Source: Helicobacteraceae bacterium
Lineage (GTDB): Bacteria > Campylobacterota > Campylobacteria > Campylobacterales > Sulfurimonadaceae
Assembly: GCA_013138865.1 (NCBI GenBank)
Contig: WTBY01000005.1
Location: 124,001-188,000 of the forward strand
Direction of reading: 5' to 3'
DNA: 64,000 bases
Shown here: piece after piece, positions 1-64,000 of the stretch
How the letters are laid out: every line of letters starts with the position of its first letter
How positions within the stretch are numbered: the stretch's first letter is position 1
Position numbers and translations under genes: made by a program
Notes under the pieces: model-generated
Databases searched by the model: none
What the model saw: the letters and a program-made list of their open reading frames with translations, nothing else
What the model was told of the DNA's origin: nothing

Positions 1-555
1 GGAGTCGATAATACTTGTAACTCTAGATTTTCAAAAAGTTTTGGAACACTACCAAAAGGTTATGATCACAAGTATGTATATTCTCACTTTGGGTTTAATT
101 TAAAAGTTTCAGATATGCAAGCAGCTGTTGGTGTTGCTCAACTTGAAAAATTTCCAACATTTGTTGAAATAAGAAAAATAAACTTTAAAAAATTATATAA
201 TGGTCTTAAAGATTTAAAAGAATTTTTATTAGTTGAAACACAACCTAATTCTGATCCTAGTTGGTTTGGATTTTTGATGACATTGAAAGATGATATTAAA
301 TTTACTAGAAATGATTTATCTCAATTTTTAGAAGATAATAAAATACAAACTAGAAATTTATTTACTGGAAATATTTTAAGACATCCATTATTTGATAAAA
401 TGGTAGAGAACACTGACTATAGAGTAATTGGAGAATTACTAAATACTGATAAAATTATGAATGATAGTCTTTGGATAGGAGTATATCCAGGTATGGGTGA
501 TAATGCTATAGAATATATGATTAAAAAAATAAAGGAGTTTATAAATGCAAGATAA
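1..555 (+). CDS. rfbH: RfbH-type 3-dehydrase, C-terminal part (partial)
   Basis: The reading frame is open from the first base of the window, so the gene is cut by the window edge; about 184 C-terminal residues remain. An internal ATG at 115 is not the true start, because the conserved family sequence continues upstream (VDNTC, then KGYDHKYVYSHFGFNLKVSD). RfbH is a PLP-dependent enzyme of the DegT/DnrJ/EryC1 fold with a [2Fe-2S] cluster. It removes the 3-hydroxyl of CDP-4-keto-6-deoxyglucose to make 3,6-dideoxyhexoses such as abequose, paratose, tyvelose or ascarylose. The cysteine in VDNTC is probably the last cluster ligand (inference). SDPSWFGF and IMNDSLWIGVYPG near the end are typical of the family. 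The next gene overlaps its end by 11 bases. Confidence 0.85.
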   Translation, partial: GVDNTCNSRFSKSFGTLPKGYDHKYVYSHFGFNLKVSDMQAAVGVAQLEKFPTFVEIRKINFKKLYNGLKDLKEFLLVETQPNSDPSWFGFLMTLKDDIKFTRNDLSQFLEDNKIQTRNLFTGNILRHPLFDKMVENTDYRVIGELLNTDKIMNDSLWIGVYPGMGDNAIEYMIKKIKEFINAR

Positions 556-1579
556 TAAATATTTACTTTCAATATGTATACCAACTTTTAATAGAGCAGG
601 ATATTTAGATAAGAACTTAAAATTTCTTAGTGAACAGAAAGATATAGATAAAGTTCAAATAGTTGTTGCTGATAACTGTTCAACAGATAATACTTTTGAC
701 ATAGTAAATAAATATAATTGTTCTTTAAATCTTAAATATTTTAAACATTCTAAGAATGTTGGGATATATTCTAATTTAGATAGTTTAGCTGGTATTTCTG
801 ATGCTACATATATATGGATACTTGGAGATGATGATATTATCGCAGAAAATTCAATTCCTAAAGTACTAAAAATTATAAAAGATAAAGATATTAACTTATG
901 TTATGTCAATCAAAAAATGTATGAGTCAAATATACCTAAAACAAATATACCTAAAACAATTAAAATAAACCAAGATAAAATATATAAAGATGGTAGAGAC
1001 CTATTTGTAGATGTTTCTATGACCTTGCAATTTATTTCTGCTATTATTATTAAAAAAGAAAAAATGATAAAGGCGATTAAAAAATATAATAATATTTTTA
1101 TTGTAGAAAGACATGTTATTCAGTTCCTAGATGTTATGAGCAAAGGGAAATGTTATTTAGTATCAGAACCTTTAATATTAATTGGGTATTCAGATGAAAA
1201 ATTATCAAGAAATAAATATGATGAAACTACTTTTTTTGGTGATGATTGTAAAACAAAGAAATTTGATTGGTATGATATATTTTTTAGATTACCAAATTAC
1301 TATATACAGTATGCTCAAGAAAATCTTGGCTATAAAGATAAACATTTGAATTATTTTAAGTATTATCAAAATAAACAATTTTTAAAAACTTATATCTATT
1401 CTAAAAAAGAGGGTAATTATGATAAGTACAAGCATATATCTATAACGCAAGGTAAAAATGTTTTATTTGGCTTTATTTTTAAAGCTTTATTTGTAATATC
1501 ATATATAACACCACCTTTTATATTGAAAGGTTTATGGTTTATTTTTGTAAAAATAAAAAAGATTATACTTGCAAACTAA
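545..1579 (+). CDS. GT2 family glycosyltransferase, possibly 3,6-dideoxyhexosyltransferase
   Basis: This is a 344-residue GT-A enzyme. The N-terminus has the GT2 nucleotide-binding strand (ICIPTFNRAGYL), followed by VADNCSTDNT and a metal-binding acidic cluster (LGDDDI, near residue 95). It should transfer a sugar from a nucleotide donor to a lipid-linked O-unit on the cytoplasmic membrane face. It overlaps rfbH and has a Shine-Dalgarno GGAG at 533-536, so the two are coupled. The neighbour suggests a CDP-3,6-dideoxyhexose donor, but that is inference. The C-terminal end is hydrophobic (about residues 310-335), which fits membrane association. It contains a five-residue tandem repeat (NIPKT twice) encoded by a perfect 15-base duplication. 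Confidence 0.8.
   Translation: MQDNKYLLSICIPTFNRAGYLDKNLKFLSEQKDIDKVQIVVADNCSTDNTFDIVNKYNCSLNLKYFKHSKNVGIYSNLDSLAGISDATYIWILGDDDIIAENSIPKVLKIIKDKDINLCYVNQKMYESNIPKTNIPKTIKINQDKIYKDGRDLFVDVSMTLQFISAIIIKKEKMIKAIKKYNNIFIVERHVIQFLDVMSKGKCYLVSEPLILIGYSDEKLSRNKYDETTFFGDDCKTKKFDWYDIFFRLPNYYIQYAQENLGYKDKHLNYFKYYQNKQFLKTYIYSKKEGNYDKYKHISITQGKNVLFGFIFKALFVISYITPPFILKGLWFIFVKIKKIILAN
927..956. repeat. Tandem 15-bp repeat inside the GT2 gene
   Basis: Two identical head-to-tail 15-base units (927-941 and 942-956) encode the repeated peptide NIPKT. The copies are in frame, so they add five residues without breaking the gene. The perfect match suggests a recent slippage event or a contingency repeat. Confidence 0.85.
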
Positions 1580-3062
1580 AGATAGAATACTAAATGCATT
1601 GAAACATAGTTTAGGTTCACAAGTGTTGTCAGTATCAAATCAAATTATATTAATTCCTTTATTTTTATATTTTTGGGGAATTGAAAAATATGGTATTTGG
1701 TTAACTATTATTGCATTTGCTCAGTGGTTTTCATTAGTTGACTTTGGTATAGGTCATTATCTCCCAAATAGATTAACAGTATTGAAAAATAGAAATAAAT
1801 TAAAAGAGTACAATCTGGTATTTGGAACTTTTATATCAGTAAATATTATTTTATCATTATTCTTTGTATGTGTGGGAATAATATTTTCATTTGTAATATC
1901 TAAATATGAGATTATAAATATATCTAATATAATTACAAATTATGAATTGATAATAACATTGATTTTATTTATTATTTACAATATTTTTCAATCAATTACA
2001 AGCTTTAGTCCGATAGTTTATATATCATCAAATAAATATTATATGCCTTCATTAAGAACCAATCAAAATTTACTTATTAATTTAATATTTATTCCATTGG
2101 GATTATATATAGATTTTAGTTTTATCGGTACCATTTTTATTATGCTAGCTAGTACAATATTAATTGAACTAATCTCTATTAGAGATGTAATTAAAAATTA
2201 TCAGTTTGCTAATTTAAAACTATTAACATTACGATTTAGAATTATTAAGAATTATTATACTGATGGTATATGGTTTATGGGGGCAAAGTTATATGATATA
2301 AATTATCAAGGTATCCCTATAATATTAATACAATATTTTATTTCTCCATCAGCTGTTGTCTTATTTACTATACATAGAACAGTAGCAAATATTGTAATGC
2401 AACTTAGAAAATTTACAACAAATGTAATTTGGAGAGAAAGTACTATTCTGTATGCAAATAAAAATATTGATATGATAAAAAATATGTACCTTTTTATACA
2501 AAAAAGTTCTTTATATTTTACTTTAACTATCTCATTATTCGTATTAATATATGGGGCTGATATATTTGCCCTATGGTTACATGAAAATAATCTCTTTGAT
2601 ATGAATTTACTTATTTTAATGCTTATAGTTGTTTTGGTACAATCTCTTTGGATGAATGCAGAGACATTTTTATTCTCTTGGAACAATGTAAAATATGTAG
2701 TAAGTGCAAAAATAATATATATAATATTTTTACTTTTAGGTACAATTCCTATTTTATATTTTTATAAAAATTTATATTATTTTGTTATTATCAATATAGT
2801 TTTAAATATTATAATATTAAATTATTTTATTGTAAATAAATTACATGAAGAGATAAGTATTAATAATAAATTATATTTTATAAGAATTATTTTACCATTT
2901 TTACTTTTTTCTAGTTTAGCTACTATTATTTTTATTTTTTTTAATAACCAATACATAGTACAAATAATATTAATATTTTGTATATTAGTATTATTATCTT
3001 TGGATATAAAAAGAACTGAGAATTTTTTTATTAATATTTTGATATTAAAGTTTAAAAAGTAA
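1569..3062 (+). CDS. wzx: Wzx-like polysaccharide flippase (MATE/MVF superfamily)
   Basis: This is a 497-residue, very hydrophobic protein with about 12-14 predicted membrane segments. Its N-terminus (LGSQVLSVSNQIILIPLFL, then FWGIEKYGIWL) matches the start of Wzx/RfbX O-unit translocases. It would flip undecaprenyl-linked O-units across the inner membrane. The start is TTG at 1569, inside the last codons of the GT2 gene (11-base overlap). No in-frame ATG lies near the conserved N-terminus. Base composition is extremely AT-rich, as usual for flippase genes. The family is clear; the substrate is inferred from the rfbH context. Confidence 0.8.
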   Translation: MQTKDRILNALKHSLGSQVLSVSNQIILIPLFLYFWGIEKYGIWLTIIAFAQWFSLVDFGIGHYLPNRLTVLKNRNKLKEYNLVFGTFISVNIILSLFFVCVGIIFSFVISKYEIINISNIITNYELIITLILFIIYNIFQSITSFSPIVYISSNKYYMPSLRTNQNLLINLIFIPLGLYIDFSFIGTIFIMLASTILIELISIRDVIKNYQFANLKLLTLRFRIIKNYYTDGIWFMGAKLYDINYQGIPIILIQYFISPSAVVLFTIHRTVANIVMQLRKFTTNVIWRESTILYANKNIDMIKNMYLFIQKSSLYFTLTISLFVLIYGADIFALWLHENNLFDMNLLILMLIVVLVQSLWMNAETFLFSWNNVKYVVSAKIIYIIFLLLGTIPILYFYKNLYYFVIINIVLNIIILNYFIVNKLHEEISINNKLYFIRIILPFLLFSSLATIIFIFFNNQYIVQIILIFCILVLLSLDIKRTENFFINILILKFKK

Positions 3063-3066
3063 AAAT

Positions 3067-4167
3067 ATGTTAATTAATAAATCATCAGAAAACTATCTAA
3101 ATTTTTTAAGGTGGATAGCAGCATTCTTCGTTGTTATCGGACATTTACGTTCATTTTTATTTATAAATTATCATGAAGTACCTACTCATACAATATTTAC
3201 TAAAATGTTTTATTTATATACAGGGTTTGGACATCAAGGCGTTATAGTATTTTTTATAATATCAGGCTATCTTGTTGGGGGGGCAATGACTCAGAAATAT
3301 CTTCAACATAGTATTACTAAAGTATATTTAAAACTATATATCATTAAAAGGTTTAGTAGAATATACACAGTTCTAGTTCCAGCACTTGTGATCGGACTAC
3401 TACTTGATAGTTTAGGTCATGTTTATTTTAAAGAGTTGTATGAGCACACTTACCATATATATGCTATGAACTTTAATGCTTATGAGCGAATTGATATATT
3501 TATATTTTTTAATAACTTACTTAATTTTCAAACTATAACAGTTAATACATTAGGTACTAATGGACCATTATGGTCGCTAGCGTATGAATGGTGGTACTAT
3601 ATGCTTTTGCCACTACTTTTAATTAATAATATAAGTAGGGGAGTATTTATAGGTTTAATTATTTTACTATTATTTTTAAACTACAACTTACTTCTTTATG
3701 CTTTTGTATGGGTACTTGGTTCTTTAGTATTTCTTTTAAATAAAAAGTTACTACATAGCTATATTTCAATTTTTTTATTTTTATGTGTATTGTTAGTTTC
3801 TAGGAAAATATCAGGAATTTATATAGATTTTATTCTAGCAGTTAGTTTAAGCTTGGTTATTAATTCTATAAAATTCTCAAAAGATAGAACTCGAAATATT
3901 TTAGATAAGTTTAATTCTAAAATGGCTGATTTTTCTTATTCAGTATATCTGTTTCATTTTCCTTTTATAGTATGTGTTGTCAGTATTTTGCATTTTTTTA
4001 ATATAGATATTATTTTAAAAGAGCCAAGTTTATGGCTTTTTACTATTTATATTTTAATATTAGTTGCAACTTATTTATATTCATATATTATGTATATCTT
4101 TTTTGAAAAGAATACTTTTAGAGTGAAAAATTATTTATTAGAAAGGTGGATGAACAATGAAACTTAA
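3067..4167 (+). CDS. Acyltransferase 3 family membrane protein (O-acetylation)
   Basis: This is a 366-residue multi-spanning protein of the OafA/acyltransferase-3 family. The signature is the first segment, LNFLRWIAAFFVVIGHLRSF, with the family Arg and catalytic His about ten residues apart. About ten membrane segments follow, and a conserved GPLWSLAYEWWYY lies near residue 165. Members use acyl-CoA to O-acylate surface sugars during export. It sits four bases after the flippase and overlaps the next GT4 gene by 11 bases, so it probably decorates the same glycan. It closes the AT-rich, GATC-poor block. Confidence 0.82.
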   Translation: MLINKSSENYLNFLRWIAAFFVVIGHLRSFLFINYHEVPTHTIFTKMFYLYTGFGHQGVIVFFIISGYLVGGAMTQKYLQHSITKVYLKLYIIKRFSRIYTVLVPALVIGLLLDSLGHVYFKELYEHTYHIYAMNFNAYERIDIFIFFNNLLNFQTITVNTLGTNGPLWSLAYEWWYYMLLPLLLINNISRGVFIGLIILLLFLNYNLLLYAFVWVLGSLVFLLNKKLLHSYISIFLFLCVLLVSRKISGIYIDFILAVSLSLVINSIKFSKDRTRNILDKFNSKMADFSYSVYLFHFPFIVCVVSILHFFNIDIILKEPSLWLFTIYILILVATYLYSYIMYIFFEKNTFRVKNYLLERWMNNET

Positions 4168-5326
4168 TCTAATAATCCCATCATTCTACCCCGCAGTTAT
4201 TTATGGTGGACCTATATTCTCTTCACTAAATGCTTCTAAAGAGTTAGCGAAACTATATGACATTGAAGTTTTTGTCTCAACTACAAACACAAACATGTAC
4301 TCAAAACTTGATGTTAAAACTAATGTAGACATAGAGTTTGAGAAAGATTTTTATGTAAAGTATTATGATGAAACTTTTGTGGACAAGTTTTCACTTGCGC
4401 TCTTTTTAAATGTTTACAAAGATATTAAAAGAGCTGATGTAGTTCATGTTCAGTATATTTTCAACACTCCTACACCTTGGGCATTGCTGTTAGCTAAGTT
4501 TTACAATAAACCAGTTCTTCTATCTACTAGAGGAGTCTTTTGTAAATGGTGCTTAGCTCAAGGTAGTAGGTTTAAAAGGTTATGGTTAAATTTACTTATA
4601 AAGCCATTTGCAAAAAAGATCTACTGGCATGCAACAGCGCAACAAGAAAAAGATGAAATTTTAGCAGTTTTTCCTGATGCTAAAGTTACTGTTATTCCAA
4701 ATGGTATTCATAGTGAAGAGTTTAAAGTGTTCAATGTCTTAAGTAAAAATGAGTACACAGAAAAGTTTTTAGGTACTATGATCGAAGCTAAAAAAATAGT
4801 AGTCTCTATGGGTAGGCTTCAAAAAAAGAAAGGGTTTGACATACTTGTAAACTCTTTTGTAGAAGTTTTAAAGTACGAACCTAACTCTTTACTTCTGATC
4901 GCAGGTGATGACGAAGGAGAAAAGGGTAACTTACTTAGTCTAATTAAAAAGCTAGAATTAACCTCACATGTTTTTTTAGTGGGTAGTATTCAAGCACAAG
5001 ATAAAATAGACTTTTTAGCTAATGCTGATCTTTTTGCACTCTCTTCACATAATGAAAACTTTGGTAATGTTTACATAGAAGCACTAGCTAGTGGAACGCC
5101 GATCGTAGCTAGTCAAGGAACTCCATGGAGTGAGGTAGAAGAGTATGAGTGTGGTAAATGGGTTGAAAATAGTGTGGTTGAGACTTCTAATGCTATTGTA
5201 AAGATATTGCAAATGGACAGAGACATAATGAGAATAAATAGCATGAAGTTAGCTACTAAGTATGACTGGAAATATATTGCAATTCAGTTTAAAGAACTTT
5301 ATGACAAAATGATCGATGAAAACTAA
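4157..5326 (+). CDS. GT4 family glycosyltransferase
   Basis: This is a 389-residue GT-B enzyme. The N-terminal Rossmann part includes YGGPIFSSLNASKELAK. The C-terminal part has VSMGRLQKKKGFDILV and the retaining E-x7-E motif (ENFGNVYIEALASGTPIV, about residues 300-317). It transfers a nucleotide-activated sugar with retention of configuration. It overlaps the acyltransferase gene by 11 bases. From here on the word GATC becomes frequent, unlike upstream, so this gene probably belongs to the resident part of the locus. The acceptor and donor are unknown. Confidence 0.82.
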   Translation: MKLNLIIPSFYPAVIYGGPIFSSLNASKELAKLYDIEVFVSTTNTNMYSKLDVKTNVDIEFEKDFYVKYYDETFVDKFSLALFLNVYKDIKRADVVHVQYIFNTPTPWALLLAKFYNKPVLLSTRGVFCKWCLAQGSRFKRLWLNLLIKPFAKKIYWHATAQQEKDEILAVFPDAKVTVIPNGIHSEEFKVFNVLSKNEYTEKFLGTMIEAKKIVVSMGRLQKKKGFDILVNSFVEVLKYEPNSLLLIAGDDEGEKGNLLSLIKKLELTSHVFLVGSIQAQDKIDFLANADLFALSSHNENFGNVYIEALASGTPIVASQGTPWSEVEEYECGKWVENSVVETSNAIVKILQMDRDIMRINSMKLATKYDWKYIAIQFKELYDKMIDEN

Positions 5327-5343
5327 ATAGACTAATGTTTAGC

Positions 5344-5349
5344 TATAAT
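5344..5349 (+). promoter_or_regulatory. -10 box upstream of the DUF4143 ATPase
   Basis: A TATAAT hexamer lies 34 bases before the GTG start, with AAGGA at 5371-5375 as ribosome binding site. No recognisable -35 is present, as is usual in this lineage. Confidence 0.5.
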
Positions 5350-5382
5350 ACGTTCAATAGACTGACCGTAAAGGAAACATAA

Positions 5383-6573
5383 GTGATAGCTCAACTGATT
5401 AAGTACTCGACTATAAGACTCTCACAACAAATACCTACTTATAAAAGGTTTTTATATCAAAATATTGATTTTGATTCTAAACTTATAGGGCTTTTTGGTG
5501 CAAGAGGGGCTGGGAAAACTACTCTGTTGTTGCAGTATTTAAACACTGTAGAGTTTTCAAAAGAACAAATATTATACATAAGCTGTGACCATCCACTTGT
5601 TGCTTCTAAAACACTGTTTGAAATAGCAGAGGAGTTTACTGCTTATGATGGCAAAGTACTTGTAATAGATGAGATCCATAAAAAAAAAGATTTCTGTATT
5701 GAACTTAAAAATATATATGATTTTTTTGATCTACAAGTGATATTTACCGGCTCATCTGCTATATCTTTAGAGCAGTGCCAAAGTGATCTTTCACGAAGGG
5801 CTTTGATATATAGACTTCCAGTGTTAAGTTTGCGTGAATACATAGAACTCAATAGTGATACGAGGTTTAATAGTTATAGCTTGGAGGATATTTTAACAAA
5901 CCATTTAGATATAAGCTCCAAAATCATATCACAAATAAAACCTTTGAAATATTTTAAAGAGTACTTAAAATATGGCTCTTATCCTTTTGTCCTAGAAGGG
6001 AGTGTGAGTTATCATCAAAGGTTGGTTGAGATAGTAAAAGAGACACTTAACTATGACATCGCAACTATATATAATGTACCTTTTGGAAATATAGATATAC
6101 TTTATAGGCTACTTGAAGTGGTGTGTAAAAGCAACCCCTATGAGATAAATTATGAAAAACTTTCATCACAAGTTGGTATTTCAAAAAATACACTCAAACA
6201 GTACTTAGTCTATTTAAACAAAGCCAGTCTTACAAATAGTATAGGTGGCATAAGTAGAGGTAACACTTACATAAAAAAACCAGAAAAGCTGTACCTACAC
6301 AACACAAACCTTTTTGAAATACTTTGTGATAAAAATGAAATAGGAACCATAAGGGAGACATTTTTTGCATCACAAGTTGGGTATCTACACACTTTGCACT
6401 ATCCTAAGAGGGGAGATTTTTCTATAGATGAGAACTATTTTGTAGAAGTTGGTGGAAAAAACAAAACATTTGAACAGATAAAAGATATACCAAATAGTTT
6501 TGTAGTAGCTGACGATCTAGAAGTCGGGTTTAGAAATAAAGTGCCCTTGTGGTTGTTTGGTTTTTTGTATTAA
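5383..6573 (+). CDS. AAA ATPase with C-terminal DUF4143
   Basis: This is a 396-residue protein. It has a Walker A (GARGAGKTT, about residues 38-46), a Walker B with adjacent acidic residue (VLVIDEIHK) and a sensor-like FTGSSAISLE. The arrangement is that of the ATPase-plus-DUF4143 family, which is widespread in bacteria and has no firm function. The C-terminal part contains a winged-helix-like stretch (SQVGISKNTLKQYLVYL) and ends in a region that may be nuclease-like (VEVGGKNK), consistent with the family. It starts at GTG 5383 after a good Shine-Dalgarno. It has no obvious link to sugar synthesis. Confidence 0.75.
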   Translation: MIAQLIKYSTIRLSQQIPTYKRFLYQNIDFDSKLIGLFGARGAGKTTLLLQYLNTVEFSKEQILYISCDHPLVASKTLFEIAEEFTAYDGKVLVIDEIHKKKDFCIELKNIYDFFDLQVIFTGSSAISLEQCQSDLSRRALIYRLPVLSLREYIELNSDTRFNSYSLEDILTNHLDISSKIISQIKPLKYFKEYLKYGSYPFVLEGSVSYHQRLVEIVKETLNYDIATIYNVPFGNIDILYRLLEVVCKSNPYEINYEKLSSQVGISKNTLKQYLVYLNKASLTNSIGGISRGNTYIKKPEKLYLHNTNLFEILCDKNEIGTIRETFFASQVGYLHTLHYPKRGDFSIDENYFVEVGGKNKTFEQIKDIPNSFVVADDLEVGFRNKVPLWLFGFLY

Positions 6574-6617
6574 TAAAAGTATTTTATTAAGTGGTCTTGA
6601 GAAGAGAGGACGTTATA

Positions 6618-7169
6618 GTGAACATGAAAAAAGTAAAACTAAGTAAATATGAGAGTTATTATGAACAAGCAAGTAAAATAAAACTAATACTTTGGTATTT
6701 AACAAATATGTTTTTATTTAAAACTATGCTACCTTTGCCATCTATGCTAAAAGCTAAAGTATTAAGATTTTTTGGTGCTAGTGTTGGTGTGAATGTTGTA
6801 ATCAAACCAAATGTAAACATTAAGCATCCTTGGTTACTTAGTGTTGGCGATCACACTTGGATCGGAGAGGGAGTTTGGATCGATAACTTAGCTTTAGTAA
6901 ACATAGGCTCAAATGTTTGTCTCTCTCAAGGTTGCTACTTGTTAACAGGAAGTCATGACTACACAAAAGAGGGCTTTGAACTCCTACTTGGTGAGATCAC
7001 TCTTGCAGATGGTGTTTGGATCGGTGCAAAAGCTGTAGTCTGCCCTAGTGTAGTTTGTGAAAGCCACAGCGTTTTAACAGCAGGTTCGATCGCTACAAAA
7101 AGTTTAAGTAGCTACAGTGTTTACCAAGGAAACCCAGCTACCTTTAAACGAAAGCGTGAGCTTAAATAG
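6618..7169 (+). CDS. WcaF-like left-handed beta-helix acetyltransferase
   Basis: This is a roughly 183-residue protein with hexapeptide repeats (ITLADGVWIGAKAVVCPSVV and similar) and the family histidine in TGSHDY. It resembles colanic-acid acetyltransferase WcaF and probably acetylates an exopolysaccharide sugar with acetyl-CoA. The frame is open further upstream, but GTG 6618 or ATG 6624 follows a GAGAGGA at 6604-6610 and gives the expected N-terminus. Its last 98 codons have a truncated homologue at 11941-12234, about three quarters identical by hand count. The addiction-module island begins immediately after it. Confidence 0.82.
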   Translation: MNMKKVKLSKYESYYEQASKIKLILWYLTNMFLFKTMLPLPSMLKAKVLRFFGASVGVNVVIKPNVNIKHPWLLSVGDHTWIGEGVWIDNLALVNIGSNVCLSQGCYLLTGSHDYTKEGFELLLGEITLADGVWIGAKAVVCPSVVCESHSVLTAGSIATKSLSSYSVYQGNPATFKRKRELK

Positions 7170-7190
7170 TACAATGCCAAGTATTAACAT

Positions 7191-7235
7191 TTGACAATAG
7201 TGTTTAATAATAGTATAATTAACACTATTATTAAA
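7191..7235 (+). promoter_or_regulatory. Consensus sigma70 promoter overlapped by palindromic operator
   Basis: TTGACA (7191-7196) and TATAAT (7214-7219) are separated by 17 bases, a perfect consensus promoter. A perfect 12-base inverted repeat (arms 7203-7214 and 7224-7235, 9-base loop) covers the -10. A second overlapping inverted repeat pairs 7196-7204 with 7221-7229. The half-site AATAGT occurs three times (two direct, one inverted). This is the expected layout of an autoregulated toxin-antitoxin operator. Confidence 0.8.
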
Positions 7236-7251
7236 GTAGGGGATTTTAAAT

Positions 7252-7497
7252 ATGATTACAATAAGCTCAAGTGACTTTATAAAAAAACCATCATATATAA
7301 CTAAGCCAGAAGATATTACTTTTGTGGAAGATGCAAAACAACATATAACAAAGAGCGTAGTTTTACCATACAAACTTTACGAACAATTAAAAGATAAAAT
7401 TGAAGATGAACTTTATATCATTAATAATAAAAAAGCTTTGTCAAGCCATGCTTATGAAGAGTTTTTAGAGATAGAAACAGTGGTAGAAAACAGTTAA
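7252..7497 (+). CDS. Antitoxin of MazF-type module
   Basis: This is an 81-residue protein directly upstream of a MazF-like toxin, with one base between stop and start. It is assigned as antitoxin from position, size and the operator in front of it. The sequence is not a classic MazE. Its stretch ITFVEDAKQHITKSVVLP resembles VEDKKAHKTLGVYL and VEDKKTHEYKGLFI in two other small proteins of this island, which suggests a shared DNA-binding or toxin-binding domain. No clear helix-turn-helix is visible by eye. Confidence 0.7.
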   Translation: MITISSSDFIKKPSYITKPEDITFVEDAKQHITKSVVLPYKLYEQLKDKIEDELYIINNKKALSSHAYEEFLEIETVVENS

Positions 7498-7498
7498 A

Positions 7499-7849
7499 AT
7501 GAAAAGAGGAGATATATACTTAGTTAATTTTGGTAAAAAGTACAATAGTGAGTTTGGAAAGGTTAGACCTGCAGCTATAGTTCAAAATGATATTGCGAAT
7601 AGGAATATAGACAAAGTCATTTTTAAAGGTGTTACTGTTGTTCCAATATCTACAAATATTTTTGGTGGGGACTTAAGAGTTACTATTTTAAAGAGAGATC
7701 GTCTTGAAAAAACAAGTGAACTGTGTATTAATGAACTATGCACTTTAGACATAAGCAGAATTCAGCTCGATAGTTTGTTAACATCATTATCTGAAGTAGA
7801 ACTCAATGAGCTTAATCTAAAGCTATTAAAACACCTCTCTTTAAATTGA
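7499..7849 (+). CDS. MazF/PemK-family endoribonuclease toxin
   Basis: This is a 116-residue protein with the MazF signature: RGDIYLVNFG at the N-terminus, then GKVRPAAIVQND with the catalytic Arg region, and VVPIST. Members cut mRNA at short sequence motifs and stop growth when their antitoxin is lost. Length is normal and no lesion is seen, so this module is probably active. It is transcribed with the antitoxin from the 7191 promoter and converges on an orphan antitoxin on the other strand. Confidence 0.85.
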   Translation: MKRGDIYLVNFGKKYNSEFGKVRPAAIVQNDIANRNIDKVIFKGVTVVPISTNIFGGDLRVTILKRDRLEKTSELCINELCTLDISRIQLDSLLTSLSEVELNELNLKLLKHLSLN

Positions 7850-7885
7850 TAGATAATAGGTTTACACAATACAATATCTCCTCTT

Positions 7886-8137
7886 TTATATTCCATCCTC
7901 ATCAGTCCCATTCAACAAAGCTACTTCTTCTGATGCACTATCTTTAATTTTACGAGCTGATGAGAGTAGCTTTTGCTTTTGAGTATACTTAAAAAACTCA
8001 TTTGCTAACTCGACACCTAGATACACACCCAAAGTTTTATGTGCCTTTTTATCTTCAACTATAAAACTTTCGTTTGCATCTATTCTTAAAAGAGAAGGGT
8101 TTCTAACTATTTCGCGAGAACCATAAACTGCATTCAT
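7886..8137 (-). CDS. Orphan antitoxin-like protein
   Basis: This is an 83-residue protein on the minus strand. Its core (SFIVEDKKAHKTLGVYLGVELANEFF) is close to the antitoxin at 12969 (VEDKKTHEYKGLFI, then AEEFK) and more distantly to that at 7252. No toxin follows it; it ends 37 bases from the convergent mazF stop. AAGGA precedes the ATG, and a -10 box lies at 8170-8175 on the minus strand. It may be a leftover of a deleted pair, or an anti-addiction copy that neutralises a related toxin (inference). Confidence 0.65.
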   Translation of the reverse strand: MNAVYGSREIVRNPSLLRIDANESFIVEDKKAHKTLGVYLGVELANEFFKYTQKQKLLSSARKIKDSASEEVALLNGTDEDGI

Positions 8138-8169
8138 AATGTTTTCCTTATGTCAAACTGTTGTCAGAT

Positions 8170-8175
8170 ATTATA
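8170..8175 (-). promoter_or_regulatory. -10 box of the orphan antitoxin
   Basis: TATAAT read on the minus strand lies 33 bases upstream of the ATG at 8137. No good -35 is visible. Confidence 0.45.
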
Positions 8176-8210
8176 GCATAAATATATTTTATGCTACTCG
8201 GTTTTGAATT

Positions 8211-8456
8211 TGTACGCACGCACTCCATTTGGCCACCTCACGCACTTTATAATATCCATGCGTGCGTGCGTAAAGTTTAAGCTAGAGAATATTCTTCAAC
8301 TATAATACATCTAAAAAGGTGTGAAAAATGAGGAGAGTATCAATGAGTAAAATCAAAGAGGTGTTGAGATTAAAATATCTTAACCAACTATCAAACAGAC
8401 AGATCCAAACAATGACAGGAGTATCACTTAGAGATGAATTATTCCGTTTGAACTAG
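8211..8456 (+). mobile_element. Left-end remnant of an IS21-like insertion sequence
   Basis: The segment starts with a GC-rich stretch unlike its surroundings: an 11-base perfect inverted repeat (8213-8223 and 8262-8272) around a third GCAC-rich copy and a TATAAT (8248-8253). TTGGCCACCT at 8229-8238 resembles sequences seen near IS21-family ends (from memory). It is followed by a short istA-like start (8343-8456). No rest of istA and no istB is present, so this is a deletion remnant. The exact boundaries are uncertain. Confidence 0.6.
8343..8456 (+). pseudogene. istA: Truncated istA transposase N-terminus
   Basis: This is a 37-codon reading frame. It begins MSKIKEVLRLKYLNQLSNRQ and continues IQTMTGVS, the helix-turn-helix start of IS21-family IstA transposases. 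After GVS, where the family continues into the recognition helix, the sequence changes to LRDELFRLN and stops. The catalytic core is missing. The rest of the gap between 8138 and 8554 holds only the element end and the promoter of the next gene. Confidence 0.65.
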
Positions 8457-8526
8457 TATGGTTTAAGGGGAGGCTTACAAAATTTTACACTTTATACCCT
8501 TTTTATTAATTATTCCATTTTTAGGA

Positions 8527-8547
8527 TATAATTTAAGTTTAAAAGGA
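8527..8547 (+). promoter_or_regulatory. -10 box and strong RBS of the nucleotidyltransferase-fold gene
   Basis: TATAAT at 8527-8532 is preceded by TTTTTAGGA. AAAAGGAG at 8540-8547 is a strong ribosome binding site for the ATG at 8555. The same TTTTTAGG(G/A)TATAATTTAA context recurs before the Uma2 gene at 14825. Confidence 0.55.
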
Positions 8548-8554
8548 GTTCTCC

Positions 8555-9580
8555 ATGGAGTTTAGCTTTATTGAGTATAGTGATCAACAAAGGAAAGAGT
8601 TTATAAATAGTGAACATTTGTACCAACTATTTAGTAACAAACAACTTGCTTACAACAAAACTTATCGGTATAAAATGGGTTGGCAAAAATCTAAGCAAAA
8701 AGAGTATCTTTATAAAACATCACTTGACACTAACAAAAGAGTTTCGTTAGGTTCTAGAAACTCTAAAACGGAAGCTATACATGATGAGTTTAAAAGCTCA
8801 AAAGCTAAAGCTCAAATATTTTTAAAAAAAACAAAAGAGTCCATTTTAAAAAAAGAAAAAATTAATAAAATAGAGCAGATCAGCAGAGTACCTAATGTTA
8901 TAATAGATATTTTTAAAAAAATAAATGAGCTTAAGTTAGACGATAAAGTAGTAGTGATCGGAACAAACTCTTTATATGCTTATGAAGCTAAAAGTGGAGT
9001 CTTTATTCAAGAACAACATTTAGCAACATTTGACATAGATATTATGAATAAAAAAAATAAAAAAATATCTTTTGCCTTTAAAGAAAAAATTCCAGGTAAA
9101 ACATTAAAGGGAATACTATTAGATATAGACAAAACTTTTAAAGTAAGTAGTGAAGCGTCATACAGGTTTATAAATGATAATGATGTAGTAGTAGAGTTGA
9201 TCGCACCTCTTTCACCATACAACATACACGATAAAACTGATAAATTTGCAGGGGTTATAGGTTTGGAACTAAAGGGTATAGTGTGGTTAGAAAACTCAAG
9301 GTTAATGAAACAGATGGTTATAGGAGAAAATGGCAAGTTTGCATATATAACAACAATCCATCCCCTAGAGTTTGCAGTTTACAAAAACTGGCTTTCACAA
9401 CAAGTTGATAGAGAACCTATTAAAAGAGCAAGAGACCAAAACCAATCAAGTTTAGTAACACTATTAATAAAAGAGTATTTACTTAACATTGACATACAAG
9501 AGAGCTTAAAAAATATTAAAAATTTCCCAAAAGTTATAGTTGATGATTATAGAAAAAATATACTCAATAGTTTGATATAA
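8555..9580 (+). CDS. Nucleotidyltransferase-fold protein (GSU2403/NTP_transf_8 type)
   Basis: This is a 341-residue protein. The N-terminal half is basic and helical. A nucleotidyltransferase-like core begins at VVVIGTNSLYAYEAKSGV, with the acidic pair FDIDIM about 25 residues later and VVVELIAPL as a later strand. HPLEFAVYKNWLSQQVDREPIKRARD follows, as in the GSU2403 family. The GT...DID arrangement fits a polymerase-beta-type fold that transfers nucleotides to RNA or protein. Such genes occur alone in variable islands, sometimes treated as toxins. The target is unknown. It has its own promoter. Confidence 0.65.
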   Translation: MEFSFIEYSDQQRKEFINSEHLYQLFSNKQLAYNKTYRYKMGWQKSKQKEYLYKTSLDTNKRVSLGSRNSKTEAIHDEFKSSKAKAQIFLKKTKESILKKEKINKIEQISRVPNVIIDIFKKINELKLDDKVVVIGTNSLYAYEAKSGVFIQEQHLATFDIDIMNKKNKKISFAFKEKIPGKTLKGILLDIDKTFKVSSEASYRFINDNDVVVELIAPLSPYNIHDKTDKFAGVIGLELKGIVWLENSRLMKQMVIGENGKFAYITTIHPLEFAVYKNWLSQQVDREPIKRARDQNQSSLVTLLIKEYLLNIDIQESLKNIKNFPKVIVDDYRKNILNSLI

Positions 9581-9641
9581 TTTTAAAACATGAATACTAT
9601 TGAAGTTATTATAAAAGAGCAAACCCATAAGGAGTTAAGCG

Positions 9642-9832
9642 ATGAAGTTATTCGAAATTGGTCTTAAGGTTAAAGAACTACGAAAGACAAAGGGTTCACT
9701 CAAATAGAGTTAGCTAAAATGGCATCTATAAGCAGGGTAACATTGGGAAAGTTGGAGCGAGGAGAGATAGTGTCTATCTCTATAAGTACTTTTGGGCTAG
9801 CTCCTTTGGATGAGATATTTCAACAATCTTAG
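9642..9832 (+). pseudogene. Frameshifted XRE-family HTH regulator
   Basis: Reading from ATG 9642 gives MKLFEIGLKVKELRKTKG, then a stop. Shifting by one base at about 9695 continues as FTQIELAKMASISRVTLGKL and then ERGE to a stop at 9832. Together these form a normal XRE/HipB-type helix-turn-helix of about 63 residues, so a single-base indel has broken the gene. It lies just upstream of hipB and may be a second, dead antitoxin. A 25-codon frame (9590-9667) overlaps it and is not convincing. The 9581-9887 gap holds nothing else except the hipB promoter. Confidence 0.65.
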
Positions 9833-9840
9833 TCAATAAG

Positions 9841-9861
9841 AGCTAATATTTTAGCTATAAT
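9841..9861 (+). promoter_or_regulatory. hipBA promoter with adjacent palindrome
   Basis: A perfect 16-base palindrome (AGCTAA, 4-base gap, TTAGCT; 9841-9856) abuts TATAAT at 9856-9861. This is the likely HipB operator by analogy with other hipBA operons, although the half-site differs from the Escherichia coli one. Confidence 0.55.
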
Positions 9862-9887
9862 TACGTAAATAATACAAATGAGCCAAT

Positions 9888-10205
9888 ATGTTAAACATAA
9901 ACCTATCTACACCTGAGAATGTGATCCTTGATATTAGAGATAACTTTAAAAATAGACGACTTAGTTTTAAACTAACACAAAATGCCTTAGCAAAAAAAAG
10001 TGGTGTTAGTTTAGGTAGTCTAAAAAGGTTTGAGAGTAGTGGAGCGATCTCTTTAGAGTCACTTTTAAAATTATCGCTTGTTTTAGAGTGTCTTGAAGAA
10101 TTTAGTACGCTTTGCAAGAAACATAGTGCGAAGTTCTCTTCTATTGATGAGCTTATAGAAAGTAGTAAAAAGAGTAATACTCCCAAAAGAGGAACTAAAA
10201 AGTGA
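9888..10205 (+). CDS. hipB: HipB-like XRE antitoxin
   Basis: This is a 105-residue protein with a helix-turn-helix at about residues 28-55 (FKLTQNALAKKSGVSLGSLK). It overlaps the HipA gene by four bases (GTGA). It should bind the operator upstream and hold HipA inactive. The C-terminal tail is basic (KKSNTPKRGTKK). Size and operon order match HipB. Confidence 0.82.
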   Translation: MLNINLSTPENVILDIRDNFKNRRLSFKLTQNALAKKSGVSLGSLKRFESSGAISLESLLKLSLVLECLEEFSTLCKKHSAKFSSIDELIESSKKSNTPKRGTKK

Positions 10206-11428
10206 TACAAGTTGTAAATGTTTTTTTACATCAACATTATGACAAAATTCATGTTGGTAGGTTAGCATACAAAGAGGGTAAAATTTACTTTGAGTATGAT
10301 GAAAAGTTTCTAAAAGAGGGCGTTAACCTCTCACCTTACAAAGTTCCACTGAAAAGTGGTGTACGTATATGTGACGATGATCTGTTTGAGGGGCTATTTG
10401 GCCTTTTTGCTGACTCCCTTCCTGATGGTTGGGGAAGATTACTTCTTGATAGGCACTTTTTAAAAAAAAGTATTGACTATCATAAAATCACTCCACTTGA
10501 CAGACTAAGCTACATAGGTCAGTATGGAGTAGGTGCTTTGAGTTATGAACCAATTGATGAAGAACTTTCGTGTAGTGAAGAAAGTGAAATTAGTTTAGAT
10601 GAGTTGGCAGGTGCCTCACTAGAAATACTTAGTGGTTCAACAGACATTATGTTAGAGCAGCTTCTACTTTTAGGTGGCTCATCGGCTGGTGCTAGACCAA
10701 AGGTTATGATACAGTTAAGCAGTGACAAAAAAAATATTTTAAGTGGTTCTAACAAGTTGCGTAATACTTATGAGCACTGGATGGTGAAGTTTACATCTTC
10801 TATGGACACAAAAGATAGTGGTAAAATAGAGTACATTTACTCTCTTCTAGCAAAAGAAGTCGGTATTAAAATGAGTGAAACTTGTCTGCTCAAAGGTAAA
10901 AAAGAGAGCTACTTTGCTACAAAAAGATTTGACAGAGTTGGTGATCGTAGGGTTCACATACACTCAGTTGCAGGTTTAGCACACAGTGACTTTAGAGCTC
11001 CAACTTTGGACTATGACGATCTACTTACTTTAACACTGCATCTCACAAAAGATGTAAATGAACTGCAGATGATGTTTAAAATAGCTTGTTTCAACCTCTA
11101 CATGCATAACAGGGATGACCATGCAAAAAACTTTTCATTTATGTTGGATGATGAAAATTGTTGGAAATTAGCACCTGCTTATGACTTGACATTCTCTTAT
11201 GGAATAGGTACAGAGCATAGTACAATGTACCTAGGTGAGGGAAAAACACCTACGACTGAACATTTACTTAAACTTGGTAAAAAACATAGTATTAAAGATG
11301 CTAGTAAAGTAGCTCTTCAGATCAGAAAAATATCTTTTAAATTTAAAGAGTATGCAAAAGAGTTTAAAGTGACTAACTCTTCAAGTAAGTTGGTTGAAAA
11401 GAGTATTGAAAATTTGTTAATAGATTAA
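10202..11428 (+). CDS. hipA: HipA-like serine/threonine kinase toxin
   Basis: This is a 408-residue protein. It has the HipA N-subdomain (LFADSLPDGWGRLLLDRHF), a glycine-rich loop (GGSSAGARPKV), the catalytic NRDDHAKNFSF (about residues 303-313) and the metal-binding APAYDLTFSYG. In E. coli, HipA phosphorylates glutamyl-tRNA synthetase and causes persistence; the substrate here is not known. It starts at GTG 10202, overlapping hipB. Length and all kinase motifs look intact, so the pair is probably functional. Confidence 0.87.
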   Translation: MIQVVNVFLHQHYDKIHVGRLAYKEGKIYFEYDEKFLKEGVNLSPYKVPLKSGVRICDDDLFEGLFGLFADSLPDGWGRLLLDRHFLKKSIDYHKITPLDRLSYIGQYGVGALSYEPIDEELSCSEESEISLDELAGASLEILSGSTDIMLEQLLLLGGSSAGARPKVMIQLSSDKKNILSGSNKLRNTYEHWMVKFTSSMDTKDSGKIEYIYSLLAKEVGIKMSETCLLKGKKESYFATKRFDRVGDRRVHIHSVAGLAHSDFRAPTLDYDDLLTLTLHLTKDVNELQMMFKIACFNLYMHNRDDHAKNFSFMLDDENCWKLAPAYDLTFSYGIGTEHSTMYLGEGKTPTTEHLLKLGKKHSIKDASKVALQIRKISFKFKEYAKEFKVTNSSSKLVEKSIENLLID

Positions 11429-11433
11429 TATGA

Positions 11434-11691
11434 AAATTTGCCAATTTACATTTAGATATTTTTGAACATGGTCATATCTACCTTTTTGGAAGTAGAGTAG
11501 ATGATAATAAAAGAGGTGGGGATATAGACTTATACATTCAAACTAATAATACAAATATTTTAATGAAGAAAATAAAATTTTTAGCAAAATTAAAACAGAC
11601 AATAGGCGATCAGAAAATTGATGTCATTATATCAAAAGACAAAACAAGAGTTATAGAACAAGAAGCTTTACTAAATGGAATACTATTATGA
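11434..11691 (+). pseudogene. MntA-like nucleotidyltransferase, 5' end damaged
   Basis: An open frame of 85 codons contains HIYLFGSRVDDNKRGGDIDL, the GS-x9-DxD core of minimal nucleotidyltransferases (MntA antitoxins). No ATG, GTG or TTG start occurs in frame before the core. An ATG at 11430 is in another frame, so the 5' end has been lost or frameshifted. It overlaps the next frame by an ATGA, the usual arrangement in MntA/HepT pairs. MntA normally silences HepT by adding AMP. Confidence 0.6.
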
Positions 11692-11940
11692 GAAAAGATA
11701 TTGACGATACTTTTAATAAAAAGCTATACGAATGCGATAAGCATATAGAAAAGCTAAATGATGCTAAAGATTATTTAAAAAGCATTATGCCTTTAACTAT
11801 AGAAGAGTATGTAAAAATTACTAAAATTCAAAGTAGTTTTATTGATCAGTTGAATTTTAGGTTTTCAAAACTACAAGATACTATAGGAGAATCAATATTA
11901 AAAGGTATATCGATAAAGTCTAAAGAAAATATAGAAAAAA
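11688..11940 (+). pseudogene. HEPN-domain HepT-like toxin, C-terminally truncated
   Basis: The first 84 residues resemble small HEPN toxins (EEYVKITKIQSSFIDQLNFR, then FSKLQDTIGE). The open frame runs on to 11978, but from 11941 it reads out of frame through a wcaF fragment, so the last 12 residues are not native. The C-terminal part, where the RNase R-x4-6-H motif of HEPN proteins lies, is missing. The product is therefore probably inactive, and its partner is also damaged. Confidence 0.6.
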
Positions 11941-12234
11941 TGGATCGACAACCTAGCTTCTGTTACGATCGGAAATAATGTCTGTTTATCACAAGGTGCT
12001 TATTTACTTACAGGCAGTCATGACTACAAAAAAGAGAGTTTTGATCTACTCTTAGGTAGTGTCGTTGTAGAAGATGGTGTTTGGATCGGTGCTAAAGCTG
12101 TTGTGTGTCCTGGTGTAGTTTGTGAAACTCATAGTGTTTTAGCAGTGGGCTCGATCGTAACGAAAAACATGCAAGCGTATGGAGTCTACCAAGGTAACCC
12201 AGCTACCTTTAAACGTAAAAGAGAAATAGTTTGA
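11941..12234 (+). pseudogene. 3' fragment of a second wcaF-like acetyltransferase
   Basis: 98 codons including the stop read WIDNLASVTIGNNVCLSQG onward to GNPATFKRKREIV. They match the last 98 codons of the gene ending at 7169, at about 73 of 97 residues by hand count, with the same length and no gaps. There is no start codon or ribosome site. It begins abruptly at a HepT fragment, so a deletion has joined the two. The 11979-12330 gap holds this fragment and the yefM promoter. Confidence 0.8.
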
Positions 12235-12298
12235 ACTTTTTTATGATAGTAGCAAAATAGAAGAAGTGAGAAATGTTATGGAATTATTTGGGTTATGT

Positions 12299-12309
12299 TA
12301 TAATGTACA
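12299..12309 (+). promoter_or_regulatory. -10 box overlapping a TGTACA YefM operator core
   Basis: TATAAT (12299-12304) overlaps TGTACA (12304-12309) just upstream of yefM. TGTACA is the core bound by YefM in E. coli, so this may be the autoregulatory operator. Only one copy is visible here. Confidence 0.55.
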
Positions 12310-12329
12310 ATAAAATGTAAGGAAAAGAT

Positions 12330-12587
12330 ATGCAAGTAGTAAGTATGACGGAAGCAAGAAATAATTTTAAAGCAGTATTTGATAGTGTGTATTTAGATAA
12401 TGAAGAAGTAATAATACATCGTAAAGGTCGTGAAAATGTTGTTGTAATACCATTTGCTGAGTATAACTCTATTAAAGAAACAAACTATCTTTTAAGTAAT
12501 AAAAATAATGCTAGGCATCTAATAGAGTCTATTGAGCAACTTCACCAGGGAAAGTATCAAGAAAGGGAACTTGTTGAATGCGATTGA
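12330..12587 (+). CDS. yefM: YefM/Phd-family antitoxin
   Basis: This is an 85-residue protein with the Phd/YefM N-terminus (VVSMTEARNNFKAVFDSV) and the following strand VIIHRKGRENVVVIPFAEY. The N-terminal part binds DNA and the acidic C-terminal part neutralises YoeB. The toxin start overlaps its end by 10 bases. AAGGAAAA precedes the ATG. It looks intact. Confidence 0.88.
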   Translation: MQVVSMTEARNNFKAVFDSVYLDNEEVIIHRKGRENVVVIPFAEYNSIKETNYLLSNKNNARHLIESIEQLHQGKYQERELVECD

Positions 12588-12832
12588 TTTTTAGTGATAA
12601 AGCTTGGGGTGACTATATGTTTTGGCAACAAACTGATAGGCAAGTTCTAAAAAAAATAAATAATTTAATTAGAGATATTAAAAGAAATCCATTTGATGGA
12701 GTAGGTAAGCCAGAACCATTAAAACATGAACTTTCAGGATTTTGGTCAAGAAGAATAACTGATGAACATAGATTGGTTTATGAAATTTCAGAAAACAGTA
12801 CAGCTATTGCATCTTGTAGGTTTCACTATTGA
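12578..12832 (+). CDS. yoeB: YoeB/Txe-family mRNA interferase toxin
   Basis: This is an 84-residue RelE-superfamily toxin with the complete YoeB signature: GVGKPEPLKHELSGFWSRRI, then DEHRLVYEI and the C-terminal CRFHY carrying the catalytic His and Tyr. It cuts ribosome-bound mRNA. It overlaps yefM by 10 bases, and GAAAGGGA inside yefM is a good ribosome site. Normal length, probably active. Confidence 0.9.
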   Translation: MRLIFSDKAWGDYMFWQQTDRQVLKKINNLIRDIKRNPFDGVGKPEPLKHELSGFWSRRITDEHRLVYEISENSTAIASCRFHY

Positions 12833-12912
12833 TAAGTTAATTTTGATACGAGTGTATCTAATAAATAAAAATATAGTATTAACATAAAAAACGATCGCAA
12901 CACAATCCACGA

Positions 12913-12941
12913 TTGACAATATGAATTCAAACCGTTATAAT
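12913..12941 (+). promoter_or_regulatory. Consensus sigma70 promoter of the PIN module
   Basis: TTGACA (12913-12918) and TATAAT (12936-12941) with 17-base spacing form a second perfect promoter. It is 27 bases before the antitoxin ATG. No further promoter is visible before galE, so galE may depend on it. Confidence 0.7.
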
Positions 12942-12968
12942 ATATAAAAAGACAACAAAGGATATAAA

Positions 12969-13265
12969 ATGACAATGAAAGTTGGTATAAGAGATTTAGC
13001 GAGAAACTCTAATATACTTGATGGTTATGATTATGTAGATGTTGAAGATAAAAAAACACATGAGTATAAGGGCTTATTTATATCTCCTAAATATGCTGAA
13101 GAGTTTAAAACTTTTTTGGATGATAAAATATCTAAGAAGATGCAGGAAAAATGGGATAGAGTGGAACCATTTATAGGTTCTATGGAATGTGAAGATAGGT
13201 ATAAAGGTTTAGAAGGTAAAGAGCTAATGAAAGAACTTGCCAAGGCAAAATGTGAACTTAAATAA
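12969..13265 (+). CDS. Antitoxin of PIN-toxin module
   Basis: This is a 98-residue protein just upstream of a PIN-domain gene, overlapping it. The N-terminus VGIRDLARNSNILDGYDYVD and then VEDKKTHEYKGLFI resembles the orphan antitoxin at 7886 (REIVRNPSLLRIDA, then VEDKKAHKTLGVYL). The C-terminal half is helical and charged, as expected for toxin binding. Not a standard VapB by eye; the role is assigned from context. Confidence 0.7.
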   Translation: MTMKVGIRDLARNSNILDGYDYVDVEDKKTHEYKGLFISPKYAEEFKTFLDDKISKKMQEKWDRVEPFIGSMECEDRYKGLEGKELMKELAKAKCELK

Positions 13266-13668
13266 AATATATTTTGATACCAATATTGTATTAGATATTA
13301 TTGATTCTACTCGTATAAATCATAAAAGTGCAAATATATTATTGAAGTTTTGTATTTTTAATAATTATAAAATTATTATCAGTGAAGATATGTTAAGTAC
13401 AATTTTTTATATACAAAAAGATAAAAAACAAGTACTAGAGTTTTTGAAAGTGATTCAAAATGATTGGGATATTTCAACATTTGGAAAAGAAATTATTTCA
13501 AATGCTATTGAGTTGTCATTAAATAACACTTTAGACTTAGAAGATATTCTTCAATGCTTATGTGCAAAAGAAAATGGATGTAAAATATTAATAACGAATG
13601 ATAATAAATTTTATGATTGCGGTTTGTCTATATTTACAGCTGAAGAGTTTTTAAATGAAACCAGCTGA
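13252..13668 (+). CDS. PIN-domain ribonuclease toxin (VapC-like)
   Basis: The PIN signature is clear: IYFDTNIVLDIID at the N-terminus (first acidic residue), a central SEDMLSTIFYI, and a late acidic cluster LDLEDILQCLCAKENGCKIL followed by ITNDNKFY. VapC-like PIN proteins cut tRNA or rRNA with metal-bound acidic residues. The frame is open to TTG 13237, but GTG 13252 gives the usual short lead before the first strand. The gene overlaps the antitoxin by 14 bases and galE by 14 bases. Confidence 0.83.
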   Translation: MNLNKIYFDTNIVLDIIDSTRINHKSANILLKFCIFNNYKIIISEDMLSTIFYIQKDKKQVLEFLKVIQNDWDISTFGKEIISNAIELSLNNTLDLEDILQCLCAKENGCKILITNDNKFYDCGLSIFTAEEFLNETS

Positions 13669-14716
13669 AGCTTTAAAAAATGCTTACATATTAGTAACAG
13701 GCGGAGCTGGCTACATAGGCTCACACACTTTAGTTGAACTCTCAAGCGCAGGTTATGACTTTGTAGTTTATGACAACCTATGTAACTCTTCACAAGAAGC
13801 TCTTAAAAGAGTCTCAAAAATTATAAACAAAGATGTTAAGTTTGAACAAGGTGACATAAGAGACAAAAAAGCTTTACAAAATGTTTTTGAGAAATACAAC
13901 ATAGACTCAGTAGTACACTTTGCTGGACTTAAAGCTGTAGGTGAGTCAGTTATAAAGCCACTAGAGTACTATGACAACAACGTAAATGGTACTTTAGTTT
14001 TGTTAAGTGTTATGAAAGAGCATAACTGTAAAAAAATTGTTTTTAGCTCGTCCGCAACAGTTTACAACGAAGTAACTACAAAAAACTACATACCACTAAA
14101 GGAAGACTCACCAACAGGTGCCACAACAAACCCTTACGGTAGAACAAAACAGTTTATAGAAGAGATACTTCAAGACTTCTACATAAGTGAGTTGGACTTT
14201 AAAGTAGTTACACTCAGGTACTTTAACCCAGTAGGTGCACATGAAAGTGGTACCATAGGAGAAGATCCAAATGGAGTACCAAATAACCTTATGCCATTTA
14301 TTGCCCAGACTGCAGTAGGTAAAAGAGAGTACTTAAGTGTATTTGGTGGCGACTATGACACTTATGACGGTACAGGGGTAAGAGACTACATACATGTAGT
14401 AGACTTAGCTAATGCACATGTAAAAGCACTAAAATATATAAGTAGTGCTAACTTCAACATAAAAAACGCAACTCTTAACATAGGAACAGGACAAGGGAAC
14501 TCTGTTTTAAGTATGATCAAAGCATTTGAAAAAGTTTCAAATAAAAAAGTACTATACAAGATCGTAAAACGTAGAGAGGGTGACATAGCAAAATGTTTCG
14601 CAGATGCAAGTTTAGCTAAAGAAGTCCTAGGATGGCAAGCCACAAAAAACATAGAAACCATGTGTAAAGACAGCTGGAAATGGCAGTCAAATAACCCAAA
14701 AGGGTATGAGACATAA
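13655..14716 (+). CDS. galE: UDP-glucose 4-epimerase
   Basis: This is a 353-residue short-chain dehydrogenase/reductase enzyme. It has the NAD-binding GGAGYIGSH (about residues 16-24), the catalytic Ser in FSSSATVY, and YGRTK as YxxxK. RYFNPVGAH and GVRDYIHVVDLA are typical of GalE. It interconverts UDP-glucose and UDP-galactose, or the N-acetyl forms, and so feeds the glycan genes around it. Its ATG lies inside the end of the PIN toxin gene, so translation may be coupled to it. No promoter of its own is visible. Confidence 0.9.
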   Translation: MKPAEALKNAYILVTGGAGYIGSHTLVELSSAGYDFVVYDNLCNSSQEALKRVSKIINKDVKFEQGDIRDKKALQNVFEKYNIDSVVHFAGLKAVGESVIKPLEYYDNNVNGTLVLLSVMKEHNCKKIVFSSSATVYNEVTTKNYIPLKEDSPTGATTNPYGRTKQFIEEILQDFYISELDFKVVTLRYFNPVGAHESGTIGEDPNGVPNNLMPFIAQTAVGKREYLSVFGGDYDTYDGTGVRDYIHVVDLANAHVKALKYISSANFNIKNATLNIGTGQGNSVLSMIKAFEKVSNKKVLYKIVKRREGDIAKCFADASLAKEVLGWQATKNIETMCKDSWKWQSNNPKGYET

Positions 14717-14786
14717 AATTAATAATTTTATTTCTCCTGATCGCTTGACATAGCTACTTTTAAAAGCATGAGATAAATTTTTAGGG

Positions 14787-14792
14787 TATAAT
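14787..14792 (+). promoter_or_regulatory. -10 box of first Uma2 gene
   Basis: TATAAT follows TTTTTAGGG, a context almost identical to that before the gene at 8555. A TTGACA at 14745-14750 is too far upstream (36 bases) to pair with it. Confidence 0.5.
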
Positions 14793-14824
14793 TTAATATT
14801 AAATATATAATTCAAGGTTACAAG

Positions 14825-15370
14825 ATGGGTGCTTTAAAAATAGAAGATGTTTCATACACTTATGATGATTATAAACTTTGGGAAGGTAACTGGGAGCTTA
14901 TAAATGGGATCGCTATTGCTATGAGTCCTGCTCCTATGCGTAAGCATCAAAGTTTAGCAAGTGGGATTATAGCTCAAATTTATGAACAGCTAAATGATTG
15001 TGAAATATGTGAAGTTTTAGGTGAAGTTGACTATAAAATAGATGACAATACCGTTTTAAGACCTGACATAGTTCTGACATGTAACGAACAAAATGATACT
15101 TATTTAACTAAAGCCCCTGAAATTATAGTAGAAATTTTAAGTAAATCTACAGCAAAAAGAGATGAACACTATAAGTTCAATATTTATGAAGCAGAAAAGG
15201 TAAAGTACTACATTATAGTAAATCCAGATGACCTTATAGCTAAAGTCTATAAACTAGACGTAAAAACATACGACAAGCAAGGTGACTTTAGCACAGAAAC
15301 TTATGACTTTAACGAGACTACATGTAAAGTAAGTATTGACTTTAAAAGAGTTTTTAAGAGGTTCCGGTAA
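14825..15370 (+). CDS. Uma2-family (DUF820) PD-(D/E)xK endonuclease
   Basis: This is a 181-residue protein with the Uma2 layout: YTYDDYKLWEGNWELINGI, then VLRPDIVL carrying the catalytic Asp, PEIIVEILSKSTAKRDEHYK with the E-x-K part, and KYYIIVNPDD. This fold is a restriction-like nuclease; the cellular role is not established. It has its own -10 box. A close relative lies at 28008, where it is embedded in the pgl operon. An inverted repeat (15379-15384 and 15390-15395) follows the stop and may be a weak terminator. Confidence 0.82.
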   Translation: MGALKIEDVSYTYDDYKLWEGNWELINGIAIAMSPAPMRKHQSLASGIIAQIYEQLNDCEICEVLGEVDYKIDDNTVLRPDIVLTCNEQNDTYLTKAPEIIVEILSKSTAKRDEHYKFNIYEAEKVKYYIIVNPDDLIAKVYKLDVKTYDKQGDFSTETYDFNETTCKVSIDFKRVFKRFR

Positions 15371-15452
15371 ATATAGAGTAGTTAAAATATAACTATTTCT
15401 CATTTATTCTCTTTTATTGTATAATATAAAATATTTATAAAAAGGTTTTCTT

Positions 15453-15647
15453 ATGACAACTATTGATGAAAAAGAGATACTAGAACTTGAAAAATTTAAA
15501 GCAGAAATTAGAAATTTTAATAATAATATAGAAGATCGAAATAGGCAATACTTTGTAAGCACTATGAAACTGGCTTTTTATGGTGTTGCTGTTGGAGCTG
15601 GAGGAACTTTTGCCATTGCTAAAACTATTAGCTTAATGGGTTGGTAA
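15453..15647 (+). CDS. Small membrane protein of unknown function
   Basis: This is a 64-residue protein. The first 40 residues are charged and helical (LEKFKAEIRNFNNNIEDRNRQ). One membrane segment with a glycine-rich face follows (LAFYGVAVGAGGTFAIAKTI). A TATAAT (15420-15425) and AAAAAGG support expression. No family was recognised. A helical head with a Gly-rich transmembrane tail could be a small toxin or a membrane-complex subunit; neither is supported further. Confidence 0.55.
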   Translation: MTTIDEKEILELEKFKAEIRNFNNNIEDRNRQYFVSTMKLAFYGVAVGAGGTFAIAKTISLMGW

Positions 15648-15696
15648 AAAATAATTAATTTAGTTAAATATTATTATGATGGACTAAAATAAGTTT

Positions 15697-16461
15697 TTGA
15701 AAAAGTTAAAAATATCGATTATAACTGTAGTATGGAATAATAAAGAGACTATTAAAGATGCTATAGACTCCGTCCTCTCACAAACATATGAAAATATAGA
15801 GTACATTATTATAGATGGTGCAAGCAGTGACGGTACAGTAGAAATAGTGAAAAGTTATGGCGATCGTATAAGTAAGTTCATAAGTGAAAAAGATAGTGGT
15901 CTTTATGACGCTATGAACAAAGGTCTAGCACAAGCTACTGGTGACATTATAGGGATCTTAAACAGTGATGATTTTTATGTAGATGAGTATGTTATAGAAA
16001 AAGTTGTAACTACTTTTGAAGAGCAAAAAGTTGAGAGCCTATTTGCTGACTTGGTATTTGTAAAACCAGATGATTTAGAAAAAACTGTTCGTTACTATGA
16101 CAGTAGTAACTTTAAACCCTCAAAGTTTGCTTATGGTTGGATGCCTGCACACCCTACATTTTTTGTAAAGCGATACGTTTATGAAAAATATGGTAACTTT
16201 AGAACAGACCTTCAAATTGCTGCTGACTTTGACATTTTAGTAAGGTTCTTGCATACGCATAAAATAAGTTACTACTACATGCAAGAGGTTTTAGTCAAAA
16301 TGAGAGTAGGTGGAGTAAGTACTAGTGGTTTTAAAAGTAAAGTTTTGCTTAATAAAGAAGTTTTGCAAGTCTGCTTGGAAAATAACATAAAAACAAATAT
16401 ATTTAAAATACTCTCAAAGTACCCACAAAAATTTTTAGAACTTTTAAAAAAACATAGTTAA
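15697..16461 (+). CDS. GT2 family glycosyltransferase (WcaA-like)
   Basis: This is a 254-residue GT-A enzyme with ISIITVVWNNKETIKDAIDS, then IDGASSDGTVEIV and the metal-binding LNSDDFY. YGWMPAHPTFFVKR and RTDLQIAADFDIL are typical of colanic-acid type GT2 enzymes. It likely adds one sugar to an undecaprenyl-linked intermediate. Start is TTG at 15697; no in-frame ATG lies near. It may extend the N-glycan or another surface glycan. Confidence 0.8.
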   Translation: MKKLKISIITVVWNNKETIKDAIDSVLSQTYENIEYIIIDGASSDGTVEIVKSYGDRISKFISEKDSGLYDAMNKGLAQATGDIIGILNSDDFYVDEYVIEKVVTTFEEQKVESLFADLVFVKPDDLEKTVRYYDSSNFKPSKFAYGWMPAHPTFFVKRYVYEKYGNFRTDLQIAADFDILVRFLHTHKISYYYMQEVLVKMRVGGVSTSGFKSKVLLNKEVLQVCLENNIKTNIFKILSKYPQKFLELLKKHS

Positions 16462-16473
16462 AGAATATAATAA

Positions 16474-16479
16474 TATAAT
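16474..16479 (+). promoter_or_regulatory. -10 box of the GT-C/gtrA/gtrB/pglB run
   Basis: TATAAT lies 29 bases before the ATG at 16509. The four following genes are separated by 1-9 bases and may be one transcript. Confidence 0.45.
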
Positions 16480-16508
16480 TTCACTTCTTAAGCACTAATG
16501 GAGAAAAT

Positions 16509-18374
16509 ATGACAGCACTTTTAACCCTACTACCTATCTTCGGTTATGCAACATTATTTAACATTTATTTTAATAAAAAACCATCAGTCTCGATCTTTTT
16601 TGCCATAACTTTTATAATAACACTTCTTTTTTTCTTAGGTCTTGCAGAACAGTTGAAATATGGGGCATATTTACTTTTTTATGGCGGTATAGTTGCACTA
16701 GTGTACACTTTGTTCAAACAAACTAAACTATTTAAAGAGTGGCTTTTAAGTGTACCCGTAGTTATGTTTACTATTATGAGTACTCTTTATTTGTATCTGT
16801 TTCAAGACGCACAACTTTTTTGGTGGGATGAGTTTTCTCACTGGGGTGCTTTCATAAAAGAGATGTTCTTCTTTAACAGTTTTTATGATGCAACTAGTGT
16901 AGCTACACACTTACGTTATCCACCAGGAACTGCAACTTGGGAGTACTTTGTTATAGCAAACACTTTTTTTAGTGAAGGAAACCTTTACTTTGCTTGTTTT
17001 TTACTTCTATTTAGCTCAACACTTATGATGTATGAGCGAGTTACTTTTAAAGATATGCACTGGATTATACTTATTTTTATAATTCAAATAGTGCTATTTT
17101 CTGGTTTTGGTCATTGGTTTAGTAGCATCTATGTTGATCACATTATAGGGGCTATGTTTGCAGGGTTGGTTCTGTCTTACTTAGTAGATGAGTTTAAAGC
17201 TAATGATCTGTGGTTGTTCATTTTTCCATTAGCAACTATTGTCTTAGTTAAAGAGATAGGTCTATATTTTGGACTCTCATTTATAGGTTTCGTATTTTTA
17301 TATTCAATAGTAGAGTTGAAAAAAGTTAGTAAAAAAATAACAATAATTCTATTTTTACTATTTCTTTCTATGGTACTTGTTTTAAAAGTATGGGGTATAA
17401 GACAAGACTCTCTTGATGTTAAAAAAGGTGGACAAACTATGTCTGCTATAGCTAAAAGTATGTTTTCAGATCATAGAGTTTTAGAGCCTAAAGTTGAAGA
17501 AGAGGTTAAGCGAAGGTTTTGGGATGTTGTACAAAACCAACAGATTCATAAAGAGAAATTCTCACTAAACTATAATGAGTTTAGTTATGACCTTATGTCA
17601 CATTATAAAAAAGAGAATAAGCTTAGTACTCTTGGGACTATGCTGTTTTTTATGTTTATGTTTATAGTCGCTTTTCTTATGTCAAACTCCAAAGAGCAAA
17701 GAGTTAAAGTAAGCATAATATACGCCTACATACTCTTTGTTACAACTGTTTATTTGTTTATACTCTACTTTAGTTTTCAAGTGGCTTTTGGGCAAGGAGC
17801 TTTGAGAATACCATCATTTGTAAGATACATGAATATGGCAATTTTACCAATGTTATTAATAGGTTTTTCCATATTTTTACCACTTTATAATGAAAAACTA
17901 AAACAGACTTTTAACCAAGAATTTAACTCTAAGCTATTTGCTGCAGCTTTAATGTTAGTTATTGTATTAGGTTATGTTGTAAACCCTTACTTTAAACCAC
18001 TTTACTCCCAACTAAAAAATCCAAGTCATGAAAATTTTGAAAATATAGCAACGCAAATTTTAGAAAAAGTACCACCAAAGTCTAAAGTATTTGTAGTTTT
18101 TCCTATTCAAAATAATGGTAGTTTAAATATTATGTTAAAATACTCTCTTATACCAGCAAAAGCTACCATAAGTAAAGCAGACTTTGAAAGTAAAACTTTT
18201 GATCAGATGTTGAGCATTTACAGTAAGTATGAGTATGTCTGGTTTACAAAGTTTAACAACAAGCTAATAGATAAAAATAGACCTATCTTAAAAGCAAAAA
18301 GTGATAACCAACCATTTGTTCTATATAAAACAGATGTACTAAACAATGGTATTAAATTTATTCCTGTATTATAA
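16509..18374 (+). CDS. GT-C-like integral membrane glycosyltransferase
   Basis: This is a 621-residue protein with about 12 membrane segments and a soluble C-terminal domain. After the first segments it has a periplasmic loop WWDEFSHWGAFIKEMFF and, later, LRYPPGTATWEYF. An acidic Asp-Glu in the first outer loop is the hallmark of GT-C enzymes that use undecaprenyl- or dolichyl-phosphate sugars. The neighbours are GtrA and GtrB types, so it may act as the GtrC of a three-part glycan modification system. No exact family was recognised. Confidence 0.6.
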   Translation: MTALLTLLPIFGYATLFNIYFNKKPSVSIFFAITFIITLLFFLGLAEQLKYGAYLLFYGGIVALVYTLFKQTKLFKEWLLSVPVVMFTIMSTLYLYLFQDAQLFWWDEFSHWGAFIKEMFFFNSFYDATSVATHLRYPPGTATWEYFVIANTFFSEGNLYFACFLLLFSSTLMMYERVTFKDMHWIILIFIIQIVLFSGFGHWFSSIYVDHIIGAMFAGLVLSYLVDEFKANDLWLFIFPLATIVLVKEIGLYFGLSFIGFVFLYSIVELKKVSKKITIILFLLFLSMVLVLKVWGIRQDSLDVKKGGQTMSAIAKSMFSDHRVLEPKVEEEVKRRFWDVVQNQQIHKEKFSLNYNEFSYDLMSHYKKENKLSTLGTMLFFMFMFIVAFLMSNSKEQRVKVSIIYAYILFVTTVYLFILYFSFQVAFGQGALRIPSFVRYMNMAILPMLLIGFSIFLPLYNEKLKQTFNQEFNSKLFAAALMLVIVLGYVVNPYFKPLYSQLKNPSHENFENIATQILEKVPPKSKVFVVFPIQNNGSLNIMLKYSLIPAKATISKADFESKTFDQMLSIYSKYEYVWFTKFNNKLIDKNRPILKAKSDNQPFVLYKTDVLNNGIKFIPVL

Positions 18375-18380
18375 AACTAG

Positions 18381-18743
18381 ATGATTAAAAAACAAATTAT
18401 AAAGTTTATTATTGTTGGTATGGTAAATACAGTTATTTATTATATGTTATTTAGTTCTCTTATATATTTCAATTTTGATTATAGGTTAGCAGTTTTATTT
18501 GCTACACTTGTTGGACTTTTGTTTAGTTTTAAAACGTTTAGTAAGTATGTATTTGAAAATAATAATAATAAGTTGTTATATAGGTTTGCATCTGTTTATG
18601 TATTGTTATACATTGTTAATATTGCACTTATAGCTCTATTGCAACCATCTGTATTAAACTACTATTTATCTGGTCTATTTGCAACTATATGTTGTGCCAT
18701 TTTGTCATTTGTATTAAATAAATTTTATGTTTTTAAAAAGTAG
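18381..18743 (+). CDS. gtrA: GtrA-family membrane protein
   Basis: This is a 120-residue protein with four membrane segments. It begins IKFIIVGMVNTVIYYMLFSS and ends FVLNKFYVFKK, both standard for GtrA. GtrA proteins are thought to flip undecaprenyl-phosphate-linked monosaccharides. It starts seven bases after the GT-C gene and is followed nine bases later by a GtrB-type GT2. Confidence 0.82.
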   Translation: MIKKQIIKFIIVGMVNTVIYYMLFSSLIYFNFDYRLAVLFATLVGLLFSFKTFSKYVFENNNNKLLYRFASVYVLLYIVNIALIALLQPSVLNYYLSGLFATICCAILSFVLNKFYVFKK

Positions 18744-18752
18744 GAGAGTTTT

Positions 18753-19694
18753 ATGAGTAAAAAAATAGCGGTTCTTATACCTTGCTATAATGAAGAGTTG
18801 ACCATAGCTAAAGTTATAAATGACTTTAAAAAAGAGTTACCAGAAGCAGACATATATGTTTATGATAACAACTCAAGTGATGATACATTCAAAATAGCTG
18901 AGCAAAATGGTGCAATAGTTAAAAAAGAGTACCGTCAAGGTAAAGGCAATGTAGTTCGCTCAATGTTTCGTGATATTGAAGCAGACATATATGTTATGAT
19001 CGATGGAGATGATACTTATCCAGCAGAGTTTGTTCATAGTCTAATGAAGCCTATTATAGATCAAGAAGCAGACATAGTTATAGGAGATCGCCATAGTAAT
19101 GGAACTTATAAAGATGAAAATAAACGACCTCTACATAACTTCGGAAATAACTTAGTTAAAGGACTTATAAACAACATATTCCATTCTGATCTAAAAGATA
19201 TTATGACAGGTTATAGAGTGTTCAACAAAAAATTTGTTAAAAATATGCCTGTAAACTCTAACGGCTTTGAAATAGAGACAGAGATGACACTACATACACT
19301 TGACAAAAAATTTCTCATTAAAGAGATACCTATAGAGTATAGAGACAGACCAGACGGTAGCTTCTCTAAACTTAACACTTATAGTGATGGTATGAGAGTC
19401 TTAAAAACTATTCTTTGGGTTTTTAAAGACTATAGACCATTAGCTTTTTTCACACTTTTTGCTTTTGGGTTTTTCATGCTAGCCTTGGTTGCAGGAATAC
19501 CCGTAATAGTTGAGTTTGTTAATACATCTTTAGTCTCAAAAATCCCATCAGCTATTTTAGCGGTTGGTCTTATGATCGTCTCAATGCTCTCACTTTTTAG
19601 TGGGTTTATTTTGGACACTATAGTAAAGCAACATAGAGAAGAGTATGAAATAAACTTAATAAGATGGTGTGAAAAAGAAAAGGATAATAAATAA
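18753..19694 (+). CDS. GtrB/DPM1-like GT2 with C-terminal membrane anchor
   Basis: This is a 313-residue protein. The catalytic domain has VLIPCYNEELTIAKVI, YDNNSSDDTF, MIDGDDTYPAE and DIMTGYRVFNKKFVKNMP. Two membrane segments follow (about residues 230-255 and 265-290). This is the polyprenyl-phosphate glycosyltransferase type that makes undecaprenyl-phosphate-sugar donors. With the adjacent GtrA and GT-C proteins it forms a plausible donor-flip-transfer set. AGGAG precedes the ATG. Confidence 0.82.
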   Translation: MSKKIAVLIPCYNEELTIAKVINDFKKELPEADIYVYDNNSSDDTFKIAEQNGAIVKKEYRQGKGNVVRSMFRDIEADIYVMIDGDDTYPAEFVHSLMKPIIDQEADIVIGDRHSNGTYKDENKRPLHNFGNNLVKGLINNIFHSDLKDIMTGYRVFNKKFVKNMPVNSNGFEIETEMTLHTLDKKFLIKEIPIEYRDRPDGSFSKLNTYSDGMRVLKTILWVFKDYRPLAFFTLFAFGFFMLALVAGIPVIVEFVNTSLVSKIPSAILAVGLMIVSMLSLFSGFILDTIVKQHREEYEINLIRWCEKEKDNK

Positions 19695-19695
19695 T

Positions 19696-21837
19696 ATGAA
19701 AGATATATTAACTTTAAAAGAGAATAGCGTTAGTTTAAAATACTTTATAGTGTTAATGTTTATAGCGTTTAGTTTTGCTGTAGCTGTAAGAATGATCTGG
19801 GTGGATCAGTTTAGCGCAGTTGATAGTTTCCGTTGGAATAACGAGATTATGATCAATACAAATGATGGCTACTACTACGCAGAAGGTGCAAGGGACATTA
19901 TAAATGGTACCCATCAAGAAAATGATCTCTCCCCCGTAACTTCTCCACTTTCAAAACTAACGGCTATGATCGCTTCTTTCTTGCCAATCTCTTTTGAAAC
20001 ACTGATCTTATATATGCCAACATTTTTTGGTTCACTTTTAGTAGTCCCGATTATGCTTATCGCACGTATAATAAAGTTAGACCAAGTTGGCTTTGTAGCA
20101 GCTCTTTTAGGTGGAATAGTTTGGAGTTATTACAACCGTACTATGACAGGGTACTATGATACCGATCTACTTGTTGTAGTTTTACCTACATTTTTTGTTT
20201 GGGGTGTACTTTTCTCACTCTCTCATGAAGATAGTGACTCTTTTTTAATAGCTCCTATTTTTGCTCTTATGGCTATGCATTGGCATGGGGGGATGACACA
20301 TATAGTTAATGGTGTATTTATATTAACTATTCTTTATACACTTATTTTTGAGCGTCGTAATTTATATTATTATAAATTTTTATCTGTTTTAGTGTTAGCA
20401 TTAACAACACTTCCTTTAGTAGTTAAAGCGTTACTTATGGTTGCTTTAGTGGCTTCATACCACCTCTTAAAAGCCAAACTGAGTGATAAAATAGTTATAG
20501 CTATTACTGCTCTCTCGGCTCTTATATATTTAATTTTTGGTGGAGCTGCATGGGTTGTAGAAATTTTAAATAGCTCTTACGTAACTCGTGCACTTCATGC
20601 AGAAGAGATGAACTTATCTCTTCACTACTTTGGAGTTGTAAATACTGTTCGTGAAGCAGGACATATACCTTTTGAAACGTTTGCTAATCGTATAAGTGGA
20701 CACACTATAACTTTTTGGCTAAGTGTGATCGGGTATGCTCTTTTAGTTTTTAGACATAAACTTTTCATTTTAACTCTACCTATGGTTATACTTGGCTTTT
20801 TTGCTCTTCAAGGTGGTCTTCGTTTTACAGTTTTTTCAGTTCCTTTTATGGCACTTGGTGTATCATTTTTAATATTTTTAGTAGCCAATTTTATTAAAAC
20901 TCTTTTTGCACAAAAAGTTCAAAACTACGCTAAATATACTTTTATAGTTTTATCTTCAATCGCTATACTATACCCGAATATTAAACATATAATAGCCTAT
21001 AAAGTTCCTGTTGTTTTTACTAAAGAAGAGGTAAAGGTATTAGATCAACTTAAAAAAATATCTTCACGCGAAGACTATGTTCTTTCATGGTGGGACTATG
21101 GTTACCCTATCCGTTACTATGCTGATGTTAAAACGTTAGTAGATGGTGCTAAACATAGTGGAAGCGTTAACTTTCCTGTTAGTTTTGCACTTATGAATAA
21201 CCAAGTAGCTGCAGCTAATATGGCTAGGCTTGATGTTGAATTTACAGAACTTAACTTTAAAAAACCTTGTGGACCCTCAGTTGAGTGCATGTTAAAGTAC
21301 TCAAAACTTAATAATCCAAATGAGTTAGTAAAAGCATTAAACTCAAAAAATTTACAACTTCCTCAAAAAACAAGAGATATTTTTGTATATTTACCAAATA
21401 AAATGTTAAATATTTTACCAACTATTGATCTGTTTTCTAACCTTGATCTTCTTAGCGGTAAAGCTAAAAAACGACCTCTATTTTTTAAGTCAACCTCTTT
21501 TAATGACAATGGTGTTTCTATTAACCTTGGAAATGGCATAGAGATACTAAAGCAAGGTGGTAAAATTAAAATAGGAAACCAAGAGACACAGATGAATAAG
21601 TTTGTAGTTACTGAGTATGATGCTAAAGGTGTATTACATAAAAATGTGCAAACCATCAACCCTAGCTCACCAGTATCTGTTATTTTTATGAAAAACTACA
21701 ACCAGTTTTTAGTTTTAGATAAACGTCTTTATAACTCACTGTATATTCAGCTTTTTGTTTTGGAAAACTATGATAAAGAGTTATTTGAACCAGTAATCAT
21801 GACTCCATTAGCTAAAGTGTATAAGTTAAAGAAGTGA
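19696..21837 (+). CDS. pglB: Oligosaccharyltransferase PglB (STT3 family)
   Basis: This is a roughly 713-residue membrane enzyme that moves a finished glycan from undecaprenyl diphosphate to asparagine in periplasmic proteins. The defining WWDYG is at residues 465-469, followed by YPIRYYADVKTLVDGAKHSG. About 13 membrane segments precede it. An acidic first loop (NTNDGYYYAEGARDI) provides metal ligands. The frame is open to GTG 19669, but ATG 19696 lies just after the previous stop and follows AGGA at 19681-19684. Length matches Campylobacter PglB. Its glycan is presumably built by the pgl genes downstream. Confidence 0.92.
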   Translation: MKDILTLKENSVSLKYFIVLMFIAFSFAVAVRMIWVDQFSAVDSFRWNNEIMINTNDGYYYAEGARDIINGTHQENDLSPVTSPLSKLTAMIASFLPISFETLILYMPTFFGSLLVVPIMLIARIIKLDQVGFVAALLGGIVWSYYNRTMTGYYDTDLLVVVLPTFFVWGVLFSLSHEDSDSFLIAPIFALMAMHWHGGMTHIVNGVFILTILYTLIFERRNLYYYKFLSVLVLALTTLPLVVKALLMVALVASYHLLKAKLSDKIVIAITALSALIYLIFGGAAWVVEILNSSYVTRALHAEEMNLSLHYFGVVNTVREAGHIPFETFANRISGHTITFWLSVIGYALLVFRHKLFILTLPMVILGFFALQGGLRFTVFSVPFMALGVSFLIFLVANFIKTLFAQKVQNYAKYTFIVLSSIAILYPNIKHIIAYKVPVVFTKEEVKVLDQLKKISSREDYVLSWWDYGYPIRYYADVKTLVDGAKHSGSVNFPVSFALMNNQVAAANMARLDVEFTELNFKKPCGPSVECMLKYSKLNNPNELVKALNSKNLQLPQKTRDIFVYLPNKMLNILPTIDLFSNLDLLSGKAKKRPLFFKSTSFNDNGVSINLGNGIEILKQGGKIKIGNQETQMNKFVVTEYDAKGVLHKNVQTINPSSPVSVIFMKNYNQFLVLDKRLYNSLYIQLFVLENYDKELFEPVIMTPLAKVYKLKK

Positions 21838-21851
21838 TAATTTTATTAGAG

Positions 21852-21857
21852 TATAAT
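21852..21857 (+). promoter_or_regulatory. -10 box of the Gsp-like run
   Basis: TATAAT lies 31 bases before the TTG at 21889, and GGAA (21880-21883) serves as ribosome site. It gives the Gsp-like genes a possible promoter separate from pglB. Confidence 0.45.
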
Positions 21858-21888
21858 GCAGATAATTTAAAAATATTATGGAATTGAC

Positions 21889-22638
21889 TTGGGTTTAAAA
21901 TATATAAATAGTGTTGGTGAAGTTTTTAACTTTGCTAATGTTAAAAACATCATTATACTCTCTCCCTCTTTCTACTGGTACGTAGAAAAAAGTGTGCAGA
22001 TAAAAAGCCTTCGTAAGGTGAAAAAACTTGCACCTTCTATTTTGGTCGGTCGAGCAGAGAGTATGAATGAGTTCTTTGTTATTGCTAATGGTGAGAATCA
22101 CTATAAATTTTATGCTTACTGTAAAGAGTGCGTAGAAAAAATTATAACTGAGAGTGAATTTGATGAGTGTGAGATCTATTTTGCTAATCAATTAAATTTT
22201 AGTGAAGATATAAAAATAACAGATGAGTACTCCATTAAAAATATTGATGGTGCAATGATCGAAATTGCTTCATCGCTAGAAGCTAAAAATTTAGAAGTTA
22301 TTGTAAATGAAAATGAATTTAATTCAAAACCATTTAAAATAAAGTCACTTAAGTCTCAAAATTCTGATCTATATTACAACACTCTTTTAGGGCTATTTGC
22401 TATTTTAGTTGTAAGTAGTTTAACATTAAGCTTTATGAAAGTGAGTGCGCTCTCCTCTAAAATAGATAGCATTAGTTATGGTGATCGTAACTCCTACTCT
22501 GCTGCTTCACTTATGAGAAAATATAAAAAATTAGAGTCAAAAAAAGAGAAAATAAAAAAAGATTTTTTAAAAATTACGAAAAGTAGCGGTGTCGTTAATG
22601 AGATTAGTTATGATGGAGTAAGTTTTGTCACTAAATAG
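21889..22638 (+). CDS. GspL/PilM-like inner membrane platform protein (tentative)
   Basis: This is a 249-residue protein. A cytoplasmic part of about 160 residues is followed by one membrane segment (about 165-186, LLGLFAILVVSSLTLSFMKV) and a short charged coiled periplasmic tail. That is the layout of GspL, though shorter than usual. Just upstream of the TTG the frame reads GIDLG, as in actin-like folds, so the true start may be a rare codon slightly upstream. Assigned mainly because GspM-, GspN- and GspC-like genes follow. It overlaps the next gene by 14 bases. Confidence 0.5.
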   Translation: MGLKYINSVGEVFNFANVKNIIILSPSFYWYVEKSVQIKSLRKVKKLAPSILVGRAESMNEFFVIANGENHYKFYAYCKECVEKIITESEFDECEIYFANQLNFSEDIKITDEYSIKNIDGAMIEIASSLEAKNLEVIVNENEFNSKPFKIKSLKSQNSDLYYNTLLGLFAILVVSSLTLSFMKVSALSSKIDSISYGDRNSYSAASLMRKYKKLESKKEKIKKDFLKITKSSGVVNEISYDGVSFVTK

Positions 22639-23041
22639 TATACTAAGCGATAAATTTTTTAAACTATACCTATTTATAGCGCTATTAGCTATTTGGATCA
22701 TATTTACTGCTTTTAACTCATCAAAATTAGCCTCTTTACATACCGAGCTAAACACTAAGAGCGAAAAAGTTAGTGAATTTAAAAAATTAGAAGTTAGCTG
22801 GAGTAAGAAGTTTCGTAAAGAAGAGTTGCTTAGAGTTGAAAAAATGTTAAGTGTTCAAGGGGTTACTTTTGAAAAGAAGAAGAGAAAGAAAAAAATAACT
22901 TACACTATGAAACTAAATGAATCTCAAATAGATACTATAGTTGGCTATCTATTGAATAGAAATATAGAAATAAAAAAGTTTTCTATAAAAAAGAGTGGCT
23001 CTTATGATGCAGAATTTAAATTTGAAGTGAATGGTGTATAG
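22625..23041 (+). CDS. GspM-like protein (tentative)
   Basis: This is a 138-residue protein with a short cytoplasmic N-terminus, one membrane segment (about 12-32), a heptad-like coiled stretch, and a C-terminal domain of about 60 residues (ITYTMKLNESQIDTIVGYLL, ending FKFEVNGV). The layout matches GspM, which partners GspL through a ferredoxin-like periplasmic domain. Sequence similarity is weak by eye; order and topology carry the call. Confidence 0.55.
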   Translation: MSLNSILSDKFFKLYLFIALLAIWIIFTAFNSSKLASLHTELNTKSEKVSEFKKLEVSWSKKFRKEELLRVEKMLSVQGVTFEKKKRKKKITYTMKLNESQIDTIVGYLLNRNIEIKKFSIKKSGSYDAEFKFEVNGV

Positions 23042-23548
23042 ATGGAAATTTTAAAAAAAGCTCTCTACTCATTGTCACTTCTTTTAACAGTAGTGGTTGT
23101 AACTTTTTTATTTCTACCAAAAGATCAGCTCTTTTTTCTGGCACAAGAAGAGGCATTAAAACATAAAGTAACTCTAAAATACCAAAATCTTGAAGAGACA
23201 CTTTTCTCTTTAGATGTAAAAAATTTAGAGATCTATTATGTTGGTAGTGAAATTGTACGTGCAAAGAGTCTAAATGTTGGTTTTGGTGGTGTTGTATTGG
23301 AAAATATATCTTTTAAAGGGATAGTTAAAAAAGCTATTGGCGATAGTGCAGATAGAGTAGCACTAACACCTACACCAACATTTTTAAAGGCAACTGGTAG
23401 TTTTGGAAGTGCTGAAGGAAATTTTGAGATTAAGAAGAGAAGTATATCTCTTCAGTTAACTCCTAGTGCTAAGCTACTGAAAAATAAAAATATGCTTAGT
23501 GGTATGAAAAAAGAGGGGAATAAGTATGTATTTAATTACAAAATATAG
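23042..23548 (+). CDS. GspN-like membrane-anchored periplasmic protein (tentative)
   Basis: This is a 168-residue protein with one N-terminal membrane segment (about 8-25) and a beta-rich periplasmic domain (LDVKNLEIYYVGSEIVRAKS, then LNVGFGGVVLENISFKG). The pattern of repeated strands after a signal anchor resembles GspN of type II secretion systems. It starts one base after the GspM-like stop and overlaps the GspC-like gene by 23 bases. Confidence 0.5.
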   Translation: MEILKKALYSLSLLLTVVVVTFLFLPKDQLFFLAQEEALKHKVTLKYQNLEETLFSLDVKNLEIYYVGSEIVRAKSLNVGFGGVVLENISFKGIVKKAIGDSADRVALTPTPTFLKATGSFGSAEGNFEIKKRSISLQLTPSAKLLKNKNMLSGMKKEGNKYVFNYKI

Positions 23549-24401
23549 TAACATAACTCCGAAAGTTTTTTCATTTTTAGTAGCTGTTTTGGTCGCGTTA
23601 ATTATAGATGTTACAATAGGCTTCTTTCTACCTAAAAGTCCACCTGTTATAGAAATAGAAACAGAAAAAAAAGCAAATATATCTTTTAATGTTATAACTA
23701 AGTTAGGAATAATTTCTAAAGAAGTTGTAGTAACGAAACAGAGTATTGAACTTTCTGATAATAATTTGATCTTAACAGCTTTTAAAATGAGCGCTTTTTA
23801 TATTAAAGGCAAGCGCAAGTTTATAATGATTAAAGATGGTGCTAAGTCAAAACTAATTGATCTAGATGAAGTTTACAAAGGCTATAAGTTAGTTGATGTT
23901 TTTCCTTACCGTGCTAAATTTTTAAAAGCAAATGTTACATACTGGCTCTATATGAATAGTGATGAAGCTAAAGGTCATATAGAAAAAGAGGCAGCTCAAA
24001 AAAGTGAAAATATAAAAAAACAGATGGTTGCAGATATAAAACGTCAAAATGTAATGTTTGAAAAAATTAAGTTTAAAGATGGAACTTACTTCATACCTCA
24101 AACTATTATGAGTGAATTTAATGACTTGAGTAAAATATTTAGAGACATCTCCTTACAGTCTATACGTAATACAAAGGGCAATAGAAAATTAAAGTATAAA
24201 ATTAGAAGATTACGAGCAGGAAGTGTATTCTCAAAATTAGGTCTTAGAAAAGGTGACTTCATTACTCAAATAGATGGAAAAATACTTGGTGGTGATGCTG
24301 ATGCTTTTAAACTATTTAATAACATGTCATCTTTAGAGCATATAAGCATAACAGTAAAAAGAGGTGCAAAAGAGCAAGAGTTAAAATATGAAATATTTTA
24401 A
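23526..24401 (+). CDS. GspC-like protein with C-terminal PDZ domain
   Basis: This is a 291-residue protein. It has a membrane anchor at about residues 14-34 and a periplasmic domain with GspC homology-region character (LGIISKEVVVTKQSIELSDN onward). The C-terminal PDZ domain contains AGSVFSKLGLRKGDFITQID followed by GKIL. GspC links the inner membrane platform to the GspD secretin. The PDZ motif is the strongest evidence that this four-gene run is a type II secretion subcomplex. No secretin, ATPase or pseudopilin gene lies in the window. Confidence 0.62.
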   Translation: MYLITKYSNITPKVFSFLVAVLVALIIDVTIGFFLPKSPPVIEIETEKKANISFNVITKLGIISKEVVVTKQSIELSDNNLILTAFKMSAFYIKGKRKFIMIKDGAKSKLIDLDEVYKGYKLVDVFPYRAKFLKANVTYWLYMNSDEAKGHIEKEAAQKSENIKKQMVADIKRQNVMFEKIKFKDGTYFIPQTIMSEFNDLSKIFRDISLQSIRNTKGNRKLKYKIRRLRAGSVFSKLGLRKGDFITQIDGKILGGDADAFKLFNNMSSLEHISITVKRGAKEQELKYEIF

Positions 24402-24419
24402 GATCTATTAAGTCTATAA

Positions 24420-26219
24420 ATGTGTGGAATAGCAGGTGCGATCAACTACTCTAAGTACAACTTAGAAGCGATTAAAACTTCTCTTTACCATAGAGGTCCA
24501 GATGAGCAAGAGATCTACATAAAAGATGAACTTGCACTTATTCATACACGTCTGGCTATTCAAGATATAGCTGATGGTCATCAACCTTTTCACTATCAAA
24601 ATTATTCGATCGTATTTAATGGAGAAATTTATAACCATTTAGAATTGCGAAGTCAACTAGAAGAGTTCTCATTTAAAACAACTTCAGATACTGAAACACT
24701 TCTCTATTTATACATAAAATTTAAAGAAAAATGTTTTGAAATGTGTGATGGTATGTTCGCTTTTTCAATTATAAACTATGAAACAAATCAACTAATACTA
24801 GCTCGTGATCGTGCAGGTAAAAAACCACTCTATTTTTATAAAGATAGTGACTCGCTACTTTTTGCAAGTGAACTTAATGCGATCAAAGCTGGAGTAAGTA
24901 AGTTAGATATAGATGAAGAGGCTATTAGCTCTTACTTACGAGCAGGCTTCTTTTATAGTAAGTATACTCCTTTCAAAGATGTAGAAGAAGTTGATGCAGG
25001 TAGCTTTTACGAAATAGATATAAACTCTTTAGAGCTTACAAAGCATAAATTTTTTGATATAGAAGAGTTCTATAACAGACCAAGCAGTATGAATTTTGAA
25101 GAGTCACTAAAAAGTGTAGATGATGCTCTTAGAAAAAGTGTTAAAGATAGGTTAACTAGTTCAGACTTAGAAGTTGGTGCCTTTTTAAGTGGAGGAATTG
25201 ACAGCTCTTTAATAGTTGCGATCGCTTCAGAGTATAAAGATAATTTAAAAACATTTACCGTTAAGTTTGATGGAGCTTATGATGAGTCATATCTAGCTTC
25301 TTTAACGGCTAAAAAATATAATACTCAGCACCATACTATAGATATAAGTATGAACGTTAAAGATGATTTGGAAAAGATACTTTTTAACTATGGTATGCCT
25401 TTTATGGACAGCTCCGCAATCCCTAGCTACTATGTTTCACAAGAAGCAAAAAAACATGTAAGTGTGATCTTAAATGGTGATGGTGCTGACGAGATCTTTG
25501 GTGGTTATAGACGTTATGTTCCGATCGCTAATAACATAATAGGTTTAGCTTCAAAGTTCTCTTTTTTACTTAATATTATGCCGATCGCAAATAACAAAAA
25601 AAGTTTATACTCTCATATTTACAGACTCTTAAGTATGTCAAATAAAAAAGGTTTAGACTTTTACCTATCTGCTACTAGTGATCTCTTTGAAGATAGTTAT
25701 AAATTTAAGAGTAACCATATTTTAGATGAGATGGATACATTTATAAATAGTTGTAGACTTAAAGGTCTCTCAAAACAGTTATATTTAGACTTTAAAATGT
25801 TACTACTCTCAGACTTATTAGTAAAAATGGACATAGCAACTATGGCTCACTCACTTGAAGGGCGTTCGCCATTTTTGAGTAAATATATGTTAGAGTTAGC
25901 ACCAACACTACAAGACTCATTTAAAATAAAAGGTAAGAGTACCAAGTATATTTTAAGAGAACTATCTAAAAAATATCTACCTAAAGAACTTATAACTCAA
26001 CCTAAACGTGGTTTTGAAATACCACTTAAAAGATGGGTTGAAAATGATCTAAGTTCTAATATAAATGATGTACTTAGCTCTAATTCATACTCATCAACAT
26101 TTATAGAGAATGATTTTATACAAAAGTTACTAAATAAAAGAATTGTAGTCTCAGATGAAAAACGAGCTAAAATGCTTTGGGATATGTACTGTTTAGAGGT
26201 ATGGAAGAAAAACTTATAA
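24420..26219 (+). CDS. asnB: Asparagine synthase (glutamine-hydrolysing)
   Basis: This is a 599-residue protein. Cys2 (MCGIAGAINYS) is the glutaminase nucleophile, RGPDEQ and FNGEIYNH complete the class II amidotransferase domain, and SGGIDSSL (about 257-264) is the ATP pyrophosphatase loop. It makes asparagine or amidates a related substrate. Copies within glycan clusters sometimes amidate sugar acids; that is possible here but unproven. No good Shine-Dalgarno is seen before the ATG. Confidence 0.85.
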   Translation: MCGIAGAINYSKYNLEAIKTSLYHRGPDEQEIYIKDELALIHTRLAIQDIADGHQPFHYQNYSIVFNGEIYNHLELRSQLEEFSFKTTSDTETLLYLYIKFKEKCFEMCDGMFAFSIINYETNQLILARDRAGKKPLYFYKDSDSLLFASELNAIKAGVSKLDIDEEAISSYLRAGFFYSKYTPFKDVEEVDAGSFYEIDINSLELTKHKFFDIEEFYNRPSSMNFEESLKSVDDALRKSVKDRLTSSDLEVGAFLSGGIDSSLIVAIASEYKDNLKTFTVKFDGAYDESYLASLTAKKYNTQHHTIDISMNVKDDLEKILFNYGMPFMDSSAIPSYYVSQEAKKHVSVILNGDGADEIFGGYRRYVPIANNIIGLASKFSFLLNIMPIANNKKSLYSHIYRLLSMSNKKGLDFYLSATSDLFEDSYKFKSNHILDEMDTFINSCRLKGLSKQLYLDFKMLLLSDLLVKMDIATMAHSLEGRSPFLSKYMLELAPTLQDSFKIKGKSTKYILRELSKKYLPKELITQPKRGFEIPLKRWVENDLSSNINDVLSSNSYSSTFIENDFIQKLLNKRIVVSDEKRAKMLWDMYCLEVWKKNL

Positions 26220-26225
26220 GTATGA

Positions 26226-26250
26226 TATAATACATATAAAGCAATATGTA
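26226..26250 (+). promoter_or_regulatory. Promoter and inverted repeat operator of PIN module
   Basis: TATAAT at 26226-26231 is followed by a perfect 7-base inverted repeat (26231-26237 and 26244-26250, 6-base loop), then AAGGAAA. It looks like an antitoxin operator over the transcription start. It is also the only clear promoter before the run of overlapping genes that ends with pglE at 37139. Confidence 0.6.
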
Positions 26251-26260
26251 AGGAAATATT

Positions 26261-26494
26261 ATGACAGTTAGAAAGAACTTTTTATTTGATGACGAAATAG
26301 CAGAACAACTAGTAGAGATATCAGAAATTAAACATATAACACAAACTCAAGTTGTAAAAGAGTTAATTATTAAAGAGTATGATGAAGTCACAAAAGAAGA
26401 GAAGCTTGAAGCAGTTAAAAATTTCATAGGCTCAGGCACAGGGTTGTTTGGTGATATGACAATACAATCAATAAAAGCCAATAGAGATGTATAA
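26261..26494 (+). CDS. Ribbon-helix-helix-like antitoxin of VapBC module
   Basis: This is a 77-residue protein with an N-terminus like ribbon-helix-helix regulators (VRKNFLFDDEIAEQLVEISE, then HITQTQVVKELI). It lies before a PIN toxin and overlaps it by 8 bases. The C-terminal tail would wrap the toxin. It should repress its own promoter through the inverted repeat upstream. Confidence 0.75.
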   Translation: MTVRKNFLFDDEIAEQLVEISEIKHITQTQVVKELIIKEYDEVTKEEKLEAVKNFIGSGTGLFGDMTIQSIKANRDV

Positions 26495-26915
26495 AAAAGT
26501 TTTTTTAGATGCTAATATTTTTATAGATGCAAATGATTCATCTCGCTTATGCTTTAAAGATAGCTCAAAAATATTAACACATTTAGCTAATAAAGAGGCA
26601 AAACTTTTCACAAGTTGCGATCTTATAACTACCATCTATTACATTCTTTCAAAAAACTCAAAAGATAGTGCACTAAGTGCTATAGAAAATATAAATAAAT
26701 TTTGTAACATTATAGACTTTTCAAATAAAGAGGTTAAAAAGAGTTGTGCACTTATGAGAAAAAATAACAAGTATAGTGACTTAGAAGATACATTACAATA
26801 TATCTTAGCCAAAAAAGAGAACTGTGATCTAATTGTCTCAAATGACAAAAACTTCTATAGCGAGACTATTGAGCTGCTAAGTTCACAAGAATTTTGCAAG
26901 AAACATAGTTTATGA
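26487..26915 (+). CDS. PIN-domain toxin (VapC-like)
   Basis: This is a 142-residue PIN protein: KVFLDANIFIDANDSSRL at the start, YSDLEDTLQYILAKKENCDL and IVSNDKNFY near the end. It is related in layout to the toxin at 13252 (LEDxLQ, then xxENCxLxxxNDxxFY). It overlaps the antitoxin by 8 bases and pglA by 4 bases (ATGA), so the glycosyltransferase is probably translated from the same message. Confidence 0.83.
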   Translation: MYKKVFLDANIFIDANDSSRLCFKDSSKILTHLANKEAKLFTSCDLITTIYYILSKNSKDSALSAIENINKFCNIIDFSNKEVKKSCALMRKNNKYSDLEDTLQYILAKKENCDLIVSNDKNFYSETIELLSSQEFCKKHSL

Positions 26916-28021
26916 AAATAGCTTTCCTCTCTCACTTAGATCTTAACCTCTACCTTTTTCGCTTACCGATCATGGAGGCACTTGTTAAACAGGGACATGA
27001 AGTTTTTGCTATATGTCCACGTGGTGACAAGTTTGAGGAGTTTGAGAAGTATAGTGTACAAGCAATAGAGTATAAAATTCAGCGTCAAAGTCTTAACCCG
27101 TTTAAAGAGTTGAAAACTATTAGAAATATTTTCAAAGTGATAAAGCCACTTCAACTAGATATATTGCAAAACTTTACAGCAAAACCAAATATATATGGCT
27201 CTATTGCAGGACACCTAGCGAAAGTTCCTATGATCGTAAATGCAGTAACAGGTTTAGGAAGCTTTTATATAAGTGAAACAAAAAAAGCTAAAGCTATAAA
27301 AATAGTTATGGAAAAATTATATAAAGAAGCTAACAAGAGAGTGAATTTTGTGATCTTTCAAAATAGTGATGATATGAGTTATTTTATAGAGAAAAAATTA
27401 GTAACTAAAGAGAAAGCTGTGCTTATTAAAAGTTCTGGAATTGATACTAAAAAATTCATAGCTACACCAACTGAAAAAAATGAAAAAGTAGTTGTACTTA
27501 TGGTCGCACGTGCTATATGGCACAAGGGTATAAAAGAGTATTATAGAGCTGCTGAAATTTTAAAAGAGAAGAGTATTGAGTTTATTTTAATTGGTGATAC
27601 AGATGAAGGTAACCACAGTTGTGCACCAAAAGAGTTTTTACAGAGTGGTTATGTTAAGTGGTTAGGTCATAGAGATGATATTAAAGAGCAAGTTAATAAG
27701 TGCGATATATTTGTACTTCCAAGTTACCGTGAAGGAGTTCCAAGAACTCTTCTTGAAGCAACTTCTATGTCAAAGCCGATCGTAACAACAGATACAGTTG
27801 GATGCCGTGAAGTTGTTGATGATGGAGTCAATGGTTTTTTAGTGCCACTATATGACTCAAAACTTTTAGCAATTAGAGTTTTAGAGTTAGCTAATGATGA
27901 GGCGTTACGTCGCACTATGGGTCGAAAAGGAAGAGCTAAAGCTGTTAATGAGTTTGATGTTGGTATAGTTGTAAATAAATATTTAGAAGTTTATAAAAGG
28001 AGCATAGATGGGAGCAGCTAG
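26912..28021 (+). CDS. pglA: PglA-like GT4 N-acetylgalactosaminyltransferase
   Basis: This is a 369-residue GT-B enzyme. IAFLSHLDLNLYLFRLPIME at the start and VTGLGSFYISE match Campylobacter PglA, which adds the first GalNAc to diacetylbacillosamine on undecaprenyl diphosphate. The C-terminal domain has VARAIWHKGI and the E-x7-E motif in REGVPRTLLEATSMSKPIV. It overlaps the PIN toxin at its 5' end and a Uma2 gene by 14 bases at its 3' end. Sugar specificity is inferred. Confidence 0.78.
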   Translation: MKIAFLSHLDLNLYLFRLPIMEALVKQGHEVFAICPRGDKFEEFEKYSVQAIEYKIQRQSLNPFKELKTIRNIFKVIKPLQLDILQNFTAKPNIYGSIAGHLAKVPMIVNAVTGLGSFYISETKKAKAIKIVMEKLYKEANKRVNFVIFQNSDDMSYFIEKKLVTKEKAVLIKSSGIDTKKFIATPTEKNEKVVVLMVARAIWHKGIKEYYRAAEILKEKSIEFILIGDTDEGNHSCAPKEFLQSGYVKWLGHRDDIKEQVNKCDIFVLPSYREGVPRTLLEATSMSKPIVTTDTVGCREVVDDGVNGFLVPLYDSKLLAIRVLELANDEALRRTMGRKGRAKAVNEFDVGIVVNKYLEVYKRSIDGSS

Positions 28022-28550
28022 GTTAGAGAACTTACCTCATTATACTTATGAAGAGTATGAAAATTGGGAAGGTAGATGGGAACTTATAGATGGAATACCA
28101 TACGCAATGAGTCCATCACCTGTGTATGCACATCAAGATATTAGTGCAAATATATCTTATGAGTTAAAAAGCAGACTTAAAAACTGTAAGTTTTGTAAAG
28201 CTGTGTTAGCAGTTGATTGGATTATATCGAACGACACTGTAGTCTGTCCTGATAATATGGTAAGTTGTACCAAAGGGATCAAGACAAAATTCATAGAAAA
28301 AACACCAGAAGTTATTTTTGAGATCCTCTCACCATCTACTAAGAAAAAAGATCGCACAACTAAGTACAACTTGTTTCAAGAAAAAGGTGTAAAGTATTAT
28401 ATTTTAGTCGATCCTAAAGGTAGTTTTGCAGAACTATACATTTTAAAAGATGGTTACTATAAGTTAGAAGCAGAGTTTAGCAATGAGACTTTTAACTTTG
28501 AGTTAGACGAGTGTAGTTTTAAGTTTAACTTTGGAAATATTTTTGACTAA
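28008..28550 (+). CDS. Uma2-family endonuclease embedded in pgl operon
   Basis: This is a 180-residue protein related to the one at 14825: both begin MGA and share [19 protein letters not shown]-type sequence. VVCPDNMV and [16 protein letters not shown] with [10 protein letters not shown] complete the PD-(D/E)xK core. AAAAGGAG inside the end of pglA is a strong ribosome site. It overlaps pglA by 14 and pglC by 20 bases. A nuclease-like gene this tightly built into a glycosylation operon is unexpected. Confidence 0.82.
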
Positions 28551-29142
28551 AAGAGTCTTTGATGTATTACTTTCACTTTTTTTAATAGTGCTGTTTTCTC
28601 CTATTTACATAATGGTTTCGTTATTAATTTTAGTGAAAATGGGCAATCCTATTCTGTTCCGTCAAAAAAGACCAGGACTAAATGAGTATATATTCGGAAT
28701 ATACAAGTTTAGAACTATGACAAACACTAAAGATCAAAATGGCGAGTTACTACCAGACGAACAGAGACTTTTAGGAGTGGGTAAGTTTATAAGAAGTACA
28801 TCACTAGATGAGCTACCACAAATTTTTAATGTTCTAAAAGGTGAAATGAGTTTTGTAGGACCTCGTCCGCTTCTAATTGAGTATTTACCTCTTTATAGTA
28901 AGAAGCAAAGGCTTCGTCATAGTGTTAAACCAGGAATTACTGGTTGGGCTCAAGTAAATGGACGTAATGCAATAAGTTGGGAGAAGAAGTTTGAGTATGA
29001 TGTTTGGTATGTTGAAAATTACTCATTTATGCTTGATATAAAAATCCTTTGGCTTACTTTTTTAAAAGTTGTTAAAAGAAGTGATGTAAGCTCAAACAGC
29101 AGTGTAACTATGGAAAAGTTTAAAGGTAGTAAGAATGTCTGA
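28531..29142 (+). CDS. pglC: PglC-like phosphoglycosyl transferase
   Basis: This is a 203-residue monotopic enzyme of the bacterial sugar transferase family. It has an N-terminal membrane re-entrant helix ([20 protein letters not shown]), [21 protein letters not shown], the catalytic Asp-Glu pair in TSLDELPQ, and GPRPLL. PglC moves phospho-diacetylbacillosamine onto undecaprenyl phosphate, starting the glycan. The start is TTG 28531; TTG 28543, which has GGAA upstream, is also possible. Both lie inside the Uma2 gene. Confidence 0.85.
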
Positions 29143-29536
29143 AAATAATCGTTTTGATAGCTGGAAAGCTCCACAGATAGTTGATGGTGAACCAACTAAA
29201 TATAACTGGGTAGTACAAAATATAGATGGCTTAGAGCTAGGGTATAAAACAGATATTGGAGCATTTAGTTATATTAATGCAAAATTTGGTGTAGTAATTG
29301 AAGATTATGTACAGATTGGATCGCACTGTTCAATATATTCGCTCTCAACAATAGATGATAAAACTGGACAAGTACATCTAAAGAAAAACTGTAAAGTTGG
29401 AAGTCACTCAACTATTTTGCCAGATGTAACGATCGGAGAGAATAGTGTTATAGGTGCACATAGCCTAGTTTTAACTGATATACCAGATAATGTAGTGGCT
29501 TTTGGTGTCCCTGCAAAAGTAGTTAGAAGTCTATAA
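29135..29536 (+). CDS. Left-handed beta-helix acetyltransferase, possible PglD function
   Basis: This is a 133-residue protein made of hexapeptide repeats ([48 protein letters not shown]). It lies where pglD would be expected, between pglC and pglE, and overlaps pglC by 8 bases. Campylobacter PglD is longer and has an N-terminal Rossmann domain that is absent here. It may acetylate the amino sugar made by PglE, but another sugar is possible. Confidence 0.65.
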
Positions 29537-29551
29537 AGTATTACAAATAAT

Positions 29552-30991
29552 ATGACCTACGATTACCTCAAAAATTTAAAAAAGCAGAACCAGACTCTTA
29601 AGCTTTTAAATAGTGATAATTTTGCTATGATGGGTTCATTTTTTTACTTTGTTTTTATAGAAAATAGACATTTAACTATAACGCACTCTGCAATTTTAAA
29701 CTATTTAGATGATTTCTTGTATGATATTAATAAAACGTATGTTGATGCTTATCCAAAACTAGCTAAAGATTATTTAGATGACTTTGTAAACGATAAAAAT
29801 GGGTATTTAAAAAAGTACCATGGTAGTGATGATGAAGCTATCTATGAACTTACTCCATACACTCAAAAAGTTTTTGAAATTTTGGACTCTTTGGAAAAAA
29901 AAGAGTTTGTTGGAAGTCGCACAAAGTTTAATATCATTTTTGAGCTTTTAGAAGAGTTGGACTATGAGACAAACTTAAGTGATGATGAACGTATAAGTTT
30001 GCTTGAGGATCAAAAGGCTAATATTGATAAAAAAATAGAGGATATAAAAAGTAAAAAAGATCTGCGTTTTGATAACAGCAGAATAAAAGAGCACTTTATG
30101 CTTATAGAAGAGCAGAGTCGAAAACTACAATATGATTTCTCACAAATTGAGTACAACTTTAGAGACTTAAACCAAAAAGCGATGCAACATATTACAACTT
30201 CTTACGATACAAAGGAGAGTGTTTTGGACTCAATTTTTGACATTGAAGAGAGTATAAGGCAGAGTGATCAAGGAAAAAGTTTCTTTGCTTTTTGGCAACT
30301 CTTAACTGACGCTACAAAAAATGAGAAGTTAACTAAAATGTTAGATAAACTCTATACTCTTGAGGTTGTAAAAAAGTTAGATAGTGACGAAAGGCTTAAA
30401 ACTCTAAAATATGATCTACTTGTAAATGCTGAAAAAATTAGTAAAATTTCTTCAAAATTAATAGATCAACTACGAAGATTTTTAGATGATCGAGTCTGGA
30501 TAGAAAATAGAAAAATCTTAGAGCTTTGTAACAATATAGAAAAAAATGCAATTATGTTAAAACAAAATCCACCATCTACAAAAGGTTTTTTGCACTTAGC
30601 TGATAGCAAAGTTAATGTAGATACTGTTTTCGAGAAGTCTATTTATAGTGTTAAAAATAACAAAGAGTTTAAAGCTGAGATCATAGAAGAGATATATGAG
30701 GTAAATTTAGATACTTTTTATGATATGTTTTTTGTTGATGAAGATAGTTTAAAAAAAAATATAAACTACTTCTTACAACTACAATCACAGTGTAGCTTAA
30801 ATGAAATTATTGAGAAATTTCCTATTAAAAAAGGGTTGAGTGAGTTAGTTTCATATCTCTCAATTGCAAAAAAATCTGATCATTCCATAGTATTAGATGA
30901 TAAGCAAAAACTTTTTATAACGGATGATGATGGAAAAGAAAAAGTGGTTGTCGTACCCAAAATAATATTTACAAAAGGAGAAGCACAATGA
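29552..30991 (+). CDS. jetA: Wadjet JetA (DUF3375, MukF-like kleisin)
   Basis: This is a 479-residue protein with the DUF3375 start (LLNSDNFAMMGSFFYFVFIE), YELTPYTQKVFEILDSLEKK and FVGSRTKFNIIFELLEEL. Coiled helical regions follow, as in the kleisin subunit that bridges the SMC heads. In Wadjet it forms the loop-extruding complex that recognises small circular DNA. It starts 15 bases after the acetyltransferase stop, without a clear promoter, and overlaps jetB by 4 bases. Confidence 0.85.
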   Translation: MTYDYLKNLKKQNQTLKLLNSDNFAMMGSFFYFVFIENRHLTITHSAILNYLDDFLYDINKTYVDAYPKLAKDYLDDFVNDKNGYLKKYHGSDDEAIYELTPYTQKVFEILDSLEKKEFVGSRTKFNIIFELLEELDYETNLSDDERISLLEDQKANIDKKIEDIKSKKDLRFDNSRIKEHFMLIEEQSRKLQYDFSQIEYNFRDLNQKAMQHITTSYDTKESVLDSIFDIEESIRQSDQGKSFFAFWQLLTDATKNEKLTKMLDKLYTLEVVKKLDSDERLKTLKYDLLVNAEKISKISSKLIDQLRRFLDDRVWIENRKILELCNNIEKNAIMLKQNPPSTKGFLHLADSKVNVDTVFEKSIYSVKNNKEFKAEIIEEIYEVNLDTFYDMFFVDEDSLKKNINYFLQLQSQCSLNEIIEKFPIKKGLSELVSYLSIAKKSDHSIVLDDKQKLFITDDDGKEKVVVVPKIIFTKGEAQ

Positions 30992-31560
30992 ACCAAGATG
31001 CAAGAATAGCAATAGTATTGCTACTAAAAGGATTGTTCTATAAGAGCGATAATGAAAAAGCATTTTTTGAGCTGATCAATAACAGTTATGGCGCTATTTC
31101 TGAGTATTTTACTATTATTGGTTTAGATGTTTTAATTGATGAGAATGATGGTTATGCTTATCTTAAAAATAGTATAATCGAAGATGAAAAAGAGTCCCTT
31201 CCTAAGCTAATTCAAAGCAGAGAATTAAGCTATAAAGTTTCACTACTATGTCTGCTATTAAGAAAAAAAATAGCTGACTTCGACATGCAAAATGAGAATG
31301 AAAGAGCAATAGTTACTAAAGAAGATATAAGCTCGTTAATTTTACTTTTTTTAGATATAAAATTTAACGAAGTTAAGATAACTAAAGAGATCGATGTTAC
31401 AATAAAAAAAGTTCAAGAGTTAGGTTTTTTAAAAAAACTAAAAATATCTGATGATGCTTATGAGATTAAAAGCTCTATAAAGGCTTTTATAGATGCTTCA
31501 TGGCTAGATGAGTTTGATACAAAACTAAGTGATTATAAAAAGGCTGAACTATGGACTTAA
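30988..31560 (+). CDS. jetB: Wadjet JetB (DUF4194, MukE-like)
   Basis: This is a 190-residue mostly helical protein with winged-helix features, between JetA and JetC in the standard order. The start (DARIAIVLLLKGLFYKSDNE) and YLKNSI, then SRELSYKVSLLCLLLRKKIA, fit DUF4194. It overlaps jetA by 4 and jetC by 10 bases. AAAGGAG at 30977-30983 is its ribosome site. Size is normal for type I. Confidence 0.8.
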   Translation: MNQDARIAIVLLLKGLFYKSDNEKAFFELINNSYGAISEYFTIIGLDVLIDENDGYAYLKNSIIEDEKESLPKLIQSRELSYKVSLLCLLLRKKIADFDMQNENERAIVTKEDISSLILLFLDIKFNEVKITKEIDVTIKKVQELGFLKKLKISDDAYEIKSSIKAFIDASWLDEFDTKLSDYKKAELWT

Positions 31561-34500
31561 GGTTTGACTTCACAAGTGACGATCGCAGTGCTGGTTTTCG
31601 TTTAGAGCATTTTGAACTTTATAACTGGGGAACATATAACAAAAAAATAGTAACTTTAGAGCTAAATAAATACAACGCACTTTTAACTGGTGACATAGGT
31701 AGTGGAAAGTCAACGGTTGTTGATGCACTTACAACTCTTTTAGTTCCGCACAATAAGATAACATTCAATAAAGCAGCAGGTGCAGAGTCTAAAGAGAGAT
31801 CGCTCTACTCTTATGTAGTAGGTGAGTATAAAGCAACCCAAGATGAGAACTTTGGACACTCAAAAGCGATCTCACTTCGTGATGAGAGTAGTTTTAGTGT
31901 AATTTTGGGTAGGTTTGAAAATATTGGTTACGATGAATCTATTACTCTTGCACAATTTTTTTATATTACTCAAAAGCAGGTTCATAAATTTTTTGTAGTC
32001 TCAAAATCTATACTTAGTATTAAAAAAGACTTTTTTAAATTTGAGGATATTCGGGGATTAAAAAAGAGTTTAAGAAATACAAATCATACAGAAGTTTTTG
32101 AAACATTTAAAGAGTATTCAAAATTATTTAGACGAGAGATGGGTATTAAAAATGAACAAGCATTAAACCTTTTTTACCAAACAGTTTCACTTAAATCTAT
32201 AGGTAATTTAACAGAGTTTATAAGAACACACATGTTAGAAGACAGTAAAATAGATGAGAAAATAGATGAGCTCTGTTTAAACTTTGCAGAGCTAAACAAT
32301 GCACATGACTTAGTGTTAAAAGCAAAAAGACAGATAGAGCTTCTAAGCCCAATTGACAAAGAGTTTGTAAAGTATAAAAATACTCTATCATCTCAAAATA
32401 TATCTATTGATATGAGAGAGTCACTTAAGTGCTACTTTGCATTTTTTGAGCGAGAGCTTTTAGAAGCTCATTTAAGTGAACTTAATATTGAGCTAAGTAA
32501 AAACCAATCAAATAGTGCATTAATTGATAATAAAGCAGAAAAGCTAAATAATGATGTGATGAACATTAAACTTGAACTTCAAAAAAATGGAGCAGATAGA
32601 ATAAATAAAATAGAAGATGAAATTAAATATATAAGTAGCACTCTGATGAGTACAAAAAGTGAGAACGAGACATATAATAACTTAGTAAAAAGTTTAGGCT
32701 ACAACTCTGTTTCAAATGAGCATAGATTTTTATCACTGCTAGAAGATTTTAAAGAAAAATTTATAAATATTGAAGATGATAAAGATAAATATCAAAACCA
32801 GATCACAAGAGATACTCTAAGCTTTGAGAAATATGATAAGGAACTCTTAATACTAAACCAAGAGATCCACTACCTTAAGAATAATCGATCAAATATTCCA
32901 CAACATATCTCAAAAATCAGAGATGAAATGTCAAAAGCACTTAATATAAATAGTGACGAGTTACCATTTCTAGGCGAACTGATTGAAGTAAGTGACAAAA
33001 ATTGGAATGGTGCAATAGAGCGAATACTACATAGTAGTGCTATATCTTTATTGGTTGAGGCTGACCTATATGAGAGAGTGAGTGAGTATGTTGATCAAAC
33101 AAACTTAAAAGGCAAGCTTGTATATTTAAGAGTTGACACTTCAAGTAAAACTAATGAGTATAAACAGAGTGTACCAAACTCAATTTTAAGTAAGGTTGAT
33201 GTTAAAGTTGATAGTCCATACTTTAATGTTGTTGAGACTATTTTGTACGATCGCTTTAACATCTCATGTGTAGATAATTTAGTTGACTTTAGAAGGTTTA
33301 AAAAAGCGTTAAGTATAAAAGGGCAGTTTAAAACGAACCTAACAAGGCATGAAAAAGATGATCGTTTTAACATTGATGATAAATCAAGATGGGTTTTAGG
33401 TTGGAATAACTTACTAAAATTAGAGGAATTTGAGCAGAACTTTATAACTATAAAAGAGAAGAAAGAGTTTGTATCTAACAACTTAGTGCAGGTAAAAATA
33501 AAAGCACAAGAGTTACAACATAAACGAGATCTTTTAAGAGATGTTATTAAATATGATAATTTTGAAAAAATAGACTGGTATAGGTACTCTAAAGAGATAG
33601 AGATCTTAAAAGATGAGCAACAAAAGTTAGAAAAAAGTAGTGATATTATTAAAACTTTAAAAGAACAACTTTTTGAAGTTGAACTCTCTTTGAAAGAGCA
33701 AAAGTATGCTTCTATAACTATTTTTAAGAAACTAGGAGAGATTGAAGAGAAAATTAGAAGTGGAGAACTTGAAAAAGATAGCGTTACGATCGTGTTGGAA
33801 ACTGAGGTAGTTAAAGAGTCGATCGTAGATCACTTAGAGCTACTAAGAGATCAACTGATAAGTAGTAAATTGAATTTAAATACCATCAGATCAACACAAG
33901 TTAAATATAGAGAGCATATTCAAAAAGAGATAGAAAGTAAACGGAAAGTATTAGTTAAATCAACAGAGTTAATACTTAAATTACAAGGTGACTTTATAGT
34001 TGAGTTTCCTGTACTATCTAAAGAGTTATATGCTAGTGTTGAGTGTTGTGATGAGTTCAATAAAAAGCTATACGAGCTTAAAAAAGATAACTTACCAAAA
34101 TGGCAGAAAAAGTTTAAGACACTATTTAAAGAGAAAACTATTCAAAATATTGTTATGTTGCAAAGCAATTTAGAGTTCTTAGCATCTGAAATAAAAGCAA
34201 AAATCAGCACCATAAATAAGTCACTTACAGATATAGAGTATAGCGATGGAACTTTTATAGAGCTTATTACTACACCCTCGAATATAGCAGAGATTAAAGA
34301 GTTTAAACAAGAGTTAAAAGAGCTAACATCTGGTGTGATTGATGAAGATAATATTTATGATGAGTCAAAGTTTTTAAAAATAAAAGAGCTTATAGAACGT
34401 TTTAACACTCGTGAGGGTTATAGCGATGTAGACAAAAAGTGGCGTAAGGTTGTAACAGATGTTAGAAAATGGTTTGACTTTAGTGCTAATGAAAAGTATA

Positions 34501-34880
34501 TGAGTGATGGCAGTATAAAAGAACACTATGCCCATAGTGGTGGTAAGTCAGGTGGGCAAAAAGAGAAACTTGCTTACACTGTTTTGGCTTCATCATTAGC
34601 GTATCAATTTGGCTTGGAGCATGACAGAGTTCAAAGTAAGTCATTTCGATTTGTTATGATTGATGAGGCATTTGGAAGAGGTAGTGACGAGAGTACAAAA
34701 TATGCACTAAGTCTGTTTGAAAAACTTAAGTTGCAACTTCTTGTAATTACACCTAAACAAAAAATAAATGTTATAGAGCCATTTGTAAATAGTGTTCATT
34801 TTGTACATAATAGAGATGGAATGGACTCAACTCTTATAAGTATGAAAATTCAAGAGTATATTAAAAATAAGAAAAAATAG
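31551..34880 (+). CDS. jetC: Wadjet JetC (SMC-like ATPase)
   Basis: This is an 1109-residue protein. The N-terminal ATPase half has FELYNWGTYNKKI and Walker A GDIGSGKST (residues 47-55). Long coiled coils surround a hinge-like region near the middle (about 470-640). The C-terminal half carries the signature HSGGKSGGQKEKLAYTVLAS and Walker B FRFVMIDEAFGRGSDES. This is the motor that extrudes DNA loops. All ATPase motifs are intact. It overlaps jetB by 10 bases. Confidence 0.92.
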   Translation: MDLRFDFTSDDRSAGFRLEHFELYNWGTYNKKIVTLELNKYNALLTGDIGSGKSTVVDALTTLLVPHNKITFNKAAGAESKERSLYSYVVGEYKATQDENFGHSKAISLRDESSFSVILGRFENIGYDESITLAQFFYITQKQVHKFFVVSKSILSIKKDFFKFEDIRGLKKSLRNTNHTEVFETFKEYSKLFRREMGIKNEQALNLFYQTVSLKSIGNLTEFIRTHMLEDSKIDEKIDELCLNFAELNNAHDLVLKAKRQIELLSPIDKEFVKYKNTLSSQNISIDMRESLKCYFAFFERELLEAHLSELNIELSKNQSNSALIDNKAEKLNNDVMNIKLELQKNGADRINKIEDEIKYISSTLMSTKSENETYNNLVKSLGYNSVSNEHRFLSLLEDFKEKFINIEDDKDKYQNQITRDTLSFEKYDKELLILNQEIHYLKNNRSNIPQHISKIRDEMSKALNINSDELPFLGELIEVSDKNWNGAIERILHSSAISLLVEADLYERVSEYVDQTNLKGKLVYLRVDTSSKTNEYKQSVPNSILSKVDVKVDSPYFNVVETILYDRFNISCVDNLVDFRRFKKALSIKGQFKTNLTRHEKDDRFNIDDKSRWVLGWNNLLKLEEFEQNFITIKEKKEFVSNNLVQVKIKAQELQHKRDLLRDVIKYDNFEKIDWYRYSKEIEILKDEQQKLEKSSDIIKTLKEQLFEVELSLKEQKYASITIFKKLGEIEEKIRSGELEKDSVTIVLETEVVKESIVDHLELLRDQLISSKLNLNTIRSTQVKYREHIQKEIESKRKVLVKSTELILKLQGDFIVEFPVLSKELYASVECCDEFNKKLYELKKDNLPKWQKKFKTLFKEKTIQNIVMLQSNLEFLASEIKAKISTINKSLTDIEYSDGTFIELITTPSNIAEIKEFKQELKELTSGVIDEDNIYDESKFLKIKELIERFNTREGYSDVDKKWRKVVTDVRKWFDFSANEKYMSDGSIKEHYAHSGGKSGGQKEKLAYTVLASSLAYQFGLEHDRVQSKSFRFVMIDEAFGRGSDESTKYALSLFEKLKLQLLVITPKQKINVIEPFVNSVHFVHNRDGMDSTLISMKIQEYIKNKKK

Positions 34881-34882
34881 AT

Positions 34883-36040
34883 ATGAATTTTTTTGAGTTA
34901 GATGAGGTGTATAAAAAGCTTAATAGACATTATGATAGTGGTGCTATTTTTAAAAATCATATAGAAAATAGTACAATTTTTCCACTCACAATAAACTTCA
35001 AAAAGGTTAAACAAAAAGATATACAAAGCAGTTACTCACAACTTTTAAGAGATCTTCAACATGCAAAAAACTCTTCGTTTACTCTAATTTATAAGCAACA
35101 TAATTACAAATCACTAGGAGTACAAAACTTACCTATTGCAGTTTACATAGAGTCACTAGAAGAGTTCTTAAAAATTATTATCAAGAAAGATGAATATATT
35201 TTATTTGTAGAGTTGTACATAAGAACAACTAAACTCTACCCAACATTGAAACAATTTTTTATAAATAGGCCTATGGTGATTTTAGAGTATAAGTATGAGT
35301 GGGAAAATTTCTACAAAATAGTAGATTTTTTTTTAAGGAATAGTTCTGCAAATATTTATATAAGAGAGATAAGTTTAGAGAGTGTTGATACAAAATATAT
35401 TCAAAAATATAAAAAGATTATTGATATACTTATATCAACCATAACACAAAATGAGTCTCTGAAGTCACTTAGTGATTTTAGTTTTGAAAAGAAGTATAAT
35501 CTTAAATACCCACTTGCTCAAATAAGTTTTAGAGTACTTGATAAGAAGTTGAAAATAGCAAATTTGACTCATTTGAGCATTCCTATTAATGAGTTTGACT
35601 CTTTAAACATTGAGTGTAAAAAGGTTTTTATAGTTGAGAATAAGATTACATTTTTATCTTTTTTTGATGTAGAAAACAGTATTGTTCTCTTTGGTAGTGG
35701 TTATGGTATAAGTGTGTTAAAAAATGTAAAATGGCTTCAAAGAAAAGAGATATACTATTGGGGTGATATTGACCTAGATGGTTTTGCAATTCTTTCACAA
35801 GCTAGAGGTTATTTTGCTAATATAAGATCAATTTTTATGGATGAAAAGACGATAGACATGTTTAAAAATTCAGCTACTTCCTACAAAGGTTCAAAAGAGG
35901 TAGTTCTAACAAATTTAAGTGAAGATGAGCAGTTGATCTATACGCGTCTACAGAATGAATTCTATGGAATAAATTTTAGGTTAGAACAAGAAAAATTACC
36001 ATTTAATTATATAAAAAGTGAGATTTTAAACTATGAATAA
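34883..36040 (+). CDS. jetD: Wadjet JetD (DUF3322/DUF2220 Toprim nuclease)
   Basis: This is a 385-residue protein. The N-terminal DUF3322-like part is followed by a Toprim-type domain with the Glu strand VFIVENKITFLSF, and YYWGDIDLDGFAILSQARGY with the metal-binding DxD (about residue 295). JetD cuts the plasmid once the JetABC motor stalls on a small circle. It starts two bases after jetC and overlaps pglE by 8 bases. The four-gene order and intact motifs indicate a complete type I-like Wadjet. Confidence 0.9.
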   Translation: MNFFELDEVYKKLNRHYDSGAIFKNHIENSTIFPLTINFKKVKQKDIQSSYSQLLRDLQHAKNSSFTLIYKQHNYKSLGVQNLPIAVYIESLEEFLKIIIKKDEYILFVELYIRTTKLYPTLKQFFINRPMVILEYKYEWENFYKIVDFFLRNSSANIYIREISLESVDTKYIQKYKKIIDILISTITQNESLKSLSDFSFEKKYNLKYPLAQISFRVLDKKLKIANLTHLSIPINEFDSLNIECKKVFIVENKITFLSFFDVENSIVLFGSGYGISVLKNVKWLQRKEIYYWGDIDLDGFAILSQARGYFANIRSIFMDEKTIDMFKNSATSYKGSKEVVLTNLSEDEQLIYTRLQNEFYGINFRLEQEKLPFNYIKSEILNYE

Positions 36041-37139
36041 AAGACTATTCCTTTCAGCACCACACATGAGTGGTCATGAACAAGAGTATATAGCAAATGT
36101 TTTTGAGAGTAACTATATAGCTCCACTTGGTGAGTATGTTAACAAGTTTGAGAAGAGTATTAAAGAGTACACTTCAACTCCAAATGCACTTGCACTTAAT
36201 AGTGGAACATCGGCTCTTCATTTAGCACTTAGAATTTTAGGAATAGGTGAGGGTGATGAGGTGCTAGCTTCTACTTTTACATTTATAGGTTCTATTAATG
36301 CGATCATATATCAAGGTGCAGAGCCTGTCTTTATTGATAGTGACTATGAGTCTTGGAATATTTCACCTAAACTTTTAAGAGAATACTTAACAACTACGAA
36401 TAAAATGCCTAAAGCTTTAATACTCACACATCTATATGGTCAGTGTGCTGATATTGAAAATATTGCTAGTATCTGTAAAGAGTTTGGTGTTTATCTGATC
36501 GAAGATGCAGCAGAATCTTTAGGTGCTACTTTTAACAAAAAACATAGTGGTACTTTTGGAGAGTTTGGAGTTTACAGTTTTAATGGAAATAAAATTTTAA
36601 CTACTAGTGGTGGTGGTATGCTTATTTCAGCAAATGAAGAACATATTAAAAAAGCTATGTTCTATTCAACTCAAGCAAGAGAGCAAGAAGTCTACTATGA
36701 GCATAATGAGTATGGTTATAATTACAGAATGAGTAATGTACTTTCAGCGATCGGAGTTGCACAGATGGAAGTTATAGAAGAGAGAGTAGTTCAAAAAAGA
36801 GCTATTTTTGATCTTTATAAAAAATATCTTTCAGAAGTAGAAGAGATCTCTTTTATGCCTGAACTTGCAAATTCGAGAGGGAATAGATGGTTAAGTACGA
36901 TCACATTTGAAAAAACTGACTATAACCTAGTGATGAAAGCTCTAGAAGAGATAAATGCGGAGTCACGTCCACTATGGAAGCCAATGCATGCACAACCTCT
37001 TTTTAAGGACTCTAAATCACTATTAAATGGTGTAAGTGATGATCTCTTTAGTAGAGGACTTTGTCTTCCAAGTAGTACAACTATGAGCGAAGATGATATT
37101 AAAAGAGTTTGTGAAGTTATTAAAGCTTGTTGTGTTTAA
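36033..37139 (+). CDS. pglE: PglE-like UDP-sugar aminotransferase
   Basis: This is a 368-residue DegT/DnrJ/EryC1 PLP enzyme: LNSGTSALHLALRILGIGEG, LIEDAAESLGA and the PLP-lysine in VYSFNGNKILTTSGGGM. It transfers an amino group to the 4-keto sugar made by PglF, on the way to diacetylbacillosamine. Its ATG lies inside the end of jetD (8-base overlap). Its 3' end overlaps pglF, which is on the other strand, by 20 bases. Confidence 0.85.
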   Translation: MNKRLFLSAPHMSGHEQEYIANVFESNYIAPLGEYVNKFEKSIKEYTSTPNALALNSGTSALHLALRILGIGEGDEVLASTFTFIGSINAIIYQGAEPVFIDSDYESWNISPKLLREYLTTTNKMPKALILTHLYGQCADIENIASICKEFGVYLIEDAAESLGATFNKKHSGTFGEFGVYSFNGNKILTTSGGGMLISANEEHIKKAMFYSTQAREQEVYYEHNEYGYNYRMSNVLSAIGVAQMEVIEERVVQKRAIFDLYKKYLSEVEEISFMPELANSRGNRWLSTITFEKTDYNLVMKALEEINAESRPLWKPMHAQPLFKDSKSLLNGVSDDLFSRGLCLPSSTTMSEDDIKRVCEVIKACCV

Positions 37140-38850
37140 ACTCTGGCACAATCTCTTTAAGTTTTTCTAGTTTATGAGAAGAGTTTACTAACTCTTCAAT
37201 ATCTTTATTTAATTTATCAATATCATATATAGTTGTAGCACCAACCATAATTGATCCATATTTTGTCTTCTCTTCGCTATCATCTAAAAGTAGCTCTTCG
37301 TATAGCTTTTCACCTTTTCTTAAACCAGTAAACTTTATCTCTATATCTTTTGCACCACTAAGCTCAATCATACGTGTTGCTAGGTCTACTATCTTAATTG
37401 GTTCACCCATATCAAGAATAAAGATCTCTTTTCCACGTGCGATCGAAGCTGTTTGAAGGACTAGTTCACAAGCTTCAGGTATAAGCATAAAGTAACGAGT
37501 TATATCTTTATGTGTAACGGTAATTGGACCACCTCTCTCAATTTGTGATCTAAACTTTGGTATAACACTACCGCTACTACCTAAAACATTACCAAACCTA
37601 ACAGCTGATATTTCAGTTTTATTTGAAGTTACATTTTGAGCATACAGTTCACAAATTCTTTTTGTTGTTCCCATAACATTTGTAGGACGAACTGCTTTAT
37701 CTGTTGAGATTAAGATAAATTTTTTAATACCATACTTAATAGCTAAATCAATAGAATTCTTAGTTCCTATGATATTATTTTCAATCGCTATTTTAATATT
37801 TTCTTCCACAAGAGGAACATGTTTGTATGCAGCTGCATGAATGAGTAGTTCTATAGAGTTATTTTTAAATACTTCTTCAAAAGCTTGAAGGTTTGTAACT
37901 GAACACATAATTGAGCTTATATTATAAGCTGATAACTCTTCACTGATTGAGTAAAGGTTAAACTCACTATGATCAAGCAGTATAATTTTAGAAGCACCAT
38001 AAGAGGCACACTGTCTAGCAATTTCACTACCTATACTCCCACCAGCTCCTGTAATAAGTATAGTTTTAGAAGATATAAATTTTTTAATGCTTTGCTTATC
38101 TAAGTCTTTTGGATGACGTGCTAGTAAGTCTTCAACTGTTACATCTTTTAGTTGTGAGTAGAACTCTTCATCTCTTAGAATAGTATCAAGTGAAGGAAGA
38201 ATTTTTATCTCTTTAAAAAATTCACTCAACTCTTCATATATTTTTTGAATTTCTATTTTAGGAGCACTAGGAATTGCGATCACTAGTAGGTCAAGTTTTT
38301 TATTTTCAACTCTATTTTTAAGAGTTTGTTTTGAGATAATAGAGATATTATCAATAGATCGTTTTTGCAAAGCTATATTGTCATCAACAAAAAACTCTAT
38401 TTTGTAAAGGCTATGTCTAAACTCCTCTTCAAGTTTTATACCAGCGTCACCAGCACCATAAATAACAGCACTCTTTGTTTTAACTGTTTTACTTTTATTT
38501 ATGAAGTAGTAGTAAGAGTACATTAAAAATGTCATAGAAAAAAGATAAAAGAATAGTTCAGAAGCAAAAAATGCTATTCTTACTTCACCATAAAAAAAAG
38601 GCATATAAAGGGCAAAAGCACTTATATAGACAACACTCTTTAGAAGAAATGTTTTTTGAGTAGATTTTGACCAACTTAATGAGTAGTCTTTAAAAATAAA
38701 GAATGATGCTAGAAAGCGAATAGATATAATTGTTACAACAAGCGTAGTATCAAAAGGTTTATGAAATATAAAAAACGTCCACCAAAAGGTTACAAAACTT
38801 AGTAGCGCTATTACTAAAAAGTTAAGTACCCTTTTGTCGAGACTAAACAT
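37120..38850 (-). CDS. pglF: PglF-like UDP-GlcNAc 4,6-dehydratase
   Basis: This is a 576-residue membrane protein. Four N-terminal membrane segments and a first Rossmann domain (AVIYGAGDAGIKLEEEF) precede the catalytic SDR domain with ILITGAGGSIGSEIARQC. It belongs to the FlaA1/CapD/PglF family and makes UDP-4-keto-6-deoxy-GlcNAc. It starts three bases after aroG, with which it shares a transcript, and runs tail to tail into pglE. Confidence 0.87.
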   Translation of the reverse strand: MFSLDKRVLNFLVIALLSFVTFWWTFFIFHKPFDTTLVVTIISIRFLASFFIFKDYSLSWSKSTQKTFLLKSVVYISAFALYMPFFYGEVRIAFFASELFFYLFSMTFLMYSYYYFINKSKTVKTKSAVIYGAGDAGIKLEEEFRHSLYKIEFFVDDNIALQKRSIDNISIISKQTLKNRVENKKLDLLVIAIPSAPKIEIQKIYEELSEFFKEIKILPSLDTILRDEEFYSQLKDVTVEDLLARHPKDLDKQSIKKFISSKTILITGAGGSIGSEIARQCASYGASKIILLDHSEFNLYSISEELSAYNISSIMCSVTNLQAFEEVFKNNSIELLIHAAAYKHVPLVEENIKIAIENNIIGTKNSIDLAIKYGIKKFILISTDKAVRPTNVMGTTKRICELYAQNVTSNKTEISAVRFGNVLGSSGSVIPKFRSQIERGGPITVTHKDITRYFMLIPEACELVLQTASIARGKEIFILDMGEPIKIVDLATRMIELSGAKDIEIKFTGLRKGEKLYEELLLDDSEEKTKYGSIMVGATTIYDIDKLNKDIEELVNSSHKLEKLKEIVPEFKHNKL

Positions 38851-38853
38851 TAA

Positions 38854-40203
38854 CTATTTTTTTGCCTCTTTAAGAGTGTCAGCAATCATAAATGCTAACT
38901 CTAAAGATTGATCAGCATTAAGACGAGGGTCACAGTGTGTATGGTAACGAGCTTTTAAATCGTCTTCACTTATTTGAAAAGATCCACCAATACACTCAGT
39001 TACATTTTTACCAGTCATCTCAAAGTGAACACCACCTGCAACTGTTCCTTCTGCTTTATGAACTTGGAAGAACTGTTTCATCTCTTTTAAAACTGATTCA
39101 ACCGCGCGAGTTTTGTAGCCATTGCTAGTTTTTACAGTATTACCATGCATTGGATCACAACTCCAAAGTACTTTTTTACCTTCACGCTCAACTGCTTGAA
39201 CAAGTTTCGGCATACCCTCAGCAACACCATCTGCGCCCATACGAACTATTACATTCATGCGACCAGCTTCATTTTCAGGGTTAAGAATATCTATTAGTTT
39301 TATAAGATCATCAGGATCCATACTCGGACCTGCTTTAACACCGATCGGATTTTGAATTCCTCTCATGTACTCAATGTGAGCACCATCTAGTTGGCGAGTA
39401 CGATCACCGATCCACAACATATGAGCTGAAACATCGTACCACTCACCAGTAATAGAGTCTTGACGAGTGAAAGCCTCTTCATATGGTAAAAGTAGTGCTT
39501 CATGTGCTGTATAAAAATCAGTTTCACGAAGAGTTCTATATGTTTTAGAACTAACTCCACAAGCTTCCATAAAACGAAGAGAATCACCTATACCATTTGC
39601 TAGTTCTTCATACTTGTTACTCATCTCTTTTTGAGAAGCAAAACCTAAGTTCCACTCATTTACCTGTTTTAGATCAGCTAAACCACCTGTTGCAAAGGCA
39701 CGTAAAAGGTTTAGTGTTGCAACTGATTGGTTATATGCTTTAACCATACGTTCAGGGTCTGGAATACGTGCATCTGCAGTAAAATCATTTCCATTAATGA
39801 TATCACCACGATATGATGGAAGAGTTATTCCATTAACAGTCTCCTCATCAGAAGAGCGTGGTTTTGCAAATTGCCCACCCATACGACCAATTTTAACAAC
39901 AGGAGTTCCACTTGCATATGTCATAACAGCAGACATCTGTAAAAAAAGTTTAAATGTATCACGAATATTGTCTGCTTTGAATTCACTAAAGCTCTCAGCA
40001 CAGTCGCCACCTTGAAGTAAAAATGCTTTTCCTTCACTAGCCAGTGCTAACTGTTTTTTTAAGTTTCTAGCTTCACCTGCAAAAACAAGAGGTGGATAAT
40101 TTTTTAGTTGCTCTTCTACTCTTTTTAGTGCTTCTTGATTAGGATAAGTTGGTTGTTGTAATATTGGAAAATTTCTCCAACTAGATGGACTCCAAGTGCT
40201 CAT
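38854..40203 (-). CDS. aroG: Class II 3-deoxy-7-phosphoheptulonate (DAHP) synthase
   Basis: This is a 449-residue class II (plant-like) DAHP synthase: [18 protein letters not shown] at the start, [11 protein letters not shown] with the metal-binding Cys, [15 protein letters not shown], and [10 protein letters not shown] near the end. It joins phosphoenolpyruvate and erythrose 4-phosphate at the entry to aromatic amino acid synthesis. AAGG precedes the ATG. Unusually, the next gene in its operon is pglF. Confidence 0.92.
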
Positions 40204-40228
40204 AATAAAACCTTAATTTATATATATT

Positions 40229-40289
40229 TTGCGCACATATTATCTAAAAAAAGCTAGTTTTATGCTTTAAAATGTATAATTGCGCAATT
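40229..40289. promoter_or_regulatory. Divergent promoter region with paired TTGCGCA boxes
   Basis: TTGCGCA occurs at 40229-40235, close to where the aroG promoter should lie, and again at 40280-40286 inside a perfect 12-base palindrome (AATTGCGCAATT, 40278-40289). The palindrome overlaps the cvpA -10 box TATAAT (40275-40280). It could be a binding site controlling both directions. It does not look like a Fur box. Confidence 0.45.
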
Positions 40290-40307
40290 TAATAAGCGGA
40301 TATTTTA

Positions 40308-40928
40308 ATGGAATTTAACTATTTTGATGTAATAGTAGGCTCAATTGTACTTCTCTTAGGTTTAAAAGGAATTATAAATGGTTTCTTTAAAGAGCTTTTT
40401 GGTCTTATAGGTATAGTTGGTGGTATTTTTGTAGCTTCACGTTTTAGTGAGCCAGTAGGTACATTTGTAAGTGATCTAATTTTTAAATTTGATAGCTCTT
40501 CTGCTATTGATTTTACAGGTTTTGTCATATCTTTAGCCCTGTTTTGGGCTTTAATGTTAGTTCTTGGAGCTACCTTCACAAAGCTTAGTGCAATAAGCGG
40601 TTTAGGTCCAGTAGATAAGTTCTTTGGTTTTGTAGTTGGAAGTGGAAAATTCTTTTTAATAGCAGCTGTGATCGCTTACGCAATTTTTAACATAAAAGCA
40701 GTTGCTAACCAGTTAGAGCCTATGATGCAAAAAAGTATTTTACTACCTATTCTAGTAGAAACGGGTGGGTACATTATGAAAATTGATCCAACATCAATGA
40801 GTAAACAAGTTAGTGATAGTGTTAAAAGTGCTACTGACTCTGTTCAAGATAGTGTAAGTCAAGAAGCTAAAAAACAAGCTATTAAAATAAAGAGTGAAGT
40901 TGAAGCTCAGTTAAAAGGAAGTAAATAG
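40308..40928 (+). CDS. cvpA: CvpA family membrane protein
   Basis: This is a 206-residue protein with four membrane segments (FDVIVGSIVLLLGLKGIING, KELFGLIGIVGGIFVASRF and others) and a helical cytoplasmic tail (SDSVKSATDSVQDSVSQEAK). It matches CvpA, a conserved envelope protein linked to colicin V production and envelope homeostasis. It is first in a run with fur, lysS and polA. Confidence 0.82.
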   Translation: MEFNYFDVIVGSIVLLLGLKGIINGFFKELFGLIGIVGGIFVASRFSEPVGTFVSDLIFKFDSSSAIDFTGFVISLALFWALMLVLGATFTKLSAISGLGPVDKFFGFVVGSGKFFLIAAVIAYAIFNIKAVANQLEPMMQKSILLPILVETGGYIMKIDPTSMSKQVSDSVKSATDSVQDSVSQEAKKQAIKIKSEVEAQLKGSK

Positions 40929-41375
40929 ATGAATAAAACTATTAATTATGACAAACTTTTAGAGGAGTTTAAAACAGTTCTAAAAGACAATTCACTCAAA
41001 TTTACTATTCAACGTGAAGTTATTTTAGAGACGCTTTATAACTCAGACGAGCACTTAACACCAGAAGCTCTTTTATCTCTTATCCAGAGTAATAACCCAG
41101 ACTTCAACACTGGAATCGCTACAATTTACAGAACACTTACTCTACTTGAAGACTCAAATATGGTTACATCACTCTCTTTTGGAGCATCTGGAAAGAAGTA
41201 TGAACTTGGTATGAAAGAACACCATGATCATATGATATGTACAAAATGTAACACTATTATAGAGTTTGTAGATGATGACATAGAAAAACGTCAACATATA
41301 ATCGCTGATGAAGCAGGTTTCAAGCTTCTAGACCACTCAATGCAGATGTACGGCATCTGTAAAAACTGTCAATAA
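40929..41375 (+). CDS. fur: Fur-family iron regulator
   Basis: This is a 148-residue protein with the Fur winged helix ([20 protein letters not shown], then [18 protein letters not shown]) and metal-site sequence [17 protein letters not shown], ending in a CKNC zinc motif. It begins immediately after the cvpA stop. It represses iron uptake genes when iron is plentiful. PerR is an alternative but less likely in this gene order. Confidence 0.88.
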
Positions 41376-41389
41376 TTAAAGGATCAAAT

Positions 41390-42898
41390 TTGCCATTTAC
41401 TAACCCACTAGTTCAACAAAGAATAGAAAAAGTTCAAAAGTTAAAAGATTTAGGTATTAATCCTTACTCAAATGAGTCTAAAAGAAACTCTACGATCGCT
41501 AAGTTTATAAACGTTAATTCTGACATAGAGTCACAACCTGATCGTAGAGCTGAGCATAGACACTATACAGTCTCTGGTAGAATGAAGCTTTATAGAATTA
41601 TGGGAAAAGCTGCATTTATAAATATTGAAGATGAGAGTGGAAGCTTACAGCTATATGTATCTCGAGACAATTTACCTGAGGGCTTTTATAATAGTATTAA
41701 AAAGCTTATAGAAGTTGGTGATATTATAGAGGTTACTGGTTACCCATTTATGACACAAAAAGATGAGCTTACTCTTCATGTGGATGAGCTTAATATTTTA
41801 ACAAAAGCGATCACACCATTACCTGAAAAATATCATGGAATTCAAGACAAAGAGTTACGTTACCGTCAACGTTACCTTGACTTAATTATGAATTCAGAAG
41901 TGCGTAAGACTTTTCATACAAGAAGTAAAGTTATCTCTTTAACTCGTCGCTTCTTTGAAGATAAAGGCTTTTTAGAAGTTGAAACTCCTATGATGCATCC
42001 GATCGCAGGTGGAGCAAATGCTAAGCCGTTTGTTACACACCACAATGCGCTAGGAATTGACAGATATTTAAGAATTGCACCAGAGCTCTACTTAAAACGT
42101 CTGATCGTTGGTGGATTTGAAGCAGTTTTTGAGATTAACCGTAACTTTAGAAATGAGGGAATGGATGCAACTCATAACCCAGAGTTTACTTCGATAGAGT
42201 TTTATTGGGCTTATAAAACATATAAGGATCTAATAACGATCACAAAAGAGTACTTTGAGTATTTATTTGAGCATTTAGATCTTCCTACTGTACTACCTTA
42301 CGGTGAAGCAGAAATAGACTTTTCAAAATTCAGTGAAATTGGACTTGTTACTTCATTAAGTGAAATAGGTGGTGTCCCAGCTGAGATCGTGAATGATCGT
42401 GAACAAATAATAGCTTATTTAAAAGAGAAAAAAGTAAAAGTAAATGAGCAGATGAACTTAGGTCAACTACAAGCAGAGCTTTTCGATGAATATGTAGAAG
42501 CTAAACTAATTAACCCAACTTTCATAACAGAGTACCCAGTTGAGATCTCTCCACTAGCACGAAGAAGTGATGAAAATCCAGCGGTCACAGAGCGTTTCGA
42601 GCTTTTCATAGCTGGAAAAGAGATCGCTAATGCATTCTCAGAGTTAAATGACCCAGTTGATCAATACAACCGTTTTAAAGAGCAAGTAGATGCTAAAGAC
42701 GCTGGTGGAGATGATGAAGCTCATGAGATGGACGAAGACTTTGTAACAGCACTAAGCTATGGTATGGCTCCAACAGCAGGACAAGGGATCGGAATAGACA
42801 GACTTGTTATGATGTTGACAAATCAACATACTATTCGTGACGTTCTACTTTTCCCTGCTATGAAGCCTATTCACAATGAAGTTAAAGAAGAAGAGTAA
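41390..42898 (+). CDS. lysS: Lysyl-tRNA synthetase, class II
   Basis: This is a 502-residue protein. The N-terminal OB-fold anticodon domain ([20 protein letters not shown]) is followed by class II motifs: [34 protein letters not shown] (motif 2) and [11 protein letters not shown] (motif 3). It charges tRNA-Lys. Start is TTG 41390 after AAAGGA (41378-41383), giving [11 protein letters not shown]. Confidence 0.95.
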
Positions 42899-42942
42899 AT
42901 ATAATTATTGTAAATAATATTTTCAGATAAAAGAGAGCTAAA

Positions 42943-45615
42943 ATGGCAAAGACGATCACAGTTATAGACACGTTTGGTTTCTTCTTTAGAAGCTTTTACG
43001 CACTTCCCCCTTTGACAAATAGAGCTGGTGAGCCAACAGGCTTACTTACTGGTTTTTTAAACTTTATCTCTACTCTTCATAAGGATCACTCAAGTGAGTA
43101 CATTGTTTTTGCACTTGACTCTAAAGGCGACACTTTTAGAAATGAGATAGATCCTAACTATAAAGCAAACCGTGACGCTCCACCACCAGAGTTAAGTGTA
43201 CAACTCCCAATTGCGATTGAGTGGATTGAGAAAATGGGCTTTAAAACTTTAGCATTAAGCGGTTTTGAGGCAGATGATGTGATCGCAACTGTTGCAAAAC
43301 TAGCTAAAGATGAGAATATAAACGTTCGTGTTATTTCACATGACAAAGACCTTTACCAACTTATAGACGACGGAAAAGTTGTTGTTGTAGATGCGATCAA
43401 GAGAAAAGAGATGAATGAAGAGGAGTGTTTTACTAAGTATGGAATTCACCCAAATCAATTCACAGACTACCAGTCTATTCTAGGAGACAGTGCAGACAAC
43501 GTTCCTGGGGTAAAAGGGATCGGAAAAGTAGGAGCGCAAAAACTTCTTAGCGAATTTAATACTTTAGAAAATATATATGCGAACATAGAGATCATAAAAG
43601 GTGCTAACCAAAAGAAGCTGATCGCTGAAAAAGAGAAAGCATTTATGTCAAGAGAGTTAGTAACTCTTCGAAGTGATGTTTTTGAGAAGCTAGACTTTGA
43701 AGAGTTCGTTATGAGTGATGAGAACCCATTTCTACCTATTTACAATGAATTAGTAAAGTACGAGATGAATGCGCAACTTCGCTACTTGAGTGCTAAAAAC
43801 CTTATAAGTGAAGGTGCGATCGTAGAGCAGGTTAAAAAGCTTACTTTTGAAACTATTTTGGTTGACGATGCTAAAGAGTTGAGCGCTATTTTAAAAGACG
43901 TAACAAGCGAAACTCTTATAGCTTTTGACACGGAGACAACAGGGCTTGATTATGAAAAAGATGAGCTAGTAGGTTTTAGTTTTGCTTTTGATGATACTAA
44001 AGGTTATTATGTCCCTTTTAGACACTTCTACTTAGGTGTGGGTGAACAAGTGAGTGAAGAGTCTGTAAAAGAGTCTATGAAGAAGATATTTACTGGGCGT
44101 GTTGTAGGTCATAACATTAAGTTTGACCTTCATTTTGTAACACGTTTTTTAGAAGTAACTTCACTTCCTATTTATGCAGATACGATCGCACTTGCATGGT
44201 TACTTAACCCAGAAAAACCATTAAGTCTTGACAAACTTTCACTTAAATACTTCAACCATGAGATGATTCCTTTTAAGCAGACTGTTAAAAAGGGTGAAAA
44301 CTTCTCTAATGTAGATTTAAATAGTGCTACTAAGTACGCAGGTGAAGATGCTATTATAACTTTTAAACTTTTTGAAAAGTTACAAGAGGAGCTAGATGAG
44401 CCACTACTTCGTGAAGCGAGTGAAGTTGAGTTTCCTTTTATAACAACACTTCTTAAAATGGAGAGAGAGGGTATTAAACTAGACACTACTTTTATGGCAG
44501 AGCTATTAGATGAAGTAAAAGCTAAAATAGATCTTCTAACTTCTAAAATACACTCTCTTGCAAATAGTGAGTTTAATATCAACTCTCCAAAGCAGTTAGG
44601 TACTATACTTTTTGAGAATTTAGAGTTACCAATTATCAAAAAAACAAAAACTGGTTACTCAACTGATGAGAGTGTTCTAAATGCTCTTTTAGGTAAACAT
44701 GAGATCATAGAGAAACTTTTAGAGTACCGTGAGATGTATAAACTCTACTCAACTTACATCGATCCACTTTTAAAGTTAGCTACTGCAAATGATAAAAGTC
44801 GTATTTATACCTCATTTATACAGAGTGGAACAGCGACAGGTAGACTCTCTTCTCGTAACCCAAACTTACAAAATATTCCAGCAAGATCAAGTGAAGGTCA
44901 GCGTATTCGTCAAGCGTTCATAGCTGATGAGGGAAAACTGTTTATAGGAATTGACTACTCACAAATAGAGCTTAGACTTCTAGCTCACTTCTCACAAGAT
45001 AGTGTTTTAGTGGACGCTTTTGTAAATGATAAAGATATTCACACACAAACTGCGATCGCACTCTTTGGAGAAGATGAAGCAGCGTCTAAACGTCACATAG
45101 CAAAAACTGTAAACTTTGGTCTTTTGTATGGAATGGGAGCAAAAAAACTCTCTGTTACATTAGGTATAGAGACTAAAGAAGCAAAATTAATTATAGAAAA
45201 ATATTTTGAGAGTTTTCCTAGTGTTAAAAGTTATTTTAGATCGATCGTGGACTCAGCTAAAGAGATAGGTTACGTTGAGACACTATTGGCGAGAAGACGT
45301 TTCTTTGACTTTGAAAAAGCTTCACCAATGCTCCGAGCTGGGTTTGAGCGAGAGAGTGTAAATACACTTTTTCAAGGAAGTGCAGCAGACCTTATAAAGC
45401 TATCAATGAACAAAATATCTACAATGATAGAAGAGCAGAACTTAGAAGCTAAAATGTTACTTCAAATTCATGATGAACTTATTTTTGAAGTTAGTGAAGA
45501 TAAAGCCGAAGAGTTGGCAAAACTTTTTAGCCAAACAATGCAAAGCATATACACGTTAACTATTCCTTTAAAAACATCTGTTAATATTGGGAAAAATTGG
45601 GGAGAATTAAAATAA
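42943..45615 (+). CDS. polA: DNA polymerase I
   Basis: This is an 890-residue protein with three domains: 5' nuclease (about 1-290, SGFEADDVIATVAKLAKDEN), a 3'-5' exonuclease that keeps its catalytic FDTETTGLDYE, and the polymerase (LRLLAHFSQDS, IGIDYSQIEL, IHDELIFEV). It fills gaps and removes primers. It contains one copy of GCGATCGC. The next gene starts on its stop codon (TAATG). Confidence 0.95.
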   Translation: MAKTITVIDTFGFFFRSFYALPPLTNRAGEPTGLLTGFLNFISTLHKDHSSEYIVFALDSKGDTFRNEIDPNYKANRDAPPPELSVQLPIAIEWIEKMGFKTLALSGFEADDVIATVAKLAKDENINVRVISHDKDLYQLIDDGKVVVVDAIKRKEMNEEECFTKYGIHPNQFTDYQSILGDSADNVPGVKGIGKVGAQKLLSEFNTLENIYANIEIIKGANQKKLIAEKEKAFMSRELVTLRSDVFEKLDFEEFVMSDENPFLPIYNELVKYEMNAQLRYLSAKNLISEGAIVEQVKKLTFETILVDDAKELSAILKDVTSETLIAFDTETTGLDYEKDELVGFSFAFDDTKGYYVPFRHFYLGVGEQVSEESVKESMKKIFTGRVVGHNIKFDLHFVTRFLEVTSLPIYADTIALAWLLNPEKPLSLDKLSLKYFNHEMIPFKQTVKKGENFSNVDLNSATKYAGEDAIITFKLFEKLQEELDEPLLREASEVEFPFITTLLKMEREGIKLDTTFMAELLDEVKAKIDLLTSKIHSLANSEFNINSPKQLGTILFENLELPIIKKTKTGYSTDESVLNALLGKHEIIEKLLEYREMYKLYSTYIDPLLKLATANDKSRIYTSFIQSGTATGRLSSRNPNLQNIPARSSEGQRIRQAFIADEGKLFIGIDYSQIELRLLAHFSQDSVLVDAFVNDKDIHTQTAIALFGEDEAASKRHIAKTVNFGLLYGMGAKKLSVTLGIETKEAKLIIEKYFESFPSVKSYFRSIVDSAKEIGYVETLLARRRFFDFEKASPMLRAGFERESVNTLFQGSAADLIKLSMNKISTMIEEQNLEAKMLLQIHDELIFEVSEDKAEELAKLFSQTMQSIYTLTIPLKTSVNIGKNWGELK

Positions 45616-48600
45616 TGAATAACTTTTTAAAACTAATAGGTTCTATGAAATTGATGGTAGTTATGATGTCAATTTTCGCAGTAGCGATCGGTATTGCAAC
45701 TTTTATAGAGAACGACTTTGGTACACAAACTGCAAAAGCTGAGGTTTATAATGCTTTATGGTTTGAAGTACTTTTAGCACTGTTATCAATTAACTTGATT
45801 ATAAATATGATAAATGCAAAGATGTTCTCAAAAAAGAAGAGTTTTATCTTTATTTTCCATACAAGTTTTTTAATTATTCTTCTCGGTGCTGCGATCACAC
45901 GTTATGCTGGTTTTGAGGGTAGTATGCTAATTCAGCAAGGTCAAACTTCAAACAAAATGATTAGTACTGAAAACTATATAAGTGTAAAAGTAGAAGAGGG
46001 CAAAGATAGTAATGAAGTTACTAAAAGTGTAATACTTTCTAAGATATCTAAAAATAGTTTTAGTGAAAATGTGGAGCTAAATGGAGCTAACATAAATGTA
46101 AAACTTGTTGAATACATACCTAATGCTGTTTACAAGGTTGTTGAAGACCCTAATGGTAGAGCTATCTTAAATATGATGATTAGTGACTCTAAGGGTAATG
46201 ATCAACTTCAACTTGAAGAGGGTAAATATATTGAGCTTGATAATTTAGTTTTAGACTTTAACTCACAACAGAAGTTTGACAAACCATCAGTTGCTATTTT
46301 TATAGAAGACAATAAATTGAAAATGCTCTATAACCAAGAGCTAAAATTTTTAAAAATGGATAGCAAAGAAGATGGTGTGTTAGATGGTGCCATAAAACAT
46401 GATTTTAACAATAGAACACTATATACAAGTGCTGAGAGTAACTTTGTGCTTCGTGATTTTAAGTTAAAAGCGATTAAAAAAATGGTTTCTAACACAAGTA
46501 AAATGGCAAGAGGAAGTGACGCACTTAAGTTTGTTGTTAGTGATGGGACAATGATTAAAGATGTAACTGTTTTTGGACAAGCTGGTGCAATTGCAGGTCC
46601 TGCCCATGTTGACTTTGGAAAATATCATTTAGATATTAGTTATGGAGCTAAAGAGATGAGCTTACCTTTTTCTATAAAACTACGAGAGTTTGTTATGGAT
46701 CGCTACCCAGGCTCAAATTCACCATCATCATACGCAAGTGAAGTAACTTTAATTGATGAAGCAGATGGTGTAAATAGAGAGTTTAGAATTTACATGAATA
46801 ATGTACTTGACTATAAAGGGTATAGATTTTTTCAGTCATCTTATACACGTGATGAGAAAGGAACAATACTATCTGTTAACAGCGATCCTGGTACTTTAGT
46901 TACATATTTTGGTTATCTTCTTTTAGGAATTGGTATGTTTACATCTTTACTATTTAAGCGTGTACGTTTTGAGAAGCTTTCAAAGACTGCCAAAAAAATG
47001 GCTGAGTCAGCGTCAGCTCTTTCAGTACTTCTTTTACTCTCTTTTACTATTACTCCTTCACATTCAGAAGAGTTAAACCCTGTATTAAAAACAGTTTTAT
47101 CTTTTGATGAAGCTCACGCTGAAAAATTCGGTGAGTTAGTTGCACAAGATAGTGCAGGGCGTATGAAGCCAGTTGATACACTCTCTAGGGAGATCATAAA
47201 CAAAATATATAGAGGATCTTCTATTTTAGGACTTAACTCAAACCAAATTTTACTTGGTATGATGGTTCGTCCAGATGCTTGGCGTGAAATCAAGATGATC
47301 TACGTTGGTGATAAAGCACTACGTAAAGAGCTAGGTTTAAGTGATGGCGTTAAATATGCTGCATTCTCAGAATTTTTCGATTCACCAACTGAAATGAGTG
47401 GTTATAAACTCTCAAAACTAGCTTCTGAAGCTTCAAGAAAACCACAGTCAAAACTAACTAAGTTTGACAAGGCTGTTTTGAAAACTGATGAAAAAGTAAA
47501 TATATCTTACATGATCTATACAGGTGACTTAGTTAGAATTTGGCCAAAACCAAATGATAGTACTCAAAAATGGTATGCAACTGTTCAAGCCTTACAAACA
47601 TTTGAGGCAAAAACTGCAACAGAAGTACGTGATCTAGCTATGTCATATTTTCAAAATATTGATTTAGCTATCGAGAGTGGTGATTGGGCTAAAGCTAATG
47701 AGTCGCTTACTAACATTTCAAAATTTCAAAAATTTTATGGTGCTGCTGTTATTTTAAGTGATCAAAAAGTAGAGGTAGAGATACTCTATAATGAGATAAA
47801 TATTTTTGAGATGTTATGGCCACTGTTTTTTATTGTAGGTTTTGTACTTTTGATCTTATCTTTTATAAAAATTGTAAAACCATCATTTAAGTTAGATGCT
47901 TATTCAAAAGCATCGTTTATTCTTCTAGGACTATTCTTTATAGCTCAAACTTTTGGTTTAGCTTTAAGATGGTATATCTCAGGACATGCACCTTGGTCAG
48001 ATGGTTATGAGTCTATGGTATATATAGCTTGGGCAACAGTTTTAGCAGGTTTTATATTCTCTAAGAACTCACCGATCACGCTAGCAGCAACTTCGATCTT
48101 AGCTGGACTTATTTTATTTGTTGCTCACCTAAACTGGATGAATCCACAAGTTACAAATCTTGTTCCTGTTCTACAGTCATACTGGTTAAGCATACATGTT
48201 TCAATGATCACAGCATCTTACGGTTTCTTAGGTCTTGGGGCACTCTTAGGGTTTATTACACTTATACTATTTATTATGCTTAATGACTCAAACAAAGATC
48301 GTATTTCACTCTCTATTAAAGAGCTAAATGCAATTAATGAAATGGGCTTAATGATAGGGCTTGCAATGCTTACTGTAGGTAACTTCTTAGGTGGTGTTTG
48401 GGCAAATGAGAGTTGGGGACGTTACTGGGGTTGGGATCCAAAAGAGACTTGGGCTTTAGTTACTATTTTAGTATATGCGATTGTAATGCACTTTAGGTTT
48501 ATAAAAGAGTTAAGTGGGCAGTTTGCTTATGCAGTCTCTTCACTTTTAGCATTTACTTCAGTAATTATGACCTATTTTGGAGTGAATTATTATTTAGCTG

Positions 48601-48722
48601 GAATGCACTCTTATGCAAAAGGCGATCCTGTTCCTATTCCTGATTTTGTCCCTATTACATATATAATAATATTTATTATTATTGCACTAGCGTATAGAAA
48701 AAGAGATCTCTTAAAAGGTTAG
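45615..48722 (+). CDS. ccsBA: Fused cytochrome c biogenesis protein CcsBA
   Basis: This is a 1035-residue fusion. The N-terminal CcsB/ResB-like part has MKLMVVMMSIFAVAIGIATF and a large periplasmic loop. The C-terminal CcsA part has the haem-binding WWD-type sequence WANESWGRYWGWDPKETWALV and conserved histidines. It exports haem and attaches it to apocytochrome c (system II). A single fused protein is usual in Campylobacterota. ATG 45615 overlaps the polA stop; the frame opens earlier at TTG 45597, which is less likely. Confidence 0.92.
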   Translation: MNNFLKLIGSMKLMVVMMSIFAVAIGIATFIENDFGTQTAKAEVYNALWFEVLLALLSINLIINMINAKMFSKKKSFIFIFHTSFLIILLGAAITRYAGFEGSMLIQQGQTSNKMISTENYISVKVEEGKDSNEVTKSVILSKISKNSFSENVELNGANINVKLVEYIPNAVYKVVEDPNGRAILNMMISDSKGNDQLQLEEGKYIELDNLVLDFNSQQKFDKPSVAIFIEDNKLKMLYNQELKFLKMDSKEDGVLDGAIKHDFNNRTLYTSAESNFVLRDFKLKAIKKMVSNTSKMARGSDALKFVVSDGTMIKDVTVFGQAGAIAGPAHVDFGKYHLDISYGAKEMSLPFSIKLREFVMDRYPGSNSPSSYASEVTLIDEADGVNREFRIYMNNVLDYKGYRFFQSSYTRDEKGTILSVNSDPGTLVTYFGYLLLGIGMFTSLLFKRVRFEKLSKTAKKMAESASALSVLLLLSFTITPSHSEELNPVLKTVLSFDEAHAEKFGELVAQDSAGRMKPVDTLSREIINKIYRGSSILGLNSNQILLGMMVRPDAWREIKMIYVGDKALRKELGLSDGVKYAAFSEFFDSPTEMSGYKLSKLASEASRKPQSKLTKFDKAVLKTDEKVNISYMIYTGDLVRIWPKPNDSTQKWYATVQALQTFEAKTATEVRDLAMSYFQNIDLAIESGDWAKANESLTNISKFQKFYGAAVILSDQKVEVEILYNEINIFEMLWPLFFIVGFVLLILSFIKIVKPSFKLDAYSKASFILLGLFFIAQTFGLALRWYISGHAPWSDGYESMVYIAWATVLAGFIFSKNSPITLAATSILAGLILFVAHLNWMNPQVTNLVPVLQSYWLSIHVSMITASYGFLGLGALLGFITLILFIMLNDSNKDRISLSIKELNAINEMGLMIGLAMLTVGNFLGGVWANESWGRYWGWDPKETWALVTILVYAIVMHFRFIKELSGQFAYAVSSLLAFTSVIMTYFGVNYYLAGMHSYAKGDPVPIPDFVPITYIIIFIIIALAYRKRDLLKG

Positions 48723-48729
48723 GTTAAGT

Positions 48730-50841
48730 ATGTTTAAAATGTCACTTACAAAAAGATATATTCCAGCAGTTGCTTTAATAGCTCTTTTTGTAATTATTAC
48801 ACATCTCTTAAATACACAAACCATTAACTCAAATAAAGAGTATGCCAAAATAATTAATATTAGTGGTGAGCAAAGAATGCTATCGCAACGATTAATTATT
48901 TTAGGTATGGAGTATACTTCTACACATACTAAAGAGAGTAAGTATAAATTACTAAATACTATAGTTAAACTTGAAGAAAACCATAAATATTTACTTACCA
49001 AAAAACTTACCAAAAAAATAACTCATATTTACGAAATAGAGAACTTAAACAGTGAGCTAAATAACTATATACTTAACTTTAAAAAATTAATCTCAACAGA
49101 TGAAACTACCTACCTAGAAACAGCAACTAAAAATTCTTATAAACTACTGCTAAAATTAAATAGTATTGTTCAAGAGTATGAAATATATGCATCATCTCAA
49201 CTAGAAAAAATGTCAGAATATGAGGCATATTTAACTTTACTTACACTGTTTGTTATAGTAGTTGAAATTCTATTGATTTTTAGACCAACTGCCATACAAA
49301 TTGAGCAAAATAAAAAACTTATTGAAGAAAAAGAAGAGTATGAAAGTGCAGTTATCGAGTCAAATAATAATGCAATTATCGCAATTGACTGGACCTCTAA
49401 AATTACAACTTATAACAAAAAAGCAGAAGAGTTGTTTGGTTGGAGTAAAGATGAGATGTTAGGTAAAAGGTATTTACTAAATATTGTTCCACCTAAATAT
49501 AAAAGTGCTCATGAGGAAGCTTCTAAAAAGTATCTTAATAGTGGTGTAAGTTGCGGAGTTTTAGGGCGTGGGCATGAACTAGAGGCTATTAAAAAAGATG
49601 GAACAATATTTCCTATTTATATTACATTTGGTAATGTAGAGTATAAACCACAAAATGCTATAGTTATTGCAAGTATGTATGATTTAACAGATAAAAAAAA
49701 TAGTGAAAATGAGTTAACAGATCTGAATGAAAATCTTGAAGAGAAAGTAAAAGTACAAACACTAGAATTAATGAATAATCTTGATATTATGAGTCAACAT
49801 ATTATATACTCAAAGACAGATGTACATGGTATTATAACTGAAGTAAGTAAAGCATTTTGTGAAATTTCTGGATACACAGAAGGTGAGTTGATAGGTAAAA
49901 GTCACAATATATTACGACATCCTGATATGCCAGCATCAATATTTAAGGGTTTATGGAAGAGTATAAAGTCAAATAAAGAGTGGAATGGTGAAGTGAAAAA
50001 TCTTAAAAAAGATGGAAGTTATTATTGGGTAAATGCAAGTATTCTTCCGGAATTTAACAATGAAGCAGAGTTAAAAGGTTATGTTGCAATAAGGCAAGAT
50101 ATTACTGCGCAAAAAGATCATGAACAACAGACATTAAAACTTATAGAGTCTGAAAAAATGGCTTCTATGGGAGAGATGATAGGAAATATAGCTCATCAAT
50201 GGCGACAACCATTAAATGCAATTAGCATGACTGCAACAAATCTTCAAATGGATATTGTTATGGATGATGTTAATAGAGATGAGTTTGCTAAAGAGCTAGA
50301 ATTGATAGGTAGTTATGCTCAACACCTTTCACAGACAATAGATATTTTTAGAGACTTTATAAAGGGAGAAAAAAAATATAAAGAACTTGTTATTCAAGAT
50401 GAGATAAAACAAGCACTCTCAATATCTTCCTCTACACTCTCAAATGCACAAATTACTCTTATAGATAACATTGATTATAAGAATGATATTAAACTTACTA
50501 TGACATCAGGAGAACTTCCCCAAGTTATAATAAACATTATTACCAATGCTATGGATGCTCTGTTAGATAACAATATTTTAAATGCAAAAATAGAGATAAA
50601 TTTAATTAAAATAGATAATAGAGCAGTAATAACTATAGAAGATAATGCTGGTGGGATACCTGAAAGTATTTTACCTAAAATATTTGAGCCATACTTTACA
50701 ACAAAACATAAGAATGATGGAACAGGCTTAGGCCTGCACATGAGTTACCAAATTATTAACAATAGTCTAAACGGTAAATTATATGCACTTAACACGTCTA
50801 AAGGTGCAAAATTCGTAATTGAGTTAGATTTAGATAACTAA
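48730..50841 (+). CDS. PAS sensor histidine kinase with NarX-like sensor
   Basis: This is a 703-residue protein with a membrane segment at about 10-28, a PilJ/NarX-type periplasmic domain (INISGEQRMLSQRLIILGME), and a second membrane segment (about 165-185). Two PAS domains follow (about 205-330 and 355-470; FGWSKDEMLGK, ISGYTEGELIGKSHNILRHP). HisKA carries the phospho-His in GNIAHQWRQPLNAISM, and the ATPase domain ends the protein (DNAGGIPESILPKIFEPYFT, GTGLGLHMS). No response regulator lies nearby. It starts seven bases after ccsBA. Confidence 0.85.
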   Translation: MFKMSLTKRYIPAVALIALFVIITHLLNTQTINSNKEYAKIINISGEQRMLSQRLIILGMEYTSTHTKESKYKLLNTIVKLEENHKYLLTKKLTKKITHIYEIENLNSELNNYILNFKKLISTDETTYLETATKNSYKLLLKLNSIVQEYEIYASSQLEKMSEYEAYLTLLTLFVIVVEILLIFRPTAIQIEQNKKLIEEKEEYESAVIESNNNAIIAIDWTSKITTYNKKAEELFGWSKDEMLGKRYLLNIVPPKYKSAHEEASKKYLNSGVSCGVLGRGHELEAIKKDGTIFPIYITFGNVEYKPQNAIVIASMYDLTDKKNSENELTDLNENLEEKVKVQTLELMNNLDIMSQHIIYSKTDVHGIITEVSKAFCEISGYTEGELIGKSHNILRHPDMPASIFKGLWKSIKSNKEWNGEVKNLKKDGSYYWVNASILPEFNNEAELKGYVAIRQDITAQKDHEQQTLKLIESEKMASMGEMIGNIAHQWRQPLNAISMTATNLQMDIVMDDVNRDEFAKELELIGSYAQHLSQTIDIFRDFIKGEKKYKELVIQDEIKQALSISSSTLSNAQITLIDNIDYKNDIKLTMTSGELPQVIINIITNAMDALLDNNILNAKIEINLIKIDNRAVITIEDNAGGIPESILPKIFEPYFTTKHKNDGTGLGLHMSYQIINNSLNGKLYALNTSKGAKFVIELDLDN

Positions 50842-50858
50842 TGTCAAGTGAATTTCGT

Positions 50859-50864
50859 TATAAT
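50859..50864 (+). promoter_or_regulatory. -10 box of the chemoreceptor gene
   Basis: TATAAT lies 33 bases before the ATG at 50897; TGGAG at 50885-50889 is the likely ribosome site. Confidence 0.45.
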
Positions 50865-50896
50865 TAAGTATAAAATTTGAAATATGGAGTTGAATT

Positions 50897-53032
50897 ATGA
50901 AACATATGTCAATAGCTAGTAAAGTACATACTCCTCTTATTGGGGCAATCTTAATAGGGTTTAGTGTAATATTATTTAATTATTTCGGCTCTATTGAAGA
51001 GATAGAAAAAAAAGTTTTTGAAACTCAAACTGAAGTATTGCGTGACTATTTTAATACTGCAATGAGCTCAAAAGAGGCTGTAGGTATTACTAACGCACTT
51101 AATATTGCTGATAACTATTATGTACTTAATTCATTAAAATCTAATGATCGTGAAATTGCTATAAAAGGTTTGGGTGAACTCTCTCAAACGTATAAAAATA
51201 ATACAAATTATAAAAATATAAAAATTCATGTGCATGATGCAAATGTACATAGTTTTCTACGTGCATGGAAGCCTAAAAAATTTGGAGATGATTTAAAAGG
51301 TTTTCGTCATACTATAAATGAAGTTAAAAAAACTAAAAAGCCATTAGTAGCTATTGAGCTAGGACGTGCTGGTTTAGTACTTCGTGGTGTTGCTCCTATT
51401 AATTTTGAAGGAGAGTATTTAGGTAGTGTAGAGTTTATGCAAGGTCTTAACTCTATAATTAAAAATGGACGTAAACATAATATAGATGTAGCAATTTATA
51501 TGAAAAATGAGTATCTAAGTGTAGCAACTCTTATTAAAGAAGGTCCAAAACTTCAAGAGTATACTTTGGCAGTTAAAGAATCTGTTATATCTAAAGAATT
51601 TGCTAATAATATGAAACAAATTGATATGTTAAATACTAAAGAAGGACAAGTAGTTGGAAATTATTTTGTTCTGTCTATCCCTATTAAAGACTTTAGTGGG
51701 AGTGTGGTAGCTTACGCTTTAGTTGGTGAAAAAATGTCAGTTGTAGAAGGTGCTATTGTTAGTTCAAAAGACTCACTAATTACACAAATAATTATTATGA
51801 GTATTATGGACTTAGTAATTTTATTTATTTTGCTATTTATTTTGCAAAAGGCCGTTATAACACCTATTAAAAAATTAAATGATGTTGTACAAGAGTTGTC
51901 TAGTGGTGATGCTGACCTTTCAAAAAGGTTAAATGTGAAGTATGATGATGAGATAGGTGATGCTGCAAAGAGTTTTAATATTTTTATAGAAAAAGTTGAA
52001 GGAATAGCTAATGCAGTAGAGCAAAAAGCTATTGAAGCAAATGAAGCTAAGTCCTCAGCAGAGCAATTGGTTAAGAAAAATGAACAGTTTATAGAACTGC
52101 TTGAATTGATGTTGAATGGTGCAATTGATAATTCAACAGAATTAAGAAATAGTATGCTGACTAATATGAGTAATGTTAAAGATGTAAATTCACTTAATAC
52201 TGAAACAGGGGAAGTAATTTTAAATGTCACATCTAGCACAGATGATATTATAAATACTATTGGTTTTATTACTGAGATGGTAAGTAGTTCAAGAGAGTCA
52301 ACTTCTCAACTAGGTTCTAATGTTGAAGAGATCTATAGTGTTATAAGCCTTATTAAAGATATTTCAGACCAAACTAACTTACTAGCACTTAATGCTGCGA
52401 TCGAAGCTGCACGTGCAGGTGAACATGGACGTGGATTTGCTGTTGTTGCTGATGAGGTAAGAAAATTAGCAGAACGTACTCAAAAAGCTACTTCTGAAGT
52501 TGAAGCCAACATATCTATATTAAAACAAAACTCTATAGACATTTCAGAAAACAGTGTAAAAATTGATGAATATACTCAAGAATCATCCAACAAGCTAGAT
52601 GAGTTTAAAGTAATACTAAGTGAATTAGTCTCTAATATAGATAAAATTCGAGATGAGAGTGAACTTGTTGAACATGAACTATTTGCTAATGTAGCTAAGA
52701 TAGAACATATGATGTTTAAAAATAGTGCTTATCAACATGCATTAAATAGTAAAACAAATGATAAGTTTGATTCTCATACTGAGTGTAACCTTGGTAAATG
52801 GTATGCAACAGATGGAAAAGATATGTTCGGTACTAGCTCCTCTTATGGTGAATTATTGGCACCACATAAAGATGTACATGAGAAAGTTAAAAGTGTAATG
52901 AGTTTAATAGGTGATACTACTAAGGATAACTCTTTAGAAGTAGTAGCGTCATTTAAAGATGTTGAGAGTTCATCAGCTAAATTATTTACAATTTTAAATA
53001 CTCTCTCACATGAAACAAACAATCAAAAATAG
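50897..53032 (+). CDS. Methyl-accepting chemotaxis protein with Cache sensor and CZB domain
   Basis: This is a 711-residue protein with a membrane segment near residues 12-30, a Cache-like sensor ([20 protein letters not shown], then [13 protein letters not shown]), a second membrane segment (about 295-320) and HAMP. The signalling tip contains [20 protein letters not shown] followed by [14 protein letters not shown]. The C-terminus has a CZB zinc-binding domain (CNLGKWYA with flanking His residues). CZB domains sense zinc or hypochlorous acid. It signals to CheA/CheW, not encoded here. Confidence 0.9.
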
Positions 53033-53041
53033 AGAGAATTA

Positions 53042-54178
53042 ATGACATTTGAACCATATCCATTTGAAAAATTAACAACTTTGCTAGATGGTATTGAGCC
53101 CAATAGTAAGTATACGCCTATTGCACTGACTATAGGTGAACCACAATTTGAAACGCCAGCTTTTATACAAGATGAGTTGAAAAACTCATCTGCCCTTTTG
53201 AATAAGTACCCTAAAACTGCTGGTGAAGTTTATTTAAAAGAGTCAATGAAAAACTTTTTTGATAAGCGTTTTAATATTGAGCTTAAAAATAGTGAAATAA
53301 TTCCTACTTTTGGAACTAGAGAAGTACTATTTAATTTTCCACAATTCGCTCTTTTTGAAAAAAGTGATCCTGTTATGGCTTTTACTAATCCTTTTTATCA
53401 GATCTATGAAGGAAGTGCGATCGCAAGTCGTGCTAAAATGCACTTTTTAAATCTAAATGAGAGTAATGCTTTTAAACCTGAGTTAAATGAAGAAGTTTTA
53501 AAAGAGTGTGACCTTGTAATTTTAAACTTTCCAAATAATCCAACAGCATCTGTTTTAAGTGTTGAAGAGTTAAGTGTATGGGTTGAAATGGCACTTAAAC
53601 ATGACTTTATACTTCTAAACGATGAGTGTTATAGCGAAATTTATACAGACATTCCACCACCTTCACTTTTAGAAGCTTCTAAAAAAGTAGGAAATGATAA
53701 CTTTAAAAATATGTTAGTTATTAACTCGATCTCTAAGCGTTCATCTGCACCAGGTCTGAGATCAGGTTTTATTGCAGGTGATGAAAATATTTTAAAAGCT
53801 TATATAAAATATAGAACTTATATAGGTTGTGCTTCACCACTACCTCTACAAAAAGCAAGTTCAGTTGCATGGAGCGATGAAGTTCATGTCGAAGCTTCAC
53901 GAAAAGTGTATGCTGAAAATTTTAAAATTGCACAAAAAATACTAGGTTTCGAAATGCCAAAAGCGACTTTTTATATATGGCTAAAAGTAACAGATGCACT
54001 AGAATTTACAAAAAATCTATATAAAGAGTACAATGTAAAAGTATTACCAGGAGAATTTTTGGCAAGAGATAATGAGAGTGGAGAAAACCCAGGTAAAGAC
54101 TATATTCGAATAGCTTTAGTTGAAACTCCAAAAAAAGTTGAAGAAGCACTAATTAGAGTTAAAAAGGCGATGAAATAG
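53042..54178 (+). CDS. dapC: Class I/II aminotransferase, probable succinyldiaminopimelate transaminase
   Basis: This is a 378-residue fold-type I PLP enzyme: IALTIGEPQFETPAFIQDEL, LNFPNNPTASVLS, LNDECYSEIY and the PLP-lysine in NSISKRSSAPGLRSGF. In related genomes this protein is assigned to the lysine/diaminopimelate pathway. Nearby murC fits cell wall precursor supply. The exact substrate cannot be proven from sequence. Confidence 0.75.
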   Translation: MTFEPYPFEKLTTLLDGIEPNSKYTPIALTIGEPQFETPAFIQDELKNSSALLNKYPKTAGEVYLKESMKNFFDKRFNIELKNSEIIPTFGTREVLFNFPQFALFEKSDPVMAFTNPFYQIYEGSAIASRAKMHFLNLNESNAFKPELNEEVLKECDLVILNFPNNPTASVLSVEELSVWVEMALKHDFILLNDECYSEIYTDIPPPSLLEASKKVGNDNFKNMLVINSISKRSSAPGLRSGFIAGDENILKAYIKYRTYIGCASPLPLQKASSVAWSDEVHVEASRKVYAENFKIAQKILGFEMPKATFYIWLKVTDALEFTKNLYKEYNVKVLPGEFLARDNESGENPGKDYIRIALVETPKKVEEALIRVKKAMK

Positions 54179-54631
54179 ATGGAAATTTTAAAACAAAAAA
54201 TACTTATGGCACATGAAAATGGTGATATAGCAACTCTCTTTACTTTAGAAGATGAAGTTGAAGAAAAACTAGATGAAAAGTTACAGTCTGCATATTATAA
54301 AAATATTTTAGACCTGGCTATGGAAAAGTTAACAGATGCTATGGAAAAAGAGCGAAAAATGACTCTTGATAATGTTCAAGATGTAGCTACTATACGGGCT
54401 CTTTATGAGTATGCATTAGAGCACTACAGTGCAGGACAACTAAATGATTCAGTAGCACTTTTTGAAATTTTAGCAGGTCTATGTGAAGATGGAAATTTTT
54501 CTTCTTCTTTACAAATTCATCATAAGTGTGTTGAAGCTAGAATGGACTTTAATGACTTTATTAGTGATGTTGCTGATTTAGAAGCTACTCAAAAAAGTGG
54601 AACTTTTTATATTAGTGAATTTAAGGCATAG
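54179..54631 (+). CDS. Conserved helical protein of unknown function
   Basis: This is a 150-residue acidic, all-helical protein that starts directly after dapC. The middle part (ATIRALYEYALEHYSAGQLN, then DSVALFEILAGLCED) resembles a tetratricopeptide-like pair of helices, so it may bind another protein. No known family was recognised. No signal or membrane segment. It is followed by a small hairpin (54638-54644 and 54651-54657) before murC. Confidence 0.7.
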   Translation: MEILKQKILMAHENGDIATLFTLEDEVEEKLDEKLQSAYYKNILDLAMEKLTDAMEKERKMTLDNVQDVATIRALYEYALEHYSAGQLNDSVALFEILAGLCEDGNFSSSLQIHHKCVEARMDFNDFISDVADLEATQKSGTFYISEFKA

Positions 54632-54673
54632 TTTTTGCTTTGTTCTAACTAACAAAGATAAAGAGGCTATTTA

Positions 54674-55981
54674 ATGAAGTTACATTTTATTGGTATTGGT
54701 GGGATCGGAATTTCTGGTCTTGCAAAGTACATGAACTTTAAAGGGCACTGTGTAAGTGGATCCGACATAGGTAAAAGCCTAATTACGCAGAATTTAGAAA
54801 AACTAGGTATGAGAGTTAGTGTGCCACATGATTCATGTGCTATTAGTGATCAAGAGTTAGTTATACACTCTGCGATCATAAGACCTGATAATCCAGAAAT
54901 TATGGAAGCAAAAAATAGAAAAATAGAAGTACAAGCACGTCGTGAAGCACTTCCTTTTATATTAAAAGATGAAAAAGTTTACTCTGTTGCAGGTGCACAT
55001 GGTAAGAGCACAACTACAGCAATTTTAAGTGCGATCATGGAAGGTAATGCGATCATAGGAGCAGAGGCAAAAGAGTTTGGCTCAAACGTGCGTTATGATG
55101 AAAGTTCAACTACTATGATTTTTGAAGCAGATGAGAGTGATGGAAGTTTTTTAAACTCTAACCCATACTGTGCGATCGTAATTAATGCAGAACCCGAACA
55201 TATGGAGTACTACGACTATAATTATGAACGTTTTTATGACTCTTATAGACAGTTTATTCAGATGGCAAAAATTCGTGTTATTAATGCGGAAGATCCATTT
55301 TTAGAGACTATTGAGGGTGAAGCTATTAGACTTTACCCAAGTAAAGATATAAGAAATATTAAGTATGTTTTAATAGATGAAGAGCCACATACTCGCTTTA
55401 ATTTAAAAGGTTTAGGAGAGTTTGATGTTTGGGGTTTAGGTGCACATATAGCACTTGATGCATCTTTAGCAATTCTTGCAGCTTCTGAGTCTATGGCAGT
55501 TGAAACTATACGCGAAAAACTTTTAAATTTTAAAGGTATTAAAAAACGTTTTGACATAATTAATAAACATAAAAATTCTGTAATGATAGATGACTATGGT
55601 CATCATCCAACGGAGATACGTGCTACTTTGGAGTCAGTTAAAGAGTATGCTAAACTTAAGGGTTATAATAAAATTACAGCAATTTGGCAACCACACAAAT
55701 ACTCTCGTACTATAGATAATTTAGAAGAGTTTATAAACTGTTTTGAAGGAGCTGCTGAATTGGTAATTTTACCAGTTTGGTCTGCAGGAGAATCTAAAAA
55801 AGAGATCAACTTTACAAAAGAGTTTGCACGTTATAACTTAATGATGGCAGACAAAGTAAAGCGTGCGAATAACACTTTAGAAGTAGTTAAAGACTCTAAA
55901 GTTCTTAAAACATTAGATGATGGTTTAATAGTAAGTTTTGGGGCAGGGGATATTACAAAGCAAATGAGGGGTATCAGTTGA
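54674..55981 (+). CDS. murC: UDP-N-acetylmuramate-L-alanine ligase
   Basis: This is a 435-residue Mur ligase. The N-terminal UDP-binding start is LHFIGIGGIGISGLAKYM. The ATP loop is AGAHGKSTTTAIL, followed by FEADESDGSFL and YGHHPTEIRATL. It adds L-alanine to UDP-MurNAc in peptidoglycan synthesis. The next gene starts on its stop codon (TTGA). Confidence 0.95.
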   Translation: MKLHFIGIGGIGISGLAKYMNFKGHCVSGSDIGKSLITQNLEKLGMRVSVPHDSCAISDQELVIHSAIIRPDNPEIMEAKNRKIEVQARREALPFILKDEKVYSVAGAHGKSTTTAILSAIMEGNAIIGAEAKEFGSNVRYDESSTTMIFEADESDGSFLNSNPYCAIVINAEPEHMEYYDYNYERFYDSYRQFIQMAKIRVINAEDPFLETIEGEAIRLYPSKDIRNIKYVLIDEEPHTRFNLKGLGEFDVWGLGAHIALDASLAILAASESMAVETIREKLLNFKGIKKRFDIINKHKNSVMIDDYGHHPTEIRATLESVKEYAKLKGYNKITAIWQPHKYSRTIDNLEEFINCFEGAAELVILPVWSAGESKKEINFTKEFARYNLMMADKVKRANNTLEVVKDSKVLKTLDDGLIVSFGAGDITKQMRGIS

Positions 55982-56307
55982 GTTATATTTTGGGAGTTGC
56001 TGTATTAGTTATATTTTTTGTAGTATTGCACTATTTTACAGAGTTTGAAAAAGAAGAAAAGATTAAAATAACTGTTGCTTTGGCAGTTATTATAGGTTCA
56101 GGTATAGCTTATAACAGTTATACATACGCTCAAAGAGCACATATTACTAAAGTAGAACTACAATACGCACAAAACAGAACATTTGAATGTTCTGGAGTAG
56201 AGATAAATAATAAAACTTTTTCATATAGTGTTGGAACACAAGTTTTTATAGGCAAAAAAAATACACCAAACTTTGAGAGAATGATTCCCATCTCAGAGTG
56301 CAAATAA
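55978..56307 (+). CDS. Small two-pass membrane protein, unknown
   Basis: This is a 109-residue protein with two membrane segments (about 3-20 and 32-48), then a C-terminal domain of about 60 residues ending in CSGVEINNKTFSYSVGTQVF and ISECK. The two cysteines could pair in the periplasm. It overlaps murC by 4 bases. No family was recognised. Confidence 0.65.
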   Translation: MSYILGVAVLVIFFVVLHYFTEFEKEEKIKITVALAVIIGSGIAYNSYTYAQRAHITKVELQYAQNRTFECSGVEINNKTFSYSVGTQVFIGKKNTPNFERMIPISECK

Positions 56308-56320
56308 AATAAGGTAAAAA

Positions 56321-56833
56321 ATGAAATTACTACTTTCTATACTATTACTATTCTCGTTATCTTTCTCAGATGATATTTATGAAGCTGATGTAACAGCAGA
56401 AGAAGCATACGAAATGCAAAAAAAAGGTGAAGCTATTATAGTTGATGTTAGAACACCTATTGAGTTTATTTACATAGGGCACGGTGAAGGTTTTATAAAT
56501 ATTCCTTCATTTGAGTGGTCTTATATACCGAAGAAATTAAGTACTCGAATAAAAAGTGCTCAATTTGAAATTAAAAACTCTAAAGTAAAAGATCATAAAA
56601 GTATTATGAAACTTTATAAAGAGAAAGAAAAAATGAATAAGAAATTTATTCCTGAAGTTATGGAAGCCATGAAAGCTAATAATGTAACAAAAGTTATTTT
56701 AGTATGTAGAAGTGGTCCAAGATCAAAAGCAAGTGCTAATATGCTAGCTTCTAACGGTATAGAAGCATATAACTTAGAAGATGGTTATATATTTGGCTGG
56801 AAAGAGACAGAGCTTCCGCAAGGTGGAGAGTAG
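56321..56833 (+). CDS. Periplasmic rhodanese-domain protein
   Basis: This is a 170-residue protein with a signal peptide (MKLLLSILLLFSLSFSDD). The rhodanese domain has AIIVDVRTPIEFIYIGH and the active-site loop VCRSGPRSKASANML with the catalytic Cys. It would handle sulfane sulfur in the periplasm, which fits a sulfur-oxidising lifestyle (inference). It stands alone without other sulfur genes. Confidence 0.85.
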   Translation: MKLLLSILLLFSLSFSDDIYEADVTAEEAYEMQKKGEAIIVDVRTPIEFIYIGHGEGFINIPSFEWSYIPKKLSTRIKSAQFEIKNSKVKDHKSIMKLYKEKEKMNKKFIPEVMEAMKANNVTKVILVCRSGPRSKASANMLASNGIEAYNLEDGYIFGWKETELPQGGE

Positions 56834-56897
56834 GTCGTAATTTAAATCACATTATTTCTCATACTTGTAGCTTAAATATTACAATAGTATAAAAACA

Positions 56898-56928
56898 TAG
56901 TATATATTATTTTATATTTGATATACTA
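56898..56928. promoter_or_regulatory. Inverted repeat upstream of the GAF-SpoIIE gene
   Basis: TAGTATAT (56898-56905) and ATATACTA (56921-56928) form a perfect 8-base inverted repeat with a 15-base spacer in a very AT-rich gap. It may be an operator or terminator; low-complexity sequence makes chance more likely than usual. Confidence 0.3.
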
Positions 56929-56957
56929 TATCACTATCTTATACGTAAAGGTGTGAT

Positions 56958-59018
56958 GTGATTAATTTAGAATCTTTTTTTGTAACAAAAGAGTTTATCT
57001 CTTCGAATGGCACCTCTATTGACTCTTTTGAAAACAGTGTACTAGAGATAGAACATATTTTCATGACACATTTAAACTATAAATTTATTCCAGACCTTAT
57101 TACCCTTGTTGCTACATACTACTCCAAAAGTGAAGTTTCATTAAATTTATATGCAACTTCACAAGTTATTTCAATGATAAAAACAAATATTTTTAATGAT
57201 AAGATTGCACCTGATTATTCTCAAATAGAACTCTCAAACTCATCAAATCAAACGGTCGTATTTCATGAACTAGAGTATGAATGTTCAGTTGAAGTAGAAG
57301 ACGTAGAAGTAATGGCGGTTAGAAACCATCTTGTTAAAGGTGGTTGTGAGTATGAATTAAATAGTCATGGAAATAAATATGACTATAATATCGCTTTTTT
57401 TAACGGTACCAAATATGTTACTATTGATAATTTAGAAGTAACCAACAAAGAAGTGAATTCTACACCATCGATAAGTGTAGAGATTCAAAATACCCTTCTT
57501 GAAGTAGAGATAGACAATGTTAATAAACTTGTTAAAAAACAGGCTAATCATATTGAAAGACTAAGTGAAATTGGTATTGCCTTATCTTCTGAGAGGGACT
57601 TAGATAAACTTTTGGGAAGAATTTTAGAACAAGCTAAAATATTTACTTCATCAGATGCAGGAACACTATATTTAATGAGTGAAGATAAAAAAACATTACA
57701 GTTTAAAGTTGTTGAAACAGATTCATTAAATATAAAAATGGGTGGTTCAAACGCTGAAATAACTTGGCCTCCATTACAATTATACAAAGAAGATGGTAAA
57801 CCAAATCGTGAAATGGTAGCAGCACTTTGTGCTATAGATAATGTCATAATTAATATAGCTGACGTATACACAGAGAGTGGTTTTAATTTTGCTGGAACTA
57901 AGGCTTTTGATGAAAGTACTGGATATAGATCAATGTCTATGTTAGTACTTCCTTTAAAAGATAATGAGGGTAAAGTTATAGGTGTTTGTCAACTAATTAA
58001 TAAAAAAGATAAAGATGATGAAACTATACACTATGAAAAGCAAGAAGAAACAGCAATACAACCACTTGCTTCTCAAGCCTCTATCGCTATTAACAATGTT
58101 AAACTTGTAGACTCTTTAGAAGACTTATTAGCTTCACTAGAGCAAAAAGTCGTAGAGAGAACAGTTGATTTACAAGAGGCGAATAAAGAGGTAGCTGAAG
58201 CACATGAGCATATTAGAGATTCTATAGAATATGCTTCACTTATTCAAGGTGCTCTTATACCTGACCATATAACTTTTGGAAATTATTTCAAAGACTATTT
58301 TGTTTTTTGGCATCCAAAAGATACCGTAGGTGGAGATATATATCTTTTTAATGAACTTAGACATGAAGATGAGTGTTTACTATTTTTTATAGACTGTACA
58401 GGACATGGTGTACCAGGAGCTTTTGTAACTATGATCGTAAAAGCTGTTGAGCGAGAGATCATTTTAAAAATAACTGATGACCCTGATATGGATGTAAGTC
58501 CAGCTTGGATCATGGGTTATTTTAATAGAACAATGAAAGAACTACTTCGTCAAACAAGTAAAGAGAGTGTCTCCAATGCTGGTTGGGATGGTGGTATAAT
58601 TTACTACAATAAAAAAGATCAAATACTAAAATTTGCAGGAGCTGAAACACCACTATTTTACATGGATCTTGATGGTGAATTAAAAACTGTAAAAGGTAAT
58701 CGCTACTCTGTTGGATACAAAAAATGTGAAATGGACTATAAATATAAAGAGACAATATTAGAAGTCAAAGATGGCATGAAATTTTACTGTACTACAGATG
58801 GTTATTTAGATCAAAATGGTGGAGAAAAAGACTTTCCATTTGGAAAAAAAAGATTTACTAATATTATAAAAGAGTATCATAAAGATGCTATGGCAGATCA
58901 ACAAGAAGTGCTTTTATATAAGATGGCTGAATATGAAGAGATGATAGAAAACAATGATCGTAATGATGACATGACTGTAATTGGCTTTGAAATAGGTAGC
59001 CCTAGAAATTTAATTTAA
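56958..59018 (+). CDS. GAF-domain PP2C/SpoIIE-type phosphatase
   Basis: This is a 686-residue cytoplasmic protein. The first 200 residues are unassigned. A GAF domain follows (about 210-385; SSDAGTLYLMSEDKKTLQFK, MLVLPLKDNEGKVIGVCQLI), then a coiled linker, then a SpoIIE phosphatase (about 440-680; VGGDIYLF, DCTGHGVPGAFVTMIV, NDDMTVIGFEI). Such proteins dephosphorylate anti-sigma antagonists in partner-switching pathways. No partner is encoded nearby. Start is GTG 56958 after AAAGGTG. Confidence 0.85.
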   Translation: MINLESFFVTKEFISSNGTSIDSFENSVLEIEHIFMTHLNYKFIPDLITLVATYYSKSEVSLNLYATSQVISMIKTNIFNDKIAPDYSQIELSNSSNQTVVFHELEYECSVEVEDVEVMAVRNHLVKGGCEYELNSHGNKYDYNIAFFNGTKYVTIDNLEVTNKEVNSTPSISVEIQNTLLEVEIDNVNKLVKKQANHIERLSEIGIALSSERDLDKLLGRILEQAKIFTSSDAGTLYLMSEDKKTLQFKVVETDSLNIKMGGSNAEITWPPLQLYKEDGKPNREMVAALCAIDNVIINIADVYTESGFNFAGTKAFDESTGYRSMSMLVLPLKDNEGKVIGVCQLINKKDKDDETIHYEKQEETAIQPLASQASIAINNVKLVDSLEDLLASLEQKVVERTVDLQEANKEVAEAHEHIRDSIEYASLIQGALIPDHITFGNYFKDYFVFWHPKDTVGGDIYLFNELRHEDECLLFFIDCTGHGVPGAFVTMIVKAVEREIILKITDDPDMDVSPAWIMGYFNRTMKELLRQTSKESVSNAGWDGGIIYYNKKDQILKFAGAETPLFYMDLDGELKTVKGNRYSVGYKKCEMDYKYKETILEVKDGMKFYCTTDGYLDQNGGEKDFPFGKKRFTNIIKEYHKDAMADQQEVLLYKMAEYEEMIENNDRNDDMTVIGFEIGSPRNLI

Positions 59019-59024
59019 TACTAA

Positions 59025-60113
59025 ATGTACAGTAGTGAAATTAAAGCTTTAAAAAAATCTGAACGTTTTAGAGAGCGCATAATTTATGAAGATACTGTTA
59101 TTGACCTTGCCTCTAATGATTATTTAGGTTTATCTCACAACAAAGATATACTTGAAGAGACTACAAAAGAGCTACTAGAGTTAGACTCTCATGCACCAAA
59201 AGCCTCAATGTTAGTTAATGGCTACCATAAAATACACCAAAATTTTGAGAGAGCTTTATGTGAAATTAATGACTTTGAAGATGGAGTAGTTTTAGGTAGC
59301 GGTTTTAGTGCCAACATCGCTATGATCGAATCACTACTTAGGCGTGGTGACGAACTCTTTATAGATGAGAAATATCATGCTTCAGGCATATTAGCAACAA
59401 AACTAATAGATGCAAAAATAACATTTTTTTCTCATAATAGTGCAGGTGAGTTGGAACAACTTTTAAAAATTTCGCAAGCAAAGAGAAAAGTAGTAGCAGT
59501 TGAAGGCATCTACTCCATGGATGCAGATCTTTTAAACCCTAAAATAGTAGAAATTGCAAATGCATTTAATGCGTTGCTTATAGTTGATGAAGCTCACAGT
59601 AGTGGGGTAGTAGGTAAAAATTTAATGGGTGTTTTTGATCTTTATAATATAAAAATAAAACCCAACCATATCAAAATGGGAACTTTAGGAAAGGCTTATG
59701 GAAGTTTTGGAGGCTATATACTAGCTTCTAAGCATATTATAGAGTACCTTGTAAATAGAGCTAAACCTATAATTTATGCAACAGCACCTTCACTTTTTGA
59801 CACGCTATTAGCACATAAGTCACTAGAGTTTATTTTAAAGAACAGAGATGAATTAAAAGAGGAGATCACTAAACGCCAAAATATAGTAAAAGATATTTTT
59901 GACCTTAAAATAGATGGACTTATTTTACCGATAGTTATTGAAAATAACAGTAAAGTAATGAGTATAAAAGAGAAACTTTTAGAAAAAAATATTTTAATAG
60001 GTGCGATCAGACAACCTACCGTAACTAAGCCTATTGTACGTCTTATCGCTAGACTTGGAATAGAAGAGAGCCTGTTTATTAACTCTTTAAGAAGTGTAAA
60101 ATGTTTAATGTAG
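59025..60113 (+). CDS. bioF: BioF/KBL-like alpha-oxoamine synthase
   Basis: This is a 362-residue PLP enzyme: LASNDYLGLSHNK, GSGFSANIAMIESLLRRGDE, VEGIYSMDADLL, IVDEAHSSGVVG and the PLP-lysine in MGTLGKAYGSFGG. It likely condenses pimeloyl-ACP or -CoA with alanine for biotin synthesis. No other bio gene is in the window, so 2-amino-3-ketobutyrate ligase remains possible. It overlaps the ABC ATPase by 13 bases. Confidence 0.8.
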   Translation: MYSSEIKALKKSERFRERIIYEDTVIDLASNDYLGLSHNKDILEETTKELLELDSHAPKASMLVNGYHKIHQNFERALCEINDFEDGVVLGSGFSANIAMIESLLRRGDELFIDEKYHASGILATKLIDAKITFFSHNSAGELEQLLKISQAKRKVVAVEGIYSMDADLLNPKIVEIANAFNALLIVDEAHSSGVVGKNLMGVFDLYNIKIKPNHIKMGTLGKAYGSFGGYILASKHIIEYLVNRAKPIIYATAPSLFDTLLAHKSLEFILKNRDELKEEITKRQNIVKDIFDLKIDGLILPIVIENNSKVMSIKEKLLEKNILIGAIRQPTVTKPIVRLIARLGIEESLFINSLRSVKCLM

Positions 60114-60793
60114 ATAGACTCAAAATATCTACCAAAGATAAAAAATTAGTAGATATTAACTTTAGTGTTAAAAAATCTCTTGCCCTTGTTGGTCAAAGTG
60201 GAAGTGGAAAAAGTTTAACACTAAAAGCTCTTTTAAATCTTTTAGAGAGTTCCTTAAGTGTTGAGTTAAATATTCAAAGTGACTTTGAACTTATACGAGG
60301 AAAAAGTCTCTCTTTTGTACCACAAAACCCTTTTACAGCTTTATCTCCTCTAACTAAAATAAAAAAACAATTTTTTGTTAAAGAGAGTAGAGTAGAAGAG
60401 TTAATGAGAGCAGTTGAGTTAGATATAGCTCTACTTGAGAGGTTTCCATTAGAGCTCTCAGGTGGACAACTACAACGTGTTGTAATTGCGATCGCACTTA
60501 GTAATACCCCTGAATTACTACTTCTTGATGAACCTACAACAGCTTTAGATGCACCTCTACGAGAGATGATTGTAAAACTATTAAAATCTCTTCAAGAGCA
60601 GATGAAATTTAAAATTATTTTTGTAACACATGATATGAGTAGTGCTTCTGCTTTATGTGATGAGATTTGTGTTATACAAAATGGAGAAGTTAAAGAGTAT
60701 GGCGAGATGAGAGATGTTATAATGTCACCCAAAAGTGAATATACAGCAGAGCTTATTAGTGCTAGTTTTGCAAATAGGGAGTTTAGAGAGTGA
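60101..60793 (+). CDS. ABC transporter ATPase (peptide/nickel DppD/DppF type)
   Basis: This is a 230-residue ATPase with Walker A VGQSGSGKS, FVPQNPFTALSPL (Q-loop), signature LSGGQLQRVVIAIALS and Walker B LLLLDEPTTALD. The sequence style is that of oligopeptide or nickel importers, but no permease or binding protein lies in the window. It is shorter than typical DppD and contains one GCGATCGC. It overlaps bioF and the PBP gene. Confidence 0.78.
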   Translation: MFNVDRLKISTKDKKLVDINFSVKKSLALVGQSGSGKSLTLKALLNLLESSLSVELNIQSDFELIRGKSLSFVPQNPFTALSPLTKIKKQFFVKESRVEELMRAVELDIALLERFPLELSGGQLQRVVIAIALSNTPELLLLDEPTTALDAPLREMIVKLLKSLQEQMKFKIIFVTHDMSSASALCDEICVIQNGEVKEYGEMRDVIMSPKSEYTAELISASFANREFRE

Positions 60794-62751
60794 AAAAGTT
60801 TTTTTTAACTTTAGTTATTATTGTTTTTCTTTTCCCGTTTGGAGTAGTTGCATATTTTTTAACTCAGTTTGAATATGATACAAAAAAGCTTATAGATTAT
60901 AAACCTCGTCTTAGTACACAAATCTTCGATCGTAATGGTAAAAAAATAGCAAATCTTTTTGAAAAAGAGCACCGTTATTATGCTACTTTTGATGAAATTC
61001 CTGCACGTCTTATAGAAGCACTGCTTGCGATCGAAGATACTGTATTCTTTGAGCATCCTGGTATAAATGTAGATGCGATCACAAGAGCTATTATTAAAGA
61101 TATAAAAGCGGGTAAGTTAGTTGAAGGTGCGAGTACGATCACACAACAGTTGGTTAAAAATACTTTACTTACACGTGAAAAAAAATTCTCTAGAAAAATT
61201 AAAGAGCTTATATATGCACTTAAAATAGAGCGTGAACTTACAAAAGAAGAGATCTTAGAACGTTACTTGAATGAGATCTATTTGGGACATGGTTATTATG
61301 GTGTTAAAACTGCTGCAGATGGATATTTTCATAAAAAACTAAAAGATCTCTCTATTAAAGAGATGGCAATTTTAGTAGGTCTACCAAAAGCACCTAGTTT
61401 TTATGCTCCAACAAAAAATTATGAACTATCTTTAGGACGTGCAAATAGAGTTATTAAACGTATGTTTACACTCGGTTGGATCAGTGAAAAAACATATAAA
61501 AATGCACTAGCTGAAAAACCTATAGTTTATGATGATACATTAACTCAAAATAGAGCACCATTTATTGTAGATGAACTACTTCGTCAAATTCCAAAAGATA
61601 TATTAAAAGATCTAAAAACTGGTGGTTACAAGATAGATACCACTATTGACATATCACTTCAAAGATCAGGTAAAAAAGCACTTATTGTAGCTTATAATGA
61701 AGCCATAAAAAGAGCTAATAAGGCTTATGAAAAAGGTGAAGATGCTAATGACACTAATATGAGTCAACTTAATGGTGCTTTAGTCTCAATAGACTCTAAA
61801 ACTGGAGAAATATTAGCTCTAGTTGGTGGAATTGATTATAAAGAAAGTTCTTACAATAGAGCAACTATGGGAAAACGCCAACCTGGATCAGCATTTAAAC
61901 CATTTTTATACCAAATTGCACTAGACCTTGGTTATTCGCCTGCAACAAAACTTGTAGATATTGCTAAAACATACTCTTATAAAAAAGATGGTGAGAAGAT
62001 GATGTGGCAACCTAAAAATTATGAAAAAGATTATAAAGGTCTAATCACTTTACGTCAAGCTCTTGTACACTCTCGAAACTTAGCAACAATAAACTTAGTA
62101 ACTGATATAGGTCTAAATACAATGATCAAAGAGCTAAGTAAATATGGTATAAAAGATCTTCCACATAACCTTTCATTATCTCTTGGAAGCATCTCTCTCT
62201 CGCCTTTAAAATTAGCAGAATATTACAGCTCATTTGCTAACAATGGTATGCAGTCAGAACTATATATGATCAAAGAGATCTCAAAGGGTGATACTTTGGT
62301 ATTTGTAAGAGAACCAAAGCAAAAGTATATAACTTCAGTTTCACAAAACTTTTTACTTACCTCAATTTTACATGATGTAGTTGAGCATGGAACAGGACGT
62401 AGAGTTAGAGTCAAGGGGATCGATATAGCAGGAAAAACTGGTACTACAAATAAGTCTGTTGATGCTTGGTTTGCAGGTTATTCACCTACTATTACAACTA
62501 TTGTTTGGTTTGGTAATGACGATAACACTCCAATGAGAAAAAAAGAGACAGGTGGACGTGTAGCAGGACCAGCTTTTAAATCATATTATAGTGACCTTAT
62601 TCACCTATATCCAGAAGTTCAACGCAGGTTTAAAGTACCAGAAAATATTATTAAAATAACTGTAGATACAAAAGTTGAATATGCAACAGATATCTCTAAA
62701 CCACCACTTGAAACAAGTGAAAGAGATGAAAAAGAAGAACTTCTTTTTTAA
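60790..62751 (+). CDS. mrcA: Class A penicillin-binding protein (PBP1A type)
   Basis: This is a 653-residue protein with one N-terminal membrane anchor (about 4-24). The glycosyltransferase GT51 domain includes LLAIEDTVFFEHPGINVDAI and EGASTITQQLVKN. The transpeptidase has the SxxK in PGSAFKPFLYQ, an SRN motif, and KTGTTNKSVDAWFAGYSP. It polymerises and cross-links peptidoglycan. Start is GTG 60790, overlapping the ABC gene by 4 bases. Confidence 0.93.
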   Translation: MKKFFLTLVIIVFLFPFGVVAYFLTQFEYDTKKLIDYKPRLSTQIFDRNGKKIANLFEKEHRYYATFDEIPARLIEALLAIEDTVFFEHPGINVDAITRAIIKDIKAGKLVEGASTITQQLVKNTLLTREKKFSRKIKELIYALKIERELTKEEILERYLNEIYLGHGYYGVKTAADGYFHKKLKDLSIKEMAILVGLPKAPSFYAPTKNYELSLGRANRVIKRMFTLGWISEKTYKNALAEKPIVYDDTLTQNRAPFIVDELLRQIPKDILKDLKTGGYKIDTTIDISLQRSGKKALIVAYNEAIKRANKAYEKGEDANDTNMSQLNGALVSIDSKTGEILALVGGIDYKESSYNRATMGKRQPGSAFKPFLYQIALDLGYSPATKLVDIAKTYSYKKDGEKMMWQPKNYEKDYKGLITLRQALVHSRNLATINLVTDIGLNTMIKELSKYGIKDLPHNLSLSLGSISLSPLKLAEYYSSFANNGMQSELYMIKEISKGDTLVFVREPKQKYITSVSQNFLLTSILHDVVEHGTGRRVRVKGIDIAGKTGTTNKSVDAWFAGYSPTITTIVWFGNDDNTPMRKKETGGRVAGPAFKSYYSDLIHLYPEVQRRFKVPENIIKITVDTKVEYATDISKPPLETSERDEKEELLF

Positions 62752-62753
62752 AC

Positions 62754-62783
62754 TTGACATATAGTTAAAACACTTGCTATTAT
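62754..62783 (+). promoter_or_regulatory. Promoter of the 62813 gene
   Basis: TTGACA (62754-62759) and TATTAT (62778-62783) have 18-base spacing, just after the PBP stop. A downstream TATACT (62781-62786) is an alternative -10. Confidence 0.5.
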
Positions 62784-62812
62784 ACTAACTTATTTTAATT
62801 ATAAGGTTATTA

Positions 62813-63346
62813 ATGAAAAAGTATATTTTTATAGTAGTAGGACTATTTATATTTATAAGTATTGCCAATGAGATTTATACTCAAGTAAATAAAAAAGATG
62901 CAAAATCAAAGAGGGTAGAGTGTCAAGAACACTCTACCATGTTTGAAAAAGTGGTAAATAAAGAACTTTTAAATACTTTACAAAAGAGTTTAAAAAGTGG
63001 TAGTGTTGATGTTGAAGTAACTGCTCAAAAATCAACTTATATGAAATCTAAACTTTTTGAATACGTAAAAGAGAGTGATATAAAAGATAATTTTTTAAAA
63101 CTTGTAAACAAAAATAGAGATACTAAGGCTACTGCTAAAGTAGATATCTTAATTTATGAAAATGATAAAAAAGATCCAGGTAAAAAAACAGCTAAGTCAA
63201 AACTTTATGCAGGTTACTTGGTCCTAAGTTTTAATATACAAAGCACTCTTGTCTATAAAATACAGATAGATTTTATGGATGATAAAGGGCGCGATGTACA
63301 AAGAGTTTTAGAGTGTGCTCTAAACTCTGCTAAAACTATAAAGTAG
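62813..63346 (+). CDS. Membrane-anchored periplasmic protein, unknown
   Basis: This is a 177-residue protein with an N-terminal hydrophobic segment (KYIFIVVGLFIFISIANEIY) that is a signal anchor. The rest is lysine-rich and periplasmic, with one Cys near residue 37 and one near the end. No family was recognised. A strong 10-base hairpin lies within codons 34-42. Its 3' end overlaps the convergent dedA gene by 11 bases. Confidence 0.65.
   Translation: MKKYIFIVVGLFIFISIANEIYTQVNKKDAKSKRVECQEHSTMFEKVVNKELLNTLQKSLKSGSVDVEVTAQKSTYMKSKLFEYVKESDIKDNFLKLVNKNRDTKATAKVDILIYENDKKDPGKKTAKSKLYAGYLVLSFNIQSTLVYKIQIDFMDDKGRDVQRVLECALNSAKTIK
62914..62938 (+). repeat. Strong intragenic hairpin
   Basis: GGTAGAGTGT (62914-62923) and ACACTCTACC (62929-62938) are perfectly complementary with a 5-base loop. 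It lies about 100 bases into the coding region and is not followed by a U-run, so it is not a simple terminator. Confidence 0.75.
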
Positions 63347-63938
63347 CTTCTTTAGTTTTTTTATAGTATATAAAACCAATTACACTCAGTAGGGCAAAAA
63401 TAATAAGTATTATATTAGATAGGTACTCTTTTATAAGTGCTTCATTTTCTCCGATCATAAAGCCAAGTACTACTAAAATGGCACTCCATATAGTACTTCC
63501 AAGTGCAGTATAAAGAGCAAATACTTTTAAATTCATACGTGATAGTCCTGCTGGTACAGATATTAACTGTCTTACACCAGGTATCAGTCTTCCAGTAAAT
63601 GTAGAGATAGCACCATGCTTTGTAAAAAATTTTTCCATCTTTTCTAAAGTCTCTTCGGAAATTAAAATATATTTTCCATACTTTAGTAAAAAAGCACGTC
63701 CAACATAAAGAGCACTAAAATAGTTTATAAAAGCACCAAGAAGTGATCCACCTAGTGAGGCTATCATAATTAGCGACACACTCATTTCACCTTTTGAAGC
63801 TAAAAAACCAGCTGGTATTAAAACTATTTCACTTGGGAATGGTATAAATGAGCTCTCAATTGCCATAAGCAAGAAGATCCCCAAATATCCCATGTCAAAA
63901 ATTAGATCGACTAACCACTCTGCTAAATCATGAATCAT
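63336..63938 (-). CDS. DedA-family membrane protein
   Basis: This is a 200-residue protein with about five membrane segments. ESSFIPFPSEIVLIPAGFLA, the conserved FxGRxxPGxR as FTGRLIPGVRQLISVPAGLS, and the last segment fit DedA/SNARE-associated proteins, which recycle undecaprenyl phosphate or other lipids. Its ATG overlaps the stop of an upstream minus-strand gene (ATGA). Confidence 0.88.
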   Translation of the reverse strand: MIHDLAEWLVDLIFDMGYLGIFLLMAIESSFIPFPSEIVLIPAGFLASKGEMSVSLIMIASLGGSLLGAFINYFSALYVGRAFLLKYGKYILISEETLEKMEKFFTKHGAISTFTGRLIPGVRQLISVPAGLSRMNLKVFALYTALGSTIWSAILVVLGFMIGENEALIKEYLSNIILIIFALLSVIGFIYYKKTKEATL

Positions 63939-64000
63939 TTTGTAATATCCTTAATTATCTGTTTTATTATGTCCTTAGCACCATTTGGACTAATATATGA
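63935..64000 (-). CDS. C-terminal end of an unidentified gene (partial)
   Basis: Reading from the window edge on the minus strand gives SYISPNGAKDIIKQIIKDIT and one more Lys, then a stop that overlaps the dedA start by ATGA. Twenty-one residues are too few to name it. The tight overlap indicates an operon with dedA. Confidence 0.5.
   Translation of the reverse strand, partial: SYISPNGAKDIIKQIIKDITK

Follow-up and report, generated by a model that had tools for sequence, protein, structure and literature searches.

A gspL-M-N-C gene set beside pglB as the probable inner-membrane platform of a second, split type II secretion system in a Helicobacteraceae bacterium

The stretch of DNA analysed here (the window, 64,000 nucleotides) corresponds to nucleotides 124001-188000 of contig C16, part of a draft genome of 3.03 Mb in 82 contigs from a Helicobacteraceae bacterium. 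Four intact and co-directional open reading frames of 249, 138, 168 and 291 aa are located at 21889-24401 of the window and represent gspL-M-N-C of a type II secretion system (T2SS), named system 2 in the following. The gspL gene (21889..22638, + strand) begins with TTG, in agreement with the start in its Hydrogenimonas homologues, and encodes a short cytoplasmic GspL domain, one transmembrane (TM) helix and a coiled coil. It overlaps gspM (22625..23041, +) by 14 bp, whose product has an N-terminal TM or long helix followed by a ferredoxin-like domain. The gspN gene (23042..23548, +), identified by TIGR04411 and by a profile-profile match, follows at a spacing of 0 bp and overlaps gspC (23526..24401, +) by 23 bp; GspC contains a TM segment, a match to the HR region and a C-terminal PDZ domain (24201..24395, +; residues about 226-290). 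Directly upstream lies pglB (19669-21837, STT3/PglB domains in Pfam), and the next gene downstream is a co-directional asnB-like gene (24420-26219). The pglB/gspL junction of 51 bp (21838..21888, +) and the gspC/asnB junction of 18 bp (24402..24419, +) form the left and right edges of an apparent insertion. Homologous L, M, N and C genes can be observed in the same order at about 40 other loci, and the arrangement is therefore not due to chance.

Other features of the window were also recorded. A complete Wadjet type I defence system, with JetA, JetB, JetC (1201 bits) and JetD in order, is located inside the glycan cluster at 29552-36040. One gene for a PIN-domain protein and one for a Uma2-family nuclease are found on each side of the pglB/gspLMNC segment, at 13237-13668 and 14825-15370 on one side and at 26487-26915 and 28008-28550 on the other, in what appears to be a repeated pairing. 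At 9888-11428, an HTH gene (recognized by eye) is followed by a HipA-family kinase gene with HipA domains, forming a HipBA-like toxin-antitoxin pair.

The preliminary description recognized in the four proteins the topologies of GspL, GspM, GspN and GspC and placed a PDZ domain in the last; profile, profile-profile and structure comparisons agree with these identities. Three NCBIfam GspC models match GspC over residues ~96-290 (3e-13, 3e-12 and 2e-9, all under the curated cut-offs), and 9 of 9 members of its subfamily match such models. The match begins at about residue 96 and spans the stretch in which a putative HR domain would lie. In Pfam, the C-terminal part matches PDZ_2 (1.6e-5) and PDZ_6 (2e-4), both slightly under the gathering cut-off, and a PDB search with the GspC profile recovers the PDZ domains of OutC, EpsC/GspC and PulC (6e-10 to 2e-8); the expected PDZ domain is present in this protein. 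Some GspC variants carry a coiled coil in place of the PDZ domain.

Further comparisons were made profile against profile, with the window-type subfamilies as queries and the same-position proteins of intact T2SS operons as targets. The E values were 1e-44 for GspC, 4e-32 across 166 columns for GspN and 5e-15 for GspM. GspN also matches TIGR04411 (1.7e-4, under the curated cut-off), as do 4 of 9 members of its subfamily. No Pfam family exceeds its cut-off for the four window proteins or the L alignments, so the profile-profile and structure comparisons were used; searching PDB sequences with the profiles of L and M returned chance matches only. In the AF2 model of GspM (mean pLDDT 77), a long helix is followed by the order alpha-beta-beta-alpha-beta-beta (H61-77 E E H E E), the order of the EpsM/PilO ferredoxin-like domain, and the TM helix, coiled coil and ferredoxin-like fold expected of a GspM are present. 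Foldseek matches to EpsM (1uv7, 0.035) and PilO (2rjz, 0.089) are weak and stand amid unrelated ferredoxin folds, so this evidence is supportive rather than conclusive.

The GspL-like protein was said to be shortened and easily missed in routine annotation; both points are confirmed, and no Pfam family reaches its cut-off for this protein. Its profile matches GspL of intact T2SS operons at E 7e-22, in an alignment that ends before the last ~57 columns. The AF2 model (mean pLDDT 75) has four PDB matches below 1e-3, all of them cytoplasmic domains of GspL (1yf5, 4pht in two chains, and 5tkw), with E values of 7e-5 to 1e-3 and TM-scores of only about 0.34-0.41, in a block where pLDDT is mostly 80-93. 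A helix at residues 159-194 forms the TM segment and is followed by a coiled coil and a short hairpin at the end. Both the model and the profile alignment indicate that the periplasmic ferredoxin-like domain (FLD) is missing. Aligned Hydrogenimonas homologues are equally short (about 243-263 aa) and likewise have no FLD, which indicates a lineage trait rather than the truncation of a single gene. In model systems, this domain of GspL forms homodimers as well as heterodimers with GspM (PMC3815138). This unusual, FLD-less GspL, found across Hydrogenimonas, provides a natural experiment on whether pairing of the L and M ferredoxin domains is needed.

The preliminary description noted that no secretin, ATPase or pseudopilin is near the four genes. 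This holds locally and fails for the genome as a whole, in which secretins, ATPases and pseudopilin genes occur elsewhere. Targeted searches found three secretins, three PilB/GspE-type ATPases, T2SSF proteins and a prepilin peptidase; gspD, gspE and gspF, whose absence from the genome had been named as evidence against the platform, are all present. The 7,728 bp contig C55 consists of an intact gspD-E-F-G-H-I-J-K and no other genes, and contains no L, M, N or C. Its GspD matches best to TIGR02517 (3.6e-94; 316 bits, not reaching the curated cut-off of 351), GspE to TIGR02533 (5.5e-162) and GspF to TIGR02120 (4e-75), the last two also below their curated cut-offs, and GspG is above its cut-off (1.6e-38). 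The prepilin N-terminal motif is present in H, I and J, and GspK was assigned only through orthology to the K of Hydrogenimonas. A single prepilin peptidase gene (GspO/PilD; PF06750 at 1e-35, and PF01478) is located on contig C65.

A second set of genes, system 1, is distributed between contig C5 (D-E-I-J and, about 15 kb away, H-F) and contig C12 (K-L-M-N-C), and has its own L-M-N-C in the latter. No system-1 GspG was found in the stretches of C5 and C12 that were read (L019, L020, L025, L169, L170). In relatives, gspG adjoins gspH-F. The third secretin, on contig C76, belongs to a cluster which, judged by its gene make-up, seems to resemble the cts/MSHA-type competence cluster of Campylobacter. 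The other two secretins belong to the two T2SS gene sets of the genome.

The platform genes found in the window (L, M, N, C) are precisely the ones missing from C55. The two halves are found joined in Hydrogenimonas (genus g21, family f4), in a single operon L-M-N-C-D-E-F-G-H-I-J-K, in which L, M, N and C most resemble those of the window and D to K those of C55. The Hydrogenimonas proteins score 108-136 bits against system 2 and 54-71 bits against system 1 for GspC, and 435-455 and 292-340 bits, respectively, for GspD. Concatenated trees of L+M+N+C and of D+E+F both place system 2 as sister to one metagenome-assembled locus (L124) plus 12 Hydrogenimonas loci, with SH-aLRT support of 99 and 100; the branches are long, yet the two separate gene sets agree. 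System 1 groups with the genome's own family in both trees. A tree of gspC only is consistent, with weaker support (88/78). Among 397 genomes sampled from across the phylum, GspD of the C55 type (1e-112 or better) was found in the source genome and Hydrogenimonas only. A reading of the platform as cryptic or orphan is not supported, as a matching gspD-K set lies on C55.

Two loci outside Hydrogenimonas were noted beside these. In L124, from a MAG labelled only 'Campylobacterota bacterium', the system-2 genes form two adjacent, divergently oriented blocks, K-J-I-H-G and L-(M)-N-C-D-E-F, a further arrangement of these modules. In L125, a T2SS platform and a secretin of Campylobacterota-like type are found on a contig binned as Thermococcus, for which a binning error in that MAG is the most likely cause.

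In 40 of 40 other loci holding both genes, gspC and gspD are spaced by -101 to +13 bp; in the source genome, this junction is broken in both T2SS. Near-identical copies of the two ends of C55 (1-127 and about 7600-7728) are present at many other contig ends, including that of C16 itself, and D-K is therefore flanked by copies of a multicopy element. This repeat begins about 3 bp past the gspK stop codon, lies at, or close to, contig ends in about a dozen cases (C16, C27, C38, C39, C40, C43, C49, C57, C63, C69, C75) and has diverged copies inside C63 and C6. Its right part opens a reading frame (MQLSFFDHAMKYQGG...), which presumably resembles IS5-type transposases; this frame was not identified by Pfam or among plasmids, and a transposase was not found. 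No trace of the repeat was detected at the pglB/gspL or gspC/asnB junctions. A match to TTGACT-17-TATAAT occurs upstream of gspD on C55 and is only suggestive, as such matches on this contig are no commoner than in shuffled sequence.

In the usual T2SS, GspE, anchored at the cytoplasmic face by GspL and GspF, drives assembly of the GspG-K pseudopilus, and GspC connects the platform with the secretin channel formed by GspD, through which folded periplasmic proteins exit. The L-M-N-C genes of the window are very probably the inner-membrane platform of a complete T2SS, system 2, whose D-K genes are on C55, an ancestral operon having been split and its platform displaced. The ancestral form was most likely a single operon L-M-N-C-D-E-F-G-H-I-J-K, as in Hydrogenimonas. 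Breakage between gspC and gspD would have left L-M-N-C in a surface-glycan operon between pglB and asnB and D-K between copies of the IS-like repeat, an element that may itself have caused the split. The products of both loci would meet in the membrane, and homology to model T2SS suggests that the two halves still cooperate in the usual manner. As GspL is without its periplasmic ferredoxin-like domain, docking of L and M would take place via the membrane and the coiled coil.

The position beside pglB had been taken to suggest glycosylation-coupled export, with a dedicated glyco-secretion module whose platform exports pilin-like or secreted proteins once PglB has glycosylated them, so that neighbourhood reflects function. 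The three units are co-directional and tightly spaced, which makes co-transcription of pglB, gspL-M-N-C and asnB plausible, and PglB is generally known to work in the periplasm, where T2SS substrates fold. In two genomes of the same order (G347 and G392), however, asnB starts a few bases past pglB with nothing between them, and L-M-N-C thus appears to be inserted between the two genes. Moreover, a distance of about 190 to 460 kb separates pglB from gspC in 14 complete genomes, and those system-2 loci of Hydrogenimonas that were inspected gave no pglB match. The Campylobacter-type sequon D/E-X-N-X-S/T is absent from 12 of 12 system-2 proteins and occurs once each in PglB and in three system-1 proteins. 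With the linkage absent from the 14 complete genomes, pglB adjoining asnB directly in two relatives and no sequon in the system-2 proteins, the coupling is not upheld; only position ties the platform to the neighbouring pglB, and a dedicated module of this kind is very unlikely. A relaxed sequon, or glycosylation of the secreted substrates, is possible. That the insertion was kept as a tie of platform production to N-glycosylation, with system 2 and its FLD-less GspL exporting PglB-glycosylated proteins, is equally improbable.

The four genes may also be seen as a decaying remnant, in which the platform fell out of use after the break and secretion is left to system 1. The operon is indeed split, a second system exists, and the proteins have diverged from their nearest relatives: GspC of the window is about 31% identical to that of Hydrogenimonas and sits on a long branch. 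Yet the two GspC types agree in about 50 invariant columns despite this divergence, the four reading frames are intact with near-seamless overlaps, the eight genes on C55 are also intact, and the short GspL, being common to intact Hydrogenimonas operons, is not a product of decay. Inactivity is therefore considered unlikely, though less so than the glycosylation-based readings. That the four genes belong, by virtue of PilN/PilO-like folds, to a different machine, such as a type IV pilus or an accessory scaffold of the flagellum, is scarcely credible. The GspL and GspM folds are common to PilM/N/O, and the GspM model matches PilO as well; however, genuine GspC and GspN lie alongside, the best solved matches of the GspL model are GspL, and the Hydrogenimonas orthologues share one operon with gspD-K. 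Operon and tree evidence led to rejection of the orphan-platform, pilus and flagellar-scaffold readings. As a caution for other loci, function may be misread from a neighbourhood that was created by an insertion.

A survey reported T2SS to be absent from 98 epsilonproteobacterial genomes (PMC4793230), a later genome paper noted a T2SS with several subunits missing (PMC4674564), and T2SS genes have been mentioned in Sulfurovum and in vent symbionts (PMC10045233, PMC7580541). No description of a Hydrogenimonas T2SS was found in the literature search. In the present work, 89 of the 151 genomes from the family of the source genome yielded GspC homologues, and divergent L, M, N and C genes were found at about 40 loci. 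Standard profiles miss L and M, a possible explanation of the reported gaps. The T2SS itself is a known machine; this subfamily is little described, and the FLD-less GspL and the split are its variant features.

Compared with known systems, the window platform with C55 is closest to the Hydrogenimonas operon (L102-L109, L116-L123), with which it shares orthologous L-M-N-C and D-K, the gene order within each half, the FLD-less GspL and a node in the trees, whereas the Hydrogenimonas operon is contiguous, unsplit and has no pglB match nearby, and identity is about 31% in GspC and 23-28% in GspL. The family-type T2SS (L055-L074), represented here by system 1, contains the same components, including the order K-L-M-N-C, with gspC next to gspD in relatives; it differs in overall order (for example G-H-F-K-L-M-N-C-D-E-I-J), in its separate clade and in a GspL of about 306-324 aa with an extra C-terminal part that the 249 aa protein of the window does not have. 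The Vibrio Eps, Klebsiella Pul and Dickeya Out systems share the PDZ domain of GspC, the fold of the GspL cytoplasmic domain and the ferredoxin-like fold of GspM, but in their GspL the cytoplasmic domain is longer and a periplasmic ferredoxin-like domain follows (PMC3815138), the latter missing from the protein described here. In Legionella pneumophila, T2SS genes are likewise scattered over distant loci, five in that species (PMC4793230); that lineage is unrelated, however, and in the present genome the break isolates the L-M-N-C platform, while a repeat element bounds the other half.
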